From NCBI GenBank assembly GCA_030606485.1, contig JAUWGH010000006.1, positions 199,966-263,965 on the forward strand: 64,000 nt of DNA, read 5' to 3'. This DNA is from Promethearchaeota archaeon. GTDB taxonomy: Archaea > Asgardarchaeota > Lokiarchaeia > Sigyniarchaeales > SOKP01. The position numbers and the translations under genes were made by a program. The notes below the pieces were generated by a model. It was not told the DNA's origin. It did not search any database and saw nothing but the letters and a program-made list of their open reading frames with translations. Numbering within the stretch: position 1 is the first letter of the stretch; each line of letters begins with the position of its first letter. Below are positions 1 to 64,000 of this stretch, piece after piece.

Positions 1-349
1 TTAAATATGCAACACATTCCTCCGACTTCCAACACTCGTTCTCGAAAACCTCTACAATACCATCCTTTAGATTAACCTTAGTTTTTGGCTCGACTTCTAA
101 AATATTAAAATGAAAATTGTCGCAAACAATTTTTGGACCATAAATTGCAAGCCATTCTGGTTTTTCCGTATATTTTTCACAAATTTCATTAAATTTATCT
201 ATATTAATGTGATCTGAATGTTCATGCGTGATAAAAACTCTTCCAATTCCTTCTCTGGGAGGAGACAAAAATACGGGGTCTATAACGATATGATCTTTTT
301 CACCAATCAATTCTATGCACGCATTGCCTAAAAATCTACAAATCAACAT
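1..349 (-). CDS. MBL-fold metal-dependent hydrolase, 3' part outside the window
   Basis: This is the first 116 codons of a gene that runs off the left edge. The protein starts MLICRFLGNACIEL and carries the zinc-binding metallo-beta-lactamase signature THEHSDH near residue 43. The start followed by a short ID(P) strand and this motif resembles UlaG-like hydrolases that act on small-molecule or nucleotide substrates. The ATG at 349 is the only sensible start because the frame is blocked upstream. The substrate cannot be told from the fragment. The family is secure; the exact role is unknown. Confidence 0.75.
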   Translation of the reverse strand, partial: MLICRFLGNACIELIGEKDHIVIDPVFLSPPREGIGRVFITHEHSDHINIDKFNEICEKYTEKPEWLAIYGPKIVCDNFHFNILEVEPKTKVNLKDGIVEVFENECWKSEECVAYL

Positions 350-408
350 TGCAAAATCATCTCTTCTATATAATTAATTTAAGTTGTTATTTCATAAATT
401 TTTGACAA

Positions 409-720
409 TTAATATATACCCCAGAGGTAAATATCAAGATCAATAGTTTGATCTTCCCTAAAAACAATACCTTCTTTTTCCAACAGATCTTTTTGAGTCT
501 CATAACCACGATAAGGGGGCAAAGAAATACGTCCCTTACTGTTAATAACTCTATGCCAAGGTAAATTATATTTTCTAGAGCAAGAATGCAATATCCAAGA
601 TACCTGACGTGAAGCACGCGAATTTCCTGCATAAGCGGCAATTTGACCATAAGTGGCAACTTTTCCAGGCGGTATCTGCTTAATTAGTTGTTTTACGTGC
701 TCAGAAAATGAATTGCTCAT
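409..720 (-). CDS. alkyltransferase-like protein (ATL), non-catalytic MGMT homologue
   Basis: The 103-residue protein matches the DNA-binding C-terminal domain of O6-alkylguanine-DNA alkyltransferases, with the helix-turn-helix segment GKVATYGQIAAYAG and the region around the active site reading PWHRVINSKGRI. In true MGMT the motif is PCHRV; here Trp replaces the alkyl-acceptor Cys. This is the known hallmark of ATL proteins, which bind and flip O6-alkylguanine and hand the lesion to nucleotide excision repair instead of repairing it themselves. The length fits the stand-alone ATL family. It is probably monocistronic, since the next gene leftward (the MBL hydrolase) is 60 bases away. Confidence 0.88.
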   Translation of the reverse strand: MSNSFSEHVKQLIKQIPPGKVATYGQIAAYAGNSRASRQVSWILHSCSRKYNLPWHRVINSKGRISLPPYRGYETQKDLLEKEGIVFREDQTIDLDIYLWGIY

Positions 721-832
721 ATTATTATCATCTTCATTAAATATTTACATTCCAATATTCACTTGATTTATTAGAATAAAAATAAGAAAAAAAAGAATAT
801 TTTTTATTTATTTAATTTTTTCACTAATCTAC

Positions 833-1246
833 TTACGTTCTCTTTTGTTCTCGAAAGTAGAAGTATATGTCTAAAACTAGAAGAATGGCTGTTATAATTG
901 TAGCAATCACCTGACTTATAATCCAAGTAGCTGAACCAGTAATAGTAATAAACGCCACAATATCTAAGATAAACAGCATTATTAAAAATACGATTGCAAT
1001 CTCGAAAGCTATTTTAACTTTTTCCCAATCTGCTCTTATGATCGCAATTATGGCGAAAATTCCAAGAACCAAAAGAGTTCCACCAACATTCCTCCAGAAA
1101 TGTATATCAAACGCAGGTGCGTCAATTAACTGATAATATATCTCAGGAATTATCAATTCAAGAAAAGCATATATAAATGCAACCACTGCATTAACCAAAA
1201 GCACAATTTTCATTTCTTTTGACATTTCTGCCATAGATTTTATCAT
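833..1246 (-). CDS. small four-helix membrane protein, unknown
   Basis: The 137-residue protein has four hydrophobic segments (about residues 12-32, 52-69, 76-97 and 108-130) with short loops and a basic tail ending REQKRT. I do not recognise the family. It resembles in size and layout the 127-residue membrane protein at 7621, which also has four helices, though sequence similarity is weak. The start could be the ATG at 1246 or the in-frame ATG five codons later. Nothing nearby suggests a function. Confidence 0.7.
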   Translation of the reverse strand: MIKSMAEMSKEMKIVLLVNAVVAFIYAFLELIIPEIYYQLIDAPAFDIHFWRNVGGTLLVLGIFAIIAIIRADWEKVKIAFEIAIVFLIMLFILDIVAFITITGSATWIISQVIATIITAILLVLDIYFYFREQKRT

Positions 1247-1617
1247 CTCTTATTTTTTTTAAAAAAAATTGGACATCATTTTCAAAACAAGTTAATGTAA
1301 GTTACTTTTTAATTTAAATATTTTTCAGAAATGATCACAGTATAACCTATTCTTTTTTAATATCGATAATTATTCTCATTTTCTATATAAAAAATCTAAA
1401 TAATTATGCCAGCAGATATACAATTTTGTAAATATAATATGTTTTTCATGAATTACATAATAATAATGAAGCTTCCAAGATATTTTCTTCATCTTTGTAA
1501 TACTTTATGAGTTTAAAAATATATAAATAAAATAAATATTGAAAAATTTAAACTTAGATATATTTTCATCAACATTTATATATGAAATTTGACTATTATT
1601 AATTGGTGATAATTATA
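1247..1617. other. intergenic region between divergent genes
   Basis: About 370 bases of AT-rich sequence separate the leftward membrane protein gene from the rightward wHTH gene. Apart from the TATA-like element near 1575 and the GGTGAT ribosome binding site at 1605, I see no open frame, stable hairpin or repeat. Confidence 0.5.
1575..1582 (+). promoter_or_regulatory. TATA-like box upstream of the wHTH gene
   Basis: TTTATATA lies about 36 bases upstream of the ATG at 1618, in a window rich in A and T. The position fits an archaeal TATA box with a short 5' leader. In such AT-rich DNA a chance match is quite possible. Confidence 0.4.
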
Positions 1618-1911
1618 ATGAAAAACCTTGATTTCCCTCCCGAAATTAGCAGAGCATTAGATGCTTTAGGACAAGAAAAAAGACGAGAAATAATTAAACT
1701 TATTATAAATAAAAAAAAGATTTCTTACTCAGAATTAATAGAAAATACAAAGTTATCCTCAAGCACAATTAGTTTTCATTTAAAAGCACTTATGAAGGCA
1801 AGTTTAATAAATAATTATTATATAAAACCGGAAAACCCAGGTGGAAAATATTCATATTACGAATTAACAGAATTCGGTAAAGATTTCTGCAACGCCCTTG
1901 ATATTAAATAA
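1618..1911 (+). CDS. ArsR-type winged helix-turn-helix transcriptional regulator
   Basis: The protein has the layout of one-domain ArsR/SmtB-like regulators: an N-terminal helix (PEISRALDALGQEKRREI), a helix-turn-helix in which the recognition helix reads SSSTISFHLKAL (about residues 46-57), and a beta wing ending in KYSYYELTEFGKDF. No Cys cluster for metal sensing is visible. A frame-matched GTG at 1603 exists, but GGTGAT at 1605-1610 is a good ribosome binding site for the ATG at 1618, so I use that. The 3' end of this gene is repeated as a fragment at 2911-2982. The target is unknown. Confidence 0.85.
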   Translation: MKNLDFPPEISRALDALGQEKRREIIKLIINKKKISYSELIENTKLSSSTISFHLKALMKASLINNYYIKPENPGGKYSYYELTEFGKDFCNALDIK

Positions 1912-2010
1912 TTTTAAAATTCAAAATCAAATAGATATTAATAATATAAATGTTTTCTATTTGAATTATCATTAAAAGCTTTCAAATTAAATCCGCTATT
2001 ATCTCTTCTC

Positions 2011-2370
2011 TCATTTCTCTGTTAATTTCAAAGATTTTTTGATCTTCTGTTTATATTTATCTAGATCTAGTTTTAAAATTCGCTTAATTCCAACATCCGC
2101 ATCTTCTTCTGTTAAATCCAATCCAATTTTATGGCGGTGGCAGATATCAATAAACTCCCAAAGATTAATACCAGCGATCTCCGATGCTTTTCCAAAAGAC
2201 ACTTTTCCCTTTTTATATTCATCTAATGCGGTCTCAATTTTTATTTCGCGAATGGATTTTAAGAGTAAATGACGGATAGCGGTACTTTTATCCATTTTCA
2301 AAATTTTTTGCAATTTTTCAATTTCTTTATTCAAATCCGAAGATATTACAATTGATAATCTTTCACTCAA
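2011..2370 (-). CDS. UPF0175-family antitoxin, copy 1
   Basis: The 119-residue protein joins a ribbon-helix-helix-like N-terminus (SERLSIVISSDLNKEIEKL) to the UPF0175 core, with the conserved stretch YKKGKVSFGKASEIAGI and the following helix LWEFIDICHRHKIG. UPF0175 proteins are predicted antitoxins that pair with PIN-domain DUF3368 toxins, which is the arrangement here. Its start overlaps the end of the toxin gene by 8 bases, so the two are translationally coupled. A nearly identical second copy is at 16668-17027. Differences are a few residues and the C-terminal tail. Confidence 0.88.
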   Translation of the reverse strand: MSERLSIVISSDLNKEIEKLQKILKMDKSTAIRHLLLKSIREIKIETALDEYKKGKVSFGKASEIAGINLWEFIDICHRHKIGLDLTEEDADVGIKRILKLDLDKYKQKIKKSLKLTEK

Positions 2371-2857
2371 ATTTTTTTCCCTCTTTTAAATATTTTTCAT
2401 ATACTTTGGGAGATAACCAGCTATTTGCAGCATATTTCCCCAAATTTGATTGAAATAGTGTCAAATCAATCATATTTTCTTTACGTAATAATAAAAGCGT
2501 ATCCGCAGTAGTTACTACTTCAATCCCTTTTTGTTCTGCAACTAATCGACCCTTTTTTTCATCCATTACCAATAATCCATCTAATTGTTGTGCTAATTGT
2601 ATTGCTTCATATTCTCCCACATGAAGATAATCTTTTAAAATTGGATCAGGTTGGCTAATCTCCATTTTTTTAATTTTTTTATTTTTAAAATAATTCTGTA
2701 AAAGAATTGCATCTGAAAATCCCATTTTTATTCCTTCTTCTATTACCTCAGAATATACTTTATCGGGAATAACAATAAAATCAAATAAATTAAAAATAAA
2801 CCTTATTTTACCAATTTTCGTTAGATGGATCAAAGGAGATGAATCAAATATGATCAT
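2363..2857 (-). CDS. PIN-domain (DUF3368) ribonuclease toxin, copy 1
   Basis: The 164-residue protein begins MIIFDSSPLIHLTKIG, with the first PIN acidic residue (DSSPL) at position 5. Further acidic residues follow in GEYEAIQLAQ (about 102) and VMDEKKGR (about 118), giving the usual PIN active site for Mg-dependent RNA cleavage. DUF3368 toxins are encoded with UPF0175 antitoxins; here the toxin is the first gene and the antitoxin follows with an 8-base overlap. A 17-base palindrome lies 11 bases before the start codon and is kept in the duplicate locus, which suggests autoregulation. The duplicate is at 17020-17514. Confidence 0.88.
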   Translation of the reverse strand: MIIFDSSPLIHLTKIGKIRFIFNLFDFIVIPDKVYSEVIEEGIKMGFSDAILLQNYFKNKKIKKMEISQPDPILKDYLHVGEYEAIQLAQQLDGLLVMDEKKGRLVAEQKGIEVVTTADTLLLLRKENMIDLTLFQSNLGKYAANSWLSPKVYEKYLKEGKKFE

Positions 2858-2867
2858 TTATGATATT

Positions 2868-2884
2868 ATATGTATTTTACATAT
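2868..2884. promoter_or_regulatory. palindromic operator of PIN/UPF0175 locus, copy 1
   Basis: ATATGTA-TTT-TACATAT is a perfect inverted repeat with 7-base arms, 11 bases before the toxin start. The same sequence stands at the same place before the second copy of the locus (17525-17541), while the flanking DNA diverges soon after. The likely binder is the antitoxin, whose N-terminus looks like a ribbon-helix-helix. This is inferred. Confidence 0.65.
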
Positions 2885-2910
2885 TTATATTTAATTTATA
2901 AAATTACTAA

Positions 2911-2982
2911 GAAGGAAATTATTCATATTACGAATTAACAGAATTTAGTAAGGATTTTTGTAAAAATTTTAATATTAAATAA
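2911..2982 (+). pseudogene. 3' fragment of the wHTH regulator gene
   Basis: In one frame this reads EGNYSYYELTEFSKDFCK and then NFNIK plus a stop, matching the last two dozen residues of the regulator at 1618-1911 (KYSYYELTEFGKDFC and DIK). No start codon or upstream part is present, so it is a 5'-truncated copy. It sits about 1 kb downstream of the intact gene, on the other side of the toxin-antitoxin pair. Confidence 0.8.
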
Positions 2983-3130
2983 TAAAAAAATTAGAAATCG
3001 AACTAATTCATGCTAACCGTTAGGTGCCATCTACCTCAGGATAAAAAACTATAAAAATAAATAATGATTTTACTATTAATAGAATAATTATTTTATTAAA
3101 TAATTAAATAATTAAATCATATAAGTAAAC

Positions 3131-3382
3131 ATGACATATACTACAATTTCTATTAAAGATAAGACCAAAAAAGAATTAAAGAATCTTCAATTAATATATA
3201 ATGCAAAATCTATGGATGAATTACTAAAAATACTAATAATAGAAGCAAAGAAAAAGAAGATTGACGATTTTGGCATTGAATTTCAAAAAAAATTAAAAGA
3301 AAAGAATTTATCTTTAGAAGATATCATAAAATCTGGAGAAGAAATAAGAGCAAAAATCTTAAAGGAAGAATCTAAGAAATGA
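3131..3382 (+). CDS. probable VapB-like antitoxin
   Basis: The 83-residue protein starts with a short strand and helix (TTISIKDKTKKELKNL) typical of ribbon-helix-helix-like DNA-binding antitoxins and continues as a charged, helical tail rich in Lys and Glu. It overlaps the following PIN gene by 4 bases (ATGA), the standard layout of VapBC-type pairs. The assignment rests on this context and the N-terminal pattern. It would bind and block the PIN toxin and repress the operon. Confidence 0.78.
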   Translation: MTYTTISIKDKTKKELKNLQLIYNAKSMDELLKILIIEAKKKKIDDFGIEFQKKLKEKNLSLEDIIKSGEEIRAKILKEESKK

Positions 3383-3813
3383 TTCCCTTAGTTATAGATA
3401 CCAACATAATATATTCAGCCATATATAATAAAAATGGCATCGAAAGACAACTTCTTAATTGTATTATTGATAACAATGAAATTCAATTATTTGCACCCGC
3501 TATATTTTGGGATGAAATTCTTAGGAATCTTTCAAAAAAATTAAATTTTCATGAAGAAACTGTGAATTCTATTCTTTCCCAATTTGATATAATTGAAATT
3601 TCTCCCAAACAATATGAACCGAAGATTTTTGAGGCTAGAAGTTTAATTTCACATGAAAATGACGTACCTTTTGTTGCCTGTGCTCTTTTCTTAAATGCAC
3701 CAATTTGGTCAGGAAATGAAACTCATTTTAAAGCTTTAGTTAAATCTAAAAAAGTAATCTGGTTTAATTCAAAAAGATTAAACAATTTTTTTAAAAAAAA
3801 TGGGTTAAAATAA
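3379..3813 (+). CDS. PIN-domain toxin (VapC-like)
   Basis: The 144-residue protein has the PIN fold signature: first acidic residue in VIDTNIIYSAI (D7), a conserved Glu in WDEILRNL (about 48), and the late segment SHENDVPFVACAL, whose Asp completes the metal site. The closing part IWSGNETHF resembles the end of the PIN-3 group. It would cleave RNA. It is translationally coupled to the antitoxin gene by ATGA. Its sequence is unrelated in detail to the DUF3368 toxin next door, so this locus holds two different PIN modules in about 2 kb. Confidence 0.85.
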   Translation: MIPLVIDTNIIYSAIYNKNGIERQLLNCIIDNNEIQLFAPAIFWDEILRNLSKKLNFHEETVNSILSQFDIIEISPKQYEPKIFEARSLISHENDVPFVACALFLNAPIWSGNETHFKALVKSKKVIWFNSKRLNNFFKKNGLK

Positions 3814-3959
3814 TAATAATCCTTAAATTTTTCAATATTACTAAATATAATCCCATGAATATGGAGAATCTCTTAAAGAATCCGCATATTATACCACTTC
3901 TTCAGTTATTAGCATAAATAATCTCAGATCAATGAATACTTATAGTTAAAAAAAAACAT

Positions 3960-5144
3960 TTACCATATAAAAAAGAGAATTGTAGTTATCAAAAGTACGA
4001 TCCCCACCATTGAAAAAATACCCCAGTATGAAAAAACAACCAAGACATAACCACTTAGAATGGGTCCAATTGTTTGCCCAATATCCATAATTGTGCCTAG
4101 AACTCCAATTGCAGCGCCATAATCTTCTTTTCTAGAAAGATCTGATACATAAGCAGTAGTAGAAGAAGTCACCATTGCCATTCCTATCCCGAACCCACAA
4201 AGATCGACGATGAGCCAGAATGGGCTAATTATATAAGGAATAAATAATGTTCCGATACCACCAATAATAAGCCCAACTAAGATAATTGTTCGACGTCCAA
4301 TTTTATCTGATAAATTCCCCATTATTGGTTTAATAAAAATCAGTAATAAGATAAGAATTGCTGGTATTAATCCAATTAACCAAACATCATAGTTAAGAGA
4401 TTCGGCATAAAGAACAATATAAGCTTCAATGATCCCATAAGCAAAATATTGACTAGCCTGAACAACACTAGTCAATAAAATTTTTTTGTGACTTATTACA
4501 TACCTAAAACCTTTAAAAAAATCTTTTAGTAGGAAATAATTTTTCTCTGCTTTTTGCTTGAGGTTAGTTTGATGTTGTCGAGTTCGATAAAGAAATAAAT
4601 AAAAAAGAAACCCGATCATCGCTGAGAAACCACAAACAAAGTAGACTCCATAATAGTAATAATTCGTGATGTAAAGTATAGCTCCACCGGTTAAAGGAGC
4701 TAGAAAACGACCAACATATGTTATTGAAGAAAAAGTCGAAATACGTTCTCCTTTTTGTTCTGGATAGGATTCTGCAATAGCAGCCATTGCAACTGGAACG
4801 AAAATCGCTGTCGAGAAGCCATGATAAAAACGGATGAGCATTAATATCCAAATATTAGTTGCTAAAAAATACAAAAAAGGAGCGGTAATAAATATAATAA
4901 TCGAAATTAAAAGGAGTTTATTTCGGCCGTAAATATCTGATAATCGACCGGCGACAGCACTTACTAATATTCCTGACACAGTAGAAGCTGCAATAATATA
5001 ACCAATATATTGCATTTCACTCTCATAATTCATCAAGGATTTCGCAAAGAGAGGTAAGATTGGACTTTTAGACATAGTGGAACTAAAAATAACAAACAAT
5101 CCAATCAGACTTATAATCAAAAAATAACTTAAATCGCGACGCAT
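3960..5144 (-). CDS. major facilitator superfamily transporter
   Basis: The 394-residue protein has about twelve hydrophobic segments and the MFS motif A loop GRLSDIYGRNKLLL between helices 2 and 3, with a second copy of the motif between helices 8 and 9 (GNLSDKIGRRTIIL). It is a complete single-chain secondary transporter in the cytoplasmic membrane, of the drug/metabolite efflux type (MFS_1). The substrate is not evident. It stands alone, with 200 bases to the leftward ChrB-like gene. The C-terminus stops right after helix 12 (LFFIW). Confidence 0.9.
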   Translation of the reverse strand: MRRDLSYFLIISLIGLFVIFSSTMSKSPILPLFAKSLMNYESEMQYIGYIIAASTVSGILVSAVAGRLSDIYGRNKLLLISIIIFITAPFLYFLATNIWILMLIRFYHGFSTAIFVPVAMAAIAESYPEQKGERISTFSSITYVGRFLAPLTGGAILYITNYYYYGVYFVCGFSAMIGFLFYLFLYRTRQHQTNLKQKAEKNYFLLKDFFKGFRYVISHKKILLTSVVQASQYFAYGIIEAYIVLYAESLNYDVWLIGLIPAILILLLIFIKPIMGNLSDKIGRRTIILVGLIIGGIGTLFIPYIISPFWLIVDLCGFGIGMAMVTSSTTAYVSDLSRKEDYGAAIGVLGTIMDIGQTIGPILSGYVLVVFSYWGIFSMVGIVLLITTILFFIW

Positions 5145-5356
5145 ACAATCATCTTAAAATTCTTTAAATCTTTTAGATTAAAATATACAATAAAAAAGGG
5201 AGTGGAACTCGTCTTCTTTTCATCTGTAATCTTGTTGTATAAGGGCAAATTCATCTTCAAAATATATTAATTTTCAAGTATGCCATAAGAAAGCACAGCA
5301 TTCTACATGCGATTTTACTCTTGCAAATTATTTAATACTTTTTCGACAGATATGAA

Positions 5357-5881
5357 CTAGATTTGTATTTTTTGTTTTATGAATGCTTGTTTCTCCCCTC
5401 GAGTTTTCAATTTCTCTATTTCACCTTTATATCTTTCTTGAACTATTTCTTGTTGGAAATAAGCGTAAATTGCATCATAGAAGGGAAACTCTTTCTCTAA
5501 GGCTTCTTGATCCGAGTCTACAAGCATTGGAACGCCGTTCGCAATGACTTCTAGTGTCCATGCAAGAGGTTCTGCTTGCAATCCTCCAGTATCAGCTGCT
5601 CTGACAAGCTTTCTAACTCTCTGTAAGGCTTCATCTCCCTCTAACTTGTATTTTTCTACAATCGCATCAAATGTGCAATGTTTCTCACCATTACATATAT
5701 GGTGATCAAGTTCAATTCCCGAACCTGTATCGAAAGGAATAGCACCAGTTTTCGCTACAAAATCAGATATTTCAGCTCTAGGTAGAAAAATAAACTGAGC
5801 TCGCTTATCAATAAATCTCTTAATTAACCAAGGACAGGCTACTCTATCTACATGTACATATTCTCTTGTTACCCATAACAT
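5357..5881 (-). CDS. ChrB-like chromate resistance domain protein
   Basis: The 174-residue protein matches the C-terminal domain of ChrB (chromate resistance family): it opens WVTREYVHVDRVACPWLIKR, followed by FDTGSGIELDHH and CTFDAIVEKYKL, all conserved in the family, with several His, Asp and Cys residues that could bind a metal. ChrB in bacteria takes part in sensing chromate. In many archaea and bacteria this domain stands alone, as here, and its role is not established. The MFS gene downstream on the same strand (213 bases away) is not of the ChrA family. Confidence 0.85.
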   Translation of the reverse strand: MLWVTREYVHVDRVACPWLIKRFIDKRAQFIFLPRAEISDFVAKTGAIPFDTGSGIELDHHICNGEKHCTFDAIVEKYKLEGDEALQRVRKLVRAADTGGLQAEPLAWTLEVIANGVPMLVDSDQEALEKEFPFYDAIYAYFQQEIVQERYKGEIEKLKTRGEKQAFIKQKIQI

Positions 5882-6038
5882 ATTTCATCTGGAAAAAAAA
5901 TTGCTCTAGAAATTTAAACTTTGCTAAAACTCAATTTCCAAACATAGAGAAAAATTAAAGTGTAAATATTACCTTTTTTAATGTTTGATTACCACCAATC
6001 TTTTAGTTCTATTTCCTAAGGTATGTAAATAACAAAAA

Positions 6039-6047
6039 TTATATAAG
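6039..6047 (+). promoter_or_regulatory. TATA-like box upstream of the AttH-like gene
   Basis: TTATATAAG is the closest TATA-box match upstream of the start at 6106, about 60 bases before the ATG. The distance allows a 5' leader of some 35 bases that contains the GTGAT ribosome binding site. This is a pattern match only. Confidence 0.35.
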
Positions 6048-6105
6048 ATAAAATGTTCCAATTGTTAGATTAAAGTAAAATTATGAAATTCTTGAAGTGA
6101 TTAAT

Positions 6106-7224
6106 ATGGCTACGGATGAAATACAACCCAAAATCACCTTGAAATTCATCCTGAAAAATTTAGGCACCATAATTAAAATGAAGAGGGCAAATCGAACTCG
6201 AATTGATAAACTTATAAAAGCAAATCAGCAACTTAAAGCACCAATCATGCCCACTACTGAAGGTACCGGAGGAGCCATGGAAGAAGGCATGATTTATATT
6301 ATGTTCAACTCCAATGAAGAAACATCCCCCGATATCTTCGACAACGTTTTTCGTGTATTTTGGGTCAATGCACCGGATTTAAAATTTTCGGTTTTTGATG
6401 GTTTCCTCATCTCTGAAAACTTTAAATCAGGTCAGTGGTATAGGTTTTTTAGTAAAGGAATTTTCGAAAATCTTTCTAAAACACGCTTCCACCAAGAAGT
6501 CCATTTCGAAGAATGCGACTTTGAATTCGATGGTAAATGGCCAAATGGCTATAAATTAATTTTCCATGATAGAAAACTCGATATCAAGGGAAATTTAACC
6601 TATGAAGCAATAGACCCGAAAGGAGTACTAGTCTATTATAATAATCGGCTTGCTGTGACGCCCTCAATGGCTCAACAATTCTATGATATCTTCGCAATAA
6701 AAGTAACAGGTACCATAGAGATGCAAGGAAAAAAAATTCAGGTTTCCAATGGGAGAGGTATCATCGAACATGGATTGGGTATCTTTTCGAATCTTAACAT
6801 CTATGATTGGAGATGGCTTAATTTGCAGTTCCCCGAAGGACAGGTCCATCTCTTTTACCATTCGCTTGATCTCGACGAAGAAGGAATCTATGAAGCTGGG
6901 GAAGGGGCTGCCGTTATGAATGGTGAATGGTATCACTTCCAACCTGCAGATTTCCAAATAAAGGAAGTGGACTTCGGTGTAGATGAAAATGTTCCAACTA
7001 AAGTGCCAATCGAATGGCAAGTGACCGCTGGGAAAGATTCAACAGGGGCACCACTCTTAGACTTGAAAATGACATCCACCACTAAAATCTCTTGGCATGG
7101 AGCAATGGCCAAGGAAAATCAAGCAATAACTAATTATATCCTTAACGCCGAAGGAACGTGGAAAGGAAAAACCATTAAAGGTAAGGGCACAATGGAAAAC
7201 CAAATGCATAGAGTAATTAAATAA
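6106..7224 (+). CDS. lipocalin-like CrtC/AttH-family protein
   Basis: The protein (about 372 residues) is mostly beta strands with many Trp and Tyr. The segment GRGIIEHGLGIF followed by YDWRWLNLQFPEG and DEEGIYEAGEGA resembles the second lipocalin-like domain of carotenoid 1,2-hydratase/AttH proteins, which often bind or modify hydrophobic ligands. There is no signal peptide or membrane segment. I choose the ATG at 6106; an in-frame GTG at 6097 is part of the GTGAT ribosome binding site. A decayed copy of the 3' half lies at 30741-31188. The family call is moderate and the substrate is unknown. Confidence 0.6.
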   Translation: MATDEIQPKITLKFILKNLGTIIKMKRANRTRIDKLIKANQQLKAPIMPTTEGTGGAMEEGMIYIMFNSNEETSPDIFDNVFRVFWVNAPDLKFSVFDGFLISENFKSGQWYRFFSKGIFENLSKTRFHQEVHFEECDFEFDGKWPNGYKLIFHDRKLDIKGNLTYEAIDPKGVLVYYNNRLAVTPSMAQQFYDIFAIKVTGTIEMQGKKIQVSNGRGIIEHGLGIFSNLNIYDWRWLNLQFPEGQVHLFYHSLDLDEEGIYEAGEGAAVMNGEWYHFQPADFQIKEVDFGVDENVPTKVPIEWQVTAGKDSTGAPLLDLKMTSTTKISWHGAMAKENQAITNYILNAEGTWKGKTIKGKGTMENQMHRVIK

Positions 7225-7620
7225 CATAAACTTTTTAGATATTTAACGAAATTTTATTAAGACATTACCATTTTTTAAATTTTTAAGAATTGTTCAGTCT
7301 TAACAAAAATAAGTTAATGATGATAAAATACAATTTATCATTTTAAAAACAATTCAAATAAAAAGATTCAAATATCTGCTTGATTATAATAGGAATTGGG
7401 AAAGTAGCCAAATTAACTAATAGAATACAGAGCATCCAATAAATCAATTAAAATTATTTTATTGCCTAATTCTTTTCTATATAAACTATAAAAAAAATTT
7501 AAATATATCTTTATCAATTTCTTATTGTAAATAATTCAACAATTAAGTAAAAAAAAAATTATTTTTAAATAAATAGAATTTTTTAATAATTAATTAATAA
7601 AAGGAGGAAAAGTATAAATT
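7225..7620. other. intergenic region
   Basis: About 400 bases of AT-rich DNA. The only clear signal is the strong ribosome binding site GGAGGA at about 7602-7607, which serves the next gene. AAATTTAAATATATC near 7500 could hold its TATA box. No conserved reading frame or fragment was recognised. Confidence 0.5.
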
Positions 7621-8004
7621 ATGAAAAAATTAAGTCGTGCAGCCATGTCTCTTCTCATTTTTGGAGTTTATCTAATATTTATGGGGATCATATTTCTATT
7701 CGTGCCTGAGATCATGTTTACTCTACTCGCGTACCCAACACCCCCTGATATAATGTCACGGCTCTTTGGGATGATCATTGTACTTTTAGCGTATTATTAT
7801 ATTCGTGCAGCCCTCCAAGATGAGGGAATGGCAAACTTTTTCCTATGGACCGTCCACACACGAGCTTTAGTTATTGTTTTCTTTATCATTTTTACTGTAT
7901 TGGGTTTAGTGAGTCCCCTTATTATTATGTTTGGGGTTATCGACCTGGCATGTGCGATTTGGACTTGGTGGGCATTACGCAAAGATAAAGCCAGTAAAGG
8001 TTAA
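7621..8004 (+). CDS. small four-helix membrane protein, unknown
   Basis: The 127-residue protein has four hydrophobic segments (about residues 9-31, 45-63, 72-98 and 99-118) and a short basic end (RKDKASKG). Starts with MKKLSRAAMSLLIFGVYLIF, which could be mistaken for a signal peptide but is more likely the first membrane helix. The ribosome binding site AGGAGG lies at a good distance upstream. Overall layout is like that of the protein at 833-1246. The family is not recognised. A T-rich stretch follows the stop codon. Confidence 0.75.
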   Translation: MKKLSRAAMSLLIFGVYLIFMGIIFLFVPEIMFTLLAYPTPPDIMSRLFGMIIVLLAYYYIRAALQDEGMANFFLWTVHTRALVIVFFIIFTVLGLVSPLIIMFGVIDLACAIWTWWALRKDKASKG

Positions 8005-8009
8005 TAAAA

Positions 8010-8062
8010 ACAAGATTTTTTTATCAAACCTTTTTAAATCTAACTTTTTCCTTATTTTTTTA
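8010..8062 (+). terminator. U-rich transcription terminator region
   Basis: After the stop codon come four T-runs of five to seven bases, with no strong hairpin. This is the usual form of an archaeal intrinsic terminator. It separates the membrane protein gene from the acyl-CoA ligase gene on the same strand. Confidence 0.45.
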
Positions 8063-8163
8063 ACGTATCACTTTTTTATTATTATTACAATGTAATCTAA
8101 TTGAAGTCTATGAAAATTGATAAATCATGAACGATAGCATTGATATAAACTTTGGAGGTGTAT

Positions 8164-9816
8164 ATGGTGGTTAAATTCAAAAGGGGCCACCTCTATTATC
8201 CTGAAATCCCTATTCATAGAATTTTGGAAGAAACAGCTGAAAGATTTCCAGACAGACCGGCTTTCCTATACCCCAAAGAAATGACCTTCAAACAACTTAA
8301 AGAACAGGTAGATATATTCGCTACAGCATTAAAAGATTTAGGTGTGAAAAAAGCAGATAGAGTTGCATTATACGGACCGAACTCAATCCAATGGATAATT
8401 TCATTCTACGGATTAGAAAAAGCAGGTGCCATTATGGTCCCCATGAACCCATTATTCAAAGAAACTGAAGTAGAATATGAAGCAAAAGACTCTGGAGCAG
8501 AAACGATCATAGTTTCACAACCTGAATACCCCAACGTAGCAGCAGTCAAAGATAAAACAAACCTCAAAAATATTATAGTAATAGAATTAGAAGAGAAAGA
8601 AGAGAAACCAGAAACTCCAGCAGGAACCATTGGATGGTCAGAATTAATGAAGAAAACAAAACCAAAACCTCCAGAATACGATTTCAAAGCTAAAGAAGAC
8701 CTTGCAACACTAGTATATACGAGTGGAACAACAGGTCTACCGAAAGGAACCATGCTTACACACTACAATATAGTGTCGAATGTAATCCAAATATCCCAAA
8801 TTTTCGAATTAAGTGAATTAGATGTCGCTATGACTGTGCTTCCCCTTTACCATATTTATGGGCTAAATGTGTGTATGAACCAAGCAATTTGGTTAGGCGC
8901 AGCACAAGTAGTCACACCACGATTCAAGGTGAAAGAATTCTGTGAGCTCATAGAAAAGTATAAAGCTACATACAGTCTATGCGTCCCTCCAATATTTCTC
9001 GCAGTAGTTCGACACCTTGAAGACCCAAACGTAAAAGGATATGATTGGGCAAACCTCAAAATATTTAACAATGGTGCCGCACCAATCCCTCTCGAACTTC
9101 TTGAAAGGTTCGATAAATTAGCAAAAGAAAAATGCAACGCTAAAGACGTGACTATTCAACACGGTTGGGGATTAACTGAGGCTTCTCCGGTCGTTGCTGT
9201 AAATCCTATGTATCGCCGCAAAATGGAATCTCAAGGCACTTTAATTCCAGATACTTTTCATAAGATTATTGATCTAGAGACAGGTGAAGAGATACCTGAA
9301 CGTGGGCAGCTTGGCGAATTAGTTATTAAAGGTCCTCAAGTTATGAAAGGCTATTGGAAAAGCCCTGAAGCGACTGAAGGTGCATTTTGGACCGACCCTA
9401 ACACTGGCGAGAAATGGCTAAGAACAGGTGATATGGCATATATTGACGAAGAAGAGTATGAGCATCTTGCTGACCGTATAAAGGAAATGATAAAGTATAA
9501 AGGTTGGAGCATCGCACCTGCTGAACTTGAGGACTTGCTATTTAAAAATCCCCACGTATTTGATGCTGCTGTTATTGGTAAGCCATCTACAGAACTGGAT
9601 GTCGGTCAAATTCCTAAGGCTTTTATAATTTTAAAACCGGAGTTTAAAGGTCAAATAAGTGAGCAAAACATAATAGATTGGGTTGCTGAAAGGATTTCTG
9701 CTTACAAAAAAATTCGTGAGGTCGAATTTGTGGATGATATTCCAAAAACGGGTTCCGGTAAAATTTTACGGCGGGAATTAATCGAGCAGGAAAAAAAGAA
9801 ACTGGGATTAAAATAA
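8164..9816 (+). CDS. AMP-forming acyl-CoA ligase (long-chain fatty acid type)
   Basis: This is a complete adenylate-forming enzyme of 550 residues. The ATP-binding loop YTSGTTGLPKG is near residue 184, the GWGLTEASP motif near 335, the hinge region around TGDMAY and DRIKEMIKYKGW near 440, and the C-terminal catalytic Lys in PKTGSGKILRREL near 532. It would activate a carboxylic acid to its CoA ester, as in fatty acid or aromatic acid metabolism. The ATG at 8164 follows GGAGGTG, so an in-frame TTG twelve bases earlier is not the start. A fragment of its 3' end is fused to other debris at 20998-21090. Confidence 0.93.
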   Translation: MVVKFKRGHLYYPEIPIHRILEETAERFPDRPAFLYPKEMTFKQLKEQVDIFATALKDLGVKKADRVALYGPNSIQWIISFYGLEKAGAIMVPMNPLFKETEVEYEAKDSGAETIIVSQPEYPNVAAVKDKTNLKNIIVIELEEKEEKPETPAGTIGWSELMKKTKPKPPEYDFKAKEDLATLVYTSGTTGLPKGTMLTHYNIVSNVIQISQIFELSELDVAMTVLPLYHIYGLNVCMNQAIWLGAAQVVTPRFKVKEFCELIEKYKATYSLCVPPIFLAVVRHLEDPNVKGYDWANLKIFNNGAAPIPLELLERFDKLAKEKCNAKDVTIQHGWGLTEASPVVAVNPMYRRKMESQGTLIPDTFHKIIDLETGEEIPERGQLGELVIKGPQVMKGYWKSPEATEGAFWTDPNTGEKWLRTGDMAYIDEEEYEHLADRIKEMIKYKGWSIAPAELEDLLFKNPHVFDAAVIGKPSTELDVGQIPKAFIILKPEFKGQISEQNIIDWVAERISAYKKIREVEFVDDIPKTGSGKILRRELIEQEKKKLGLK

Positions 9817-10045
9817 AATATTAAGCTTTTCACTTCCTTTTTAGATATTTTAACTGTAGTATTTCATGAAACAATTCTCAATTAATTAAAATGAAAATAT
9901 TATTAAAAAAATATTAATAAAAAATAACAAAATAAAATAAAAAATAATGAAAAATCATAATATTTTTTACATATTTAACATGTATGATTATTCATTAAAA
10001 TTAAAGGAATCCAAAAAAAAATTAAATTAATTTAGTGTGATTAAA

Positions 10046-10927
10046 ATGATATGGAAGACAAAAATAACAGAAATGCTTGGCATTAAATATCCAATTATTT
10101 TAGGCGCAGCAGCAGGAAAACATAATATAAAATTAACAGCTGCAGTAAGTAATGCTGGTGGATTTGGTATTTTAACTGGATCTTCTTTTAGAAATCAAGA
10201 AAAATTTCGGAATGCCCTCTTGGAAATCAAAGAAATTACAAATAAATCGTTTGGCATAAATCTTACTCCAAATAATCCTGTTGGCTTTTCAAAAGAACCA
10301 ATTCCTAAGTTTTTTCGATTTTTAGAAATTGCAAAAGAAGAACAAATTAATACAATAATTACCGCTGGATCTAAAATTGAGGAATTTGGAAAAAAAATAA
10401 AAGAATATGAAATGAATTGGATTCATAAAGTTACTACCATGAGACATGCGATGTATGGAGAGAAAATGGGTGCTGACGCGATAATTTTAACTGGACTTGA
10501 AGGTGCAGGTTTTAAAAATCCAAAACAAAATACTTTTCTCATCAATATGGTAAATGCTGATAGGATTCTAAAATTACCATTGATTGCTTCCGGAGGGATA
10601 AGTAATGGCAAAGGTATGTTGATGGCACTAATTTCAGGTGCTCAAGCTGTTCACTTATGCACCGCATTTCTTGCAACAACAGAAAGTCCCATTCCAGATA
10701 GTTGGAAACAAAGAATAATCGATACCGATTGTTTTGATCCAAATATAATTAAAAAAGTATGCCAGTTTGATTTAGATACTCCTAAAATTAATGATCTGTC
10801 TTTAGCTGCGGGAACAGTTAATAAAATAATTTCTGCGGAAGAATTAGTAAATAATATAATTAATGAAGCCGAGAAAATATTGAAAAATCTAGGTTTCCAA
10901 GAAGATATTATTAATTTTATTCAATAA
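10046..10927 (+). CDS. nitronate monooxygenase / enoyl-reductase (FabK-like) flavoprotein
   Basis: The protein of about 293 residues is a TIM-barrel flavoprotein of the 2-nitropropane dioxygenase family: N-terminal LGIKYPIILGAAAG and SNAGGFGILTG, then the FMN-phosphate segment ADAIILTGLEGAG and LIASGGISNGKGM near residues 150-195. Family members oxidise nitronates or reduce enoyl-ACP; the sequence does not settle which. Length is slightly short of the usual 320-350. The start ATG at 10046 has GTGAT just upstream. Neighbouring acyl-CoA ligase and PPOX genes would fit a role in lipid or acid metabolism, but there is no shared operon. Confidence 0.85.
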   Translation: MIWKTKITEMLGIKYPIILGAAAGKHNIKLTAAVSNAGGFGILTGSSFRNQEKFRNALLEIKEITNKSFGINLTPNNPVGFSKEPIPKFFRFLEIAKEEQINTIITAGSKIEEFGKKIKEYEMNWIHKVTTMRHAMYGEKMGADAIILTGLEGAGFKNPKQNTFLINMVNADRILKLPLIASGGISNGKGMLMALISGAQAVHLCTAFLATTESPIPDSWKQRIIDTDCFDPNIIKKVCQFDLDTPKINDLSLAAGTVNKIISAEELVNNIINEAEKILKNLGFQEDIINFIQ

Positions 10928-10966
10928 TGTTTTATATAAATATCTGGGTAGATTTTGTAAAAACAT

Positions 10967-11437
10967 TTAAGAAGTATACTTTTTTGTAGCTTCTAAATAC
11001 TTAGTATCCTTGCTATAGTCAAAAGATGCAATGTGAATAGGTTTTACAATAACTATTACCCACTCAGTTAATTCAGATAAACCTTTCCAATATCCCCTCG
11101 CTTCTTTTTCAGACATATACCTACTGAATATAGAATGTGCCGCTTGATCCATATCTTTATCATCCATACTGGCTTTGCCATAAATTATAACACCTCTAGT
11201 TGGTGGACCTACCTCATCAATTAAAACAGTAACATTATTATTTCGTTTGATATTTCTACCTCTACGACTATTTTTAGGAGTTCCAATAACTATCGTATCA
11301 TTATCATAATTGAACCATACAGGTACTGCATGAATTGTTCCATCTTTATTAATACTACAGATTCGTGCAATTTTTGCTTTTTCAAGAAAAGCACTAATCT
11401 CTTCCCTAGTTAATGCTGGTGATTGAGTATATGACAT
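10967..11437 (-). CDS. pyridoxamine 5'-phosphate oxidase-family (PPOX) flavin-binding protein
   Basis: The protein of 156 residues has the split-barrel layout of PPOX-class FMN or F420 proteins: an N-terminal helix (TREEISAFLEKAKIARI), the strand pair GTIHAVPVWFNYDNDTIVI, the phosphate-contacting region SRRGRNIKRNNNVTVLID and GVIIYGKASMDD. It probably reduces or binds a flavin or F420 substrate. The start at 11437 is supported by GTGATTAAAATG. The gene converges with the nitronate monooxygenase gene, with only 39 bases between the two ends. Confidence 0.88.
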   Translation of the reverse strand: MSYTQSPALTREEISAFLEKAKIARICSINKDGTIHAVPVWFNYDNDTIVIGTPKNSRRGRNIKRNNNVTVLIDEVGPPTRGVIIYGKASMDDKDMDQAAHSIFSRYMSEKEARGYWKGLSELTEWVIVIVKPIHIASFDYSKDTKYLEATKKYTS

Positions 11438-11526
11438 TTTAATCACTTCAATTTAAATATAATTAATTCTAAACCCTAATAAAACTATAATTTTAAGATA
11501 GATATAATTAATAAAATTTAATATAT

Positions 11527-11650
11527 ACAATCATTTTATATTTTTATTTTACTCAAGATTCCATCGAGATAATTGATATTCTCCTGTTCGAGTTCTTCCT
11601 TTAACGCATTCGCTAAAGAATATCTAAACGCCCACACTTCCAAATTCTAT
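11527..11650 (-). pseudogene. 5'-truncated fragment of the NYN-domain gene
   Basis: This stretch matches the last 35-40 codons and the tail of the NYN genes at 13790 and 24299, including the segments that encode WAFRYSLANALKEE and QENINYLDD. The first three quarters of the gene are missing. It has the same orientation as the complete copies. The next 290 bases to the HepT gene hold nothing that I recognise. Confidence 0.8.
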
Positions 11651-11940
11651 TAATAATATGTTAAAATTCAATAAAAAACAAGGTTCATAGGAAAAGGGAT
11701 AAAAAAATTAAGACATGAATGTTTAAAATTAAAGAAAAGTATCGCGATAAAAATAATCCATAAAATTAATTTAATTCCTAATTTAAAATATAAAAAAATT
11801 CACCCTACCAAGAAATAAAATTAAATTATTTTCAATTTTTGATTCTTCCTGATATAGATTAGTGTTGATCATTGTGATCGTCAATCTTGGAAATCTATTC
11901 TAATTATTTTCTAAATTAAATAATAATTTAAAATTGATTA

Positions 11941-12396
11941 TTAAGATTCAGATGAGTCTTTATTCTCACTTGAAGTCTTTAGAAACTTTAGAATCTCTTC
12001 TTTAAATAATGTAAAATCAGGAAGTCCATGGCAAATTTCTTTAAAAGCGACTTCATCATCAATCTTTCCATATCGATGGACTAAGAAATTTCTAAATCCC
12101 TTTAACTCCTTAATTTTCTCAGCCATTTTTTTTGATAAAATATTATTATCCAATAAAGCATCGATAATATCGTCCCTATTTGAAGGGATTCCTAATTTTA
12201 AATCCGAATTAATTATTGAGCAAATACTAATAATTTCTTGAATTGATGCTTCGACTTTTTTATAAATACCATCTTTAACTAAGCCTAAAGCTTTAAATTC
12301 GTTTATATTATCAGGAAGATTTTCTTTTACTAAATCAATACTTTCTTCAATTACTTTAATTTTAGTTTTAATTATATCAGTTCTCAAAACAATCAC
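11941..12396 (-). CDS. hepT: HepT-like HEPN ribonuclease/toxin of an MntA-HepT pair
   Basis: The 151-residue helical protein carries the HEPN motif in KGFRNFLVHRYGKIDD (about residues 104-119), where R-X4-6-H and the adjacent Tyr match HepT. HepT proteins cleave RNA and are silenced when the partner MntA adds AMP groups to this Tyr region. The partner gene lies immediately upstream and overlaps by 4 bases. The Tyr target (HRY) is intact. A TTA stop-proximal Ser/Glu-rich tail (SSENKDSSES) is unremarkable. Confidence 0.88.
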   Translation of the reverse strand: MIVLRTDIIKTKIKVIEESIDLVKENLPDNINEFKALGLVKDGIYKKVEASIQEIISICSIINSDLKLGIPSNRDDIIDALLDNNILSKKMAEKIKELKGFRNFLVHRYGKIDDEVAFKEICHGLPDFTLFKEEILKFLKTSSENKDSSES

Positions 12397-12824
12397 CGAT
12401 TAATATAATCCAAATATAATGGATAAAATTCTTCATATTCATCAATAGTCTCGTTAGCGATTTCATATATCCTTTCTTCTTCCTTCACATATAGAATTTC
12501 ACCTTTTAATACCTCAATCTGAACATATAATGGAAGTAATTGAAAAATCTGAATATCAAATTTTTCATTAAACATTTTTAATAATTCTAAACGTATTTCT
12601 GGGAGTTTTTTCATTTCATCATTAAAATATAAACAGATATCTATATCACTATCCTCTAAATGATATTCACTCAGAGAAGAACCATACAAAATGAAAAACT
12701 CTATTTTGGAAAAATACTTTGTATCTCTTAACTGCTTTAAAAATTTTTTAGCTAATTGTTTAATCTCTCCTTTCATATTAACATTATATCTTAAATAAAA
12801 TATATAATCATTGCTGTAAACCAT
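12393..12824 (-). CDS. mntA: MntA-like minimal nucleotidyltransferase antitoxin
   Basis: The 143-residue protein has the nucleotidyltransferase signature FILYGSSLSEYHLEDSDID near residues 44-62: GS, then the two Asp of DID that bind Mg-ATP. In type VII toxin-antitoxin systems MntA AMPylates HepT. The gene is first in the operon, with a 4-base overlap to hepT. The start is uncertain: the ATG at 12824 or the in-frame ATG 16 codons later (12776), which gives the usual family N-terminus MKGEIKQLAKKF. No clear ribosome binding site precedes either. Confidence 0.87.
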   Translation of the reverse strand: MVYSNDYIFYLRYNVNMKGEIKQLAKKFLKQLRDTKYFSKIEFFILYGSSLSEYHLEDSDIDICLYFNDEMKKLPEIRLELLKMFNEKFDIQIFQLLPLYVQIEVLKGEILYVKEEERIYEIANETIDEYEEFYPLYLDYINR

Positions 12825-13111
12825 ACTATAAATTTTGTCATAAATTTATCATTTTAACGCCATAATTTGTATTATTTATTAATTTCATACTCTAAAAAAG
12901 ATACCCGCGAATTTTGATTATTCTACTATGGATTAGATTGTGATGAAAATGTAAATCCATTTTCTCCAATTCCTAATACTACTTTCATTTGCAATTACTC
13001 ATAGGTTATCATTATCCTTTTTTCTGAATGTTTTATTCTTTTTTTATACTTCAAATTCTTAATTTTATGGGACCAAATCAATTTGCTGGATTTCAATTCT
13101 TTTAAAAAATC
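12825..13111. other. intergenic region
   Basis: No open frame or recognisable fragment is visible between the MntA start and the NYN fragment that begins near 13112. The DNA is AT-rich, with mixed direct repeats of low complexity only. Confidence 0.4.
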
Positions 13112-13210
13112 ATGCGGACTGTATTAATTCCCGTAATATCAATATCCAAAGAGTTCTTCCTTTAACACATTTGCTAGCGAATATCAAAACGCCCATACTT
13201 CCAAATTCTA
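13112..13210 (-). pseudogene. degraded fragment of the NYN-domain gene
   Basis: Sequence matching the part of the NYN gene that encodes WAFRYSLANALKEEL is present (about 13145-13205), with a less clear match for the tail. Both ends are degraded and an internal deletion is likely. It is the second of four such fragments, all in the same orientation. Confidence 0.7.
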
Positions 13211-13346
13211 TTAGTAGCATCTTTATAAAAGACATTTTATAAAAAATAAAAATTTAAATGTATGCCTATAAATTTGTATTTTGTACCGAAATCTAATCTA
13301 ATAAAAAAAATTATAAAATGAAATTATATAGAGGTGGAAAATAAAA

Positions 13347-13661
13347 ATGATATTTATTTCATATTGGGAGTTAAATCCTGATTTTGACCCAGCAGATTTG
13401 GCTGAAATGGCACAAGAGCTTATTAGTAAAAAAATCTACCCCCCTGAAGGAGTTAAGGAAATTGCATTTTATATTAGTACCTCGGATTATTGGGGTATTA
13501 GTATAGATGAAGCCGACAGTGAAGAAGCTTTAGCAAGGAATAGTAATATGTGGAGAATTGCTAAACCTGGTATTATGAAATTTATTAAAACCGCTCCTGC
13601 TATGGAAGTAGTCAAAATGCTCCCACTAGTGGTAAAATTGAAAAAACAAATAAAAGGTTAA
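13347..13661 (+). CDS. DUF3303-like small protein
   Basis: The 104-residue protein starts MIFISYWEL, has a helix (PADLAEMAQELISKK), then YYISTSDYWG-like strands and the segment NMWRIAKPGIMKFIKTAPA. This is the ferredoxin-like alpha-beta layout of the DUF3303 family, probably a dimeric small-ligand or stress-related domain; no function is established. GAGGTGG stands at a good distance before the ATG. A truncated relative lies at 39218-39457 and shares the WRIAKPGI and K-I-(A/E)PA-E core. Confidence 0.7.
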   Translation: MIFISYWELNPDFDPADLAEMAQELISKKIYPPEGVKEIAFYISTSDYWGISIDEADSEEALARNSNMWRIAKPGIMKFIKTAPAMEVVKMLPLVVKLKKQIKG

Positions 13662-13789
13662 TATTGAAGAGACTTTCTTTCTTTATCAAGGCTCCAGAGT
13701 AAATTATATATCAAAATTAAAAATCTTAATTTTCTTTTTTTTTAAATCCCGCCATTATTTATCCCAATAATTAAATAATTACATTCAAA

Positions 13790-14287
13790 TTACATCTTTA
13801 TTTTGTTTAATACATCATCAAGATAATTGATATTCTCCTGTTCGAGTTCTTCCTTTAACGCATTCGCTAACGAATATCGAAACGCCCATAGTTCTAAATT
13901 TTTATCCAATTCTTTTACTTTCTTAACAACAGGTACAAAATCACCGTCTCCAGATACCAATATAGCCGTATCATATGCATTTTCATACGCAAGAGAGATT
14001 ATATCAATCGCGATTTTTATATCAACTTTCTTTTCAACGGCATCACTAAACGTTATCTTATCAAAACTGGCTTTAATCACATATCCACTTAGATTACTTA
14101 AATCCTCATACCACTTCTTTTTCTCCAGACTCATGGGATACACGACACCTTCATATAAAAATATGCCCTGTAATTTTCGGCCCCGAGTTATGATGTTTTT
14201 CAGCTTTTCATAGTCTGCCTTGATGTTAAACTTCCTAAAACCCTTGAAAATGTTGCTATTATCTATAAAAATTATGATTCGTTCCAT
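13790..14287 (-). CDS. NYN-domain (LabA-like PIN-fold) putative ribonuclease, copy 1
   Basis: The 165-residue protein starts MERIIIFIDNSNIFKGF, with the NYN hallmark DNSN at residue 9. Later acidic residues of the active site appear in DIKIAIDIIS (about 90) and LVSGDGDFVPVVK (about 108). NYN proteins are PIN-fold metal-dependent RNases. An in-frame ATG 11 codons upstream exists, but the second copy starts at MERIII, so I use 14287. The second copy (24299) is about 90% identical at protein level. Fragments of the gene are scattered at 11527, 13112, 20998 and 25746. Confidence 0.85.
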   Translation of the reverse strand: MERIIIFIDNSNIFKGFRKFNIKADYEKLKNIITRGRKLQGIFLYEGVVYPMSLEKKKWYEDLSNLSGYVIKASFDKITFSDAVEKKVDIKIAIDIISLAYENAYDTAILVSGDGDFVPVVKKVKELDKNLELWAFRYSLANALKEELEQENINYLDDVLNKIKM

Positions 14288-14498
14288 TTCAAAAACCTTT
14301 TTTGTTACCTTAAAATGCAATTAATGATTGATGATTAATAATAACTATGCAAGAACCGAAAAGACGAAAAAAACTCCCGAATCGCCAACAACTTCGCAAA
14401 ATGAGACCTTAAGAGTAAATATTGTGGTGACCTAATTAAAATCAAATAAATCAATCAAATATAAATATGAAGATAAAACATATCATTTCTGCAATACC

Positions 14499-14693
14499 GT
14501 GTGTGAGGTCGAATTTAAAAGTGACCCTAAAAAATACATTCAAAAAGAAATAATTGATGCTTTTATCGTTCGTGATAAAGATCAAATTACAATTCCAAAA
14601 GAAATCCCAGAAAAATTAGGAATTACGAAAGGAGATAAACTAATTCTTGATTTAAAAGAGAATAAAATAATAATTACTAAATATCTCTCATAA
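14499..14693 (+). CDS. AbrB/SpoVT-type DNA-binding domain protein with a broken zinc-binding N-terminus
   Basis: Residues 20-64 form a swapped-hairpin AbrB domain: VRDKDQITIPKEIPEKLGI, then GDKLILDLKENKIIITK. Such domains bind DNA as antitoxins or regulators. The GTG at 14499 is the first legal start, but the frame continues open upstream to 14436 and encodes KYEDKTYHFCNTVCEVEF, which looks like a TRASH/YHS zinc-binding segment. In another frame, at 14417-14446, KYCGDLIKIK could be the first half of that domain. A frameshift in the leader is therefore likely, so the annotated protein may be only the remnant of a TRASH-AbrB fusion. No toxin gene is adjacent. Confidence 0.65.
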   Translation: MCEVEFKSDPKKYIQKEIIDAFIVRDKDQITIPKEIPEKLGITKGDKLILDLKENKIIITKYLS

Positions 14694-15132
14694 ATTTCGA
14701 CAGCAACATATAGTTTAATATTCGATTTTATTATATTTTACGTTATAAAAAATTTTAATAGATTTATAACTTAAATATCAAAAGTTTTCAATTTAAATAT
14801 ATCTCCATTAAATTTACGTATCAAATTTTACCAAAAATTAATTAGTATGAATTTAATTAATAAATTAAATTTGTTTTATGCCTTTTTGTTTAATAATGTT
14901 TTTATGGCAAGTTAAAGAAGTATCTACTAGAAATCAATTTTTTCATGTTGGAAAATGTCCCCATCGTCCCAAATTCAGGATAATAATTGGACTATATTAT
15001 ATTTTAATTATTTTTATCATATAAATACACATTGAATAAAAATAATAAGTATCGAATAAAAGTGATTTTAGAAGATAGTTAATTCTAATATAAAATTTTT
15101 AATCTACAGAAAATAGAGATGATTTATCTTTT
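14694..15132. other. intergenic region
   Basis: About 440 bases with no frame of interest on either strand. The DNA is very AT-rich. The 5' leader of the following gene (GAGATGAT at 15115) is the only likely functional element. Confidence 0.45.
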
Positions 15133-15843
15133 TTGAGTGAAATTGACAATAAAACTTTTCTTTATAATTATAAATTCAGAGTAATTTTTACTTGGGTTTG
15201 GTTTTTTATAGGTTCACTCATAGTTATTCTTATCTTTTTTATAATAAAGAATTTTAACATCGAAGAGACCCTAGCAATTTTAAATAATGAAAGGCATTTA
15301 ATGGTATTCATAGAATTTAGTTCAGTCGGATTTATGCCCTTATTAATTACTATAATGTGCAAGGATAATCTTGGCCTATACGGTGTGAATAAAGTTAAGA
15401 GAAATATACTTAAATCTATTGTTACTTCAGTTTTGATGATTGCAATTATGTATAGTATTGGTTATTTACTAAATGGTGTTATAATAAAATATGAATCTTA
15501 TGATTTTGGTCTTGAAATTCCTTGGAATATCATATTTGGAATTATTAGTGTGTTTACATGGGGACCTTTAGAAGTATTTTTTTATATTTGGCTGCTAACT
15601 AATACAGATATGATATTTGATGAGAGAAATAAGCTGTTCTCAAAGGGATTAATCATAACAACTATTGTTTTTGCAGCTGTTCATATCCTTACTACTAATG
15701 TTTTAAATGTATTCTATGTGGGAGGTATTTTTCTTGTTTTAGGATTGATTTATAAGTATTCTAATAACATTTTGGGTCCAGCTATAGCTTGGACGATGAT
15801 AAACGGAACGATATGGTTTGTATCTCAAATGTTTTGGGTATAA
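15133..15843 (+). CDS. CPBP-family intramembrane protein (CAAX protease-like), divergent
   Basis: The 236-residue protein has six to eight hydrophobic segments. The order of a GPLEVFFYIWLL segment (about residue 152), then FAAVHILTT (about 181) and GPAIAWTMIN (about 219) follows the motifs of ABI/CPBP putative membrane proteases. In the family motif 1 is normally EExxxR; here only one Glu remains and the Arg is absent, so catalysis is doubtful, although the His of motif 2 is kept. The start is TTG; no ATG is close upstream. It stands alone. Members can be immunity or maturation factors. Confidence 0.6.
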   Translation: MSEIDNKTFLYNYKFRVIFTWVWFFIGSLIVILIFFIIKNFNIEETLAILNNERHLMVFIEFSSVGFMPLLITIMCKDNLGLYGVNKVKRNILKSIVTSVLMIAIMYSIGYLLNGVIIKYESYDFGLEIPWNIIFGIISVFTWGPLEVFFYIWLLTNTDMIFDERNKLFSKGLIITTIVFAAVHILTTNVLNVFYVGGIFLVLGLIYKYSNNILGPAIAWTMINGTIWFVSQMFWV

Positions 15844-15869
15844 TATAATATCTATTTTTTAACACGTTT

Positions 15870-16493
15870 TTAATATTCATGAGGTAAAGTAAAGACATAG
15901 ATACTTACAAAAAGAACATCATAATCGTCCTTAATCTCTGATCGCTTTATTTCGCCAATAACCACATTACTTCTTGCATGTGAAACCATCATGACAGTCC
16001 TTAATATCACCGGAAGTTTCAATTCTCTTGAAATTTTAAATGCTCTTTTTGTAAATTTTAAACATTCCTGAGGATTGCTCGGTTCTAATGCCGGTACTTT
16101 TAAAAGTTTTAAATAATACCTTAAATCCATTTCAACAGCATTCGAATGCTGTTGAGGGTCATCAGCAACTAAAATAACTAACGCCGAGTTTAAATTTTTT
16201 GGACGAGTCGTAGCAAGAGCCAATAGAGGATCTGAAGCAACGTTTAATCCCACATTTTTCATGCCAACCATAACAGTGGCACCTCTTGCATATGCGGCAC
16301 CGGCGACTTCTATAGCTACTTTCTCATTAATACTTGACTCCACTCATTTCATGCCTACCCCTGTGAAAATTTCCATGAAAATTTCTCCAACTTCAGAACT
16401 GGGTGTGCCCGGATAAAACGTGAAAACATCTAAACCACTTTCTAAAGCACCACGAACTATCGCCTCGTTTCCTAAAAAGAAATTCGTTCCATT
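15870..16493 (-). pseudogene. broken iorA (indolepyruvate:ferredoxin oxidoreductase alpha subunit), N-terminal part only
   Basis: The frame matches the first third of IorA: FFLGNEAIVRGALESGLD and FYPGTPSSEVGE, then after an in-frame TGA (at about 16342-16344) SSINEKVAIEVAGAAYARGA, KNVGLNVASDP, VADDPQQHS and KVPALEPSNPQECLKF. The real enzyme is about 600 residues; here the thiamine diphosphate-binding C-terminal half and the ferredoxin domain are missing, and no start codon is in frame at the left. It is thus a remnant with at least three lesions. The first bases (ATGGAACGAAT out of frame) match the start of the NYN gene, possibly a join point. Confidence 0.85.
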
Positions 16494-16667
16494 TTAAAGA
16501 CTCTTTTCGTAATTAATAATTTAATCTTTTTTAAATCCTCCTTTTAACCAAGGAAAAGATTATAATCATCACAACGAAAATATGAGAGAGGAGGAATATT
16601 GGAATTGATTAAAAAGGAAATTTTTAGATTCGGGAATAAAATTGTTTTTTAAAATGTCAAATTAATT

Positions 16668-17027
16668 TCATTTCTCTTTTGATTGCAAAGATTTTTTAAT
16701 CTTCTGTTTATATTTATCTAAATCTAATTTTAAAATTCGCTTAATTCCAATATCCGCCTCTTCTTCTGTTAAATCCAATCCAATTTTATGGCGGTGGCAG
16801 ATATCGATAAACTCCCAAAGATTAATACCAGCAATCTCCGATGCTTTTCCAAAAGACACTTTTCCCTTCTTATATTCATCTAGTGCAATCTCAATCTTTA
16901 TTTCGCGAATGGATTTTAAGAGTAAATGACGGATAGCGGTACTTTTATCCATTTTCAAAATTTTTTGCAATTTTTCAATTTCTTTATTCAAATCCGAAGG
17001 TATTACAATTGACAATCTTTCACTCAA
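16668..17027 (-). CDS. UPF0175-family antitoxin, copy 2
   Basis: This is the second copy of the antitoxin at 2011-2370, differing at about eight positions (for example IVIPSDLN in place of IVISSDLN, and the tail SLQSKEK). The UPF0175 core YKKGKVSFGKASEIAGI is unchanged. The start overlaps the end of the toxin gene by 8 bases, as in copy 1. The reading frame is intact, so both copies may be functional, and cross-talk between the pairs is likely given their similarity. Confidence 0.88.
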   Translation of the reverse strand: MSERLSIVIPSDLNKEIEKLQKILKMDKSTAIRHLLLKSIREIKIEIALDEYKKGKVSFGKASEIAGINLWEFIDICHRHKIGLDLTEEEADIGIKRILKLDLDKYKQKIKKSLQSKEK

Positions 17028-17514
17028 ATCTTTTTCCCTCTTTTAAATATTTCTCATATACTTTGGGAGATATCCAGCCATTTGCAGCATATTTCCCCAA
17101 ATTTGATTGAAATAGTGTCGAATCAATCATGTTTTCTTTACGTAATAATAAAAGTGTATCCGCAGTAGATACTACTTCAATCTCTTTTTGTTCTGCAACT
17201 AATCGACCCTTTTTTTCATCCATTACCAATAATCCATCTAATTGTTGCGCTAATTGTATTGCTTCATATTCTCCCGCATGAAGATAATCTTTTAAAATTG
17301 GATCATGCAGACTAATCTCCATTTTTTTAATTTTTTTATTTTTAAAATAATTTTGTAAAAGAATTGCATCAGAAAATCCAATTTTTATTCCTTCTTCTAT
17401 TACCTCAAAATAAACTTTATCGGGAATAACAATAAAATCAAATAAATTTAAAATAAAACTAATTTTACCAATTTTGGTTAGATGAATCAAAGGAGATGAA
17501 TCAAATATGATCAT
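17020..17514 (-). CDS. PIN-domain (DUF3368) ribonuclease toxin, copy 2
   Basis: The 164-residue toxin is nearly identical to that at 2363-2857: MIIFDSSPLIHLTKIG at the start, VMDEKKGRLVAEQK in the middle. Changes are scattered (for example SLHDPILKDYLHAGEYEA). All acidic positions of the PIN active site are kept. The similarity extends to the palindromic operator before the start but stops soon after it, so the duplicated unit is the complete locus of about 870 bases. Confidence 0.88.
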   Translation of the reverse strand: MIIFDSSPLIHLTKIGKISFILNLFDFIVIPDKVYFEVIEEGIKIGFSDAILLQNYFKNKKIKKMEISLHDPILKDYLHAGEYEAIQLAQQLDGLLVMDEKKGRLVAEQKEIEVVSTADTLLLLRKENMIDSTLFQSNLGKYAANGWISPKVYEKYLKEGKRFE

Positions 17515-17524
17515 TTATGATATT

Positions 17525-17541
17525 ATATGTATTTTACATAT
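17525..17541. promoter_or_regulatory. palindromic operator of PIN/UPF0175 locus, copy 2
   Basis: ATATGTA-TTT-TACATAT is identical to the element at 2868-2884 and at the same distance (10-11 bases) before the toxin start. Further upstream the two loci are no longer alike, apart from low-complexity AT sequence. The conservation supports a binding site for the antitoxin complex. Confidence 0.65.
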
Positions 17542-17884
17542 ATATATATCTAACTTTTATAATTACAGAAAACGAAAATAATGTTTCTAAATCAATTATA
17601 TTCTTACTATTTAGTTGTAGGAAAACTCTATCTATAAACTTGGACATATTGCCCTACCCCATCGATAGAGGAGATGGGGATATTCTTAATATTTTTAAAA
17701 CTTCATTCGTCTTCATTAATACTATTAATTAGAAGAATATGCACTCTATAGGAGATACGGTCTTTCAATTTAGTAATTCTTTATAAAGAATTATAAGAAA
17801 ATCTAAAATATTATCAAATAATAGAAAATTTTAAGGGATTTATTATTTTTACTAACTATATGGAATTTAAAAAGTGGATGTTAT

Positions 17885-18334
17885 TTGTCACATACTAAAA
17901 TTTTAACTAAAAAGAAAAAAAATATAGCTCTGATCGCCCATGATGAAAGAAAACAAGATCTCATAGAATGGGTAAAATTCAATAAAGGAACCCTTAGCCA
18001 ACATAATCTTTTTGGGACTGGGACAACTGGATCACTAATCACACGTGAACTAGGACTTAAAGTAAAAACCTTTTTGAGCGGTCCCCTAGGGGGTGACCAA
18101 CAGATTGGAGCAAAAATCGCTGAAGGAGAAATCGATTTTCTCATCTTCTTTTGGGACCCTCTTGAATCCAATCCTCATGATCCAGATGTAAAAGCGCTTT
18201 TGCGAATAACTGTCGTTTGGAACATACCTGTAGCTTGTAATAGAGCTACAGCGGATTTTCTAATCTCTTCATCCCTATTGTCTGAAGAATATAAACGTTC
18301 AGTGATTGATTATGCAAAGAGATATGGAACATAG
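17885..18334 (+). CDS. mgsA: methylglyoxal synthase
   Basis: The 149-residue protein is a complete Mgs[17 protein letters not shown] near residue 14, [11 protein letters not shown] near 42, [19 protein letters not shown] near 64 and [20 protein letters not shown] near 88, with [15 protein letters not shown] near the end. The conserved Asp and His residues of the active site (GGDQQ, PHDPD) are all present. It turns dihydroxyacetone phosphate into methylglyoxal and phosphate, an overflow route from glycolysis when phosphate is low. The start is TTG. The bases 17542-17884 before it hold no recognisable feature. MgsA is more common in bacteria, so transfer is possible. Confidence 0.95.
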
Positions 18335-18342
18335 TAATTTAA

Positions 18343-18564
18343 ATAATCCAAATTATTGAGGATAATGAGTCAATTCTCATCATCAAAATAAAAAATTCAG
18401 AAGACCATCATATCTATATCCTAAATGGTGAGGCTGAATTTTCCCACGATAATGGAGTAATTTATGCAGATACCTTTTTAGTAAAAGAAAAGGTCGTAGT
18501 TAAGCTTTGTTTATCTGAAAAAATCGATTTATCAAAAAATTACAATAGAAAAATTATCAGTTGA
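18343..18564 (+). other. open frame without a start codon, unknown
   Basis: One frame stays open for about 73 codons and reads like a real protein (SILIIKIKNSEDHHIYIL, then GEAEFSHDNGVIYADTFLV and a charged end), but no ATG, GTG or TTG is near its beginning, which is ATA, ATC or ATT. It starts directly behind mgsA. It may be a gene remnant or a gene with an unusual start. I do not recognise the family. Confidence 0.35.
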
Positions 18565-18582
18565 TTAGAATTTGGTAATCAA

Positions 18583-18957
18583 TTAAGGTAGAATTAAATT
18601 GAAATAATCAATTAAAATGTTTTTTATTCGTTTTAAATCAACATCATCTATCTTTCCCCATTTTTTTATAAACCTTTTATGACTTAAAGATCTAATTTGA
18701 TATAACATTGCTATGGATTTCTTCGTTAGCCCATTTTTTTGTGATGGATTTATTGTATATGTATGATGGAATTTTCCAACTTGCAAATTACTTGTTAATG
18801 GAATAATTGTTGACAAATTCACAAACTTATTTACTTTAAGAACGATGCATGGTCGCTTATCCATCATCTCATGTTCTATATAATCTGTTTTAGTATATGA
18901 TAATTGAACTAACCAAATTTCTCCTTTATTGATATTAATTTTTTTACCTGATTGCAT
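18583..18957 (-). CDS. MazF/PemK-type endoribonuclease toxin
   Basis: The protein of 124 residues has the PemK/MazF order of elements: KGEIWLVQLSYT at the start, DKRPCIVLKVNKFVNLSTIIPLTSN in two strands around residues 37-62, and YQIRSLSHKRFIKKWGKID near 90, where the Arg and Ser contact RNA. It is expected to cut RNA at short motifs. It is the last gene of a leftward three-gene operon with a YwgA-like protein and a wHTH protein. The start is the ATG at 18957 or a GTG nine bases upstream. No classical MazE is next to it, so the upstream gene may be the antitoxin. Confidence 0.85.
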   Translation of the reverse strand: MQSGKKININKGEIWLVQLSYTKTDYIEHEMMDKRPCIVLKVNKFVNLSTIIPLTSNLQVGKFHHTYTINPSQKNGLTKKSIAMLYQIRSLSHKRFIKKWGKIDDVDLKRIKNILIDYFNLILP

Positions 18958-18971
18958 TAATGTCACTCTGT

Positions 18972-19517
18972 TCAGTCATCTGCTAAATCCCATAATTCCA
19001 TTTCCTTCTTAACATCCTCAGTAAGAAAATCTGGACTAAATAATATTTTTTTAACTACATTTATTCCAATGGTGATCATCCAATCTTTTAGATAGGGCTT
19101 CTCTTTTTTTGTATAGACAAAGAGGTCATCATCAAGAAAAGAAGGATACTTTTTTTTAATATAAGAAATTGTGGCTAAAGTTTCTAAAAATTCAGAAAAA
19201 TGATCTTTCATTAATCCATGTTCAAGTATATTTTTTTGGACGTTTTTCAATATTATTTCTTCATCTTTAGTGAATTCTTGTATTAAATCCTGATTTGACA
19301 CAAAATTTGGATAGTTAAAATAGTCTGCCGTTAATGAACTACTATAGGGACCTTTTACATATAAAATAAAATGATATTTTAGTGGATATCCCAATGCTTT
19401 TGATATATAAGCTAATTTTTGCAAAATAAACCGTGTCTGATAACTTTTTCTTGGATCTTCTAAATCAATATTCCAATACTTCAATGCTGAACATAATTTT
19501 TTAAAGTCTTCGCTCAC
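18972..19517 (-). CDS. YwgA-like (Panacea-like) putative antitoxin
   Basis: The 181-residue protein has the helical layout of YwgA/SocA-like proteins, with the signature FILQKLAYISKALGYPLKYHF and then YVKGPYSSSL around residues 27-58: an N-terminal 'QKL-Y' helix followed by the GPYS motif. Related Panacea domains act as antitoxins to many different toxins. It overlaps the wHTH gene upstream by 4 bases and precedes the MazF-like gene by only 15 bases, so an antitoxin or regulator role for the toxin fits. The family assignment is by motif; the pairing is inferred. Confidence 0.7.
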   Translation of the reverse strand: MSEDFKKLCSALKYWNIDLEDPRKSYQTRFILQKLAYISKALGYPLKYHFILYVKGPYSSSLTADYFNYPNFVSNQDLIQEFTKDEEIILKNVQKNILEHGLMKDHFSEFLETLATISYIKKKYPSFLDDDLFVYTKKEKPYLKDWMITIGINVVKKILFSPDFLTEDVKKEMELWDLADD

Positions 19518-19858
19518 ACTTCATCACTAATTATTTGATTAATATTTTTAGTAAATTTCTTAAATTTTTTAAGTTCTCTTCTTCCTTTTTCACAAATCAA
19601 GTAAATATCTAACTTTTTATTATCTAATGTAATTTTCTCCTTTTTTATATATCCCATTCTGCTTAATTGATTTATGTTTGAAATTAATTTACCATCTGAA
19701 ATATTTAAAACGTTTTTTAACTCTCTAAATTGTAATCCATCTTTAAAATAGGAAATGAAAATCAAGAGTAATATCCGAGTTAATGTAAAAATATCAGAAT
19801 TTATTTTTTTATAACCTTCTAAAATTGATTCTATTGCTAAATCTTCATTTATCTCCAT
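19514..19858 (-). CDS. winged helix DNA-binding regulator
   Basis: The 114-residue protein has a winged-helix domain of the HTH_27 kind: FRELKNVLNISDGKLISNIN as helix-turn-helix (about residues 40-60), then GYIKKEKITLDNKKLDIYLI as wing and RRELKKFKKF as last helix. It is the first gene of the operon with the YwgA-like and MazF-like proteins, overlapping the next by 4 bases. It probably represses the operon. Ser-Met... no metal or ligand motif is visible. Confidence 0.8.
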   Translation of the reverse strand: MEINEDLAIESILEGYKKINSDIFTLTRILLLIFISYFKDGLQFRELKNVLNISDGKLISNINQLSRMGYIKKEKITLDNKKLDIYLICEKGRRELKKFKKFTKNINQIISDEV

Positions 19859-19978
19859 TTTTTTTCAATATTAATAATAAAACTATTTTATTTAAATAAT
19901 ATGATTTACATTCAAAAACAAAGTAAAATAAAAAGTGAATATTTATAAGTTTTTAAAGTGATTTTGATTACTAATTTA

Positions 19979-20398
19979 TTAATAATCTAATTTAGAATCC
20001 AATGAATCCCTTAAACTATATTTCTTATATGCTTTTACCTTTTTCTGAATGCTATCAATTAAATGCGCCGGAAATTCGTCTAATGTTTTATCTTTAAATT
20101 GCTTATAACAGGAACAACAAAACTTCAATTCAAAAATTTCAATATTTTTATGAAAAAAATGATTCCTCCTTGCTATGTTGTCAACCCTCCTTTCACAATT
20201 AATACAATAATCAAAAAATCTGGTGATTTTCTCTTCCTCAATTTCTTTCTCTGTCTTCCCAGTAAATATAAATTCATTTCTTATTTGATCTCTGATTGCT
20301 AACCGCAAATGTTCTGGCCTATAAGTCCCGTTGCATCTACTACCTTCTAATAATTCCTTTATATTTGAATCTGATAAATCAACCGTAATTATCCTCAT
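19979..20398 (-). CDS. small zinc-binding protein, unknown
   Basis: The 139-residue protein has two Cys pairs, CINC near residue 65 and CCSC near 95, separated by about 26 residues with His residues between them (RRNHFFHKNIEIF), which suggests one zinc ribbon-like site. The first part (MRIITVDLSDSNIKEL) is followed by charged helices. I do not know the family. It stands alone, with about 120 bases to the wHTH operon and a 250-base empty stretch to the right. Confidence 0.55.
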   Translation of the reverse strand: MRIITVDLSDSNIKELLEGSRCNGTYRPEHLRLAIRDQIRNEFIFTGKTEKEIEEEKITRFFDYCINCERRVDNIARRNHFFHKNIEIFELKFCCSCYKQFKDKTLDEFPAHLIDSIQKKVKAYKKYSLRDSLDSKLDY

Positions 20399-20649
20399 GA
20401 GTTTAATTCTCCTAATAAATCATTCTCTTTCTGTTAAAAATACTGATGTAATTTAGATTTATAAATATTTTCCCCATTCCAATTATTTATAAATTAGATG
20501 TAATTGTTTTTTTCATTATTAAATAAGATTTAAAAATATTTTATTTAGTAAATGAACGTGTAAAAAAACTTTTCAACTGAAATGAGAAAAATTAAAGCTA
20601 ATAAATTTGCCTATTGTTTTAGTAAATTTATAATTAATACACTAGATTT

Positions 20650-20973
20650 ATGCTGATTATGAAAGAAAATTCATCTACAAAAAAATTAATAATTAAAGCG
20701 ATTGAAATTAAAGGTAATTGCCCTGTTTATAAAATAGGAGATAAAACTGTTATTGAAGGTCCGGAAATAGACTTAAAACAATCAGATAAAGTGTGTATTC
20801 ATGCTATATCATGTCTTGGGAATTTCATTGTCGCACTACGAGAAGGTTTAAACCCTCAATCACTAGGTCTCGCAAAAGAAAACAACAAAAAAGCTTACTA
20901 TCAATGTCTCGATCCTGGAACACCATATACTAATGGTGGAACTGTAATCTTTGAAGTTACACAGGTTTACTAA
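20650..20973 (+). CDS. TIGR04076-family small protein
   Basis: The 107-residue protein fits TIGR04076: KAIEIKGNCPVYKIGDK near the start, then VCIHAISCLGNFIVALREG and the end QCLDPGTPYTNGGTVIFEV. Cys residues in GNCPVY, VCIHA and YQCLDPG are conserved in the family and may bind a metal. The family is common in anaerobic archaea and bacteria and has no known function. It stands alone. Debris of NYN and acyl-CoA ligase genes follows directly at 20998. Confidence 0.82.
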   Translation: MLIMKENSSTKKLIIKAIEIKGNCPVYKIGDKTVIEGPEIDLKQSDKVCIHAISCLGNFIVALREGLNPQSLGLAKENNKKAYYQCLDPGTPYTNGGTVIFEVTQVY

Positions 20974-20997
20974 TTAAATTTAATAAATACAATCATT

Positions 20998-21090
20998 TTA
21001 CATTTTTATTTTAATTAAAATATCATCGAGATAATAGATATTTTCCAAAATCGGGTTCCGGTAAAGTTTTACGGCGAGAATTAATCGATA
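20998..21090. pseudogene. chimeric fragment: tail of the NYN gene joined to tail of the acyl-CoA ligase gene
   Basis: Bases 20998-21042 match the 3' end of the NYN gene (minus strand, as in 24299-24345), and 21043-21090 match the 3' end of the acyl-CoA ligase gene at 9739-9785 (plus strand, the part that encodes PKTGSGKILRRELI) with about three mismatches. The two pieces meet at a short shared AT/TCCA sequence. Both are 3' ends of genes. No open frame of use results. Confidence 0.8.
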
Positions 21091-21128
21091 TAGATTTTAA
21101 ATTATTTTAAATTTTTTCATAATACAAT

Positions 21129-22259
21129 TTATTTTTTAGTTAATATTCTATTTCTTTTTGAAAGTATATAACCAATAGGATTAAATATAAGCGCATTAGA
21201 TGATCTCAATAAAAATTGGATAATTGGAGCTGAATATATTTGAAAGGGGGAAGGATCATGAGTAAGATCTAAAAACCATCGAAATTTAGGTGTCCAGTTA
21301 GGTTTTATAGAATATTTCTTCATCAACTGTCTCAATTTTTGTGATAATGGAAATGCGAATTTATCCAAGGAATATTTTTGCTTGATACCCCATTTTTCAT
21401 ATAATTCTTTATTAATATTTGCGTGGATTAGTTTTCTCGAAGGGTAACCTAATAGTTCACAACAATATAAATCTAGTTCAATTGGATTATCTGCGATAAA
21501 TAATCGATTTAGAGGTATTGGAAAAGAGATATGAGGCCCTAATCCTATTCCAACTTTAGATCCCCCTATTATAGATAAACTGGGTCTCATAACTCGTCCA
21601 GCAGCTGCAATAATCTCATCTAAATGTCCATGAATATGGTATATTCCTTTATACCACTCGGATAAGGCTCCAAACATATTTTTTTCTGTCAAACTTACAC
21701 CAGTTTCCCAATGATTTTTTAAAGGACATACAGAAATAATGAAATTATTGGGATCTAACATAATTTTTGGAATACTTATAGAATGCGGAACTCCAAAAGC
21801 AAAAAAACGCACCTTTTCGACAGAAGATAGATTTATGAATTTACATGATTTTAGAATCTCTTTATATCCTCTTTTCCTAAGAAGTTTTTCTGTAATAATT
21901 AGAGTAATCATATCTGCTTCGCATAGATAAATGTCTATTCCCGTACCACCAAAATAATCAATGAGTGATTTTATTATTCCTGATTCAGTATATGTTGAGG
22001 TATTTCCAGTTACTCCCCCTCCCATATTAATTTTAATTAGAATTTTTGAAATTGTGGACAACTTTTTATTAAAAGGAAATTTGGATAAAACCTCGGAAGG
22101 ATCATCATAAAAATTCTTTATGGACCTTATGAATATCTTATTTATTTTATCTATATCATAATCTCGAGGGCTTATCTCTTTTCCAAATAACTTACCCGAT
22201 TTTGAATACACTTTATAATAAGGCGTATCAATAATAACTTTATCATCCATTTTTCTCAT
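21129..22259 (-). CDS. DUF362-domain protein
   Basis: The 376-residue protein has the DUF362 core: ILIKINMGGGVTGNTST near residue 74, ESGIIKSLIDYF, LCEADMITLI, a segment SVCPLKNHWETGVSLTEKNM near 180-200, and a final domain with GSKVGIGLGP. DUF362 proteins often carry two 4Fe-4S sites at the C-terminus; here the usual Cys clusters are absent, so it is the ferredoxin-free kind. The function is unknown; some members are tied to iron-sulfur or methanogenesis-like redox reactions. Probably monocistronic. Confidence 0.8.
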   Translation of the reverse strand: MRKMDDKVIIDTPYYKVYSKSGKLFGKEISPRDYDIDKINKIFIRSIKNFYDDPSEVLSKFPFNKKLSTISKILIKINMGGGVTGNTSTYTESGIIKSLIDYFGGTGIDIYLCEADMITLIITEKLLRKRGYKEILKSCKFINLSSVEKVRFFAFGVPHSISIPKIMLDPNNFIISVCPLKNHWETGVSLTEKNMFGALSEWYKGIYHIHGHLDEIIAAAGRVMRPSLSIIGGSKVGIGLGPHISFPIPLNRLFIADNPIELDLYCCELLGYPSRKLIHANINKELYEKWGIKQKYSLDKFAFPLSQKLRQLMKKYSIKPNWTPKFRWFLDLTHDPSPFQIYSAPIIQFLLRSSNALIFNPIGYILSKRNRILTKK

Positions 22260-22459
22260 GTGTTTTCATAATCTAGTTAATACTATTCAAAATGAAAATA
22301 ATAGAATAAATATTTTTTATATGCTATTTTATAACATTGGCGATGTAAATAAATTATCTTATCGCAAAATTCATAACTTTCCAATATAATTTCTCTAATT
22401 TCTGTTGAATCTAAACAAATTAATAGTTTATCTAAATCCCGAATGTTTTCACCATAAAT

Positions 22460-22708
22460 ATGATAATTATTGATCCCGTCTGCGGTATGAAATTAAAATT
22501 TATCTATTTGTCAGAACGGCTGAACAAGCTTTTAACAATTTCCAAGTCAGGAAGAATCGTTATAATGTGCGCTGAAATATTTTGGTTCAGATGCCACCGC
22601 AGATGGATTGCAGAACAGTTAGTAATAGCCGGACGTAAAGTAATTCATATAATAGATGATACAAAAACATATCCTCATAAGTTGCGCAAAGAGATTCAGG
22701 AGGATTAA
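22460..22708 (+). pseudogene. DUF488 C-terminal fragment
   Basis: From about residue 24 the frame reads TISKSGRIVIMCAE and then WFRCHRRWIAEQLVIAG and RKVIHIID, which is the C-terminal end of DUF488 proteins, including their CAE and CHR motifs. The N-terminal two thirds of the family (about 80 residues with the strand pattern GxxPxS) are missing. The residues before it (IIDPVCGMKLKF) look like the start of a YHS domain, so two unrelated pieces may be joined. It could still be expressed from the ATG at 22460, but it is most likely a remnant. Confidence 0.65.
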
Positions 22709-22728
22709 ATTTAATTATAAGATCGACT

Positions 22729-23400
22729 TTATTTTTCTAGTGTAATCTTCATCCAAGTATCTATTAGCACCATTTGATAACTATCTTTGAATTTAGTTTG
22801 CTCTAAAATATTTTTAATTTTAGTGTTATATTCTTCCCATGTAAAACCATGTAGCTTAGTGATACGGCTTGATATCAAATACCGTAAAAATCCGTATTTT
22901 CTTAATAATTCATTTACTTCCTCTTCAGGAAGGTCAGAACATCCATCATAAATCCATCCTTCTCCTTTACTTTTCAAAACGCGGTAACATTCATTGAAAA
23001 CTTTAACTGGATTCTGCCAGTGATGAAAAGAACCTGTACTTACAATAAAATCAATTGATTCATCTTCAAATGGTAAGTCGGTAGCATTACTTAATTTAAA
23101 TTGTACATTTTTAATGTCTCTCGCATTACGCGTTGCAATCTCTACCATTTTCTTACTCAAATCAATCCCATAAATCGTGAGCTTTGGTGCCCTTTTTGCT
23201 ATTTCTATTGATAAAAAACCCGTTCCTGAACCAATATCTATGAGAATTCCCTTTTCTATTCTTTGAATAATAGTTAGGGCAATTTTAGTTTCTGATTTGC
23301 TTAGAAGCTTTTTTATAAAAGCATTATAAAAAATAGCACCCAGAGTAGGAATTGCTTCAAATTTTACTTGTATATCCCTAATAAATTTAATTAAACACAC
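22729..23400 (-). CDS. class I SAM-dependent methyltransferase
   Basis: The 223-residue protein carries the Rossmann methyltransferase motifs: GILIDIGSGTGFLSIEIAK (motif I, near residue 50), YGIDLSKKMVEIA (motif II), NATDLPFEDESIDFIVSTGS (motifs III/IV) and a post-IV RVLKSKGEGWIYDG. This is the UbiE/Methyltransf_11 group acting on small molecules. The start is GTG at 23400; no better start exists. The gene follows the EFR1-type gene on the same strand by 36 bases, so the two may form an operon. The substrate is unknown. Confidence 0.87.
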   Translation of the reverse strand: MCLIKFIRDIQVKFEAIPTLGAIFYNAFIKKLLSKSETKIALTIIQRIEKGILIDIGSGTGFLSIEIAKRAPKLTIYGIDLSKKMVEIATRNARDIKNVQFKLSNATDLPFEDESIDFIVSTGSFHHWQNPVKVFNECYRVLKSKGEGWIYDGCSDLPEEEVNELLRKYGFLRYLISSRITKLHGFTWEEYNTKIKNILEQTKFKDSYQMVLIDTWMKITLEK

Positions 23401-23436
23401 TTGTATCTAACGTTGTATAATAAAAGATACTAAGAT

Positions 23437-24228
23437 TTATTTCTTTTGGTTTATTATATCCTGAACAGTAATTTCAGTATGATGATATCTCTGTGTTTTT
23501 AAAGTTCCTATACCAAATTGAATAGATTTTTCAGGGCAAAAATTAATACATGCTAAGCATTGCTGACATTTATGCTGCCATTGTGGTATTCCCTCTATTA
23601 GTATAATATTATTTACTGGACAAACCTTTTCACATATACCACACTTGTTGCAATTATCATCGGAGTAGAATGATTTATCACTTTCATACACTTCCTCTCG
23701 AAATTTATAATTAAATCTTTCACTCCTACTTACATCTTTTTCAAAAATATCTTGATTGAGATTTTCTCTTTTATCCTTTAAAATTTCAGAGATTAATTCA
23801 ACTTCTTTAATTGCATTTTCGAAAAACTCTTTTTGACGTTCTTCTGAGTGAATATCATACGCAATAATGAAATTATTGGGCATAATAATATAAAATCCAG
23901 CACTAAGCTTTTTCTCTTTCGTTTTTAAAATCTTCTCCAACTGTTGTAAAGGAAGTTCGTTAATATCTCCAGCATACGTTATAACCGTAAAAAAATAATT
24001 GGATTTACTAAGATCTATTTTGTTTATAAAATCATACACTATTTTAGGCAATCCAGAATAATATAGGGGAAAAATAAAACCTACTTTTTCACTCGTCGAT
24101 GCAAGGTTTTCCATTTCCCAAACCTTTGCAATGGGTATAAGTTCACAGTCTTCTAACTTTTCGGCAAGAACTCTCGCAATCTTTAAAGAATTGCCCGTTC
24201 CAGTAAAAAAATAGATTGTCGTTTCCAT
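23437..24228 (-). CDS. EFR1-type flavodoxin-ferredoxin fusion
   Basis: The 263-residue protein starts with the flavodoxin FMN loop FFTGTGNSLKIARVLAEKL (residues 7-25) and ends with two 4Fe-4S clusters, CNKCGICEKVCPVN near 192 and CQQCLACINFCPEKSI near 220. This is the layout of EFR1-family ferrodoxins, which pass electrons between ferredoxin and partner enzymes in anaerobes. The cytoplasmic location is expected. The methyltransferase gene follows 36 bases downstream. Complete by length. Confidence 0.9.
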   Translation of the reverse strand: METTIYFFTGTGNSLKIARVLAEKLEDCELIPIAKVWEMENLASTSEKVGFIFPLYYSGLPKIVYDFINKIDLSKSNYFFTVITYAGDINELPLQQLEKILKTKEKKLSAGFYIIMPNNFIIAYDIHSEERQKEFFENAIKEVELISEILKDKRENLNQDIFEKDVSRSERFNYKFREEVYESDKSFYSDDNCNKCGICEKVCPVNNIILIEGIPQWQHKCQQCLACINFCPEKSIQFGIGTLKTQRYHHTEITVQDIINQKK

Positions 24229-24298
24229 ATATACTTAAAATGCTCTCTTCTTTTAGAGTTTATTAACCTTTAATCCAATTTCTGGTGAGACACTCTTT

Positions 24299-24796
24299 TT
24301 ACATTTTTATTTTACTCAATATATCATCAACATAATAGATATTTTTCTGTTCGACTTCTTCCTTTAACGCATTTGCTAACGAATATCGAAACGCCCAAAC
24401 TTCCACATTTTTATCCAATTCCTTTACTTTCTTAACAACCGGCACAAAATCCCAGTCTCCAGAGACCAATACCGCCGTATCATATGTATTCTCATACACA
24501 AGAGAGATTATATCAATAGCGATTTTGATATCAACTTTCTTCTCAATGGCATCACTAAACTCTATCTTATCAAAACTCGCTTTAATCACATATCCACTTC
24601 TATTACTTAAATCCTCATACCACTTCTTTTTCTCTGGGCTCATGGGATACACAACGCCTTCATATAAAAATATGCCCTGTAATTTTCGACGCTTCGTTAT
24701 GATTTTTTTCAGTTTTTCATAGTCTGCCTTGATATTATACTTCTTAAAGCCCTGGAAAATGTTGCTGTTATCTATAAAGATTATGATTCGTTCCAT
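24299..24796 (-). CDS. NYN-domain (LabA-like PIN-fold) putative ribonuclease, copy 2
   Basis: The 165-residue protein is the close paralogue of 13790-14287: MERIIIFIDNSNIFQGF at the start, DIKIAIDIISLVYE near 90. In the late acidic motif this copy has LVSGDWDFVPVVKK where copy 1 has SGDGDF; the two Asp remain. Identity extends into the bases before the start codon and to the end of the gene, but not far beyond. Its 5' neighbour is the VOC gene (117 bases), unrelated to the neighbours of copy 1. The role may be RNA decay or defence; the sequence does not tell. Confidence 0.85.
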   Translation of the reverse strand: MERIIIFIDNSNIFQGFKKYNIKADYEKLKKIITKRRKLQGIFLYEGVVYPMSPEKKKWYEDLSNRSGYVIKASFDKIEFSDAIEKKVDIKIAIDIISLVYENTYDTAVLVSGDWDFVPVVKKVKELDKNVEVWAFRYSLANALKEEVEQKNIYYVDDILSKIKM

Positions 24797-24913
24797 TTCA
24801 AAACCCTTTTTTGTATCCTCAAAATAACATTAATGATTTAATGTTAAATCTTACTTTTCTTATTTAAAAGCGGAAGGATTTAAAAAGCATAATTTTCTTA
24901 AAACTGAAAAAAA

Positions 24914-25333
24914 TTAATGAATTTCAGAATTTAAAGATGTTATTTTTTTATACTGTTCCTCAGGTAGGTTATCCTTAACAATTTCAAAAAGTTCTAATAG
25001 GATATGATCTGGACCTTCAACCATAACATACTTCCACACCCCATAGCTTTTAATTTGATTTCTAAATTTATATCCTTTACTTTTCATATGTGCTACAAGA
25101 GTCTCAAGATCATCTGTCTCTATCCCTATATGATGTACTATTCCACGCGCCTTATCTTTAGGTGGCTGATCATAGAAATTAAGTTTCGCAGAGCCAATAG
25201 ATATCATAGCATTCCGAGCTCCTGCCATCTCCAAATCAAATAGTACTTCTGCACCAAACATCTCATGATAAAATTTAATACTTTCATCGATATTAGAAGC
25301 AAAAAGGTGTGCATGATGTAAATTTGTTCTCAT
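24914..25333 (-). CDS. VOC-family (glyoxalase/epimerase-like) protein
   Basis: The 139-residue protein has the double beta-alpha-beta-beta-beta fold of vicinal oxygen chelate proteins: NLHHAHLFASNIDESIKFYH at the start with the metal-binding His, GARNAMISIGSAKLNFYDQP, then the second half with VHHIGIETDDLETLVAHMK and a closing GPDHILLELFEI with the metal-binding Glu. Length and pattern fit glyoxalase I or methylmalonyl-CoA epimerase relatives. mgsA at 17885 makes methylglyoxal in the same region, so a detoxifying role is possible, but not shown. Confidence 0.87.
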   Translation of the reverse strand: MRTNLHHAHLFASNIDESIKFYHEMFGAEVLFDLEMAGARNAMISIGSAKLNFYDQPPKDKARGIVHHIGIETDDLETLVAHMKSKGYKFRNQIKSYGVWKYVMVEGPDHILLELFEIVKDNLPEEQYKKITSLNSEIH

Positions 25334-25506
25334 TTCTTATCCCAATCAATTAACAATTAAAATTCTCAATTTTAAAATTAAGTAAATGAAATAAATAATT
25401 GACTATTCTAATATTATTATCAATATTATAAATAATCAGAAACTATTTTTATCTGAAAGAGCAGTAAATTTTTTTATATTATTGAAAAAAATAAGATTGA
25501 GCCATT

Positions 25507-25692
25507 TTGCCTGAATATGAAGTTAAGATAAAATTCCATATTTTTCCATATAGAAAATTCAACATTATCGCTACTGATGATGAAGAAGCGAGAAGAATTG
25601 CTAAAATCCAAGCAGAACATATTATTGATACTTTAGACTTTACTATTGCTAGTATAAGACCTAAACGATATTTGATGGACAGGTTTTTATGA
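25507..25692 (+). CDS. small basic protein, unknown
   Basis: The 61-residue protein (MPEYEVKIKFHIFPYRKFNI, then ATDDEEARRIAKIQAEHI) has strand-helix-strand character similar to small DUF-type proteins with the 'ATDEEEAR-IA' pattern, in which a helix packs on a sheet. The start is TTG at 25507; the frame begins shortly before. No ribosome binding site is clear. The gene is short, but the amino acid pattern is that of a true protein. The function is unknown. Confidence 0.5.
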   Translation: MPEYEVKIKFHIFPYRKFNIIATDDEEARRIAKIQAEHIIDTLDFTIASIRPKRYLMDRFL

Positions 25693-25745
25693 AAAGAGCA
25701 AATCTATTCTGTCCATGATCGAATTAAAAAGAGAAAATTTTTACT

Positions 25746-25835
25746 CTTAATTTAACTTAACATTTGCTAAAGAATATCTAAACGCCCACCCTTCCACATT
25801 TTTATCCAATTCTTTTACTTCCTTTTTTAATATTT
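25746..25835 (-). pseudogene. internal fragment of the NYN-domain gene
   Basis: This stretch matches the part of the NYN gene that encodes LDKNVEVWAFRYSLANA (as in 24368-24450), with a few changes. Neither the start nor the very end of the gene is present. Same orientation as the complete copies. The rest of the gap up to 26022 holds nothing recognised. Confidence 0.75.
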
Positions 25836-26022
25836 TAACTGTGACAAATTTAATGCGTCCCTTAAACTATTAGTAAACTCAATAACTAATATTTTATCAG
25901 AGAATAATCTATATTTTTTTGTTAAAGCCCCAAATGTCATAAATTTTTAGAAAGTTAATATTAAACTTTATAAAATTACATCTTTCCTTTAAATTTATAA
26001 CAAAAATGATTATTCAGTTGAT

Positions 26023-26292
26023 TTATCCCCAATCGCTTTTATAACCAGTTCCTCCAGGGGGCCATGAGAAAATGATTGCCTCTTCCTGACAAACATACCA
26101 GCAAACGGCACATTCCAAACATTTTTCTAAACTCTTAATTTTAGCTTTTTTTTCCATGATTTCGAAACACCCAGCTAAACAAACTTTCACACAATTGCCG
26201 CATCCTATACATTTCTCATCATTAATTTTTATAAACTCGCCCGCGCCCTCAACCCATTGCACACCAGGAAAATCTTTAAATGTTTTAACCAT
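26023..26292 (-). CDS. FixX-like ferredoxin (two Cys clusters)
   Basis: The protein of 89 residues has a first cluster CIGCGNCVKVCLAGC (about residue 30) and a second group CLECAVCWYVCQEEAI (about 62), separated by a short loop, as in FixX and other ferredoxins that pair with ETF:quinone oxidoreductase-like flavoproteins. The end (WPPGGTGYKSDWG) matches the family's tail. It lies just behind the FixC-like flavoprotein gene (16 bases), same strand, so it likely passes electrons to or from it. The start ATG at 26292 is preceded by GTTGAT. Confidence 0.87.
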   Translation of the reverse strand: MVKTFKDFPGVQWVEGAGEFIKINDEKCIGCGNCVKVCLAGCFEIMEKKAKIKSLEKCLECAVCWYVCQEEAIIFSWPPGGTGYKSDWG

Positions 26293-26308
26293 ATTTATCA
26301 ACTCTTAC

Positions 26309-27973
26309 TTAATATACATAAAATATTGATGGATTGGCTTTATCTACAAATTTTATCATTTTATTGCTTAATTTATTCGATATAGGATTTAATAATTTTA
26401 TAATCGCTGAATTGATGGGCTCAATAATAGGCAAACTTTTTCTCATTAATGTGTTCAAAGAATTTGAAAGAGGAATTATAATAATTTTAAGTACTCTTCT
26501 TATCCGCAGCATTGATTTCATTATTAAGTCTATAAATCTCAACGTGCTTAGAAATTTGCGTTCCTTCTTTCTGACTCGTTTTGATGCTGTGACTTTAATA
26601 ACCTTCTTTTTCACATAATCATAACTCTCGTGAAGCCAATTCTGATAATAACGGAAGTACATCTTAATCCATTTTGTTATTATCGTTGGATCTTCTTTCA
26701 CATAGGCAAGGAGCAGCTTCATGAACGGCGTGGTAAAATGTGTCAACGAGCCTAACCCCCAACCTTGATGAATATACTTCTTGAGCTTCTTTATATCATG
26801 CTCTTGTTGAGCGATACGCAAATTATAGCGATTTCTACCCTTGATAGACCACTGAATAATTGAATGTGCCTTTATCTTATCATCATATTTCTTCAAAAAA
26901 GCTTTGGAAACGTCATTGGCTTTAATTGCTTCAATTGCGACCTGGGCGGCAATTTCGGCTGAATACCATGCTGCCGGCACGCCATCACACAATTCTGTAC
27001 TTTCAAGCCCCGCAGCATCTCCAATTAATATCATACCATCCGTATGATTAGGCATTTTCCGGAGCTTTTTATTTAGCCCTACATAAATCTCGAAACCTTC
27101 CCACATCCTTGCACGCAATTTAGCTCGAGGAGCTACTAAATCTTTCCACCACAACAGTTTTGAAGTTATATTATGATGATACTCATCAAATAGTTTACCT
27201 AAATTTGGCACCGATTTCTGATCTGTTCTTAAACACTGGTCCTGCATAAAATGAATACTACTTCTATAAGGCCACACCATTAGACCATTGCCATAACCAA
27301 GCGGCGGAGATATTTTTTGCTCGTCCCAACCCCAACACATCTTAACGGAATATCCAAAAATTTTATCAATGTCTTCTTTTCGCATAACATAGTCGTATGT
27401 ATCGGCTAACGAGATGGTTTCAGGTGGATATTTTTCGCGTACGCCCGCCTTTATCGCTAATATGCCCTGCGAGCCCTCAGCATTTATTACAATCTTAGCC
27501 CTAATTTTCTCGCCTTTATCTGTTATAATTCCTTTAATGAATTCGCCCTCTTTTATAAAATTGGTGACTGTAGTTGACGTCCTTAGTTCAACGCCTGCCT
27601 CCACGGCCTTTCTGGCTTGCCACTGACAAAATGGCTTACAATAAGTATTATAACCAAATGCAATGATCGGAGAGAGTGGTTTCGGGACCTTTAGTGAATC
27701 ATCGATTTCAATATCCCCTTTATCGATGTCTTTTATAATATAGTTTACTATACCATCAGCAGGACGCTCAAAGGGAGGATTACCATCCCTAATAAATGCT
27801 GGAGCAAATAAAAATCCTTGAAATGGAATAGTTAAACCCGAAATGACTTTATCGCCAACATTCTCAGAACGTTCAAGCATTAAGGTTTTAAGCTCGGCAT
27901 CAGCACAGAGCTTCGCTGCTACAGAGCCCCCAAACCCAGCACCAACAACAATAATATCAAAGTCTTCGTCCAT
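26309..27973 (-). CDS. FixC/geranylgeranyl reductase-like FAD-dependent oxidoreductase
   Basis: The 554-residue protein opens with an FAD-binding Rossmann motif, DIIVVGAGFGGSVAAKL, and has the late FAD motif DGMILIGDAAGLES (about residue 325). The middle part (SGLTIPFQGFLFAPAF, then YCKPFCQWQARKAVEAGVEL) fits the FixC/ETF:quinone oxidoreductase group, supported by the FixX-like ferredoxin encoded next. About 100 extra residues at the C-terminus are basic and rich in Ile, Leu and Lys; such a tail is not typical of the family and might attach to membranes. No ETF genes are in the window. A reductive role on isoprenoid lipids is an alternative. Confidence 0.85.
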   Translation of the reverse strand: MDEDFDIIVVGAGFGGSVAAKLCADAELKTLMLERSENVGDKVISGLTIPFQGFLFAPAFIRDGNPPFERPADGIVNYIIKDIDKGDIEIDDSLKVPKPLSPIIAFGYNTYCKPFCQWQARKAVEAGVELRTSTTVTNFIKEGEFIKGIITDKGEKIRAKIVINAEGSQGILAIKAGVREKYPPETISLADTYDYVMRKEDIDKIFGYSVKMCWGWDEQKISPPLGYGNGLMVWPYRSSIHFMQDQCLRTDQKSVPNLGKLFDEYHHNITSKLLWWKDLVAPRAKLRARMWEGFEIYVGLNKKLRKMPNHTDGMILIGDAAGLESTELCDGVPAAWYSAEIAAQVAIEAIKANDVSKAFLKKYDDKIKAHSIIQWSIKGRNRYNLRIAQQEHDIKKLKKYIHQGWGLGSLTHFTTPFMKLLLAYVKEDPTIITKWIKMYFRYYQNWLHESYDYVKKKVIKVTASKRVRKKERKFLSTLRFIDLIMKSMLRIRRVLKIIIIPLSNSLNTLMRKSLPIIEPINSAIIKLLNPISNKLSNKMIKFVDKANPSIFYVY

Positions 27974-28014
27974 TTATAAAATATTGAATAAAGAAGTATA
28001 TAAATTTATTATTT

Positions 28015-28245
28015 TAATTTTGTAATTATTTTCTCCCAATTAAAATATTGATTTAGATTTTTTAATCCTTCAATAATCAAATCTACTATTTTAAACATAG
28101 GCATTTTTACTGCCCATCCATATTCATCAAATAAGTATAAAGAAAGTTCTCAAAAGAGCATTTTACGTGTTTCTCTTCGATACATGCCTATAAATGCACC
28201 TCCAACGATTTCACTTGTTCCAGAATCATCAATTTCTATAGTCAT
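28015..28245 (-). pseudogene. disrupted gene, unknown family
   Basis: The frame begins MTIEIDDSGTSEIVGGAF with IGMYRRETRKMLF, hits an in-frame TGA at 28150-28152, and goes on as ELSLYLFDEYGWAVKMPMFK and a helix. The motif IDDSG followed by GGAFIG looks like a metal-binding nuclease-like start, but I cannot name the family. It ends at 28015. Reading continues well across the TGA, so this is a recent nonsense mutation or a fragment. Confidence 0.5.
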
Positions 28246-28264
28246 TTAACTCCCTTATACTTAA

Positions 28265-28591
28265 AAAGTTGTTCAATCATTTAAATCTTTTCTTAAAAAT
28301 GCCAAGTCAACACTTCAAGAATTTTGCCAAAAACATCAATTTGACACTCCAAAATATCAAGAAATTAAAAAAGTAGGTCCTGAACATAAACCCATATTCA
28401 CAGTAGAAGTTATCATAAGACCTGATAGTAATAAAATTGGTTTCGAAAATGTTTTTAACACTTACATAATTGATAATTCTTTTGTGAGTTCGACTGGAAA
28501 GGGAAGATCAAAAAAGATAGCTGAAATGAAGGCTGCTGAAACTATGTTTGATATTATTAGTTTATTATCTACTTCGGAAATGATGTCATAA
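28265..28591 (+). pseudogene. orphan double-stranded RNA-binding domain without a start codon
   Basis: The frame reads KSTLQEFCQKHQFDTPKYQE, then GPEHKPIFTVEVII, and the C-terminal helix STGKGRSKKIAEMKAAETMF. This is a complete dsRBD with the pattern seen at the end of RNase III: strand-strand-strand and the GKGxSKKxAE-xxAA helix. About 13 codons before the domain are open but have no ATG, GTG or TTG, and no RNase III catalytic domain is upstream. It is either a decayed gene or one with an unusual start. RNase III-type dsRBDs are rare in archaea. Confidence 0.7.
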
Positions 28592-28779
28592 TAATTGAAC
28601 GGCGCCAAATTAAAGGTTTTAAGATTGTAAGCAGCGATAAAAACTATCTCCCAGTTATGAAAATTGCAAGCCATAAAAATATAAAATCTTACATCTTAGG
28701 CGTCAAACAATCCGAAATCTACCAAAAGTATGGTATTAAAGATATTAAATTTCGTGGAATCCTACGATACCTCAAATGA
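28561..28779 (+). other. open frame without start codon, overlapping the dsRBD end
   Basis: The frame reads IIYFGNDVIIIERRQIKGFK, VSSDKNYLPVMKIASHK and ILGVKQSEIYQKYGIKD, ending with GILRYLK. It looks like the C-terminal part of a real protein but has no start and overlaps the end of the dsRBD frame by 31 bases. I do not recognise it. It may be a remnant of the same lost locus as 28015-28245, which lies on the opposite strand. Confidence 0.4.
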
Positions 28780-28980
28780 TACACTATTTTGAGAAGATTT
28801 TTTACTTTCAAAGACTTCTATTCTATAGAGATTCCAAGTTTCTCCAATAAAGGAATAAAGCATTTTTTATACGAATCTTTAAACCGTAAATTAATTTTTA
28901 TGTTTTTTATTTAAATAGATTTAATTGATTATTCCATAAATACAATTTTAAAATTATAATATAGGAGTTGGATTTAAAAA

Positions 28981-29220
28981 ATTAAATCTAAAATAAAGAA
29001 TGAAATAGAAATTCAGCAAAAATTTGAACAAGAAAAATTAATGGAAAAATATTCCAATATATTAGATGAAATACCAAAAAAATGCAAAGAATGTAATAGT
29101 GAAAAAATAGAATATTGGGATGAAACAGAGGAAGAGATAATTTTTAGATGCTTGAATTGTAAAATCTTTTATACTTTTTCATTAAATAGGGAAAAATTAT
29201 TAATCTTTTTTAAATATTAG
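28981..29220 (+). CDS. small zinc ribbon protein, unknown
   Basis: From the ATG at 29041 the product is 59 residues with two Cys pairs, CKEC near residue 16 and CLNC near 41, forming a zinc ribbon, with acidic residues between them. The frame is open upstream for 20 more codons of helical character up to an ATT at 28981, which stands behind GGAG at 28964. Which start is used is unknown. The tail (LNREKLLIFFKY) is hydrophobic. Function unknown; a transcription factor-like or ribosome-associated role is only a guess. Confidence 0.55.
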   Translation: MKSKIKNEIEIQQKFEQEKLMEKYSNILDEIPKKCKECNSEKIEYWDETEEEIIFRCLNCKIFYTFSLNREKLLIFFKY

Positions 29221-29403
29221 ATAGAAATGTCTTCTTAAACTTTTTAGAGAAAATCGAAATTGAATGATATCTTTTTTTTTAACCATAAAAAAATTAATAT
29301 TTTTATCACTTTCATCTAAAATATTTATATTTTTAGTAATCATATCAATAAATTGGAAAATAACTAATATATAGGATAAAAATTTAAAAATTGGTGAGAT
29401 AAA

Positions 29404-30312
29404 ATTAGTATTTTTTTAAAAGCAGATGATATTCTCACAAAATCAAGAGAATCCAAATACAACTTTTCTTTTAAATCAAAATTACAAGTATTTGAGCAAG
29501 TGACTGCAACAACTAGAAATAGAAAACCTTATCTTATTTTAACTTTAAGGGATGCGACCAATAATTTAAGAAATGTTAAAAAATGGCTCTCTGATGAAAA
29601 AGAATTAGAAGATCAACGAAAATTGTTTGAGATTGGTAATGTTTTAGAAATAGAAGCCAAATTTGAGGTAAATTATAAAAGTGTAATTATTAATAATGCG
29701 AGAATATTAAGTTCTAATGAATTTAATTTGGACGAATTTGTTATTTTACCAAAAATTGACGAACGAGAATTGTTAAAATGCTTAAATGAGACTATATCGA
29801 AAATAAGAAATGAATTGTTAAAGGAATTATTAGATAAAATATTTAGTGATAAAGATATCAAAACCAAATTTATAGAATGCCCCTCTTCTGTGAAAAAACA
29901 CCATCCATATAAATTTGGTAATTTAGAGCATACAATTGGAATGATTAAAATATTTGAAAATTTAGAAGCATTTTATAATAGAAGCACAAATCTTGATGTT
30001 GATCTAATTTATACTGGAATTATTTTGCACGATATAGGCAAAATATATGAATATTATATTTATAATGGTATTCCAAAAATTAATGCTGAATATTCATTAA
30101 TTGGACATCTAGTTCTGGGAGATCAACTGGTTTCAAAATTTATAACTGATATTGAAAAATTTCCTAAAGATTTAGAAAATAGAATACGACATCTAATTTT
30201 GAGTCATCATGGAAGAAAGGAATGGAGATCTCCAGTAGAACCACAATTTCCTGAAGCCGAAATTTTGCATTATTTAGATATGATAGATTCGAGATTTAAA
30301 TTAAACCCTTAA
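29404..30312 (+). CDS. YhaM-like 3'-5' exonuclease (OB fold plus HD domain)
   Basis: The protein of about 302 residues has an N-terminal OB-fold nucleic acid-binding domain (QVFEQVTATTRNRKPYLIL and LRDATNNLRNVKKW) and a C-terminal HD domain with metal-binding residues in KFGNLEHTIGM, IILHDIGKIYEY, GHLVLGDQ and LSHHGRKEWRSPVEP. This is the layout of YhaM/Cbf1, which trims RNA or single-stranded DNA from the 3' end. The OB domain starts upstream of the first GTG (29500). The frame opens behind GGTGA at 29393 with ATT at 29404 as the in-frame codon at start distance, so the start is unusual or was altered. Confidence 0.82.
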   Translation: MSIFLKADDILTKSRESKYNFSFKSKLQVFEQVTATTRNRKPYLILTLRDATNNLRNVKKWLSDEKELEDQRKLFEIGNVLEIEAKFEVNYKSVIINNARILSSNEFNLDEFVILPKIDERELLKCLNETISKIRNELLKELLDKIFSDKDIKTKFIECPSSVKKHHPYKFGNLEHTIGMIKIFENLEAFYNRSTNLDVDLIYTGIILHDIGKIYEYYIYNGIPKINAEYSLIGHLVLGDQLVSKFITDIEKFPKDLENRIRHLILSHHGRKEWRSPVEPQFPEAEILHYLDMIDSRFKLNP

Positions 30313-30373
30313 TTTTCACTTAAAGTTTCAAATAATTTTAAAAAAATATAACATTATTTTTAAAAATAAAAAA

Positions 30374-30685
30374 GTGATAAATATAAAGATTTTTCCAAGA
30401 AAATATAAAGATAATAAGAATTGTAAAGATTGTGCATTTCTTGAGGAAAAAAGTAAAGATTTGAAAGTTCTTGATGAACCAAATAAAGTTGCAATTATTT
30501 GTACTATAAAAAATGATATACCAAAAAATAATTATTGTCGCCATTTTAAAAATAGAGTAGAATTATTTAAACCTGAGAAAAGATTAAAATATTATACTTT
30601 ACTGAGAGAAAGAATTTATTCAGCGATATCTCTAGTTTTTAGCGGAATAGCAATTACTATTAGTATTTTTGCAATTTTTTTTTAG
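30374..30685 (+). CDS. small Cys-containing protein with one membrane helix, unknown
   Basis: The 103-residue protein has a soluble part with Cys residues (NCKDCAFL near 17-24, IICTIKND near 41 and NYCRHF near 53), which could bind zinc or an Fe-S cluster, and a C-terminal membrane helix (AISLVFSGIAITISIFAIFF). It would be tail-anchored. The start is given as GTG at 30374, but GTGAT could also be the ribosome binding site of a start a few codons on (ATA), as there is no other. It follows the YhaM-like gene by 61 bases. Not recognised. Confidence 0.55.
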   Translation: MINIKIFPRKYKDNKNCKDCAFLEEKSKDLKVLDEPNKVAIICTIKNDIPKNNYCRHFKNRVELFKPEKRLKYYTLLRERIYSAISLVFSGIAITISIFAIFF

Positions 30686-30740
30686 TTGATATAAATCTAA
30701 ATTTCTGATTGTTGATATATTACAGGTTATTATTTATGGA

Positions 30741-31188
30741 ATTATTCAAATTTTCACATCTATGATTGGAGATGGCTTGAATAACAATTTTTGAGAGACT
30801 GATTCATGTTTTTTATCATTCAATTGACCTTAGTGAAGAGGGAATTTATGAAGCTGGCGAATGGGCTACCGTAAATAATACCAAGTGATATCACTTCCAA
30901 CCCTGGGATTTCAAAATAAATGAAATTAGATTTGGCGAAGATAGAGAGGTTTCAATTAAAGTTTCAATCGAATGGAAAGTCACTGAAAGGAACGATCCCT
31001 TAGGAAAGCCGCTACTAGACCTGAAATTAAAAACAACCATTAAATTTTCCTAGCATGGAGCAAAAGCTAAATTAAATCAAGCTATTATCAATTATATTCT
31101 CAACGCAGAGGGAACAAGTAAAGAAATACCAATTAAGGGGAAAGATACAATGGAAAATCAAATGCATAATAGAAATATTTTAATTTAA
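30741..31188 (+). pseudogene. decayed 3'-half copy of the AttH-like gene
   Basis: The region matches the last 150 codons of the gene at 6106-7224 over its whole length: IYDWRW, YHSIDLSEEGIYEAGEWA, YHFQPWDF, TKVPIEW-like, LLDLKLKTT, WHGA-like and NYILNAEGT are all visible. Several in-frame stops (TGA after RW-L, TAG in place of the W of WHG) and small shifts break it. The 5' half is missing. It lies directly before the TIR-SLOG genes of the defence island, so it may mark a boundary of inserted DNA. Confidence 0.88.
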
Positions 31189-31395
31189 ACTTAAAATTGA
31201 ACTTAAAAAACTCAAAATTACCAATATTATTTGAATTTATTCCTATCTCGTTTTAAAATAGAATAAAATTTATGATTCATACATAGATTATAAAATATAA
31301 ATAGAGTATTAAAGGAAAAATTTTTATAAATTTTAATCTAAATTATTTGTGAACATCTAATAAATTATAAATTGAAAAAATTTGGAGGAGAGCAT

Positions 31396-31929
31396 ATGTC
31401 AAAAAGGCATAAAGTATTTTTAAGCTATCATCATGAAAATGATGAAAAATACAAAATTTTATTTGAAAAAATGTTTGGAAATGTTTATATTTCCAAAGCT
31501 GTTGAGCTCGGCGATATTGATCCTTATTTAAACACAGAAACCATCCGACGTAAGATTAGAGATGAATTTCTAAGAGATTCCACCGTTACCGTAGTTCTTG
31601 TAGGTAGCGAGACTTGGAAAAGAAAACATGTTGATTGGGAAATCTCATCAAGTATTCGAGACACTCAATATAATCCTAGATCTGGACTTCTAGGCATTAT
31701 TCTACCAACGCATCTCGATTATCATAGAGAAAAATATGATCCATACACAATACCACCCCGATTATATGACAATATCAAGTGTGATTATGCAAAAATCTAT
31801 GATTGGACCAATAATTCTAATTATATTCAAGAATGGATTCATGAAGCTTTTAAAAGAAAAGACCAAATAAATCCGAATAATGCACAAACATTGTTCAAAA
31901 ATAATCGTTCTGGCAATAGATGGCAATAA
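31396..31929 (+). CDS. ThsB-like TIR-domain protein (Thoeris sensor)
   Basis: The 177-residue protein is a Thoeris-type TIR domain (DUF1863-like): KVFLSYHHENDEKYKILFEK at the start, then IRRKIRDEFLRDSTVTVVLVG and ETWKRKHVDWEISSSI near residue 80, where the Glu of WE is in the place of the NADase catalytic residue. ThsB proteins sense phage infection and make a cyclic ADP-ribose signal. The true start is the ATG at 31396 behind GGAGGAG, not the TTG at 31372. The TIR-SLOG gene follows 21 bases later, the expected partner position of an effector gene. Confidence 0.83.
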   Translation: MSKRHKVFLSYHHENDEKYKILFEKMFGNVYISKAVELGDIDPYLNTETIRRKIRDEFLRDSTVTVVLVGSETWKRKHVDWEISSSIRDTQYNPRSGLLGIILPTHLDYHREKYDPYTIPPRLYDNIKCDYAKIYDWTNNSNYIQEWIHEAFKRKDQINPNNAQTLFKNNRSGNRWQ

Positions 31930-31950
31930 ATTTTTAAAGTATCAAAAAAA

Positions 31951-34011
31951 ATGACAGTTAAATTTATTCCTTATAAACCTCGTCTTCAAGTTTATATCCT
32001 GGTGCACCCGGACTCGGATTTTAAATTAGATTTACCAAATAACATTTACTCTTTTTTAACAAGAGATATTAAGGATCCACTATCTAGAGGATTAGGAATT
32101 CCTGTCTTTTTTTGGAACCCATTTCAAAAATCAGATAATAAAATTTTCAATTCAATCGACTTTAATAACGCACACCATACTGTTGTTATTTCATTGATTG
32201 ACTATAAAATGGTTAATGATTCTGATTGGAGTGAATATATTAATCAAATATGGAATCGAATTAAAAATAATTATGTCCAACATCGTTTAATCCCAGTTGC
32301 TCTCGATAATACTGCATTAAATATTGATGGAGAAGTACAAAAGGCTAATTTTTTACAATTTTTTAAATTTCCCGAAGATAAACGTATCCAACTATTAAGA
32401 ATCCAATTAACTCATGAATTATGTCGACTTCTTAAGGGTGATTTAGATCCAAATCTTTTTAACAAACTCTCATTACCAATTAATTTGTTTCTTAGTCATG
32501 CAAAAATAGATGGAGAATCTCATATAATAAAGGTACGAGATTTCATCAATAAAGAAACATCAATAAATTCATTTTTTTACGCAATTGATATTCCACCTGG
32601 ATTAGAATTTGAACGGATAATTGAAGAAAATATTGCAAATGCGTGCTTGTTGATATTTCAAACCGATAAATTTGCATCAAGAGAATGGTGTAGGCGAGAA
32701 GTTTTAATTGCAAAAAAAAAAAAATGTCCTATAATTGTTATTAACTGTTTAGTTGATGGTGTAGATAGAAGTTTTCCCTACATGGGGAATGTTCCTATAA
32801 TTCGTTGGAATATAGAAGATAAGAATAGAATAATTGATATTTTAACTCTTGCACTTCAAGAAATGCTTCGTTATTTGTATAATGCCCAACATCTCAAAGA
32901 TTTTTACAATGTTTGGAAAATTTCTGATAAAAATTTAAAATGTTTTCGCGCTCCCGAAATATTAACTTGTATTCAATTTTTAAATGATAATCAAATTAAA
33001 AGTAATAATATTTTTATATACCCAGATCCACCTTTGGGTATAGAAGAACATATCTTACTTAAAAAAACTTTAACAAATGTACAATTTATGACGCCCACTC
33101 AATTTATAAAAAAAAAAATTAGCAAGATAACCAACCAAAAATCGCGTAAAATAATTGGTTTGTCAATATCAAAAAGTCCTGAATTACCAAGGAAAGGGTT
33201 AGCGCCCCATCATTTAACTGATGCAATGGTAGAATTTACTCGTTATGTACTTGCATCTAAAACTTCAATTGCTTATGGAGGGGATCTTAGAGAAAATGGT
33301 TTTACAAAAATCCTTTTTGATTTGGCTAGAAAACACACTAAATCAGATGAGGAACCAAGAACCCGTATTTTAAATTTCTTATCTTGGCCTTATTATAGGA
33401 AATTGTCCGAAAAAGATCAAGCAGAGTTAATTCGTGTGGCAGATATTAAAAAAATAGACCTTCCGGATGATCTTAAAAAATTTTCTGAAAAAGAAATAGA
33501 TGTTCAAAAACCAGAAGATAAATACTTAGTAGCTCGCGCCCTTACGAAGATGAGGAGTGAAATGAATAAATTTATTGATTGCAGGATATTTTTTGGGGGT
33601 AATACAACGGAATTTCAAGGTAAATATCCAGGGTTAATAGAAGAAGCTTATCTTACCTTGAAAGCAAAAAAACCTATTTATTTAATTGGTTCTTTTGGTG
33701 GTGCTTCTCATGCTATTATTGAAGCTATAAAAGGTGAAATACCAGAAATTTTAACAATCGAAAAACATCTACAAAAATCGGATTATAAAGCATTTGTTGA
33801 ATATTATAATCAAAAAGTATTGCAAAATTCAAGTATTATAGAAGAGATTATTGATTATGACAAAATATTAAAATTTTTTCATAAAATTGGAATAGATGGA
33901 TTGAAAAATGGTTTGACAGAAGCTGAGAATTATCAACTTTTTAAAACGCCCTATATATTCGAGATGATTTCATTAGTTTTAAAAGGTCTTTCAAGAATCA
34001 AAATTATATAG
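31951..34011 (+). CDS. large TIR-SLOG protein, likely Thoeris-like effector
   Basis: The 686-residue protein has three parts. Residues about 10-165 look like a divergent TIR-like domain (RLQVYILVHPDSDF, then RGLGIPVFFW). Residues about 175-300 are a second TIR domain (INLFLSHAKIDGESH) whose catalytic Glu stands in FASREWCRREVLIAKK. Residues about 395-620 resemble a SLOG domain: IGLSISKSPELPRKGLAPHH, SIAYGGDLRENGF and IYLIGSFGGASHAIIEA. In known Thoeris systems a SLOG domain binds the signal made by ThsB and turns on a SIR2 effector domain. Here a TIR domain takes the place of SIR2. The coupling to the ThsB-like gene (21 bases upstream) supports this; the mechanism is inferred. Confidence 0.78.
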   Translation: MTVKFIPYKPRLQVYILVHPDSDFKLDLPNNIYSFLTRDIKDPLSRGLGIPVFFWNPFQKSDNKIFNSIDFNNAHHTVVISLIDYKMVNDSDWSEYINQIWNRIKNNYVQHRLIPVALDNTALNIDGEVQKANFLQFFKFPEDKRIQLLRIQLTHELCRLLKGDLDPNLFNKLSLPINLFLSHAKIDGESHIIKVRDFINKETSINSFFYAIDIPPGLEFERIIEENIANACLLIFQTDKFASREWCRREVLIAKKKKCPIIVINCLVDGVDRSFPYMGNVPIIRWNIEDKNRIIDILTLALQEMLRYLYNAQHLKDFYNVWKISDKNLKCFRAPEILTCIQFLNDNQIKSNNIFIYPDPPLGIEEHILLKKTLTNVQFMTPTQFIKKKISKITNQKSRKIIGLSISKSPELPRKGLAPHHLTDAMVEFTRYVLASKTSIAYGGDLRENGFTKILFDLARKHTKSDEEPRTRILNFLSWPYYRKLSEKDQAELIRVADIKKIDLPDDLKKFSEKEIDVQKPEDKYLVARALTKMRSEMNKFIDCRIFFGGNTTEFQGKYPGLIEEAYLTLKAKKPIYLIGSFGGASHAIIEAIKGEIPEILTIEKHLQKSDYKAFVEYYNQKVLQNSSIIEEIIDYDKILKFFHKIGIDGLKNGLTEAENYQLFKTPYIFEMISLVLKGLSRIKII

Positions 34012-34214
34012 TTAAAACAAATTATTTTTTTATATCAAAAAACCTAAAAGATTTATTAATAATTAACCGATTTTTTTTAATATTTTAAAAAAATAAATTA
34101 ATTTAAGATTTCAAGATTCTTCCTTATTTTTTTAAAGTCATATTCTTTATTTTTTAAATATTCATTTTAACCTTAATGTAAAAGATTTAAATAGAAATAC
34201 GGATAATATTAAAT

Positions 34215-34663
34215 ATGGCAAGAATTTTTCTGTGTCATCCAAATAGAGAAGCATATGCTACAAGTACTGCTCACAGCTTTGCTCACTATATTCGAGAACA
34301 TTCAAGATTTGGTGTTTGGTTAGATACAGAACATTTTCCTAAAGTCAAATAACTAGTGAAAATCAAATTAGACAGATTTTACGTAAAGGACTAAATCAAT
34401 GCAACATTTTTTTGAGTCTATACTTTCCAAGTACATCATTATCTCGTTCAAGAAGTGATATTTGGTATGAAGATGAGCAAAATATGGCGTTTCATCGTGG
34501 AATGCCAATTATTCAAACATATCTTGAAGGTGCTCGATCAACCCCTTCTGAAAGATCTTATCGTAAAAGATATAAATTTCATTATTCCCATTATCAAAAA
34601 TGGAAAGCAGATTTATTGAATAAAATAAGAGAAGTTGCACGTTTAAATAATATTTCCTATTAA
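34215..34663 (+). pseudogene. frameshifted TIR-domain gene
   Basis: The first frame, from ATG at 34215, reads MARIFLCHPNREAYATSTA and FGVWLDTEHFPKVK, then stops at 34350. A shift of one frame restores ITSENQIRQILRKGLNQCNI and FLSLYFPSTSLSRSRSDIWY with EDEQNMAF to the stop at 34663. Together this is a TIR domain of about 150 residues; the catalytic-Glu segment would be around WYEDEQ. One indel near 34345-34352 breaks it. It may be recently dead or a sequencing slip. Confidence 0.78.
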
Positions 34664-34766
34664 AAAATAAAATTTATTAATAAAATATCAATGCAAAATA
34701 GATTTCATAAGAAATTTTATTAATTTTCTCTAAATTCTAATTTATGATTTAAATTCATCAATCTTT

Positions 34767-35921
34767 CTATGGGAAAATGATATATATTGAAATTAAAATC
34801 ATAATAACAACAAGTATAAATGCAAGGATAATATTAATTTTAAATTTCTTAAATTGGCGATTAACTTCATTTAAACCTAACTTTTCTAAAAGTAAATGAT
34901 AATTCTTTTCATTAGCAGCTTTCTTTGCATTGTTTTTTCCAATATTCTCAAGCACTAATGAAAGTACTTCATAATTGATTAACCTCTTATAATTTAGATT
35001 TTTTAATAAATCTAAAAAAATTTCAAATGCTTCTTGATAATGTTGTATTTTTGCTAAGTTTAAAGCTAATAGGTGTCGAAATTCTAAATCATTAACTTGA
35101 TCTATTGCTTTTTTACATAATATTATCCCTTCTTCATAATTTTTTTCATAGTAAGCAATTTCAGCCATTTTTAACATTATCTTAGGATCCTTATCAAAAT
35201 AAATTAGTTGCTTCTTCCGGAAAAAGTACTCTTCATGAAGCTTTATATTTTTTCTTAAAAGTTTTAAAATATAATCTGAAAGTTCCCAATTTTGACTATC
35301 TTGTAATCTTTGAAATTTTTTATTAATTATATTTTTATTTTCTTTTATATCATTATAAATTGCAGATATTCGTGCTTCTAAAATATTTTTGATAATTTTA
35401 AATTCTTTAGTCGAGAATTGTTTAGAACTAGGTAATCTTAAATCAACTTTTGGAATAATCAATTTAATCAAGCCAATAAAAAAAGAACTAACAATGAGTC
35501 CAACTAAAAAACTCCCAGGATATGTAGAACATGGTGAACCTAATAATGAAATTGCACATATTGTTATATCTGGAACAAATTGATTTAAAATACTCCCCAA
35601 AATTAAAATTAATGTTCCTAACATCTCATATGATTTAACCAACTCTGGTGAAATTTTTTTATTAATATCAAGGTAATAAAATATTGGCGGGATTATGAAG
35701 AAAGCCGCTAATATTATAAATATCCAAAAACCTAAATTAAATAAATAATTCAAAGAGGAATTAGGTATAAATAACAGACTTTTAAATAAAAATATAACAA
35801 ATGAAATAATATATAATAATTTTGAAATTGTTGGTTCAATTTTTCTAATATATTTACTGAATTTTATTTGGTTAGTATCAATATCTTGTATATTATTTAT
35901 CGATTTATTTTTACCTTTCAT
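34767..35921 (-). CDS. membrane protein with TPR-like cytoplasmic domain, unknown
   Basis: The 384-residue protein has four hydrophobic segments in its first 160 residues (around 33-52, 62-82, 100-118 and 136-158), a helical soluble part with a TPR-like repeat (MAEIAYYEKNYEEGIILCKK near 250, then LALNLAKIQHYQEAFEIFLD near 285) and a last membrane helix at the C-terminus (INIILAFILVVIMILISIYI). TPR repeats bind other proteins. Its place between TIR genes and other defence genes may mean a membrane effector or anchor, but I cannot name a family. Confidence 0.6.
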   Translation of the reverse strand: MKGKNKSINNIQDIDTNQIKFSKYIRKIEPTISKLLYIISFVIFLFKSLLFIPNSSLNYLFNLGFWIFIILAAFFIIPPIFYYLDINKKISPELVKSYEMLGTLILILGSILNQFVPDITICAISLLGSPCSTYPGSFLVGLIVSSFFIGLIKLIIPKVDLRLPSSKQFSTKEFKIIKNILEARISAIYNDIKENKNIINKKFQRLQDSQNWELSDYILKLLRKNIKLHEEYFFRKKQLIYFDKDPKIMLKMAEIAYYEKNYEEGIILCKKAIDQVNDLEFRHLLALNLAKIQHYQEAFEIFLDLLKNLNYKRLINYEVLSLVLENIGKNNAKKAANEKNYHLLLEKLGLNEVNRQFKKFKINIILAFILVVIMILISIYIIFP

Positions 35922-36195
35922 AACTTAAATACCTTAATTTAAAATTAAATCCTAATTCAAGAATTTTTCATATCAATTTTTATGAGTAATATAAACATAA
36001 TTGCATATTAATAATATACAATATACAAGAAAAATCACAAAAAATAAAATTTAAAATAAAAATTAATCCTTTTTTCAGTCCTGAATGATAGAATTTTTTT
36101 GATTGAAATTTTGATAGCGAGAATAAGATTATATATAATTATATATTTTTTTATATTCATAGTTAGTTAATTTTTCTATTAAATCTACGAATTCA

Positions 36196-36513
36196 TCAGG
36201 AAAATGGAAAATCAGAAATTGTAATGGAACCATCCTTTTCAATGTAAAAAGTAATTTGATGACCTAAATGAAATAAATTTGAATTCATAAAGATTCCTCC
36301 ATTATCCTTTAGAAAATTGAAATTTTTTCTTTTTATTCCTACTTTTTTATACAATTCTGGTTTCTTCTGGCGTGATTCTACTATTACTAACTTCTTCTCC
36401 AAATCTTTAGTTTCTTCCAAGCAAGTTGGTCCTTCTCCATTTTTAACATCAATTGGGAGTGTATTACTTTCATCAATAACAAATTCTATTTCCTTTTTAA
36501 CCATCATTGCCAC
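36196..36513 (-). CDS. DUF2997-like small protein with a C-terminal extension
   Basis: The first half of this 105-residue protein has the DUF2997 pattern: IEFVIDESNTLPIDVKNGEG, then PTCLEETKDLEKKLVIVES and the closing KKPELYKK. DUF2997 is normally about 60-70 residues and encoded beside DUF1257 in bacteria; here 40 further residues follow (MNSNLFHLGHQITFYI and a strand) and no DUF1257 partner is near. The function of the family is unknown. It lies alone and faces away from the gene at 36700. Confidence 0.6.
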   Translation of the reverse strand: MAMMVKKEIEFVIDESNTLPIDVKNGEGPTCLEETKDLEKKLVIVESRQKKPELYKKVGIKRKNFNFLKDNGGIFMNSNLFHLGHQITFYIEKDGSITISDFPFS

Positions 36514-36699
36514 TTCCTTACGACTATTTAAGTTTTTTAAAAAAGACCTTATATATTAAAAGAGTTATTATACTATATACAATTAGAAAATATAATCTTA
36601 TTTGGTATTAAAGGTAAATATATAAGTCAATATTTGAAATTATTTAAATTAGGATATCATTTATTTTCATATAATATAATATTCGGGGGTTTATTTTAA

Positions 36700-38013
36700 A
36701 TGAAAAAATACTCAGATGTCCAAAAAATTATTTGGATTACAAGATCTTTTTCAACTTCAATGGATAAAGAGTTACTAATTAATAGATCTTTATCAAAAAT
36801 ATTCTTCTTAGGTAGAACTTTTGAATTACTGAATCAAATATTTGGGATTACTCAAATATCATTAAATGAACTCTATGATAAAGGTTTATTTTGTAATTTA
36901 GAGCCAGAATTGGTAAATTTAATTATAGATGTATTAATTAATTTTGGCCTTGCACAAAAATCATCAGATGAAAAATATTTGGAACTAAATTTCCTTGATA
37001 ATAAATATAAATTATATAGTAAGATATATCAAGAATCTAATTTTAAAGAATTATCAAAACAAGAAACATGTTGTTTAAAAATTTTAGATATTCTTACAAT
37101 TAAACCCTTAAATTATGAAGAAATTGCTGATCATTTTTTAATTGAAGATAAAGAATTATTAAAATCTAGTTTAAATCTACTAACTGATTTAAATTTGAGT
37201 AACAAAATCGAAATAAAAGGACAATATTATTATTTAACTCCTTTAAATACATATGGGAATTATCAAAAATATGTGGATTATTGCCAAAATCACTCTTCTG
37301 AAGAGATTGATTTAGTTGCTGAATTATTTGAATATTTAAAAGAACATAAAGGTATCCCATATGGTTTGTTACCAGAAAAATTTAAAAAGATTGGAAAATA
37401 TTGTCTTGATTTAGGTATTTTACATGGAGTTAACTATGAATTTGGCAAATCTAAAGGTGATGATAATTTTACTTTAATTTTCCCTACATCAGAAGAGTTC
37501 GATATGATAAAACATTCTTGTAACGATTTTGATAAAATTCACGCCTCTATTGGACTACTTGTATACGGTGTTTATTATAATCCCCATAAAATTAAATATC
37601 CTGAAAAGTATATTTCAGCATTAATAAGTCGAGGAGAATTAAGAGGTACTAATATATTCCTTAAAGAAAAAATTTCCCAATTTAATCCAAGTATTTGTTC
37701 TGGCATTATTAATTATTCACCAGGCTTTTCTAAATATTTTACAAGCTATGGGAACTTAAAAACCTTCGAGGTTCATAAACCAAAATTAATTTCTTCGGAG
37801 GATAATCGCAATGCACTAAATCAAGGATTAAGGTTATTTCTAAAAAATGATCCTCTCGAATTTGAAACAAATAAATTATTTGAAAAGTCAATTTTTGATA
37901 TTGATATATTATATTCCGATACAGCCGGAATTTCGACTTTTCCTTTTAGTAGAAAAAAATCTTTAAAAGAAAAATATATTGAAGAATTATTTCAATTAAG
38001 GAAAGAGAGATAA
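36700..38013 (+). CDS. unknown protein with winged-helix-like repeats, first of a two-gene unit
   Basis: The 437-residue protein is soluble and mainly helical. Residues about 45-110 and 125-180 look like two winged-helix units (for example IFGITQISLNELYDKGLFC and LTIKPLNYEEIADHFLIED). The C-terminal part has no recognisable motif (TAGISTFPFSRKKSLKEKYI at the end). The start follows CGGGGG at 36683. The next gene begins 2 bases after the stop, so the two are co-translated. The unit sits between the TIR genes and the RNase J-like genes in the defence island. I do not recognise the family. Confidence 0.65.
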   Translation: MKKYSDVQKIIWITRSFSTSMDKELLINRSLSKIFFLGRTFELLNQIFGITQISLNELYDKGLFCNLEPELVNLIIDVLINFGLAQKSSDEKYLELNFLDNKYKLYSKIYQESNFKELSKQETCCLKILDILTIKPLNYEEIADHFLIEDKELLKSSLNLLTDLNLSNKIEIKGQYYYLTPLNTYGNYQKYVDYCQNHSSEEIDLVAELFEYLKEHKGIPYGLLPEKFKKIGKYCLDLGILHGVNYEFGKSKGDDNFTLIFPTSEEFDMIKHSCNDFDKIHASIGLLVYGVYYNPHKIKYPEKYISALISRGELRGTNIFLKEKISQFNPSICSGIINYSPGFSKYFTSYGNLKTFEVHKPKLISSEDNRNALNQGLRLFLKNDPLEFETNKLFEKSIFDIDILYSDTAGISTFPFSRKKSLKEKYIEELFQLRKER

Positions 38014-38015
38014 AT

Positions 38016-39113
38016 ATGACTTTTGCTGGGAAAAATGATAAAGATAGAAAAAATAAATTATTATTATTTAATTTATTTTGGAAAAATGGATTCATTCCTC
38101 GTATAGAAATACCAATATATGAATATGTTGGAGATGATAAATTTGGAAATCCATTAACAGATTTAGATGTATTTGCATGGAAATATATACCATTTATCGG
38201 AATTATAAAACTTACTGGAAGCGCAAAAGGTGATACACCTAACGTTTCTCATAGATCTGAAATTTTTAAATTAAAAGGTGTAAATGAATATTTTAATCCA
38301 TTTCAATCTTTTTATGTTCACGATTCAAGTCCTACGGATGAACTGTATTGGTTTGGAAAAAAATTAGGGATTGAAATATTATCAAAAGCTTCTATTTCAT
38401 CAATGACAAAAAGATTAAAAGGAAATTTTAATTTTTCCGAAGTGGGAGCTAATTCTTTATGTAATTCAATATTACTTACAAAAAAATTAAATAAATATGA
38501 TTTCATAACTTCATTAGTTTGGTTATCTAAAAATCCTGATAAAATTTATAAAATAGAAGCATTACTAATAGAAAGTATAAAAAAATATAATAACATTGAT
38601 GAAAAAAATAACTTACTTCTTCTTCTCTATTTAATTTCAATATATCTTTTTTCAATTACTGAGATTATTGAAAAAATTCAAAATGTAGCACCATCTGATC
38701 TTCAATTTAAATTAAAATGGGCATTATATGGAGGAAAAGAAATTTATAATACGGTAGTAGACGTAATCGACGTGATTAATACATATTTAGAGAAAAAATA
38801 TGAAGAGAAATCTACACCATTTAACTATGAAAACTTTATTCCCAAATTTAAACTTCACTCTTTAGTAATTAATAGATTTTTTTTACAGATAGAAGCTATT
38901 TTTATTGCAATTAGGTGTATTGATTTTATACTATTATATTATGCGGAGTATGATACTATTTTGGATATAGATGTTATAATAAATGATTTTACAAATTCTG
39001 AAGTTAAAAAAGGTGAGGCTTTAGGTGTATTAAGACATCTTTTTTTGTATTTTAAAGAGAATTTGGACCCCAATTTTGAAAAAGTGGCTAAAAAAATTAA
39101 TCTAATGAGATGA
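38016..39113 (+). CDS. unknown protein, second of a two-gene unit
   Basis: The 365-residue protein shows a beta-rich first third (GFIPRIEIPIYEYVGDDKFG and LTDLDVFAWKYIPFIGIIKL) that recalls a PD-(D/E)XK-like core with Asp residues in LTDLDVFAW, followed by a long helical part (from about 150 on). The Lys of such a core would be IIKLTGSAKG, so a nuclease-like role is conceivable but not proven. Translation is coupled to the 437-residue protein. No family is recognised. Confidence 0.6.
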   Translation: MTFAGKNDKDRKNKLLLFNLFWKNGFIPRIEIPIYEYVGDDKFGNPLTDLDVFAWKYIPFIGIIKLTGSAKGDTPNVSHRSEIFKLKGVNEYFNPFQSFYVHDSSPTDELYWFGKKLGIEILSKASISSMTKRLKGNFNFSEVGANSLCNSILLTKKLNKYDFITSLVWLSKNPDKIYKIEALLIESIKKYNNIDEKNNLLLLLYLISIYLFSITEIIEKIQNVAPSDLQFKLKWALYGGKEIYNTVVDVIDVINTYLEKKYEEKSTPFNYENFIPKFKLHSLVINRFFLQIEAIFIAIRCIDFILLYYAEYDTILDIDVIINDFTNSEVKKGEALGVLRHLFLYFKENLDPNFEKVAKKINLMR

Positions 39114-39217
39114 ATCAAATTATATAAGACATGATAAATAATCCAATTGTAAATAGAGAGTATTAAAATAAAATTGTAATTTATATTATTTATTTTAAGA
39201 TTTTTTTTCCATTTTCT

Positions 39218-39457
39218 TTATTCTTTTACTTTTCTGCTTAGTTTCATCCTGAGAGGTATTAGTTGTACAGTTTCTAATGCAGGTTCAATTTTAATCGTTT
39301 TAAAAATACCTGGCTTAGCAATTCTCCATAATTTTATGTTGTTGGTGATATCTTCTGTTGTTTCTGCGTCTGATACGGATATTCCCCCACCTCCGGGAGT
39401 TAAATACCAGGTAAGTTGTTTTACTCGTGGGGCAGGATAAAACTTTTTCGAAAGCAA
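39218..39457 (-). pseudogene. N-terminally truncated DUF3303-like gene
   Basis: The frame encodes KKFYPAPRVKQLTWYLTPGG, then NIKLWRIAKPGIFKTIKIEPA and a basic end, and matches residues about 30-104 of the protein at 13347. The first TTG is at 39457; the frame is open upstream for 13 more codons that still match the family (NEFGQKLLS), up to a TAG at about 39498. The first strand (MIFISYWEL in the paralogue) is absent, so the gene has lost its 5' end. It abuts the end of the RNase J-like gene. Confidence 0.65.
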
Positions 39458-39496
39458 CTTTTGTCCAAACTCGTTATTAAATTCCGAAGAAAAATT

Positions 39497-40984
39497 CTAA
39501 ACACATTGAAATTTGATTGGTTCATTATGCTCGGCAATAATTACTTCTATTTCTGAGGTATGAAAAAATTTTTCAAAAAACTTAGCGTGTTCCGTATGAA
39601 TTGGAATTAAATATCGCGGATTAATTTCATGTATAAAGTTAATTAAATCATGTGGCGTTGCATGTCCGGATGCATGAATACGATAAGCCGGGATTCCAAT
39701 TTTTTCTAATTCCTTACTTATAGTTTTCGAATTATCATAGAACTCCTCGACATAGGGATCAACACTTGAAGATATAAACAAACCCTTGAGATTATGGTTA
39801 AGATTATTCATTAGATCTTCATAAAGATGAGTTATATATATAAAATAGTTTCTTTCCAAATCTTTTAGTTGATTATACTCAATAAATCTCTCTCCTTGCT
39901 GTTGTTTGTAAATAACTTGACGAATCTCCTCTTGCCAAGGAAATCTTACGCGTCCCTTTTTCAGAATATAAACATGCTCATCCTCAATAATGTTGGGATC
40001 CATCATCGTTTCATAGATCGCATCCTTATTTAAAAGATAATAAAAATACGCATCCTTCTCTGTAATAATGTATTTCCAGCCATACTCTTTCGCGATATGT
40101 GAATATGTCCTGAACCGATCCCAATCTATTCGATCATATTTTACTAAAATAAAATCAAAAGGATTCTTCTGAAATAATTTCTCTAAATTACTTTTCACAC
40201 TATCTTCCGATTCGACCATTCCCTTATGAACTTTCGTTCCTTCACATATCAGCACTTTTACTCCATTTGAAATTAGATTTTGCTCTTCCTGATTTAAATT
40301 AATTTTCGATAAGTATAAATTATTGGTTTTTATCTCTTGAAGAAATTCTTCTGTCATGTTCGATAAGGGTCCATGCATTCGAAAATCTCCCGTATAAACA
40401 ATTGGTCCCGCAGAACTATATATAATAAATCCATACGCCGCAGGTATCGAATGATCCACATGAAACGGGACCACATTCAATCCTTTGATACTCAATATAT
40501 CTCCTGTCCTAAATGTATGCCAATTCAATCCGGCAAAATTATTCTCAATTGAACGCTTTGTAGACTTGTAGAATGCCATAATAATTTTCTTGGTAACAAC
40601 ACCCGTATAAATCGGAATTATGCGATTCACAAACGATATCCCTAAAAAATGATCCTTATGCGGATGCGAAATGAAAATCGCATCTAAATTTGAAGGGAAA
40701 TCCTCATCAACTAAATTCTTAGGTTGAGTTCCAATTTGCTTAGTATATAAATTCTCAATAGAAAGATGGTCCTCATTAGGAATTATGTCAAGACTTATTA
40801 ACTCTTTAATCGATGAGGGATGCTGTCCCTTTCTATAATTCCCTTTAAATTTTTCAATATTTACGCCAAAATCCAAAAAAATCTTTACGCCATATCCAAT
40901 ATCTTCTAAAAATACGATATTCCCCCCTACTTCATTAACTCCACCTAATAAAGTTATCCTAATCGTCTGATTGGATTCTCCCAT
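39497..40984 (-). CDS. RNase J-like metallo-beta-lactamase/beta-CASP protein, 1
   Basis: The 495-residue protein has the MBL/beta-CASP layout: LGGVNEVGGNIVFLEDIG at the start, AIFISHPHKDHFLGISF (zinc-binding HxHxDH) near residue 108, YTGDFRMHGP near 198 with another metal ligand, and a C-terminal HASGHATPHDLINFI and LIPIHTEHAKFFEKFF. Archaeal RNase J relatives are 5'-3' exonucleases or endonucleases on RNA. It faces away from the second relative at 41127, with 142 bases between them. The length is a little above the archaeal core (about 430-450). Confidence 0.87.
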   Translation of the reverse strand: MGESNQTIRITLLGGVNEVGGNIVFLEDIGYGVKIFLDFGVNIEKFKGNYRKGQHPSSIKELISLDIIPNEDHLSIENLYTKQIGTQPKNLVDEDFPSNLDAIFISHPHKDHFLGISFVNRIIPIYTGVVTKKIIMAFYKSTKRSIENNFAGLNWHTFRTGDILSIKGLNVVPFHVDHSIPAAYGFIIYSSAGPIVYTGDFRMHGPLSNMTEEFLQEIKTNNLYLSKINLNQEEQNLISNGVKVLICEGTKVHKGMVESEDSVKSNLEKLFQKNPFDFILVKYDRIDWDRFRTYSHIAKEYGWKYIITEKDAYFYYLLNKDAIYETMMDPNIIEDEHVYILKKGRVRFPWQEEIRQVIYKQQQGERFIEYNQLKDLERNYFIYITHLYEDLMNNLNHNLKGLFISSSVDPYVEEFYDNSKTISKELEKIGIPAYRIHASGHATPHDLINFIHEINPRYLIPIHTEHAKFFEKFFHTSEIEVIIAEHNEPIKFQCV

Positions 40985-41126
40985 AAATAATCAATTTATA
41001 GAATTTCTATTTACATTAAAATTATAAAAAGAGTTATTTTTAATTTATCTTATCTCAAATTTTCCCATAATTTTATCCTTACACAAAATTTAAAAAAACC
41101 AAGTAAATCATATTATTAGAGAAATA

Positions 41127-42665
41127 ATGACATCTATAACGATTTATGATGGAGCAGATACTATTGGCGGAAGCAAAATATATGTGGAAGAAAATGGAAA
41201 AGGTGTTTTTCTCGATTTTGGAATGAATTTTAAGAAATACCATTACTTCTTTCAAGAATTTTTAAAAGAACGCTCTTCTAGAGGGCTCTATGATTTAATC
41301 CATTTAGATCTTATTCCAAAATTAAATATTTATCGAGAAGATTTAATCCCGCCCGACCTTGATCTTTCGAGTTATCCAAAATTAAATATTGAAGCAGTAT
41401 TAGTAAGCCACCCCCACATGGATCATTTCGGCAATATAGGTTTACTTAAAACGGATATTCCCATCATTGCTTCACCCATGAGCTTCGCATTAATAAAAGG
41501 AATGGCTGACTCATCAAACCTTACATTAAACTTGGAAGTTGCATTTTACTCCAAAAAAACTCAAGGAATATCTAACAAAATCTTAAAATCTCTTAAAGGC
41601 ACATATAAAACCAGAAACTTGATTTGCACAGAAAGTTATCCTGATACTTTAGAATATTTCTTAACTACAAACATTAAAAATGCTCCAGACAAAACAACAG
41701 GAGAATTAAAACCACTGGAACGTGGTGATTTATGTGATTTAAGCGCTAACCCCACTCAATTCGAAATAAGTTGCTATGAAGTGGATCATTCCATCTACGG
41801 CTCTACGGGATACATTTTATCCGGTGATACCACAATAGCCTACACCGGCGATTTTCGATTACACGGAAAAAATGCCGATAAAAGTGAAAGATTTATAAAA
41901 AAAGCCAAGAACGCTTCTATTTTGATAATAGAAGGAACCAGAACTTCAAGAGAAGATATTGGTGAATCGGAAGAAGAGGTTTATGAAAACTGCCTTAACG
42001 TTATTCAAGAAGCAAAAGGAGTCGTTGTCGCAGACTTTTCAGCGAGAAACTTCGAACGCCTTGAATTATTTGAAAAAATCGCAAAAAAATCTAATAAAGA
42101 AATTGTTATCCCCGCTAAGCAAGTATACCTACTAAAAGCCCTTGAAAAAGTTGATGGGATTGATAGAACAAGCGAGATTCTCGTTTTTGATGAATATAAA
42201 TCCAGCAAGAAGTATTGGGAAGAAAACTTTCTAAAAAACCAGCTTAATTATATCGATCCCAAGAATATAGCAAAATCTCCCGAAAACTATATCCTCTGCT
42301 TCTCGCTCTATGACATTAAACATCTGTTAGATATCAAACCTCAAAACGGGACTTATATCTACTCCTCGAGTGAAGCGTTCGAAGAAGAGTCCGAGTTTGA
42401 CTTTATCAGATTGAATAATTGGCTTAAACATTTTGGATTCGAGGTTCATGGGTTCGAAATTATTAAAAAAGGCGGCCAGCAAAAACCCGAATTTATTAAA
42501 GGATTTCACGCATCAGGGCACGCAGCGAAAAGCGATTTAATGAGAGCAATCGAAATAATCGATCCAGACTATATCATCCCCGTCCATACCGAAAATCCCA
42601 ACTGGTTTAAAGAACATTTTGATAATACGCTTCTAATAAAAAATGGGAAAATAAATAACTTCTAA
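41127..42665 (+). CDS. RNase J-like metallo-beta-lactamase/beta-CASP protein, 2
   Basis: The 512-residue protein opens ITIYDGADTIGGSKIYVEE, has the metal motif AVLVSHPHMDHFGNIGLL near residue 92, IAYTGDFRLHGKN near 240, and the beta-CASP end FHASGHAAKSDLMRAIE with IIPVHTENPNWFKEHF. It is clearly related to the neighbouring divergent gene but far from identical, so the duplication is old. The usual GxNEVG start of RNase J is replaced by GADTIGG. With both genes beside nucleases and helicases, a role in defence or RNA decay is possible. Confidence 0.86.
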   Translation: MTSITIYDGADTIGGSKIYVEENGKGVFLDFGMNFKKYHYFFQEFLKERSSRGLYDLIHLDLIPKLNIYREDLIPPDLDLSSYPKLNIEAVLVSHPHMDHFGNIGLLKTDIPIIASPMSFALIKGMADSSNLTLNLEVAFYSKKTQGISNKILKSLKGTYKTRNLICTESYPDTLEYFLTTNIKNAPDKTTGELKPLERGDLCDLSANPTQFEISCYEVDHSIYGSTGYILSGDTTIAYTGDFRLHGKNADKSERFIKKAKNASILIIEGTRTSREDIGESEEEVYENCLNVIQEAKGVVVADFSARNFERLELFEKIAKKSNKEIVIPAKQVYLLKALEKVDGIDRTSEILVFDEYKSSKKYWEENFLKNQLNYIDPKNIAKSPENYILCFSLYDIKHLLDIKPQNGTYIYSSSEAFEEESEFDFIRLNNWLKHFGFEVHGFEIIKKGGQQKPEFIKGFHASGHAAKSDLMRAIEIIDPDYIIPVHTENPNWFKEHFDNTLLIKNGKINNF

Positions 42666-42904
42666 TATCAAGCTTCTATTGTTTTTACTTCAATTTTAAA
42701 AAATTTAAGTCTATTAGCAAATATTTTTTTAGATTCTAGAATATCCCTATGTTTATGTTAACTAATATATACATATTCCTATTCCTATTAAGTATATCAG
42801 TAGGCCTAATATTTTAAATTTAATTTTGAAGAATTTAATACATTTAATGGGTTCCTTGCCATAATTTTGAATATATCTAATTTTTATTCTATTTTTTAAA
42901 AAAT

Positions 42905-45781
42905 TTAACTAAATAGAGAATCTAGATTAGATTTTACATTAATATCTTCAATCTTATCTGAGAGTTCTTTAATTAATTTTTTAATATTACTAAGATTCAT
43001 TCCAGTTATACTCGTTGAAGCCTTAAAATCTACATTAAGTTTAATCTTAAGTGATTCTGACTTTTGTCCTAACATTAAAAGTAAAGTTTTTAAATTCATT
43101 AATAAATCCAAATTTTCCCAACTAAAATCCATCGAAAGGTTTAATTCTTTTAATATTTCAACAGTTGTTTCTGGAGGAGTAGTTGTTGGAGTAGCAGTGG
43201 TTGTCGTTGTTTCTGAAGGAGTAGTTGTTGGAGTAGTAGGAGTTGTCGTTGTTTCTGGAGGAGTAGCTGTTGGAGTAGTAGGAGTTGTTGTTGTTTCTGG
43301 AGGTTCACCTTTTTTAATAGAATTTTCAATAATTTGTTCAGCAATTGAATTTGGAATTAAAAGAGTATCGTTAGAGATAGAAATTTTATTCTTCGAAACT
43401 TTTTCTTTAAAGTACCAATTTTTAAAGTCTTCAGTAGTTAATTCTGAAAAATCCTTTTCTTCAATATTCTCTTGAAGTTTTCCATAAGCAAAATCTGCTC
43501 TTTGTACTCCTTGGATAATAGTTCTTATTAATACATTTTGATCTTTAAGAAGAACATCGCCTATTTGAAAGAATTGATTCCATATATTTTCAGAATTTTT
43601 AACTTCATTTAATGTTTGAACTAATGCTCCTGAAAAATAATTTTCAAAAATTTTGTTTTCATTAATTAATGTATTTTCAGCTCGTTCTTGAATACACTTT
43701 CCATCTTGAGACATTTTTAATACTTCTATCTTTTCTTCTTTATCCCACTTGCATACGATTGAAAAGGTTTTGTAAAAGTGTTGCTCAAGATTATCATTTG
43801 TGTCTTTAATCCTTTTTTTTAAATCTTGCTTCTGGGAAGAAGATAATCTATTAATAATCTCAGATTTTTCTATTTTTTCTAAAGCTAATAATTCCTTTAT
43901 TTTATCTCTCGTTTCATTAAAATTATATACTTCCGGCAAGATGAAAATTAAACCATTTTTATAGACTCTATTTGATTGTCCTATATTTTTTGTAAATTCT
44001 AGTAATTTGGCAATTATTTCGGGATTTAAACTATATAATTTACTTAATGGAATACCAAATGAAGAATCACATATGATATAATTAATTACTGGCTTTTCAG
44101 GGATATCTTTTGAAGAAGAAGGATAAATTACATATTGATAATTCTTTTTTATAATAGAATTAAGTTTAGATTTAAAGGTCTCATCAATTTCATTATCTTT
44201 TAATTTATTTTTTTCATCGATTATTATTGCATTTAAATTTACTTCTGTTTTTATTAAGAATTTTCCATTTTCTTCAAAGAAATAGAATAAATAATTTTTC
44301 ATCTTTTCTCTTGCAAGATCTATAAGAGCTGGAATAATGCCCGACTCATCGAACACAGATAGATTTAGGAATTTTTCATTAATACCAATCGGATCTGTTC
44401 CTACTTGAAAAGAATGTAGAAATATCACTCTAAATAATCTTTCTGCTAATTTAATTTCTTTTATTTTATCCTCACCGATTTCCTCTTCTTGTAGAAACCT
44501 AGCCCTTTTATTATCAGTATCAATAATACCTTCATAAGTTTGACCCATAAATTTTAGTAGAATAGCCTTGAGCTCTGGCTCGGTAATATTAAAGTGTCCT
44601 GGTAGAATTAGAGAGATATTTTTTTCATCTTTCAAATTTCTTAACAAAAGACTAAAGATATATAATACATATCTCGTTCGTTGGAAAGCTTCAGAAGCAT
44701 TCCATTTTTCATAGAAGACTTTAATTAATTCTGGGTGAAATGGATAACTTAATTTTAACTTATCTTCATAATTTTCAATAACAGTAGAAAAAATTTCTTC
44801 AGGCATAGAATTACTATATCTTTTATAGAGAGTGAATATTTTATTACAAATTTTGGTTATTTCATTCTTTTTTGTTTCTGATAAAGGTTTAAATAACCGT
44901 TTCCTAATAATATGGTAGATTTCATCACCTTCTATAGGTGGAATAATACTTTCTTCTCTTCCGATCATTTTCCTTAATGTTAGAAGATGTGCTTCTCCTC
45001 TTTCGGTTTGGGATTCAATACGGGTTTCTGGCAAAGATACTATTAAAGCAGTTTTTAGTTCTTCATCATTAATAACTTCAGGTAATCTTCGAAAGAATTC
45101 GAAAGTTGTATTTAACCATTCTTTATCTAATTTATCTAAATTTGAAATATATCCTAAAACCTCGTCCATAAGAATTAATGAGGGCTGTTCAATGCTTAAG
45201 AAGACTTTTTTTAGAGAATCTTTTGTAGGACAAGTTTTATTTTTATCATCTACTTCGAGAATTTTGTAACTTTCAATTCCTCCTAATTGATAAGCAAGTT
45301 CTCCCCATATAGTATTTACTTTAATATTATTTTCAATAATTCTACCCTTGTTTACATCTAAATTCGCACCTACTATAATACATATTGTAGGTGAAAATTC
45401 TTTAGGAATTTTTGAAAGGAATCCTTCTAAAATTTCATTAAAAAGAGGCTCGTCCTTTAATTTATAATAAGAATTATAGAAATGAAATAAAGCTGCCAAT
45501 GCATGGGTTTTTCCACCACCAAAAGATGTTTGTAGATTATAAACACCCTCTGTAGTTAACCCTAATAGCCGTGAAAGAACTCCCTTAAATAATTTTATTA
45601 GACCCTTGGTTAAATAAGTATTTTCAAAAAACAAAACAGGATCTGAATAATCTCTAACTCCTTTTCCTTTCTCAATTTTATCTAAATCTGCGACAAATAA
45701 CGAGCTATCTATCTTGTTAAGCTCAATAAAATCTTGTAATTCAATTATATTTTGCCAATTTTGAAATTTCATTTTTTTCAA
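42905..45781 (-). CDS. DUF499-family AAA-like ATPase of a DUF1156/SNF2 defence module
   Basis: The 958-residue protein starts with the DUF499 region: SDPVLFFENTYLTKGLIKLF, the Walker A-like NLQTSFGGGKTHALAALFHF near residue 92 and the Walker B-like LILMDEVLGYISN near 205. DUF499 proteins are encoded with DUF1156 methyltransferases and large helicases in predicted phage defence systems. Near the C-terminus (about 805-870) is a Thr/Pro-rich linker with 14-residue repeats, followed by a small helical end domain. It is the last gene of the leftward operon, 21 bases behind the methyltransferase gene. Confidence 0.88.
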   Translation of the reverse strand: MKKMKFQNWQNIIELQDFIELNKIDSSLFVADLDKIEKGKGVRDYSDPVLFFENTYLTKGLIKLFKGVLSRLLGLTTEGVYNLQTSFGGGKTHALAALFHFYNSYYKLKDEPLFNEILEGFLSKIPKEFSPTICIIVGANLDVNKGRIIENNIKVNTIWGELAYQLGGIESYKILEVDDKNKTCPTKDSLKKVFLSIEQPSLILMDEVLGYISNLDKLDKEWLNTTFEFFRRLPEVINDEELKTALIVSLPETRIESQTERGEAHLLTLRKMIGREESIIPPIEGDEIYHIIRKRLFKPLSETKKNEITKICNKIFTLYKRYSNSMPEEIFSTVIENYEDKLKLSYPFHPELIKVFYEKWNASEAFQRTRYVLYIFSLLLRNLKDEKNISLILPGHFNITEPELKAILLKFMGQTYEGIIDTDNKRARFLQEEEIGEDKIKEIKLAERLFRVIFLHSFQVGTDPIGINEKFLNLSVFDESGIIPALIDLAREKMKNYLFYFFEENGKFLIKTEVNLNAIIIDEKNKLKDNEIDETFKSKLNSIIKKNYQYVIYPSSSKDIPEKPVINYIICDSSFGIPLSKLYSLNPEIIAKLLEFTKNIGQSNRVYKNGLIFILPEVYNFNETRDKIKELLALEKIEKSEIINRLSSSQKQDLKKRIKDTNDNLEQHFYKTFSIVCKWDKEEKIEVLKMSQDGKCIQERAENTLINENKIFENYFSGALVQTLNEVKNSENIWNQFFQIGDVLLKDQNVLIRTIIQGVQRADFAYGKLQENIEEKDFSELTTEDFKNWYFKEKVSKNKISISNDTLLIPNSIAEQIIENSIKKGEPPETTTTPTTPTATPPETTTTPTTPTTTPSETTTTTATPTTTPPETTVEILKELNLSMDFSWENLDLLMNLKTLLLMLGQKSESLKIKLNVDFKASTSITGMNLSNIKKLIKELSDKIEDINVKSNLDSLFS
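43167..43303. repeat. 42-base tandem repeat inside the DUF499 gene
   Basis: Three full units of 42 bases (starting at 43167, 43209 and 43251) and 11 bases of a fourth, differing at one to four positions from each other. On the minus strand each unit codes for 14 residues of the type PPETTTTPTTPTAT. The length is a multiple of three, so copy number can change without a frameshift. Confidence 0.9.
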
Positions 45782-45802
45782 CCTCTATTAATTTTAAATA
45801 TA

Positions 45803-48430
45803 TTATAACCATTTCTTTAAATCGGTTTTTGTTTTTGTTTTCCCAAATCTTGCTAATAAACCTTGCAAATAATTATGTTCTTTATGATTACTTGGAAAAA
45901 ATTCTGCTAGAGCTTGCCCTACTTTCCATATATTTTCACCATATTTTTGTTCGATTTTTTTCACTTCAATATCTAAGTTTTTATCATTATTCTTCCATAA
46001 AATTGCCAAGAAATGCAGATTAGCGATTAAAGTTTCTAGATTTTCTCTATTTTTTAATAGAAAATCTTCTCTAGCCTGATTGCTGGCTAACAATAATTTA
46101 AACTTTTTATCTTTTAATTTTATTAATTTTTTCTTTCTTAAATCGTTCAATTCTCCAACTCCAAAAGATTGCGCTAATTTTAAAGCATCATCAAGATCGA
46201 TTCCATTATTTCTAAAAAACCAGCACCAAATAATATAAAGATTTGTAATATCATCAATAGACTTGATTACATTTTTCTCTAAAACAGTACCGAGTAAAAA
46301 GTCATTGACTATTTTTCGAACTAAATCTAAAAACTTTGATACTTTTACTGTTTGACCTGTTTTTTGGCTAAGTACATTCTTATATCTTGTAAAGATGTTT
46401 AGAGAGAATCCAATTGCAGATATAAAAAAGTCAGCTCCATAGATTTCTAAATCAACTAATAAATTTTTCAATTTTTTTATTAATTCATTTTCTAAAATAT
46501 TTTTGAAATTGGTTTCAAAAAAGATTACTTCTTTCTTTTTGATTTTTTTAAATACTATTGCTATACTAGATGCTAAAGCAACCTTATTATCATCTCTTAT
46601 ACCTCCTTTTTTTTCAGTTTCAATTGGCCATGCTGCAGATATTGTAAGATTTGATTCAATTATAGCTATTATTAACGCCTCCCATGCATCAACGGATTTG
46701 TGTGTAAACATAATTACTCCTATTCCATTAGGTTTCAATACTCGATGAAATTCCTTTAAAACTTTTGTTAAAGAATCCTCGTAAAATCTTTTAGCCTTTT
46801 TTTTATCTCCTTCATGTCTAAATCTACTTTGGATTATTTCGTCCTCTTTAGGAGTTAATGAAAAAAGAAATAATTCAGGAAAAATAGATTCTAAACATCT
46901 TTTTAACCAAATGTAAAAAAAATCGGATGGATTAGCATATAGCATCGCATCATAATAAGGTGGATCTGTAATTAGTAAATCTATTGAACCATCATCAAAT
47001 TCTAAACTCATAGCATTTCCTTGTTTTATATTAACTGTGTTGGAAAAATTTAAATTGTTCTCTGAAATTTTATCTATAAAATCTAAATATCTAATAGGTG
47101 TCCCTGAAAAATCGGTAAAAGGGTTTAATTCGGGATAATTCCCCTTCATAAAAATGCCTGCTCTAGACCAAGTTTGAGCAATTATTTCATTACTATCATG
47201 CCAATGAGTGAATTTTGAATTATAATTAATGATTCGGGACAATATAAAAGATAAAAATAAAATAACTGCTTTACTAAATTCTTTATCATCATACGAATTC
47301 GTTATCTCTATTAATATTTTTTTTAATTCTTCTGTATATAAAATACAAAATAACAATTGCCTTTCATTGAAAAACTCTTTCCATTTTAAAATACCATAAT
47401 TTTGAACCTGCCATCTTCTAACTTCTTTAGGTAATTGTTCATTCGGAATTAATTCTTTAAAGCTTTCTAATTTTTCCTTTACTGAATTAAAAATCTCTTC
47501 ATCATTATCAGTAGATAATCTATATATTCTATCATTTGATTTTTCATCTTTTTCTATAACAATCAATAATCTATCCTCAATTTTTTTTTCTCTAAATCTA
47601 GCCATAACCTCCTCATTAGCTAAAGTTAAACCACAAGCGGGACAAGTAATTTTCCCTCTTGAAAAGATTTTATAATCTTTTGGTTCAAAATCAATTTCTT
47701 CATTTTTTTGAATTATAAAATTGATTTCATTATTTTCTTTGGCTTTTTTTATAACAGGCTTTAAATAAATTTTCTTATTTTCTTTGTTTGCTAATTTTAA
47801 ATTTGAAATCATAGGAATTTGGGCATTACAATTAGAATTCTTGCATTTAATTTGCTTTGCCCAAAGATATACTAAAATTGTATTTTGATTCACTGGATTG
47901 ATATAATAATTTTTTATTAGGCGTTTTAATTTATTTTTGAGAATTTTCCACCATTTTCTAATTTCTATGATTAAAGTTTTATTATACCTTTGGATATACT
48001 CAGTTGTAGCCTTACCAATTAGAACTGCTATCGGATTAAGATCTATAGCATAGCTTTTTAAACCAATTCTGGCAGCCTCTAATGGTATCGCAGTACCACC
48101 AGAAAAAGTATCCAGTAGCACAAATTTTCTTCCAGTATTTTTTTCAACGATTAAAGAATTTAATTTTTCTTTGAATGTAATCTGGTTTGGTAATCTTTTA
48201 AAATCGGAACAACTATCTATTATAAATTTTTTAATTCTTTTTCTATCTACCTTATTTATTGGGTAATCAAATAGACAAGATAAAATTAATGCTCTACAAA
48301 CTGATGTTGGTCTTCTTGCCCACCATACATGAATCCCTGATATATTATCAGGTGGAGTGGTTTTTTCTTTACTCCCTATAACAGATAACTCGACAATTGG
48401 AAATTCTTCTTCTATAAATCTCTTCACCAT
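45803..48430 (-). CDS. DUF1156 DNA methyltransferase
   Basis: The 875-residue protein opens with the DUF1156 signature: IHVWWARRPTSVCRALILSC near residue 28, then FVLLDTFSGGTAIPLEAARI as SAM-binding region. A Zn site with CKNSNC near 195 and CPACGLTLAN near 260 lies in the middle, and the catalytic motif LLITDPPYYDAMLY (DPPY, adenine or cytosine-N4 type) near residue 488. It would modify host DNA so that the paired helicase/ATPase genes act only on unmodified DNA. Stop and next start are spaced 21 bases from the DUF499 gene; the helicase gene ends 1 base upstream. Confidence 0.9.
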   Translation of the reverse strand: MVKRFIEEEFPIVELSVIGSKEKTTPPDNISGIHVWWARRPTSVCRALILSCLFDYPINKVDRKRIKKFIIDSCSDFKRLPNQITFKEKLNSLIVEKNTGRKFVLLDTFSGGTAIPLEAARIGLKSYAIDLNPIAVLIGKATTEYIQRYNKTLIIEIRKWWKILKNKLKRLIKNYYINPVNQNTILVYLWAKQIKCKNSNCNAQIPMISNLKLANKENKKIYLKPVIKKAKENNEINFIIQKNEEIDFEPKDYKIFSRGKITCPACGLTLANEEVMARFREKKIEDRLLIVIEKDEKSNDRIYRLSTDNDEEIFNSVKEKLESFKELIPNEQLPKEVRRWQVQNYGILKWKEFFNERQLLFCILYTEELKKILIEITNSYDDKEFSKAVILFLSFILSRIINYNSKFTHWHDSNEIIAQTWSRAGIFMKGNYPELNPFTDFSGTPIRYLDFIDKISENNLNFSNTVNIKQGNAMSLEFDDGSIDLLITDPPYYDAMLYANPSDFFYIWLKRCLESIFPELFLFSLTPKEDEIIQSRFRHEGDKKKAKRFYEDSLTKVLKEFHRVLKPNGIGVIMFTHKSVDAWEALIIAIIESNLTISAAWPIETEKKGGIRDDNKVALASSIAIVFKKIKKKEVIFFETNFKNILENELIKKLKNLLVDLEIYGADFFISAIGFSLNIFTRYKNVLSQKTGQTVKVSKFLDLVRKIVNDFLLGTVLEKNVIKSIDDITNLYIIWCWFFRNNGIDLDDALKLAQSFGVGELNDLRKKKLIKLKDKKFKLLLASNQAREDFLLKNRENLETLIANLHFLAILWKNNDKNLDIEVKKIEQKYGENIWKVGQALAEFFPSNHKEHNYLQGLLARFGKTKTKTDLKKWL

Positions 48431-48431
48431 T

Positions 48432-51400
48432 TCACTTAACCATGAATTTTTTCCAATTTTTTTCTAAGATGATATATCGTTTTGTTTCTAAAATTTTGTC
48501 GTATTCTAAATTTTCAGCAGGATTTTGAACCGGGAAGATCTCTGGGTTATCTAAAGCGTAATCAACTACATATAGCCAAAAATCATCACCAAATCTTCCT
48601 GCCATAAACCATTCATTAGGAGTTATAAAAACATCTCCGCTTTCTGAATGGCCTTTAACTTCAATATGTCTTATTTCCTCTGTTATTGGATCTTTAGATA
48701 AAATATCATAACCACATCTTGTTAAATGTACATCTTTAGGTTTTCTTCTATTATCCTTTTCGTACTGAATTACAACCTTCATTGCAGCATCATCTATTTT
48801 ATTTTTATCAATCCCGTTTTCATAAATAATTGCCTTTTCTTTATCGAATTCCTCTTTCCCTTCAATGATACTTTTTGGAATAACCATCAAAATCCCAAAG
48901 AGTTGAGGAACATTTAATGTTATTTCTTTTTCTTTTAGAATTTGGTCAAATTTTAGTTTTTTTTCATAGATTAATTTTTCTTTATTTCTTTTTTCATTAT
49001 TCAATGCTAATTCGTAATTTTCTCCAGCATCAATTTTTTCTTGATAGTGATATATTTTTGAGAGGCTTTCTGAAATCTTCAAATTCATATTATTTTCAAT
49101 TGCTTTTTTTTTAATTTCATAATTTTCATTTTTATTTTTATTCAATTTTTCAAAATATTCAATTCTCAGTATGTTTTCTACTTCATTTTTTATAGAATTC
49201 CTTTCATTCATTAACTTTTTAATTTCAGAAAAGATATTTGAATTGATAACTTGATCAAAATTATTATTAGGGATTAAATCCCAAATTATCAAAGGTGATA
49301 CTTCTCTAATTTCCCCCTGAACATTTTGGTAAAGAGATAAAATTTTTTCAGAGACAATATTGTTATTACCATCTGTAATCTTACTATTATAAAACCAAAT
49401 AAGGCCTATCATTTGATTGTCTGGATCAATAAAAACAGCACCTTTAGATAATTGATCTGAAAAATTCAAAATACATCCTTCTATTAATGATTCTAATAAG
49501 GGATGTCCAGGTGCAACATAAGTTTTCTTACTGTCTTTCTTCCAAATTTTTTTGTTAAAAGTTATATCTTTATATCGTTCTAATAAAGGTCCATATTGTA
49601 TCTCTAAATTATAATCCCATAAATCACAAATTTTATTTGGTAATATGTGGATTTTATTAGTAGTAATTTTACCGCCAAATGATAATAGTGCAATCTCGGT
49701 ATATTCTTTAATATATTCTGGCCACAATCTGAATTCATCGGACTTTCTTACATCTTCATTTAAAATAGATAAATCTAAATGTTTTTGAGCTAAACTTTCA
49801 GATGAGAGAAGTTTTTGTGCTCTTTCTATCAAATCGTTGTCCATTTGATCGATTTTTTCTAAGACATCATCCCATCCATTTGGGGCATTTAAAGCAATTT
49901 TAAATAATTGGTTTAATCCGACATCTGTAAAAATTTCACCAATTACATCAAAAACTCTATCACTACTTAATGCTTTTCTAATAGTATCAAGTTTCTCTAA
50001 TAAGCGTTCTAAAACTCTTCCTTCCATTGTATTTTTTGCTACACAATTATAAATATAACAATCATGTGTCTGCAAATATCTATGTATTCGCCCCATTCGT
50101 TGTTCTAATCGATTCGGATTCCATGGTATATCATAATTTACCATAAGCCAGCAAAATTGTAAATTAATTCCTTCGCCAGCTGCTTCTGTCGCAACCAATA
50201 TTTGTTTTTGGTTTCTAAATCTCTCTTCTGCATTTATTCTTTCATTCATATTCATCATTCCATGTATCGTTTCAACCTCAAAGCCCCAATCAATCAATTT
50301 TTCTTTTAAATATTCAAGAGTGTCTCTAAATTCGGTAAAAATAATTAATTTTTCCTTATTATCTCGAATTTCTCCTTTTAAAGTTTCCCACAGATTTTTT
50401 AGTTTTGCTTCCTCTCCAAGATTTTCTACCTCTTCAGTTAATTCTATTAGATCATTTAATTCCTTAATTTCATAATTCAATTCGTCAATATTTTTTGCCA
50501 TTGTTAAAACTTCTAGTTGTTTTTCTATTTCCCACCGTTCTTTTTCAGATTTTTCTTCAAAATCACCAAATTTAAGAGCTTCTTGTAATTCTCTTTCTTT
50601 TTCGAGTAGATCTCTTGTGCCAAAATTTTTAACAAAATCACTTTCTTTAATTTTCTCAAATTTGTTTTTACGTCTAATTAAAGATTTTTTAATTGACCGA
50701 ATACTCGAACACAATCTTCTCTGTAGAAGTATTAATGCAAAAGCTACAGTTTTCCTCCTTTCGCTTAAAGCCAAATTATAATTTGTTTTTACATAATTGC
50801 TTACTTTTTCATATAATTCTTTTTCTTTAGCTGACAACTCAAACTTTATTGTTTTTGGATATCTATCAGGAAATAAAGGTCTCTTTTTGAAATCAACCAT
50901 GTTCTCTTTTAACCTTCTGATAAAAATTTCATTCTGTTTACTTTCTAAGTTCTTTAATTGATTTTCTAATTGAAAATTTTTAGAGATCCCGAACATTTCT
51001 GGTTCTAGTAGAGAGAGAAAAAGTGTAAAATTATTCATATCCCCTCTGTGTGGGGTAGCTGTTAAAAAGAGTAAGTGAGCACAAATTTTAGATAATATTT
51101 CTCCCAGTAGATACCTTTGGGTTTTTACTATTTTCGACCCAGATAACTTTGCTGACATTTTATGTGCCTCGTCAACAATTATCAAATCCCATTTCTCATT
51201 CTTGATTTTATCCCTAACATCTGACTGCTTTAGAAAATCTATTGATGTTAATATCTGCGCTTCTTTTCTCCATACATTTTGGTTCCAAAAAGAATTTAAA
51301 TATTTACGATCAATGTGAGTAAAATTTTCTGAGAATTTCTCTTTTAATTCTCTCATCCAATTATTTATTAGATGTCCGGGAGATACAATTAAGATTTTTT

Positions 51401-51845
51401 TTATTAATTTTCTATATTTCAATTCTTTAAGTACTAATCCAGCCATAATTGTTTTTCCAGCCCCAGGATCGTCAGCTATTAAAAACCTTATATTGGGTCT
51501 TGGGAGTATGTAATTATAAACTGCTTCTAATTGATGAGGAAGAGGATCAATCTTAGAAATTCCTACAGCAAAAAAAGGGTTATATTCGTAATTTATTCGA
51601 ATTAATTTCCCTATTAGCACTAAAAAAAATTTAGTTGGATCTCCTTCAAAATCATTTTCTTCAAAAATTTCAATTTCATTATAACGATTTAATTTTATAG
51701 AATGCTCAAAATATTCTTTATTGCTAATATAATAACCTTGAATAAGAATGTGATCATCTTCATTTACTACTGAGATAATTTTAACAACTCCATCCCACCA
51801 GGGAGCTTTGACTTTTTTATTACTTAATTTTTTTAACTCTAAAAT
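48432..51845 (-). CDS. SNF2-type helicase with DUF3883 domain
   Basis: The protein of about 1137 residues has Walker A DDPGAGKTIMAGL, the DEAH-like VDEAHK box, LTATPHRGDMNN, and the second helicase lobe with TEAAGEGINLQF and QRMGRIHRYLQ. The C-terminal region near 1060 (IEVKGHSESGDVFITPNEW) is DUF3883, a PD-(D/E)XK-like fold. GTG at 51620 would cut off 75 conserved residues (VKAPWWDGVVKI, DFEGDPTKFF) that continue in frame upstream to 51845. There GGTGAT is followed five bases on by ATT, and no ATG, GTG or TTG fits. It is the first gene of the helicase/methylase/DUF499 operon. Confidence 0.9.
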   Translation of the reverse strand: MLELKKLSNKKVKAPWWDGVVKIISVVNEDDHILIQGYYISNKEYFEHSIKLNRYNEIEIFEENDFEGDPTKFFLVLIGKLIRINYEYNPFFAVGISKIDPLPHQLEAVYNYILPRPNIRFLIADDPGAGKTIMAGLVLKELKYRKLIKKILIVSPGHLINNWMRELKEKFSENFTHIDRKYLNSFWNQNVWRKEAQILTSIDFLKQSDVRDKIKNEKWDLIIVDEAHKMSAKLSGSKIVKTQRYLLGEILSKICAHLLFLTATPHRGDMNNFTLFLSLLEPEMFGISKNFQLENQLKNLESKQNEIFIRRLKENMVDFKKRPLFPDRYPKTIKFELSAKEKELYEKVSNYVKTNYNLALSERRKTVAFALILLQRRLCSSIRSIKKSLIRRKNKFEKIKESDFVKNFGTRDLLEKERELQEALKFGDFEEKSEKERWEIEKQLEVLTMAKNIDELNYEIKELNDLIELTEEVENLGEEAKLKNLWETLKGEIRDNKEKLIIFTEFRDTLEYLKEKLIDWGFEVETIHGMMNMNERINAEERFRNQKQILVATEAAGEGINLQFCWLMVNYDIPWNPNRLEQRMGRIHRYLQTHDCYIYNCVAKNTMEGRVLERLLEKLDTIRKALSSDRVFDVIGEIFTDVGLNQLFKIALNAPNGWDDVLEKIDQMDNDLIERAQKLLSSESLAQKHLDLSILNEDVRKSDEFRLWPEYIKEYTEIALLSFGGKITTNKIHILPNKICDLWDYNLEIQYGPLLERYKDITFNKKIWKKDSKKTYVAPGHPLLESLIEGCILNFSDQLSKGAVFIDPDNQMIGLIWFYNSKITDGNNNIVSEKILSLYQNVQGEIREVSPLIIWDLIPNNNFDQVINSNIFSEIKKLMNERNSIKNEVENILRIEYFEKLNKNKNENYEIKKKAIENNMNLKISESLSKIYHYQEKIDAGENYELALNNEKRNKEKLIYEKKLKFDQILKEKEITLNVPQLFGILMVIPKSIIEGKEEFDKEKAIIYENGIDKNKIDDAAMKVVIQYEKDNRRKPKDVHLTRCGYDILSKDPITEEIRHIEVKGHSESGDVFITPNEWFMAGRFGDDFWLYVVDYALDNPEIFPVQNPAENLEYDKILETKRYIILEKNWKKFMVK

Positions 51846-52069
51846 ACATTATCACCAAAAATATAATTTAAATAAAAAAAATGTCGGATTATTATTGCCA
51901 ATTCTTATAATTATAATTGGATCGATATAATATTTAAAATTTAACAAATTTTTTAAAAAAAAAACTTTTCCAAAACAGTAAAAAATATAAATTGGATTAG
52001 TAAAATTAAGTATATTCCCTATTCTTTTTAGAAAATTAGAAAAAAAATCGAAAAAATTGATAAAATGAT

Positions 52070-52798
52070 ATGAATATGATTGAAGAGAGTAATAATCAAT
52101 GTATAGAGAAAATTATTAATTTTATGGAAGATAGAATATCAAGAATTATGAATAATGAAACCCCTTTACCATTTTATAAAAGCGCAAAGATAGTACTTCA
52201 TTTAATTCCTATTATCTCCTATAAAATAGGACAAAATTTCGATCTAACACAGATAAACTGGGCGTTTAATGGAATAAAGCCAATTAGACCTAATTATTCA
52301 ACTTGGGATTATGAAATCTGTGCTAATAGTTATATAGCATATAATAAACCCCCAGAAGAGAATATGGTAGATTCTTATATTGAGATATTTACTAATGGAA
52401 TTATTGAAGCTGTCGATGGTTATATACTCAAACCTCGCAATAATGATCTATGGATTCGGCCAATTATGTTAGAAAATCATATAATTAAGTCAATTGGTGA
52501 ATATTTAACAATTCTTCAAAATCTAAATATAGAACTACCGATATATCTCTACTTAAATCTACTGGGAATCAATGGATATAAAGTGTATGTTCATGAAGGA
52601 TTTGAAGGACACCTTTCTTCTGAAATTATTGAAGATGATCGATTATTTACACCTGAAGTAATTATCAATAATTATAATTCTAGACCAGAAGATATATTAA
52701 AAAAGTGTTTTGATGCTATCTGGCAAGCCTCTGGACTCAAAGGATCTTATAACTATTATCAAAGTGGAGAACGGAAGCAAAGACCATATAAAGAATAA
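52070..52798 (+). CDS. protein like the C-terminal domain of AlbA_2-type ATP-binding proteins
   Basis: The 242-residue protein contains PLPFYKSAKIVLHLIPI near residue 34, then PNYSTWDYEICANSYIAY and YIEIFTNGIIEAVDGYIL near 105, a pattern seen in the C-terminal half of AlbA_2/Schlafen-like bacterial proteins. The AlbA_2 domain itself is missing. Such proteins occur in defence islands. It is transcribed divergently from the helicase operon; the gap of 224 bases holds both promoters. The function is unknown and the family call is moderate. Confidence 0.5.
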   Translation: MNMIEESNNQCIEKIINFMEDRISRIMNNETPLPFYKSAKIVLHLIPIISYKIGQNFDLTQINWAFNGIKPIRPNYSTWDYEICANSYIAYNKPPEENMVDSYIEIFTNGIIEAVDGYILKPRNNDLWIRPIMLENHIIKSIGEYLTILQNLNIELPIYLYLNLLGINGYKVYVHEGFEGHLSSEIIEDDRLFTPEVIINNYNSRPEDILKKCFDAIWQASGLKGSYNYYQSGERKQRPYKE

Positions 52799-52836
52799 TT
52801 CTTAGATTAAACGTTAATAATATACAATATTTTATA

Positions 52837-53031
52837 ATGAATGATCAAAAGAAAGATTTAAGTATAAAAATAAAAAAATCTGAAATCCTAAATTTTTTAG
52901 TGAATTACTTCAGATATGCGATTCTAATTGTGATGATTATATTAGATTTTGTTTTAGTTGATCCTCTTTTAAATTTGATAATCTCATTTAGTTTGATTTT
53001 GATTTATATATTTATCATTATTATTAAATAA
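52837..53031 (+). CDS. small membrane protein, unknown
   Basis: The 64-residue protein has a charged start (MNDQKKDLSIKIKKSEI) and two hydrophobic segments (RYAILIVMIILDFVLV and LLNLIISFSLILIYIFIII). It lies between the gene at 52070 and the McrB-like gene, 38 and 63 bases away, same strand. Small two-helix proteins in such positions can be holin-like effectors. No family is recognised. Confidence 0.5.
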   Translation: MNDQKKDLSIKIKKSEILNFLVNYFRYAILIVMIILDFVLVDPLLNLIISFSLILIYIFIIIIK

Positions 53032-53094
53032 AAAAAAAATTATTATATTTTTATAATTTAATAAAATAAATTATATTATTCTGGGAAATTAAAA

Positions 53095-54972
53095 ATGACA
53101 ACTCCAACTACTAATTCAATAATTACCAAAGAAAATATGTTAGGTGTAATAAAAATTGCTGATTTAATTGTTAAAAATGGTTTAGAAGATGCAGTTCTTA
53201 GTAGAGGCGAAGAGGCTGAAAGAAAACGAGAACTTTATCATAATGAGATAAGGCCTAAAATTGAAGATTATATAAGAAAAAATAATAAAACTCCAAATCT
53301 CATTTTAAAAAAATTTTTGGATAATTATATCGATGAAAATAACCTAAAAGACGAAATTGAATCAATAGGCCGCCATTTTTATGGTCAAAAATTATATGCT
53401 TATACATGGGCATCAATTACAAAAATAGATCCCAGTATTCCTAATAAAAAATTTTCTTTTTATCCTCAATTATACATTCTAATTAATAAAGATGGTATTA
53501 AATTTGGTTTTGATTATGGTTCTTATATCTCTAATGATAATGAGAAAGTAAAAATAGGCAAAAACGATTCAGAAATACAAGAAAACATTGTTAATTTTAT
53601 AAATACCAATCCTGCTTTAAAAATATATAAAAAATCAAATCCTAGCATAGAACCAAATCCGGAGGACAAAATAACTCTAGTAACTCCAGAAAATTTTAAG
53701 GATAAATGGGATAAAAATATTCATATTATTAAGTTCATATCTGAGGAAAATATCCCAGATGATATCGAAGCAGAAATAAAATCAACATTTGATACTCTCC
53801 TCTTTATTTTTTCTAAAACCTCTTTATTAAATATTCAAATTGAGCAACCAGAAACAAACGGTGAGACACTGCCTGAACAACCAGTTGCTCCACGCATACT
53901 CACTTATGGTGATATAAGAGCATCACTAAATATTTTTCATGATAAAATAAATCAATTAGGAGAAATTGATCTAAAGAAAGAGAATTTATATTTTAAAAAT
54001 GAAAAATCAATATTAACACAAATTAAAATTGCATTAGAAAAGGGTAAAAATCTTATTCTTATCGGACCACCAGGTACCGGAAAATCGAAATTAGCAAAGG
54101 CTATTTGTGAATATATATGTGGTCCTAACATGTATGTTATGAGTACGGCAACATCAGATTGGTCTACATTTGATACGATTGGTGGATACAGACCAAATGT
54201 TGAAGGATTATTGGAGTTTTTTCCTGGAATTTTTCTTCAATGTTTTATGGATGGAAAAACACCAGTAAATAAATGGTTGATAATAGATGAAATAAATAGA
54301 GCGGATATTGATAAAGCCTTTGGAGCATTATTTTCTGCCTTAACAGGTGATAATATACTATTACCATTTGAAATTTCTAAACCAGGAGAAACAGGAGAAA
54401 AGATTAAGATTTTTGGAAAACCTATTGACAAAATAAAAATCAAACCAAATCACTTCATTATTCCCCAAGATTGGCGAATTATTGCAACAATGAATACTTT
54501 TGATAAGAGCTCTTTATATGAAATGAGTTATGCTTTTATGAGACGCTTTGCTTTCATTAATATTTCGATACCCTTTTTAACAAATGAGGCAGATTATGAA
54601 AATCTGATAACCTTTTACATTAAAATCTGGGAAAATATAACTGATAGTGATATCAATAGTGATGAGTCAAAAAAGGTAATTATAAAAAATTTAGCAAAGA
54701 TGTGGTATGAAATTAGTAAATATCGAACAATCGGTCCAGCAATAATCGAAGATATTTATAAATATTTGCTATCAGATAACTCTGATTATATTTCCCCTTT
54801 AGATCTTTATGTTTTACCTCAATTTGAAGGTTTATCTGAACAAGATCAAATAGAATTCATAAGAGAAATTCAGAAAAAGGATTTTATTGGTAATAACAAG
54901 AGTGATTTAGTAAAATTTGCATCAGAATACTTCGGTATAAACAAAAATTTATTAAAACCAGAAGTAAAATGA
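53095..54972 (+). CDS. McrB-like AAA+ NTPase
   Basis: The 625-residue protein has an N-terminal domain of about 270 residues that includes a beta-rich DNA-recognition-like part (FYPQLYILINKDGIKFGFDY), then a McrB-type AAA+ domain: Walker A LILIGPPGTGKSKLAKAI near residue 325, IGGYRPNVEGLLEFFPGIF, Walker B KWLIIDEINRADIDKAFGAL near 400, and sensor IIATMNTFDKSSLYEMSYAF with the RRF arginine finger. McrB proteins use GTP to move on modified or foreign DNA and drive a McrC nuclease; the next gene codes for such a nuclease. Complete. Confidence 0.9.
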   Translation: MTTPTTNSIITKENMLGVIKIADLIVKNGLEDAVLSRGEEAERKRELYHNEIRPKIEDYIRKNNKTPNLILKKFLDNYIDENNLKDEIESIGRHFYGQKLYAYTWASITKIDPSIPNKKFSFYPQLYILINKDGIKFGFDYGSYISNDNEKVKIGKNDSEIQENIVNFINTNPALKIYKKSNPSIEPNPEDKITLVTPENFKDKWDKNIHIIKFISEENIPDDIEAEIKSTFDTLLFIFSKTSLLNIQIEQPETNGETLPEQPVAPRILTYGDIRASLNIFHDKINQLGEIDLKKENLYFKNEKSILTQIKIALEKGKNLILIGPPGTGKSKLAKAICEYICGPNMYVMSTATSDWSTFDTIGGYRPNVEGLLEFFPGIFLQCFMDGKTPVNKWLIIDEINRADIDKAFGALFSALTGDNILLPFEISKPGETGEKIKIFGKPIDKIKIKPNHFIIPQDWRIIATMNTFDKSSLYEMSYAFMRRFAFINISIPFLTNEADYENLITFYIKIWENITDSDINSDESKKVIIKNLAKMWYEISKYRTIGPAIIEDIYKYLLSDNSDYISPLDLYVLPQFEGLSEQDQIEFIREIQKKDFIGNNKSDLVKFASEYFGINKNLLKPEVK

Positions 54973-55056
54973 GTTATTTTTCTTTAATTTCTTCCCAAAT
55001 CCTAATAAAAAGAGTAAAAACCGCAGAAGTATTTTTAATCTCAATAGGTAATCAAT

Positions 55057-56409
55057 TTGACTAAAGTTAGTAAAGACGATTTAATTGAGGAGATAGCATC
55101 CGATTTTATTGCTTATCTAAAAAACGGTGTGATTAATACCGAGTCAATTGTCAAAAGATTAGAACTTCAGCTTAATACTAACATTTTTGATTTTTATAGA
55201 TTATTGAGAATTCATTTTGTTTTATGTGATGATGTAATCAATTTTGTTGAAAAATTGCCTTTAAGTTTGAGGAGAATCAAAACTAACGTGAAAACTGAAA
55301 CTGAAGTATCACACGGGGAAGTACGCGGGAAAATCAATTGGGGTATTACCATAAAACATAGATTTAGTGAAGACCCGATAAGCAAAATTCTATTTGTTTG
55401 TGATAAACGGGAAAAAAATTACGATATACCAGAAAATATTATTCTTAAAAAGATTATACACCTAATAACTACGATTTTATCTAATGATTTAAAAGATGCC
55501 ATAAGTAAAAAGCCGGATTGGCTTAAGATATGGGTAAATAAAAAAGATTTAAAGAATAGAATCAACTTGTTATATGCAAAAAACATTTATTTGAAAAGAA
55601 TCAAACCAACCGATAAAAAAATTACCATGAGAATAATTAGTCGTTCTCTAAAATCGAGAAATCCTCTATATAGAGATGCTACCGCACTTCTTTTAAAATA
55701 TAAAAACTTAATGAATTTTAATATCGATAAAAAAGAAACAATTCAAATTTTCAAAAATACATTTATTGAACCAGAACCCGAGACTTTATTCGAATTATAC
55801 TGGATTATTAAAATTCTCAATGAATTTACTGATTATAAACCAGAATATCAATTAATAGAATACGGAAATAATATTATTGCTAAATGGGAACTGGAAGATT
55901 ATAAGTATATAATTTACCACAATTCCACAGGGAGTTCCAACATCTCTTTTTTCGAGGGAATTTTAGATACATATAAGGATTTGAAAAAGAAAAATAATTA
56001 TATCGGTAGAAAACTCAAAGCTGCAAAAAAATTTTTTCTTTTAACTTCTAGAAAGTCACGTTCGTTGTGGGAAGGAAGACCGGATATTCTTATTGAAAAA
56101 TATGATAAAAACAATAATCTAATTCTCATATTCTTGGGAGAAGTGAAATATACACAAAATTATGATTATGCTCTTGATGGTTTAATGCAATTACTCGAAT
56201 ATATTGCCTTGGTTAAGGAAAGTGAAAGCTATTTAAAAGACTATTATAGGATTTATAAAAAAGTTAGAAGTGATAAAAAGAATGTGATTGGTGGATTATT
56301 TATCGATAATATAAAAGATTTTAAAATTTCAGATGATAACCAAATTAGAATATATAAATACAAAAAGAATAAAACATACAACATTAAAGATTATATATTA
56401 AATTTTTAG
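55057..56409 (+). CDS. McrC-like PD-(D/E)XK nuclease
   Basis: The 450-residue protein has a nuclease core near its C-terminus: SLWEGRPDILIEKYDKNNN, then ILIFLGEVKYTQNYDYAL near residue 365, giving the D and E-x-K of PD-(D/E)XK folds. The first 340 residues are helical with basic stretches (RIISRSLKSRNPLYRDAT). The start is TTG at 55057 with GGTAATC before it. It follows the McrB-like gene by 84 bases. The pair would form a type IV-like restriction system. The N-terminal region is not like classical McrC, so the detail is uncertain. Confidence 0.78.
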   Translation: MTKVSKDDLIEEIASDFIAYLKNGVINTESIVKRLELQLNTNIFDFYRLLRIHFVLCDDVINFVEKLPLSLRRIKTNVKTETEVSHGEVRGKINWGITIKHRFSEDPISKILFVCDKREKNYDIPENIILKKIIHLITTILSNDLKDAISKKPDWLKIWVNKKDLKNRINLLYAKNIYLKRIKPTDKKITMRIISRSLKSRNPLYRDATALLLKYKNLMNFNIDKKETIQIFKNTFIEPEPETLFELYWIIKILNEFTDYKPEYQLIEYGNNIIAKWELEDYKYIIYHNSTGSSNISFFEGILDTYKDLKKKNNYIGRKLKAAKKFFLLTSRKSRSLWEGRPDILIEKYDKNNNLILIFLGEVKYTQNYDYALDGLMQLLEYIALVKESESYLKDYYRIYKKVRSDKKNVIGGLFIDNIKDFKISDDNQIRIYKYKKNKTYNIKDYILNF

Positions 56410-56542
56410 AGCTAAATATCAATATGAAATCCCAATTTTTTAATATTTAATTAAAATGTAAATCAATTCAATTGAAAATATAATTGATAAATACATTTTT
56501 AATTTTAAAAAAAGATTTATAACCTGTTTGGAAAAAAATTAG

Positions 56543-57220
56543 GTGAAAGATAAAAATATGCTAAGTAAAACAATATTTAATCAACCTTATTTTCTAACAT
56601 TAAAAGAATTAAGATTTTGTGGAAGAATTGTTAATAATCTAAAAAATATTTTGATACAAAAATATCAAATTCAAAATTTTAAAGAAATTATTAAAAATCT
56701 ATTAGATTTAAATCTAATATATAAATCCCTTGATAGCGATAAAACGGGAGAACAAAAAGTATCTTTATATGTATTGACTCAAAAAGGAAGATATTTATTA
56801 GAATCCATATATGTCCTCGAAGATATATCATCGGGAAAAATCAATATAAATGAATACCTCTCCCTATTAAAACCTCAATTAAAGAATTCTATCTTTCTAA
56901 GTTTTGAGAACATCTGGACTATAATAAAAGAAAAAATTAAACCAGGAGTGATCTTATATTCTTTGAAACAAAGTAAGTCAAATGAAATTATAGCAATTAG
57001 TGAATTAGGTATTACGGTTAAAACTGAAAGAGGAACTGCCCTAATATATAAAATAGATATTAGAAAGGCTTGGTGTAATTTGGTTTTAGATGGCGTGTTA
57101 ATTCGAGATGAACATGAAAAATCTACTTATCGAAGCTCTTTTATGTTAATGTTATTTTCACAATTTGATTTTGTAATAGTAATTAATAAACCTCGCCTCT
57201 CCATAAAATTATCATTTTAA
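56543..57220 (+). CDS. winged-helix protein with an extra C-terminal domain, unknown
   Basis: The 225-residue protein has a winged-helix part in its first 90 residues (LTLKELRFCGRIVNNLKNI, then VSLYVLTQKGRYLLESIYV) and a C-terminal mixed alpha-beta part with TVKTERGTALIYKIDIRKAW and YRSSFMLMLFSQFDFV. The start is GTG at 56543. It is the last gene of the rightward group after the McrBC-like pair, separated by 133 bases; it could regulate the group. I do not recognise the C-terminal domain. Confidence 0.55.
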   Translation: MKDKNMLSKTIFNQPYFLTLKELRFCGRIVNNLKNILIQKYQIQNFKEIIKNLLDLNLIYKSLDSDKTGEQKVSLYVLTQKGRYLLESIYVLEDISSGKININEYLSLLKPQLKNSIFLSFENIWTIIKEKIKPGVILYSLKQSKSNEIIAISELGITVKTERGTALIYKIDIRKAWCNLVLDGVLIRDEHEKSTYRSSFMLMLFSQFDFVIVINKPRLSIKLSF

Positions 57221-57628
57221 ACGAAAATAATCATATGATTTTAAGTACACAATTTTTAGAATTGTGGAATTGATTGATGTAATAAATTAGTCTTGCTAAT
57301 CCTAAAGTAGGAAAAAACGTATTAAATATGATAATTAATCCAATTGAAAATAGAGAAGATTTAAATTATTTTAATTTTAATTGGAGTATCTTCTTTCTAT
57401 TATGACAAATATATAAATAGAACTTTATTGATAATTTAAATATAGAATTAATGGAATTATTAACAGAATCCATCGCATTTTAAAAAAGATAAGAATCAAT
57501 CTAACTCTTAATTAAGGAGATTTTTTTATTATATAATTATAAATATGATAATACGTGAAATTAACCGTTTCACGATCATTAAATTTTTTAGGTTTAATTA
57601 AATTTTAGAGACAATTTTCGTGATCTTA
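57221..57628. other. gap between convergent genes, with a hairpin
   Basis: About 400 bases between two gene ends. Apart from the hairpin at 57554-57574 nothing is recognised. AATCCAATTGAAAATAGAGA at 57336 resembles AATCCAATTGTAAATAGAGA at 39137, also just behind a gene end; this short match may be a remnant of a shared sequence. Confidence 0.5.
57554..57574. terminator. hairpin between convergent genes
   Basis: CGTGAAA-TTAACCG-TTTCACG forms a perfect 7-base stem with a 7-base loop, 55 bases behind the end of the leftward SIR2 gene and 334 bases behind the rightward winged-helix gene. AT-rich runs lie on both sides. It may end transcription from both directions or serve as a protein site. Confidence 0.45.
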
Positions 57629-58810
57629 TTATTCATACACCTGTAAAAATTCATTTATATCCTTACATAATGTAGGAGCTTTATCAAAATGTGTAAAGTC
57701 CACCGCAATTTGAGCTGCTGATTTATCAGGATTGACAATAATTAACTCTTCCAATTTATTTTTAGAAAAAACATCTAAAAAAAGCTTTTTAATTGAAAAA
57801 TCAGTTTGAGAGAATGAATATCCAATTATTATAAGTTGTTTACATTGCTCAAGATATAATTTTGCTAAATTCCAAAGCTCTTTAAAAGGATTTTGTTGAA
57901 TTAAATCATTTTTGTAAAGGACTGGAGTGATTATTAATGGATCTAACATCCAACCATTTAAATCAGGAGGTTCATTAATCCACCAAAACCCATTGATTAA
58001 AACAATTTGATTTATTAATTTTTGATCTTTATTTTTTGGTGTTGAATACTTATAAATAGGTAATACTTTAAACCAATTTAAAGAACCATGAAGTTTTAAA
58101 ATTTTCCATTCGTATAATGCATTATCTGGTATATTATAAAACTTATTTCGATCAATATATATTGGAGTTCCTGATTGGTAAAGTTGTACTTTGTTAAATT
58201 TAATTCCATAACTTAAGGGGCGATTCCAATTAAAATGACTATAAGTTATTAATTCATTTGGGATTTTGCTTAATCTCTTCCTAAGATCAATATCATAAAA
58301 AGATTTAGGTATTTCTGATCTAGGCATAGAAACAAGTTCAATTAATGCTTCTAGAATACAGTCATAATTAAAAGTAATTATGTTTGGCTTTTTCCTCCAA
58401 ATCAATTTAGTAAATACTCTTAAATCCTCCGATTTATAGCAATGTATTTCAAATTCTTTTAAAAATGAAGCCAAAAGATTTTTCAATTGAAAATTAATAT
58501 TTACTAATTGTAAATGTTCTTTAGGGTTTGTGGCATAATCAATTTCATTAATTTTTAATTGAAGGAAAGTGAAAATATCTTCCAAATTAAAGGGATTTTT
58601 AAGAAGATCATCTTTAGATTTCTTCCAATGATCTTGGATAAAGGTATAAAGAGGTTTCAATTTCTCAAAGTAAGCTTTATCTGTAAATTTTTCACTTTTA
58701 AGGATTGTTTGAAAAAAATTATTAGCTAGAGGTGGTTTTAATCCATTCCAATCCTCAACAGATTGGTTGAATCCCGCTCCTAATAAAAATAAGGTATTAG
58801 TATTAGTCAT
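57629..58810 (-). CDS. SIR2-domain protein (defence-type NADase/NAD-binding)
   Basis: The 393-residue protein has SIR2-like NAD-binding motifs: LFLLGAGFNQSVEDWN at the start, IITFNYDCILEALIE near residue 147, ILKLHGSLNWFKVLP near 235 and LIIIGYSFSQTDFSIKKLF near 332. SIR2 domains of this kind act as NAD-degrading effectors in several phage defence systems. It lies at the end of the leftward cluster with the radical SAM and TcmP-like genes. No STAND or Argonaute partner is next to it, so the sensor must be another gene of the cluster. Confidence 0.87.
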   Translation of the reverse strand: MTNTNTLFLLGAGFNQSVEDWNGLKPPLANNFFQTILKSEKFTDKAYFEKLKPLYTFIQDHWKKSKDDLLKNPFNLEDIFTFLQLKINEIDYATNPKEHLQLVNINFQLKNLLASFLKEFEIHCYKSEDLRVFTKLIWRKKPNIITFNYDCILEALIELVSMPRSEIPKSFYDIDLRKRLSKIPNELITYSHFNWNRPLSYGIKFNKVQLYQSGTPIYIDRNKFYNIPDNALYEWKILKLHGSLNWFKVLPIYKYSTPKNKDQKLINQIVLINGFWWINEPPDLNGWMLDPLIITPVLYKNDLIQQNPFKELWNLAKLYLEQCKQLIIIGYSFSQTDFSIKKLFLDVFSKNKLEELIIVNPDKSAAQIAVDFTHFDKAPTLCKDINEFLQVYE

Positions 58811-58884
58811 AATTTTATTTTAATTCATATTTAATTTCATATCAACTTATGTTTAAAATTTGATTTTTAAAACTAAAATTTAAT

Positions 58885-59496
58885 TTAAATCCATTTTTTT
58901 GTAAATTTTGAGTAGTTATATTGATCTATTATTTTAATAAGACTTTTCTCTGATAAATCAATATAACCTTTCACTTTTTCCGCTAATTTTTTTATCATTT
59001 TTGAAAAACTGATATATTTTTCTGCTGGATTCTCTTTATAGGAACAATTATAAGCTTTTGCTATACTTACATCCCAAAGGGGAAAGAATTTGGGAGCTAA
59101 AAGATGTAAAGCTTTAGCAGCAGAAACAGGACTTTTTTTAACTTTACCTTCATTAATTATAATTTTAGAAGCTTCAAGTAGTTCATTAAACAAATCTGTT
59201 ATGCATTCATTATCAAGGTCTGAAAATGTTAATATATCCCTCTTTCTAAAATCCTCCAAGAGGTTTAAATTTTTTTTTATAAATCTCTCGATTTCATCAA
59301 TATCTAGACTTGAATACCTATAGAAAGCTTGATTCCAGGTTAATAATAATACTCCAAGAGCATCAGCCATTTCAGTTGGATTCCCCCAAAAGTGGTTTAT
59401 AAGAAATGATGATACTTTATACATTGAATCTCGTTTTTCATTATCTTCAAATTTTTTGATACCTTCTCGAAAATCATTTTCTTCTGGAATTTCCAT
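58885..59496 (-). CDS. unknown helical protein of the TcmP/SIR2 cluster
   Basis: The protein of 203 residues is almost all helical. The best-defined segment, near residue 125, reads SAAKALHLLAPKFFPLWD and then VSIAKAYNC, a pattern (pocket lined by H, P, F, W, D) that resembles DNA glycosylase-like or DUF6308-like folds, but I cannot give a firm family. The ATG at 59496 is preceded by GATGAT; a second in-frame start lies nine bases upstream. It is 17 bases behind the TcmP-like gene and 74 bases ahead of the SIR2 gene. Confidence 0.55.
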   Translation of the reverse strand: MEIPEENDFREGIKKFEDNEKRDSMYKVSSFLINHFWGNPTEMADALGVLLLTWNQAFYRYSSLDIDEIERFIKKNLNLLEDFRKRDILTFSDLDNECITDLFNELLEASKIIINEGKVKKSPVSAAKALHLLAPKFFPLWDVSIAKAYNCSYKENPAEKYISFSKMIKKLAEKVKGYIDLSEKSLIKIIDQYNYSKFTKKWI

Positions 59497-59522
59497 TTTA
59501 ATCATCTTAAATAATGCTTAAA

Positions 59523-60545
59523 TTAAAAATTTCTTAAGTTTTTATATGTGAATCTATCTATCGTTTTAGATTTGCCCATAGCGATATCCCACATACTCTT
59601 AACATCCTCATCTGTCCAATATTTAAATCTTTTATTCCTGTAATGTTTAATCATCTCTAACCAATCTCCACTAACATCTTTTCTACAGCAAAACAATAGC
59701 GTATAGTAAAATCCTGATTTTGAAGCAATTTTTAATTTTTCGATCCTTCCGAATTTAATTTTTCTCAATTGTTCAACATATAAGTCGCTTAGTTCATTTC
59801 TCTTTGTATCAGGAGGGACTACTCTGCCAAAGAATCTTAGAACTTTTTTTGGATGTAGTTTTAAATTTCTAGCAATTCCTGCATCTTGAAAGGTTATAAT
59901 TATATCCCCAAAATCATGAATCTCTTTAATATTTCTTATTGTTTCATAATAAATGTCCATTCCTTGATTATCAATAACCATTAAATAATTAAAAGATTCA
60001 TCTTTCTTGCGAATCTCTTTTAAAATGTCTAAAACCCATTGATTTGAATCAATTTTATTTTTGTTAGTATTAATCTCTATATCAATATGATTTTGGATTG
60101 CGTTATTGAATGCTTTAAGTCTGTTATATAACACAGTTCTCTTATCTTGTTTAATATCATTGGAATAAATTTTGGAAAAACCATTATGCTTTTTATGAGA
60201 TATTAATGCAGCACTTATTGATGTTCCTGGAAAAATAAATTGATCTTTCCCAGCCTGTTTAGTTACTTTATTCATGCCAAAGCTACTTAACAGATCAATA
60301 AAATATAATTTAATATACGATCTTTTTCCTAAAATAGTCAAATATTCATCAATATAATGTCTAAATACAATCTGTTTTGTAGCCATCCACCAGCCTGCTT
60401 TATCATTTTTTTTATAAAAATGATTAGGATTTGATAAAGAGAAATTAGGAATTTTTCTTAAAAAGTTAGAATCTTCTATTAAATTTTTAATATTTTCTAA
60501 GTGAAATTCAAATTTAGTTTGGTCACTCAATTCGGGAAACGACAT
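59523..60545 (-). CDS. three-Cys-motif partner protein (TcmP-like)
   Basis: The 340-residue protein fits the TcmP family (TIGR04474): KQIVFRHYIDEYLTILG near residue 57, YIKLYFIDLLSSFGMN near 80, then FPGTSISAALISHKKH and YLMVIDNQGMDIYYETI near 190. Members occur beside a radical SAM three-Cys-motif protein, exactly as here (the gene at 60624, 78 bases upstream). A methyltransferase-like or nuclease-like Rossmann core has been suggested for the family; the function is not known. The end of the protein is basic. Confidence 0.83.
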   Translation of the reverse strand: MSFPELSDQTKFEFHLENIKNLIEDSNFLRKIPNFSLSNPNHFYKKNDKAGWWMATKQIVFRHYIDEYLTILGKRSYIKLYFIDLLSSFGMNKVTKQAGKDQFIFPGTSISAALISHKKHNGFSKIYSNDIKQDKRTVLYNRLKAFNNAIQNHIDIEINTNKNKIDSNQWVLDILKEIRKKDESFNYLMVIDNQGMDIYYETIRNIKEIHDFGDIIITFQDAGIARNLKLHPKKVLRFFGRVVPPDTKRNELSDLYVEQLRKIKFGRIEKLKIASKSGFYYTLLFCCRKDVSGDWLEMIKHYRNKRFKYWTDEDVKSMWDIAMGKSKTIDRFTYKNLRNF

Positions 60546-60623
60546 AATATAAATTAGAATAATTCGTATATTTGAGGTTTTTATCTCTTATTATTTGCAT
60601 AGATTAAATTAATATTTATTTTT

Positions 60624-61394
60624 TTAGATACTGGAAGATATGGAGTTAAATATACTATCCTTAATTCTTAGAAAAGAAGGATCATATTTTTTTGCGCGTT
60701 CTAATATTTTAAGTAAGTTTTCTTTGGAATTAATTTCTTTAATTGAGTCATAAATTATTTTATCTCTTAAATTTATATTTTTTCTGGAGATATAATTCAT
60801 TTTACCGATCCAAATTGATTCTGTTACATATGGAATTAATGTATCAACTAAATCAAAAGGATTATTATCTAAATAGGGTTCAATTGAGATACTAGTTTTA
60901 TATCCTTGGCTATAAGAAAATTTTAAAGCCTTAAATCTTTCCTCGAATTTTGGCGCTCCAGGCTCCCAAAACTTAAGTATTTCATTGTTTAATGAGGTAA
61001 TAGTAAATCTAAATTGAATCTGGTCTTTAAATTTTTGAAATTCTATACAAATTTTTTTAATACAATCAAATTTTGGCTTAGTAGTTATTAAAATCTCGTT
61101 TTGAGATTCAAGTAATTTTCTTAAGACAGTTAAACAATTATCTAAACTTTCTCTCGTAATATCATGAGAAGTAGGAAACATAACTCGACCTTGTCGCTTA
61201 TGATATCCCTTATCAATATATTTTTGGTTCGGTTCCATTATTTTCCATGTTTCTTCTGTCTTTCGATTAAAACGAATAGCCATTTTTTTTGCATAGCAAT
61301 ATCGGCAATTGTTTGAGCATCCAACATAACAGTTCACGTTACTATCGGCCCATTCTTTAGTTCCTAAAGTTATTTTTCGAGTTTTAGTCTCCAT
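60624..61394 (-). CDS. radical SAM three-Cys-motif protein (partner of TcmP)
   Basis: The 256-residue protein opens ITLGTKEWADSNVNCYVGC with the radical SAM cluster CSNNCRYCYAKKMA (CX3CX2C) near residue 25. Later parts, ILITTKPKFDCIKKICIEF near 110, FRFTITSLNNEILKFWEPG near 128 and TSISIEPYLD near 168, follow the family of Gp37/Gp68-like and spore photoproduct lyase-like radical SAM proteins. It should bind a 4Fe-4S cluster and SAM and might modify or repair nucleic acid. The gene heads the group with TcmP, the 203-residue protein and SIR2. Confidence 0.87.
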   Translation of the reverse strand: METKTRKITLGTKEWADSNVNCYVGCSNNCRYCYAKKMAIRFNRKTEETWKIMEPNQKYIDKGYHKRQGRVMFPTSHDITRESLDNCLTVLRKLLESQNEILITTKPKFDCIKKICIEFQKFKDQIQFRFTITSLNNEILKFWEPGAPKFEERFKALKFSYSQGYKTSISIEPYLDNNPFDLVDTLIPYVTESIWIGKMNYISRKNINLRDKIIYDSIKEINSKENLLKILERAKKYDPSFLRIKDSIFNSISSSI

Positions 61395-61592
61395 TATGTT
61401 TTATTTTTATTCTCAAATTATTTAAAAGAAAATTTAGTTAAAAATTGAAATACTTACCCGATTTTTTAAAATTGATAATATGTAGATATTCTCACTTTCA
61501 TAATATATTCACTAATACTAGTGATAATTTTCTAATTATAATTTTCAAATTAAAACATACTGAATTAAATAAAATGAGTTATTTCACGGTGA

Positions 61593-62306
61593 TTATAAGA
61601 CAAATGTGGTTGATCCAGATTGATTTGGATTTTTCATTTTTAATTTATATCCAAGTTTTACCATTTCATTAATGAATAGTTCAGATCTAAAATAATTTTT
61701 TAATATTTGACCATGTCGATGTCCATGAATAATTTTAATTTCTCCGCCTTTTCTAATTCTGCATTCCTCAAGATGGTTAATTATTTCCTCTTTTGCATCC
61801 CATAATGTTAATCCATGCAAGTTACATGTAATATTTTTAGGGTTATAATAATCTTTTTCTATAATTTGTTCTATTTTGTCTGAATACTTTATTGCTTTAT
61901 TTATTTTAGGCCAATCTGTCGGAGTTTTTTCTTTAAATTTATCCGTTATCCTTAGTGTTTTTCTTTTGTTTTTCATACTTTTCTTTTTTTGATCAAAAAT
62001 ATTCCACGATCTTGGATCTAATTTATTATATATTTTTTTTTCTTTAGTTTTTTTTAATTTTTCTTTAGTTTTTTTTAATTTTACATTATGTTTTGCAATC
62101 ATATGTTGGTTAAGGTCTGTATCATTAACAAATTTTTTTTCACATTTAGGACATATTATTCCATGTTCAGCCCTCCTATGCTTTCGTAGTTTTTTTTTAG
62201 TAGCAAATTTTTCTTTGCAATTAGGACATATAAAATTTTGAATATTTTTATTTACTTTTTGTTGTTCTCTATTCTTTTCTTTATAACTGGAACGTTTTCT
62301 AGTAAC
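61593..62306 (-). CDS. C2H2 zinc finger-Smr domain protein, start codon not canonical
   Basis: The open frame encodes 237 residues with two C2H2 zinc fingers (C27, C30, H43, H48 and C52, C55, H68, H73; CPNCKEKF and CPKCEKKF), a Lys-rich linker, and a C-terminal Smr domain (CNLHGLTLWDAKEEIINHL, then KIIHGHRHGQILKNYF and a STTFVL end). Smr domains are DNA or RNA endonucleases. The first legal ATG (62102) lies inside zinc finger 2 and would destroy both. GAGGTGAT at 62311-62318 is a perfect ribosome binding site, but at start distance only GTT (62306) is in frame. It lies 22 bases behind the CARF-wHTH gene. Confidence 0.82.
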   Translation of the reverse strand, partial: VTRKRSSYKEKNREQQKVNKNIQNFICPNCKEKFATKKKLRKHRRAEHGIICPKCEKKFVNDTDLNQHMIAKHNVKLKKTKEKLKKTKEKKIYNKLDPRSWNIFDQKKKSMKNKRKTLRITDKFKEKTPTDWPKINKAIKYSDKIEQIIEKDYYNPKNITCNLHGLTLWDAKEEIINHLEECRIRKGGEIKIIHGHRHGQILKNYFRSELFINEMVKLGYKLKMKNPNQSGSTTFVL

Positions 62307-62328
62307 TTTTATATCACCTCATAGAAAA

Positions 62329-62997
62329 TTAAATAAACCATTTACCTTTATCAGTAATTTCAAAAACTCTTTCTTTTCCCTTTTTTTCACTCGAAATTTC
62401 AATTAAGCCTATCTCCCTCAAATTTTTGAGGTATCTCGAAATCATTCCTTTACTTAAACCAGTTTCTTTTATTATCTTCTTTTGTGATAGATTTTTAGAA
62501 TTTATTAAAAATAAGAGATTTTTTAATGGCTCCGATAACGGAACAGGCAAATATATTTCGATAGGTTTTATAGGTTTGTTTAAATCAGAGTCTTTTGGGA
62601 TATAATAAAAAATATCAATTAAATTCTCAACAGTGGCTAAAAAATATGCTGAGAATCTCCATAATTCTAATCCAGAAGTTGCATTAAAGTAAATCCTGTA
62701 TTCTAATCTTTTTAGTTCTCTTGTCTTTTCTTTTATAATGTGTATAAATTCTAAAACATCTCTAGTCTTAATTCTAATTATCTCAATTTTTTTAATCAAT
62801 TTAGGTTCCAATTTTCTTTTATCAGATAAACTATAGCTTGGAATTAATTCTTGTTTGAGTTTATTTGCCAAATCAATATATTCCTTCTGAGGGGTTGTTA
62901 AAATTATTAAATAATTCCAATCATAATATAATAGACCTTCTTTAATCCAGTCTGGATTCATTCCTAAAGGAGCAATATGACAAATTATGTTTTGCAT
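62329..62997 (-). CDS. CARF-domain winged-helix regulator (Csa3-like)
   Basis: The protein of 222 residues has an N-terminal CARF-like Rossmann domain: IICHIAPLGMNPDWIKEG at the start, LIILTTPQKEYIDLANKL, and the ligand-loop strand YRIYFNATSGLELWRFSAYF near residue 105, close to the N-x-TGG loop of Csa3. The C-terminal winged helix is KKIIKETGLSKGMISRYL and LIEISSEKKGKERVFEITDK. Csa3 proteins bind cyclic oligoadenylates and control CRISPR or toxin genes. No cas gene is in the window. The ATG at 62997 is used; a palindrome (63011-63029) lies just upstream. Confidence 0.8.
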   Translation of the reverse strand: MQNIICHIAPLGMNPDWIKEGLLYYDWNYLIILTTPQKEYIDLANKLKQELIPSYSLSDKRKLEPKLIKKIEIIRIKTRDVLEFIHIIKEKTRELKRLEYRIYFNATSGLELWRFSAYFLATVENLIDIFYYIPKDSDLNKPIKPIEIYLPVPLSEPLKNLLFLINSKNLSQKKIIKETGLSKGMISRYLKNLREIGLIEISSEKKGKERVFEITDKGKWFI

Positions 62998-63010
62998 TCT
63001 TCTCAAAAAA

Positions 63011-63048
63011 GTTTATTAATATAATAAACCTTTATAAAATTAATAAAC
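63011..63048. promoter_or_regulatory. palindromic operator between the CARF-wHTH gene and the HEPN-like gene
   Basis: GTTTATTA-ATA-TAATAAAC is a perfect inverted repeat with 8-base arms at 63011-63029, followed by a third half-site TAATAAAC at 63041-63048. It starts 14 bases before the ATG of the CARF-wHTH gene and is 77 bases before the start of the divergent gene. It is the only site of its kind seen here and is best explained as the binding site of the CARF-wHTH protein. Confidence 0.7.
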
Positions 63049-63124
63049 TTAATTAATAAAAATTAATTATTTTTTAAAAATATTTCGTATTAATTATAAA
63101 AATAATAGAAGGAGGTATTCAATA

Positions 63125-64000
63125 ATGGATTTACCAAAAATTATTTTTTCAAATCCTATTTCTAGAGATTTAAAGTCAAAAATTGAAGTGTCAAGTAGAG
63201 ATTTTGTCGAATTGATCAAAAATGATAAATTAAATATCGTATTCAGTGCTTGTACGCCACATTATCCACAGCGAAAAGAAAATTTCTTATATACTGTTAA
63301 AGAAGGATTTTTTATTATTGCTAATAATAGAGAGTTGAAATATTTAGAACAATTCTATGAAATTCAAAAAGGTAATTTTCCTAGTTTTTACGCATATTTG
63401 GAAGCTATGTATTATAATATTGAAAATTATGAGAGTTATCAAGCTTTTAAAGAAAGTACATTTTGGAGTCATGAACTTGTTTATTATGATAATTTCTTAG
63501 ACGCCAAAAAAAAAGGTTTTACTAATAAGCAGGAATATGAATACGCAAAAGTTCAAGGGATTAAAAATAAACAGGAATTAGATGATTATAGGAATTCAGG
63601 TATTTCTGTATATTCAGAATATTTAAACTTTAAAAAAGGGGGATTCAAAGACAAAAATGAGTTTGGTAAAGCAATAACGTTAGGTTTTCAAACTGCAGAA
63701 GAATATCATGAATTTCTTGCCAATCGATATAAATCTCGTTTAAATAAAATTAATGAGATTAATGAAGATTTAAATTCAGCATATGAATCAAATCGATTTG
63801 AAGAATTCATTAGATTAAAATTTCTATCAATTGAAAAAATGGCTGATTTATTATATTTAAAGTTATTTGAAAAAGAATTAACAAAAGAAAATGATTTGCA
63901 ATTAGAAGATATTTTCAAAAAAATAGAAGAAAAATTAAATGAAAAATTCGTTGATTATGAAGAATTAAAAAATTGGCGAGTGATTCGGAATAAAATTGCA
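63125..64000 (+). CDS. repeat protein with a HEPN-like end, 3' part outside the window
   Basis: The open frame of 292 codons runs off the right edge. Residues about 125-195 carry two to three copies of an about 20-residue pattern of the type GFTNKQEYEYAKVQGIKN, GISVYSEYLNFKKGGFKD and ITLGFQTAEEYHEF. The last visible residues, DYEELKNWRVIRNKIA, match the helix of HEPN domains that carries the R-N/x4-H motif; the His would lie outside the window. GGAGGT at 63110 precedes the ATG. It is divergent from the CARF-wHTH gene and shares the palindrome, so it may be an RNase effector under cyclic-nucleotide control. Confidence 0.72.
   Translation, partial: MDLPKIIFSNPISRDLKSKIEVSSRDFVELIKNDKLNIVFSACTPHYPQRKENFLYTVKEGFFIIANNRELKYLEQFYEIQKGNFPSFYAYLEAMYYNIENYESYQAFKESTFWSHELVYYDNFLDAKKKGFTNKQEYEYAKVQGIKNKQELDDYRNSGISVYSEYLNFKKGGFKDKNEFGKAITLGFQTAEEYHEFLANRYKSRLNKINEINEDLNSAYESNRFEEFIRLKFLSIEKMADLLYLKLFEKELTKENDLQLEDIFKKIEEKLNEKFVDYEELKNWRVIRNKIA

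What the first reader, a model, noticed from the sequence alone, without database searches (positions are those of the whole stretch)
61593..64000. CARF-wHTH regulator, zinc finger-Smr protein and divergent HEPN-like protein around one palindrome
A Csa3-like CARF-wHTH gene is followed by a C2H2-Smr gene and faces a gene with a HEPN-like end. GTTTATTA-ATA-TAATAAAC plus a third half-site lies between the divergent genes. Seen: the domains, the gene order and the palindrome. Known: CARF proteins bind cyclic oligonucleotides, and HEPN and Smr are nuclease folds. Inferred: a CRISPR-independent, signal-controlled nuclease system. No cas gene is visible.
Basis: partly seen in the sequence, partly recalled or inferred. 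Interest (0 to 1): 0.85.

Follow-up and report, generated by a model that had tools for sequence, protein, structure and literature searches.

The report
CRISPR-free CARF switch beside HEPN RNase
In a Lokiarchaeon genome in which no CRISPR adaptation gene (cas1) or Cas10 was found, a gene switch of the kind that normally senses CRISPR alarm molecules (a CARF-winged-helix protein) shares a control region with a probable RNA-cutting HEPN enzyme; close relatives of the switch each sit next to a different HEPN candidate, which points to a stand-alone alarm-controlled RNase defence.

Summary
The 222-aa protein is a CARF-wHTH regulator (PADLOC CARF3, E 2e-16). The facing gene encodes a 327-aa protein whose motif RNKIAH is completed just past the window edge, in a family that conserves W..iRN..xHE. 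The palindrome is half of a 38-bp tandem array (two 19-bp sites), unique in the genome and conserved 13-14 nt before the start codon of the CARF gene in three orthologues. The C2H2-Smr gene exists but has no ATG/GTG/TTG start and was not found beside the orthologues. All three 66-100%-identical CARF genes, and two remote ones, adjoin an RNxxxH protein; the background rate for that is about 10% per gene, and the three partners are not detectably homologous. Other Asgard CARF regulators adjoin TPR-HEPN proteins, prokaryotic viperins or CD-NTases. Most likely this is an autoregulated CARF transcription switch controlling an RNase effector in a defence island: a new variant of a known kind. Ligand, direction of regulation and RNase activity are inferred. 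Both AlphaFold models were too weak to test the folds, so the CARF and HEPN assignments rest on sequence.

The parts
62329..62997 (-). CARF-wHTH regulator, 222 aa (alternative TTG start 63006)
   Evidence: orthologues 66-68% identical in G002 and G023
63011..63029 (-). operator-like site 2: GTTTATTATATTAATAAAC (reads GTTTATTAATATAATAAAC on +), 13 nt before the CARF start codon
63030..63048 (-). operator-like site 1, abutting site 2: GTTTATTAATTTTATAAAG; part of the conserved AAGTTTATTAATnnTnTAAAGGTT; may overlap the BRE/TATA of the CARF gene (inferred)
63125..64000 (+). first 292 of 327 codons of the HEPN-like protein; continues to window-equivalent 64108, with RNKIAH at codons 288-293. N-terminal domain, GF repeats, C-terminal HEPN-like domain
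61593..62312 (-). C2H2 (two fingers)-Smr protein, about 238 aa, in the same orientation directly behind the CARF gene; no ATG/GTG/TTG start; probably a bystander or recent addition

Best explanation
A CRISPR-independent, ligand-responsive transcription switch of a probable RNase effector, lying in a defence island. The CARF-wHTH protein, presumably a dimer like Csa3, binds the 38-bp tandem array over its own promoter and so autoregulates. From the same intergenic region it sets expression of the divergent HEPN protein; in the Loki_b32 relative the HEPN-motif gene instead lies directly downstream of it. A nucleotide or RNA-fragment signal made during infection would be bound by the CARF domain, change DNA binding and raise HEPN expression, leading to RNA cleavage and dormancy or abortive infection. 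Shown: gene order, CARF and wHTH domains, HEPN-type motif, conserved array, recurrent association, no detected Cas1 or Cas10. Inferred: dimerisation, the ligand, the sign of regulation, RNase activity, defence role.
For: CARF3 profile E=2e-16 over the whole protein. RNKIAH completed and conserved as RN..xH in 5 of 6 aligned family members; the HEPN relative in L050 matches Csx1/Csm6 (CARF+HEPN) profiles at its end, E=4e-4. No Cas1 and no Cas10 palm2 in G000, G023, G021. RNxxxH neighbours: G000 (divergent), G002 (divergent, RNKAVH), G023 (downstream same strand, 26-bp gap, RNAIFH), G021 (convergent, RNSCSH), G103 (downstream, RNSLIH). Background: 5% of ORFs carry the motif and a random gene has such a neighbour in 9.8% of cases, so three close homologues out of three is about 1e-3 by chance. 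The partners found no homologues in each other at phmmer E<=1e-3. Array conserved at a fixed distance from the ATG. Other Asgard CARF regulators adjoin TPR-HEPN, pVip or CD-NTase genes. Precedents: Csa3a palindrome near BRE/TATA (PMC8699464); CARF transcription factors beside HEPN RNases in CoCoNuTs (PMC11090510).
Against: Both AlphaFold models are poor (pLDDT 54.5 and 37.9); Foldseek on the first finds only the wHTH. No HEPN Pfam family passes its cut-off for P0001. No ligand-synthesising gene lies in the locus. The partner HEPN proteins differ in every orthologue, so co-residence in defence islands could explain part of the association. The second 19-mer is not clearly palindromic in G002 (4 of 9 arm positions, near random). 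G002 does have Cas10. HEPN-Z relatives are common in the family (47 of 147 genomes), so its adjacency in G002 is weaker evidence.
Confidence: 0.55

Rival explanations
1. Bystanders in a defence island: the CARF-wHTH protein only autoregulates or controls something else, and the HEPN gene is an independent defence gene that landed beside it.
For: Dense island: McrB-like, SIR2, TcmP-like, radical SAM and NERD-UvrD genes nearby. HEPN partners differ in each orthologue. The conserved array lies over the CARF promoter.
Against: Three of three close homologues and two remote ones have an immediate RNxxxH neighbour against a 9.8% background; in G023 the HEPN-motif gene follows the CARF gene by 26 bp.
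Confidence: 0.25
2. RtcR-like feedback: the CARF domain senses RNA fragments with cyclic-phosphate ends, including those made by the HEPN RNase, rather than a dedicated cyclic oligonucleotide.
For: No Cas10 in G000 and no cyclase gene in the locus; proposed for RtcR-like CARF regulators of CoCoNuT HEPN systems (PMC11090510).
Against: This CARF belongs to the CARF3/Csa3 type, not RtcR. CARF regulators with CD-NTase neighbours exist in G018, G033 and G010, and G000 has one NTase with a CBASS-cyclase match elsewhere (E 7e-8).
Confidence: 0.12
3. A toxin-antitoxin-like pair: the CARF-wHTH protein is simply a repressor of a toxic HEPN RNase, and the CARF domain has lost ligand binding.
For: Divergent or adjacent small regulator and HEPN motif protein.
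Against: The CARF motif N-x-T-x-G is invariant in the four aligned homologues, so ligand binding is probably kept.
Confidence: 0.08

Closest known systems
Csa3 (CARF-wHTH regulators of CRISPR loci, e.g. S. solfataricus Csa3a)
   Same: Domain order CARF then wHTH, palindromic promoter element, archaeal host.
   Different: No cas genes at the locus, no Cas1 or Cas10 found in the genome; Csa3 model below cut-off; second ligand motif differs; the neighbour is a HEPN-like protein.
Csm6/Csx1 (CARF-HEPN ribonucleases)
   Same: CARF sensor linked to a HEPN RNase; the HEPN of relative L050 weakly matches Csx1/Csm6 profiles.
   Different: Sensor and RNase are separate genes and the link would be transcriptional.
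CoCoNuT type IV systems with CARF (RtcR-like) transcription factors
   Same: CARF transcription factor beside a HEPN RNase, outside CRISPR.
   Different: Different CARF class (CARF3, not RtcR with AAA+); no coiled-coil or CnuE-type protein seen beside the CARF gene.
CBASS (CD-NTase signalling)
   Same: Related Asgard CARF regulators lie beside CD-NTases (G018, G033, G010).
   Different: No CD-NTase at this locus; the output is a transcription factor, not a directly activated effector.

Membership tests
CARF3 / Csa3-type CARF-wHTH | N-terminal CARF plus C-terminal wHTH | tested here: met
   PADLOC CARF3 E=2e-16 full length; wHTH Pfam models above cut-off
Csa3 (CRISPR-associated) | NCBIfam Csa3 score above curated cut-off | tested here: not met
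   TIGR01884 30.9 bits against 60.2
Csa3 (CRISPR-associated) | Association with cas genes | tested here: not met
   No cas gene in the genes scanned at the locus; no Cas1 or Cas10 palm2 match in G000
Csa3 (CRISPR-associated) | Binding of cyclic oligoadenylate | not testable with these tools
   needs biochemistry
HEPN superfamily | Rx4-6H with a polar residue after R, conserved in the family | tested here: met
   RNKIAH; RN..xH in 5 of 6 aligned family members
HEPN superfamily | All-helical HEPN fold or a profile above cut-off | tested here: inconclusive
   DUF6548 and DUF4145 below cut-off; relative L050 matches Csx1/Csm6 at E=4e-4; P0001 itself was not folded
Csm6/Csx1 | CARF and HEPN in one polypeptide | tested here: not met
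   separate divergent genes
CBASS | CD-NTase in the locus | tested here: not met
   one SMODS match in G000, on contig C3, not at this locus
CoCoNuT | McrB GTPase and McrC-type coiled-coil genes with a CnuE HEPN effector in one operon | not tested
   an McrB-like gene lies 7 kb away, but CoCoNuT motifs were not examined

The most novel reading that the evidence does not exclude
Asgard archaea use a dispersed, CRISPR-free immune network in which CARF-wHTH and wHTH-CARF transcription factors, fed by CD-NTase signals made elsewhere in the genome, switch on exchangeable effectors (HEPN RNases, viperins); the window holds one such switch with a HEPN effector.
Probability: 0.22. Interest if true: 0.85.

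Novelty: new variant of a known kind. Interest (0 to 1): 0.62.

Why it matters
CARF domains are mainly understood as readers of CRISPR type III alarm molecules. [quoted passage not shown]

Tried and rejected
C2H2-Smr as a conserved part: rejected. Viral-contig relatives of P0001, P0002 and the L046 HEPN protein: none. Structure test: AlphaFold of the CARF protein (two sequences) pLDDT 54.5, with only the wHTH matched in PDB; the HEPN partner in L046 gave pLDDT 37.9 and was not searched further. PDB sequence searches gave essentially only wHTH regulators for the CARF profile and nothing useful for the HEPN family. A CD-NTase in the locus: none. The palindrome as a chance AT-rich repeat: not excluded from the window alone, disfavoured by the orthologues. 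No paper on CARF-wHTH with HEPN or viperin in Asgard archaea was found in the searches made.

Full report
What is there. The window is G000:C4:199966-263965 of a 3.75-Mb, 13-contig genome; the nearest named relative found is Candidatus Lokiarchaeota archaeon Loki_b32. Reading past the edge completes the HEPN-like gene: 327 aa, WRVIRNKIAHEH. The next gene to the right encodes a NERD-UvrD protein. The CARF-wHTH protein is 222 aa and matches CARF3 profiles over its whole length (E 2e-16), with Csa3 and CasR models weaker; the NCBIfam Csa3 model matches below its cut-off. The C2H2-Smr frame is real but has no ATG, GTG or TTG upstream of its fingers.

Control region. On the CARF strand the intergenic DNA reads AA GTTTATTAATTTTATAAAG GTTTATTATATTAATAAAC, then 13 nt and ATG. 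The exact array occurs once in the genome. In orthologues G002 and G023 the same two abutting 19-mers stand 14 nt before the ATG; 28 of 38 positions agree in all three, shuffles reach at most 21. Within the fetched loci the core AAGTTTATTAATnnTnTAAAGGTT appears only at these three promoters. The dyad of site 2 is clear in G000 but near random in G002, so the conserved thing is the array rather than the perfect palindrome. Its place before the start codon fits autoregulation; the first site could also contain the BRE/TATA. Both points are inference.

Neighbours. Close CARF homologues: G002 (66%), G023 (68%); remote: G021 (32%). Every one has a protein with the HEPN-type RNxxxH motif next door: G000 divergent; G002 a divergent zinc-ribbon protein with RNKAVH, family members mostly keeping RNK.xH; G023 directly downstream, RNAIFH; G021 convergent TPR protein, RNSCSH. 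The more remote G103 has RNSLIH directly downstream. Partners found no homologues in each other at phmmer E<=1e-3. RNxxxH occurs in 5% of ORFs of 100 aa or more in the fetched loci and window, 1.5% after shuffling, and a random gene has such a neighbour with probability 0.098. In another family the CARF gene lies two genes from a ParA/Ras-like ATPase with a DUF4145 (HEPN) end above cut-off. On the CARF tree the HEPN-linked members fall together, with weak support at the deciding fork. Other distant CARF hits lie beside viperins, cas-like genes or none of these, so HEPN linkage is a property of one part of the tree.

Wider pattern. A second regulator type, wHTH-CARF (PADLOC CARF_m5), sits next to our CARF orthologue in G002 and elsewhere adjoins TPR-HEPN proteins (G052, G015), a RNEACH protein (G077), CD-NTases (G033, G010) or prokaryotic viperins (G015, G010; E below 1e-80). 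A CARF-wHTH gene in G018 lies about 1.3 kb from a CD-NTase. One relative of the window's HEPN family (L050, G033) lies in the same gene string as the CARF_m5 and CD-NTase genes.

CRISPR independence. No Cas1 match in G000, G002, G023, G021 and no Cas10 palm2 match in G000, G023, G021, while the same searches ring in G033 and G010. G002 has Cas10. Apart from G000 (completeness 100%, contamination 4.65%) these four assemblies are estimated 79-95% complete. The only NTase of the CBASS-cyclase kind found in G000 is a 226-aa protein on another contig (E 7e-8); whether it makes a signal is unknown.

Mechanism and limits. Best reading: CARF-wHTH autoregulator whose ligand-dependent DNA binding sets expression of a HEPN RNase. 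The ligand, the direction of regulation, catalysis and the defence role are not shown. Literature precedents: Csa3a and its palindrome upstream of BRE/TATA (PMC8699464), Csa3 with cA4 (PMC8844856), CARF transcription factors beside HEPN RNases in CoCoNuTs (PMC11090510), HEPN motif definition (PMC3710099).

Noticed in passing
window 53095-61394: Defence island to the left: McrB-like AAA+ (53095-54972), a 450-aa protein directly behind it that may be its McrC partner (no profile match), SIR2 protein (57629-58810), TcmP-like PDC-M41A protein (59523-60545) beside a radical SAM protein with a weak DUF5131 match (60624-61394).
   Followed up: partly
L007:6214-7986: NERD-UvrD helicase protein (PADLOC C3a187, E 5e-74) directly right of the HEPN gene, on the same contig.
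   Followed up: no
L135:6548-9000 and L173:4835-6479: wHTH-CARF (CARF_m5) regulator gene divergent from a prokaryotic viperin; in L135 also directly followed by a CD-NTase gene. CARF control of viperin is a lead worth its own study.
   Followed up: partly
L111:7189-8855 and L112:6066-7761: CARF-wHTH gene divergent from a radical SAM gene (pVip, E 2e-78 in L111; the L112 neighbour is similar by eye).
   Followed up: partly
L134:3906-4586: 226-aa nucleotidyltransferase (PADLOC cyclase E 7e-8) in the window's own genome, contig C3; a candidate signal maker acting in trans.
   Followed up: no
window 61593-62312: C2H2-Smr frame without an ATG/GTG/TTG start after GAGGTGAT; possible rare start codon or sequence error.
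   Followed up: partly
L057:6034-8676: 880-aa protein made largely of GF repeats (GF..-EY..A...G) like those in the middle of the window's HEPN protein.
   Followed up: no

What the first reader, a model, noticed from the sequence alone, without database searches (positions are those of the whole stretch)
61593..62306. C2H2 zinc fingers fused to an Smr domain in an archaeon
Two classic C-X2-C-X12-H-X4-H fingers precede a Lys-rich linker and an Smr domain. The fingers are outside the region that a simple start-codon rule would annotate, so the fusion is easily missed. Zinc fingers could direct the Smr nuclease to a nucleic acid.
Basis: seen in the sequence. Interest (0 to 1): 0.7.

Follow-up and report, generated by a model that had tools for sequence, protein, structure and literature searches.

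The report
Zinc fingers joined to Smr domain
A Lokiarchaeal gene encodes one protein with two virus-like DNA/RNA-binding zinc fingers joined to an Smr (nuclease-type) domain; the join is real, absent from most of its short stand-alone relatives, and two other Lokiarchaea carry different joins of the same two domain types.

Summary
One open frame (62318-61593, 241 codons) encodes two exact C-X2-C-X12-H-X4-H fingers, a basic helical linker and an Smr domain. Both pass Pfam cut-offs, codon bias runs in one frame throughout, and AlphaFold shows both folds. No ATG/GTG/TTG precedes the fingers. An SD (GAGGTGAT) lies just before an ATA at 62312, and other genes of this genome apparently start at ATT.

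Asgard archaea have a patchy Smr family (37 of 228 genomes; a 2011 review says archaea lack Smr). Most members are 80-105 aa, stand-alone and fingerless. The window's fusion was found only in its own genome. Two other Lokiarchaea have different C2H2-Smr proteins (G023; Harpocratesius FW102, reversed order), and other members carry cysteine-rich zinc-binding-like motifs. The window's finger pair resembles, in sequence and in its 3-residue inter-finger spacing, the fusellovirus B-129-type pair, not a Krueppel array.

Most likely it is a finger-tethered, nucleic-acid-binding Smr protein in a defence island. Nuclease activity is uncertain, because the DxH motif reads N-L-H. Neither the fusion nor its pairing with the CARF gene is conserved in the genus. 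New variant of a known kind; the function is inferred.

The parts
61593..62318 (-). whole open frame, 241 codons plus stop: C2H2-C2H2 / basic linker / Smr
62313..62320 (-). Shine-Dalgarno-like GAGGTGAT directly before the frame's likely start
   Evidence: sequence; a similar motif followed by an ATG lies after the CARF gene's relative in G002
62310..62312 (-). likely non-canonical start codon ATA (protein then 239 aa)
   Evidence: inference: no ATG/GTG/TTG upstream of 62102; apparent AUU starts elsewhere in the genome
62163..62228 (-). C2H2 finger 1 (C-X2-C-X12-H-X4-H)
62088..62153 (-). C2H2 finger 2, only 3 residues (GII) after finger 1, as in a fusellovirus B-129-type protein
61839..62087 (-). 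basic linker (28 K+R in 83 residues), predicted mostly helical, lower confidence in its middle
61596..61838 (-). Smr domain; motifs N166-L-H168 (DxH position) and H198-G-H-R-H-G203
62329..63006 (-). context: CARF-winged-helix regulator gene ending 16 nt before the likely start; same direction

Best explanation
This is a real single-chain fusion protein of about 239 residues. A member of the small Asgard Smr family has gained an N-terminal pair of C2H2 fingers of the archaeal-virus type and a basic helical linker. It most likely works as a nucleic-acid-binding Smr protein: fingers and basic linker hold DNA or RNA and bring the Smr domain to it. The Smr domain then binds, and perhaps cleaves, the strand. 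It is made from a non-canonical AUA start behind a strong Shine-Dalgarno site, and sits in a defence island as a lineage-specific accessory gene. Shown: the fused frame, its domains and its rarity. Inferred: start codon, source of the fingers, nucleic-acid binding, tethering, any cleavage, and a role in defence.
For: Both domains pass curated cut-offs in one frame; one-frame codon bias across all segments; predicted fold contains C2H2 fingers and an Smr domain (2zqe, T. thermophilus MutS2 Smr, probability 1.00, TM 0.61 by target length); basic throughout, pI 10.1. Two other Lokiarchaea carry differently built C2H2-Smr proteins: G023, 224 aa with GTG start, finger directly before Smr; G042 = Harpocratesius repetitus FW102, 542 aa, Smr first and three fingers last. 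Other family members carry cysteine-rich zinc-binding-like motifs: CxxC pairs after Smr in G011, G033, G161; C-x2-C-x11-C-x3-C before Smr in g37 genomes. Finger pair close to fusellovirus zinc-finger proteins and 2wbt B-129, with identical 3-residue spacing to the one aligned. Non-canonical starts: a PfkB-like gene has ATT where same-genus genomes at 87-92% identity have ATG; HmaA in this window begins at ATT by profile position. Defence genes surround the locus.
Against: No genome searched has the same fusion, so selection on the joined form could not be tested. The catalytic D of DxH is N here (also in the g2 stand-alone Smr proteins), so cleavage may be lost. The ATA lies only 4 nt after the GG of the SD. 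An independent short Smr made from ATG 61976 or 62102 is not excluded. C2H2 fingers can also bind protein. The excess of AUH codons behind SD motifs is weak statistically (6 slots against 3.6 expected).
Confidence: 0.5

Rival explanations
1. Collided-ribosome mRNA endonuclease: the protein works like SmrB or Cue2, with the fingers and basic linker as the ribosome- or RNA-binding extension, in archaeal no-go decay.
For: Smr domains of SmrB, Cue2 and MutS2 act at collided ribosomes, with DxH and HGxG facing the mRNA in SmrB and MutS2 (PMC10897456). The NCBIfam SmrB model aligns weakly to residues 79-208 (21.6 bits, far below its cut-off of 128).
Against: Asgard Smr genes are patchy (37 of 228 genomes, many of them incomplete) and show no obvious conserved neighbourhood (by reading), unlike a core quality-control factor; DxH reads NLH in this copy.
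Confidence: 0.2
2. Defence effector: a finger-guided DNA or RNA nuclease co-expressed with the CARF regulator, acting against viruses or plasmids.
For: Sits among Hma, McrB-like, SIR2-like, PDC-M41A/B-like and CARF genes; the CARF-wHTH gene stops 16 nt before the likely start on the same strand; fingers resemble viral ones.
Against: The CARF orthologue in the same-genus genome G002 (66% identical) is followed by a different tiny ORF, so the pair is not conserved there; PADLOC gives no convincing model for the fusion; NLH active site.
Confidence: 0.2
3. Two neighbouring genes, a C2H2 protein and a stand-alone Smr, merged only on paper by an assembly indel in the A-rich linker, or a decaying pseudogene.
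For: The linker holds long A runs and a short tandem repeat; most relatives are stand-alone Smr proteins; no canonical start.
Against: One frame keeps positive codon bias through the linker with no switch; all zinc ligands and the conserved Smr residues except D are intact; C2H2-Smr proteins occur in two other genomes, one of them assembled as a single contig.
Confidence: 0.06
4. Truncated protein starting at ATG 62102 or 61976, so that the fingers are not made.
For: First canonical starts; relatives lack the fingers.
Against: 62102 lies inside finger 2 and 61976 in the linker, and neither has an SD within 20 nt upstream; the upstream 72 codons are coding-like; relatives start near the Smr domain, not at these points.
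Confidence: 0.07

Closest known systems
Asgard stand-alone Smr proteins (family 3 type, 80-105 aa; e.g. G002, G024, G025, G029)
   Same: Smr domain 42-52% identical to these; H168, H198, G199, G203 shared
   Different: no fingers, no basic linker; most keep D in DxH
E. coli SmrB / yeast Cue2 / MutS2 Smr domains
   Same: Smr fold (2zqe match); H of DxH and the HG dipeptide
   Different: NLH in place of DLH; HGHRHG in place of HGxG; C2H2 fingers in place of the SmrB extension, CUE domains or KOW
Fusellovirus B-129-type zinc-finger proteins (PDB 2wbt; SSV Ragged Hills zinc-finger protein)
   Same: tandem C2H2 pair with 3-residue spacing, 41% identity over 58 residues to the Ragged Hills protein
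   Different: viral proteins of 129-150 aa without Smr
G023 (224 aa) and Harpocratesius repetitus FW102 (542 aa) C2H2-Smr proteins
   Same: C2H2 finger(s) and an Smr domain in one chain
   Different: other domain order, number of fingers and linker; FW102 Smr is divergent (IIYG for IIHG) and found only with the Asgard profile

Membership tests
Smr domain (PF01713) | profile match over curated cut-off | tested here: met
   26.4 bits against 25.7; 28.6 in the genome search
Smr domain (PF01713) | Smr fold | tested here: met
   AlphaFold model, Smr region blocks pLDDT 84-95; Foldseek hit 2zqe, probability 1.00, TM 0.61 by target length, E 0.014
Smr domain (catalytic) | DxH motif | tested here: not met
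   N166-L-H168: H kept, D replaced by N
Smr domain (families 1 and 3) | HGxG motif | tested here: inconclusive
   HGHRHG; H198, G199, G203 invariant in the 13-sequence alignment
zf-C2H2 (PF00096) | C2H2 profile match over cut-off with all four zinc ligands | tested here: met
   38 bits against 25.2, two stretches; ligands in the sequence
Krueppel-type DNA-binding finger array | TGEKP-type linker, 7 residues from H to next C (general knowledge) | tested here: not met
   3-residue spacing GII
SmrB/Cue2 collision nucleases | binding to collided ribosomes and mRNA cleavage | not testable with these tools
   needs biochemistry
CARF-linked effector | conserved pairing with the CARF gene | tested here: not met
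   CARF orthologue in G002 has another downstream gene; one comparison only

The most novel reading that the evidence does not exclude
Lokiarchaea have repeatedly joined C2H2 fingers to Smr domains, making single-chain analogues either of the eukaryotic pairing of a C2H2 collision sensor with an Smr nuclease (Hel2/ZNF598 with Cue2, from general knowledge) or of a natural zinc-finger nuclease used in antiviral defence.
Probability: 0.12. Interest if true: 0.8.

Novelty: new variant of a known kind. Interest (0 to 1): 0.47.

Why it matters
A 2011 review states that Smr domains occur in almost all organisms except archaea (PMC3200294); here a patchy Smr family is present in Asgard archaea, the archaea held to be closest to eukaryotes (general knowledge), several members joined to C2H2 fingers or to cysteine-rich zinc-binding-like motifs. 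If the fingers choose the substrate, these proteins would be a small natural system for studying how an Smr domain is targeted. The missing canonical start, with supported AUU starts in the same genome, means that ordinary gene callers would truncate such genes.

Tried and rejected
Frame shift or chimera in the linker: rejected on one-frame codon bias. Single origin of the C2H2-Smr fusions: the Smr tree is too weak to decide (82 columns, long branches), so independence rests on their different domain order and linkers. Viral or plasmid carriage of the fusion: two viral-contig scans, phages and plasmids found no fusion; the listed phage hits cover the fingers only. Functional link to CARF: not conserved in G002. 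Conserved neighbourhood of stand-alone Smr: none apparent by reading eight loci. Rfam: nothing at 60400-64000. Literature: no paper found joining Smr domain with Asgard archaea or Lokiarchaeota; a search on Smr domain, C2H2 and archaea gave three papers, none about archaeal proteins by title and abstract start (not read).

Full report
What is there. The feature is on the minus strand. After a TGA at 62321-62319 an open frame of 241 codons runs to the stop at 61595-61593. It reads: 30 residues, finger 1 (residues 31-52), GII, finger 2 (56-77), a basic linker (78-160) and an Smr domain (161-241). Pfam finds two zf-C2H2 stretches (38 bits) and Smr (26.4 bits, cut-off 25.7). The strict finger pattern occurs nowhere else in 849 kb of this genome in six frames and not at all in 4.2 Mb of shuffled sequence. 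A profile search of the whole genome finds one other C2H2 locus over the cut-off, on C6.

Is it one protein? The 72 codons before the first ATG (62102) have the codon usage of real genes only in this frame, and 30-codon sliding windows show no frame switch through the linker into Smr. An AlphaFold model from 13 sequences (mean pLDDT 79.6) has confident fingers and Smr joined by long helices; Foldseek matches finger proteins and the T. thermophilus MutS2 Smr domain 2zqe (probability 1.00, TM 0.61 by target length; no hit has E below 0.001). The model's pTM is 0.42, so the relative placement of the domains is not known.

The start codon. No ATG, GTG or TTG precedes 62102; in 450 kb of this genome only 3 of 263 long frames lack one in their first 45 codons. 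GAGGTGAT (62320-62313) is followed at once by ATA (62312). Two other genes of this genome give homologous support for starts outside ATG/GTG/TTG: a PfkB-like gene has ATT, behind AGGTGA, exactly where same-genus relatives at 87-92% identity have ATG; and HmaA in this window, read from ATT at 51845, aligns from profile position 17 at residue 16, whereas its first canonical start aligns only from position 86. The count of AUH behind SD motifs is not significant by itself. In G002 the CARF gene's relative is followed by AAGGAGGTGATAAGATG and a tiny ORF, so the SD may be inherited from an older arrangement; that is inference.

Relatives. An alignment of Asgard Smr domains finds matches in 37 of 228 genomes of the phylum. 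Most are stand-alone frames of about 80-105 codons whose start, where canonical, lies at or near the Smr domain; they lack fingers and linker. Full-length searches with each of the three C2H2-Smr proteins found no second genome with the same fusion: 58 relatives for the window's protein, the whole phylum set for the other two. G023 (224 aa, GTG start): one clear C2H2 finger immediately before Smr, the finger below the Pfam cut-off (17.8 bits), Smr above it. G042, by contig name and length Candidatus Harpocratesius repetitus FW102: 542-codon frame with divergent Smr, coiled-coil-like middle (by eye) and three C2H2 stretches scoring 48.6 bits together, above cut-off; its Smr is seen only with the Asgard profile and has Y for the H of HG.

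Further zinc-type additions. Members in G011, G033 and G161 carry two CxxC motifs after Smr; members in g37 genomes carry C-x2-C-x11-C-x3-C before it (three sequences read there, two more grouped with them by their Smr domains). These were read by eye and are zinc-binding-like, not over any Pfam cut-off: the best were Zn_ribbon_19 at 22.2 of 30.8 bits in one C-terminal member and PLATZ at 18 of 25 in one N-terminal member, scanned for three proteins only.

Origin of the fingers. The best viral family is phrog_9259, zinc-finger domain protein (1.3e-9), and the named relatives in the phage collection are fusellovirus proteins; the Ragged Hills one is 41% identical over 58 residues with the same 3-residue gap between fingers. 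Among solved structures the nearest archaeal-virus one is 2wbt, B-129; designed and animal finger proteins score as well or better. The spacing is not that of Krueppel arrays. Descent from a virus is therefore a lead, not shown.

Function. SmrB, MutS2 and Cue2 Smr domains work at collided ribosomes, with DxH involved in cleavage in SmrB (PMC10897456). This copy has N-L-H, so cleavage may be weak or lost while binding remains; the g2 stand-alone proteins share N at this position. Neighbours include a CARF-wHTH gene, a radical SAM gene and a PDC-M41A-like gene, SIR2-like, McrB-like and Hma genes. This makes an accessory or defence role likelier than core translation quality control, but nothing tested links the protein to defence.

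Verdict. The finding is correct as an observation and partly correct as an interpretation. It is a fusion found in one genome only, in a patchy Asgard Smr family that is joined to C2H2 fingers in three different layouts.

Noticed in passing
window 51845-51843 (-); G000:C1:395965 (-); window 29404 (+); L148:4007: Likely AUU start codons. PfkB-like gene has ATT where close relatives have ATG; HmaA starts at ATT by profile position; an ORF at 29404 (HD-domain-like by eye) and the L148 Smr show the same pattern with less support.
   Followed up: partly
window 42905-51845 (-): Hma defence system (HmaA helicase, HmaB methylase, HmaC ATPase); HmaA would be cut by 75 codons with ordinary start rules.
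   Followed up: partly
window 53095-64000, continuing in L071: Defence island: McrB-like ATPase, SIR2-like, PDC-M41A/B-like pair, CARF-wHTH; further genes look like HEPN and a NERD-type helicase by eye.
   Followed up: partly
L217 (G002:C168) about 3700-3910 (-): The CARF orthologue (66% identical) is followed by a strong SD, ATG and a tiny ORF (MGKSKMNSKAARRIQSHSDKTSKNQDFKARAQRAAAKNEGKK) instead of the fusion.
   Followed up: no
L091 4563-14442 (G023:C48): The G023 fusion lies near a TGT-family protein (Pfam, above cut-off), an Elf1-like zinc-ribbon protein (28.5 bits, below the 29.8 cut-off), and frames that look HerA-like and Rad50-like by eye; perhaps a mobile or defence region.
   Followed up: partly
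L023 (G039), L028 (G023:C38): Other Lokiarchaeal frames hold arrays of 8 and 9 C2H2 fingers.
   Followed up: no
window 2363-2857 and 17020-17514 (-); 13790-14320 and 24299-24796 (-): Two pairs of near-identical ORFs within the window, seen in the translations only.
   Followed up: no
window about 62035-62080 (-): Short tandem repeat with long A runs encoding LKKTKEKLKKTKEK in the linker.
   Followed up: no
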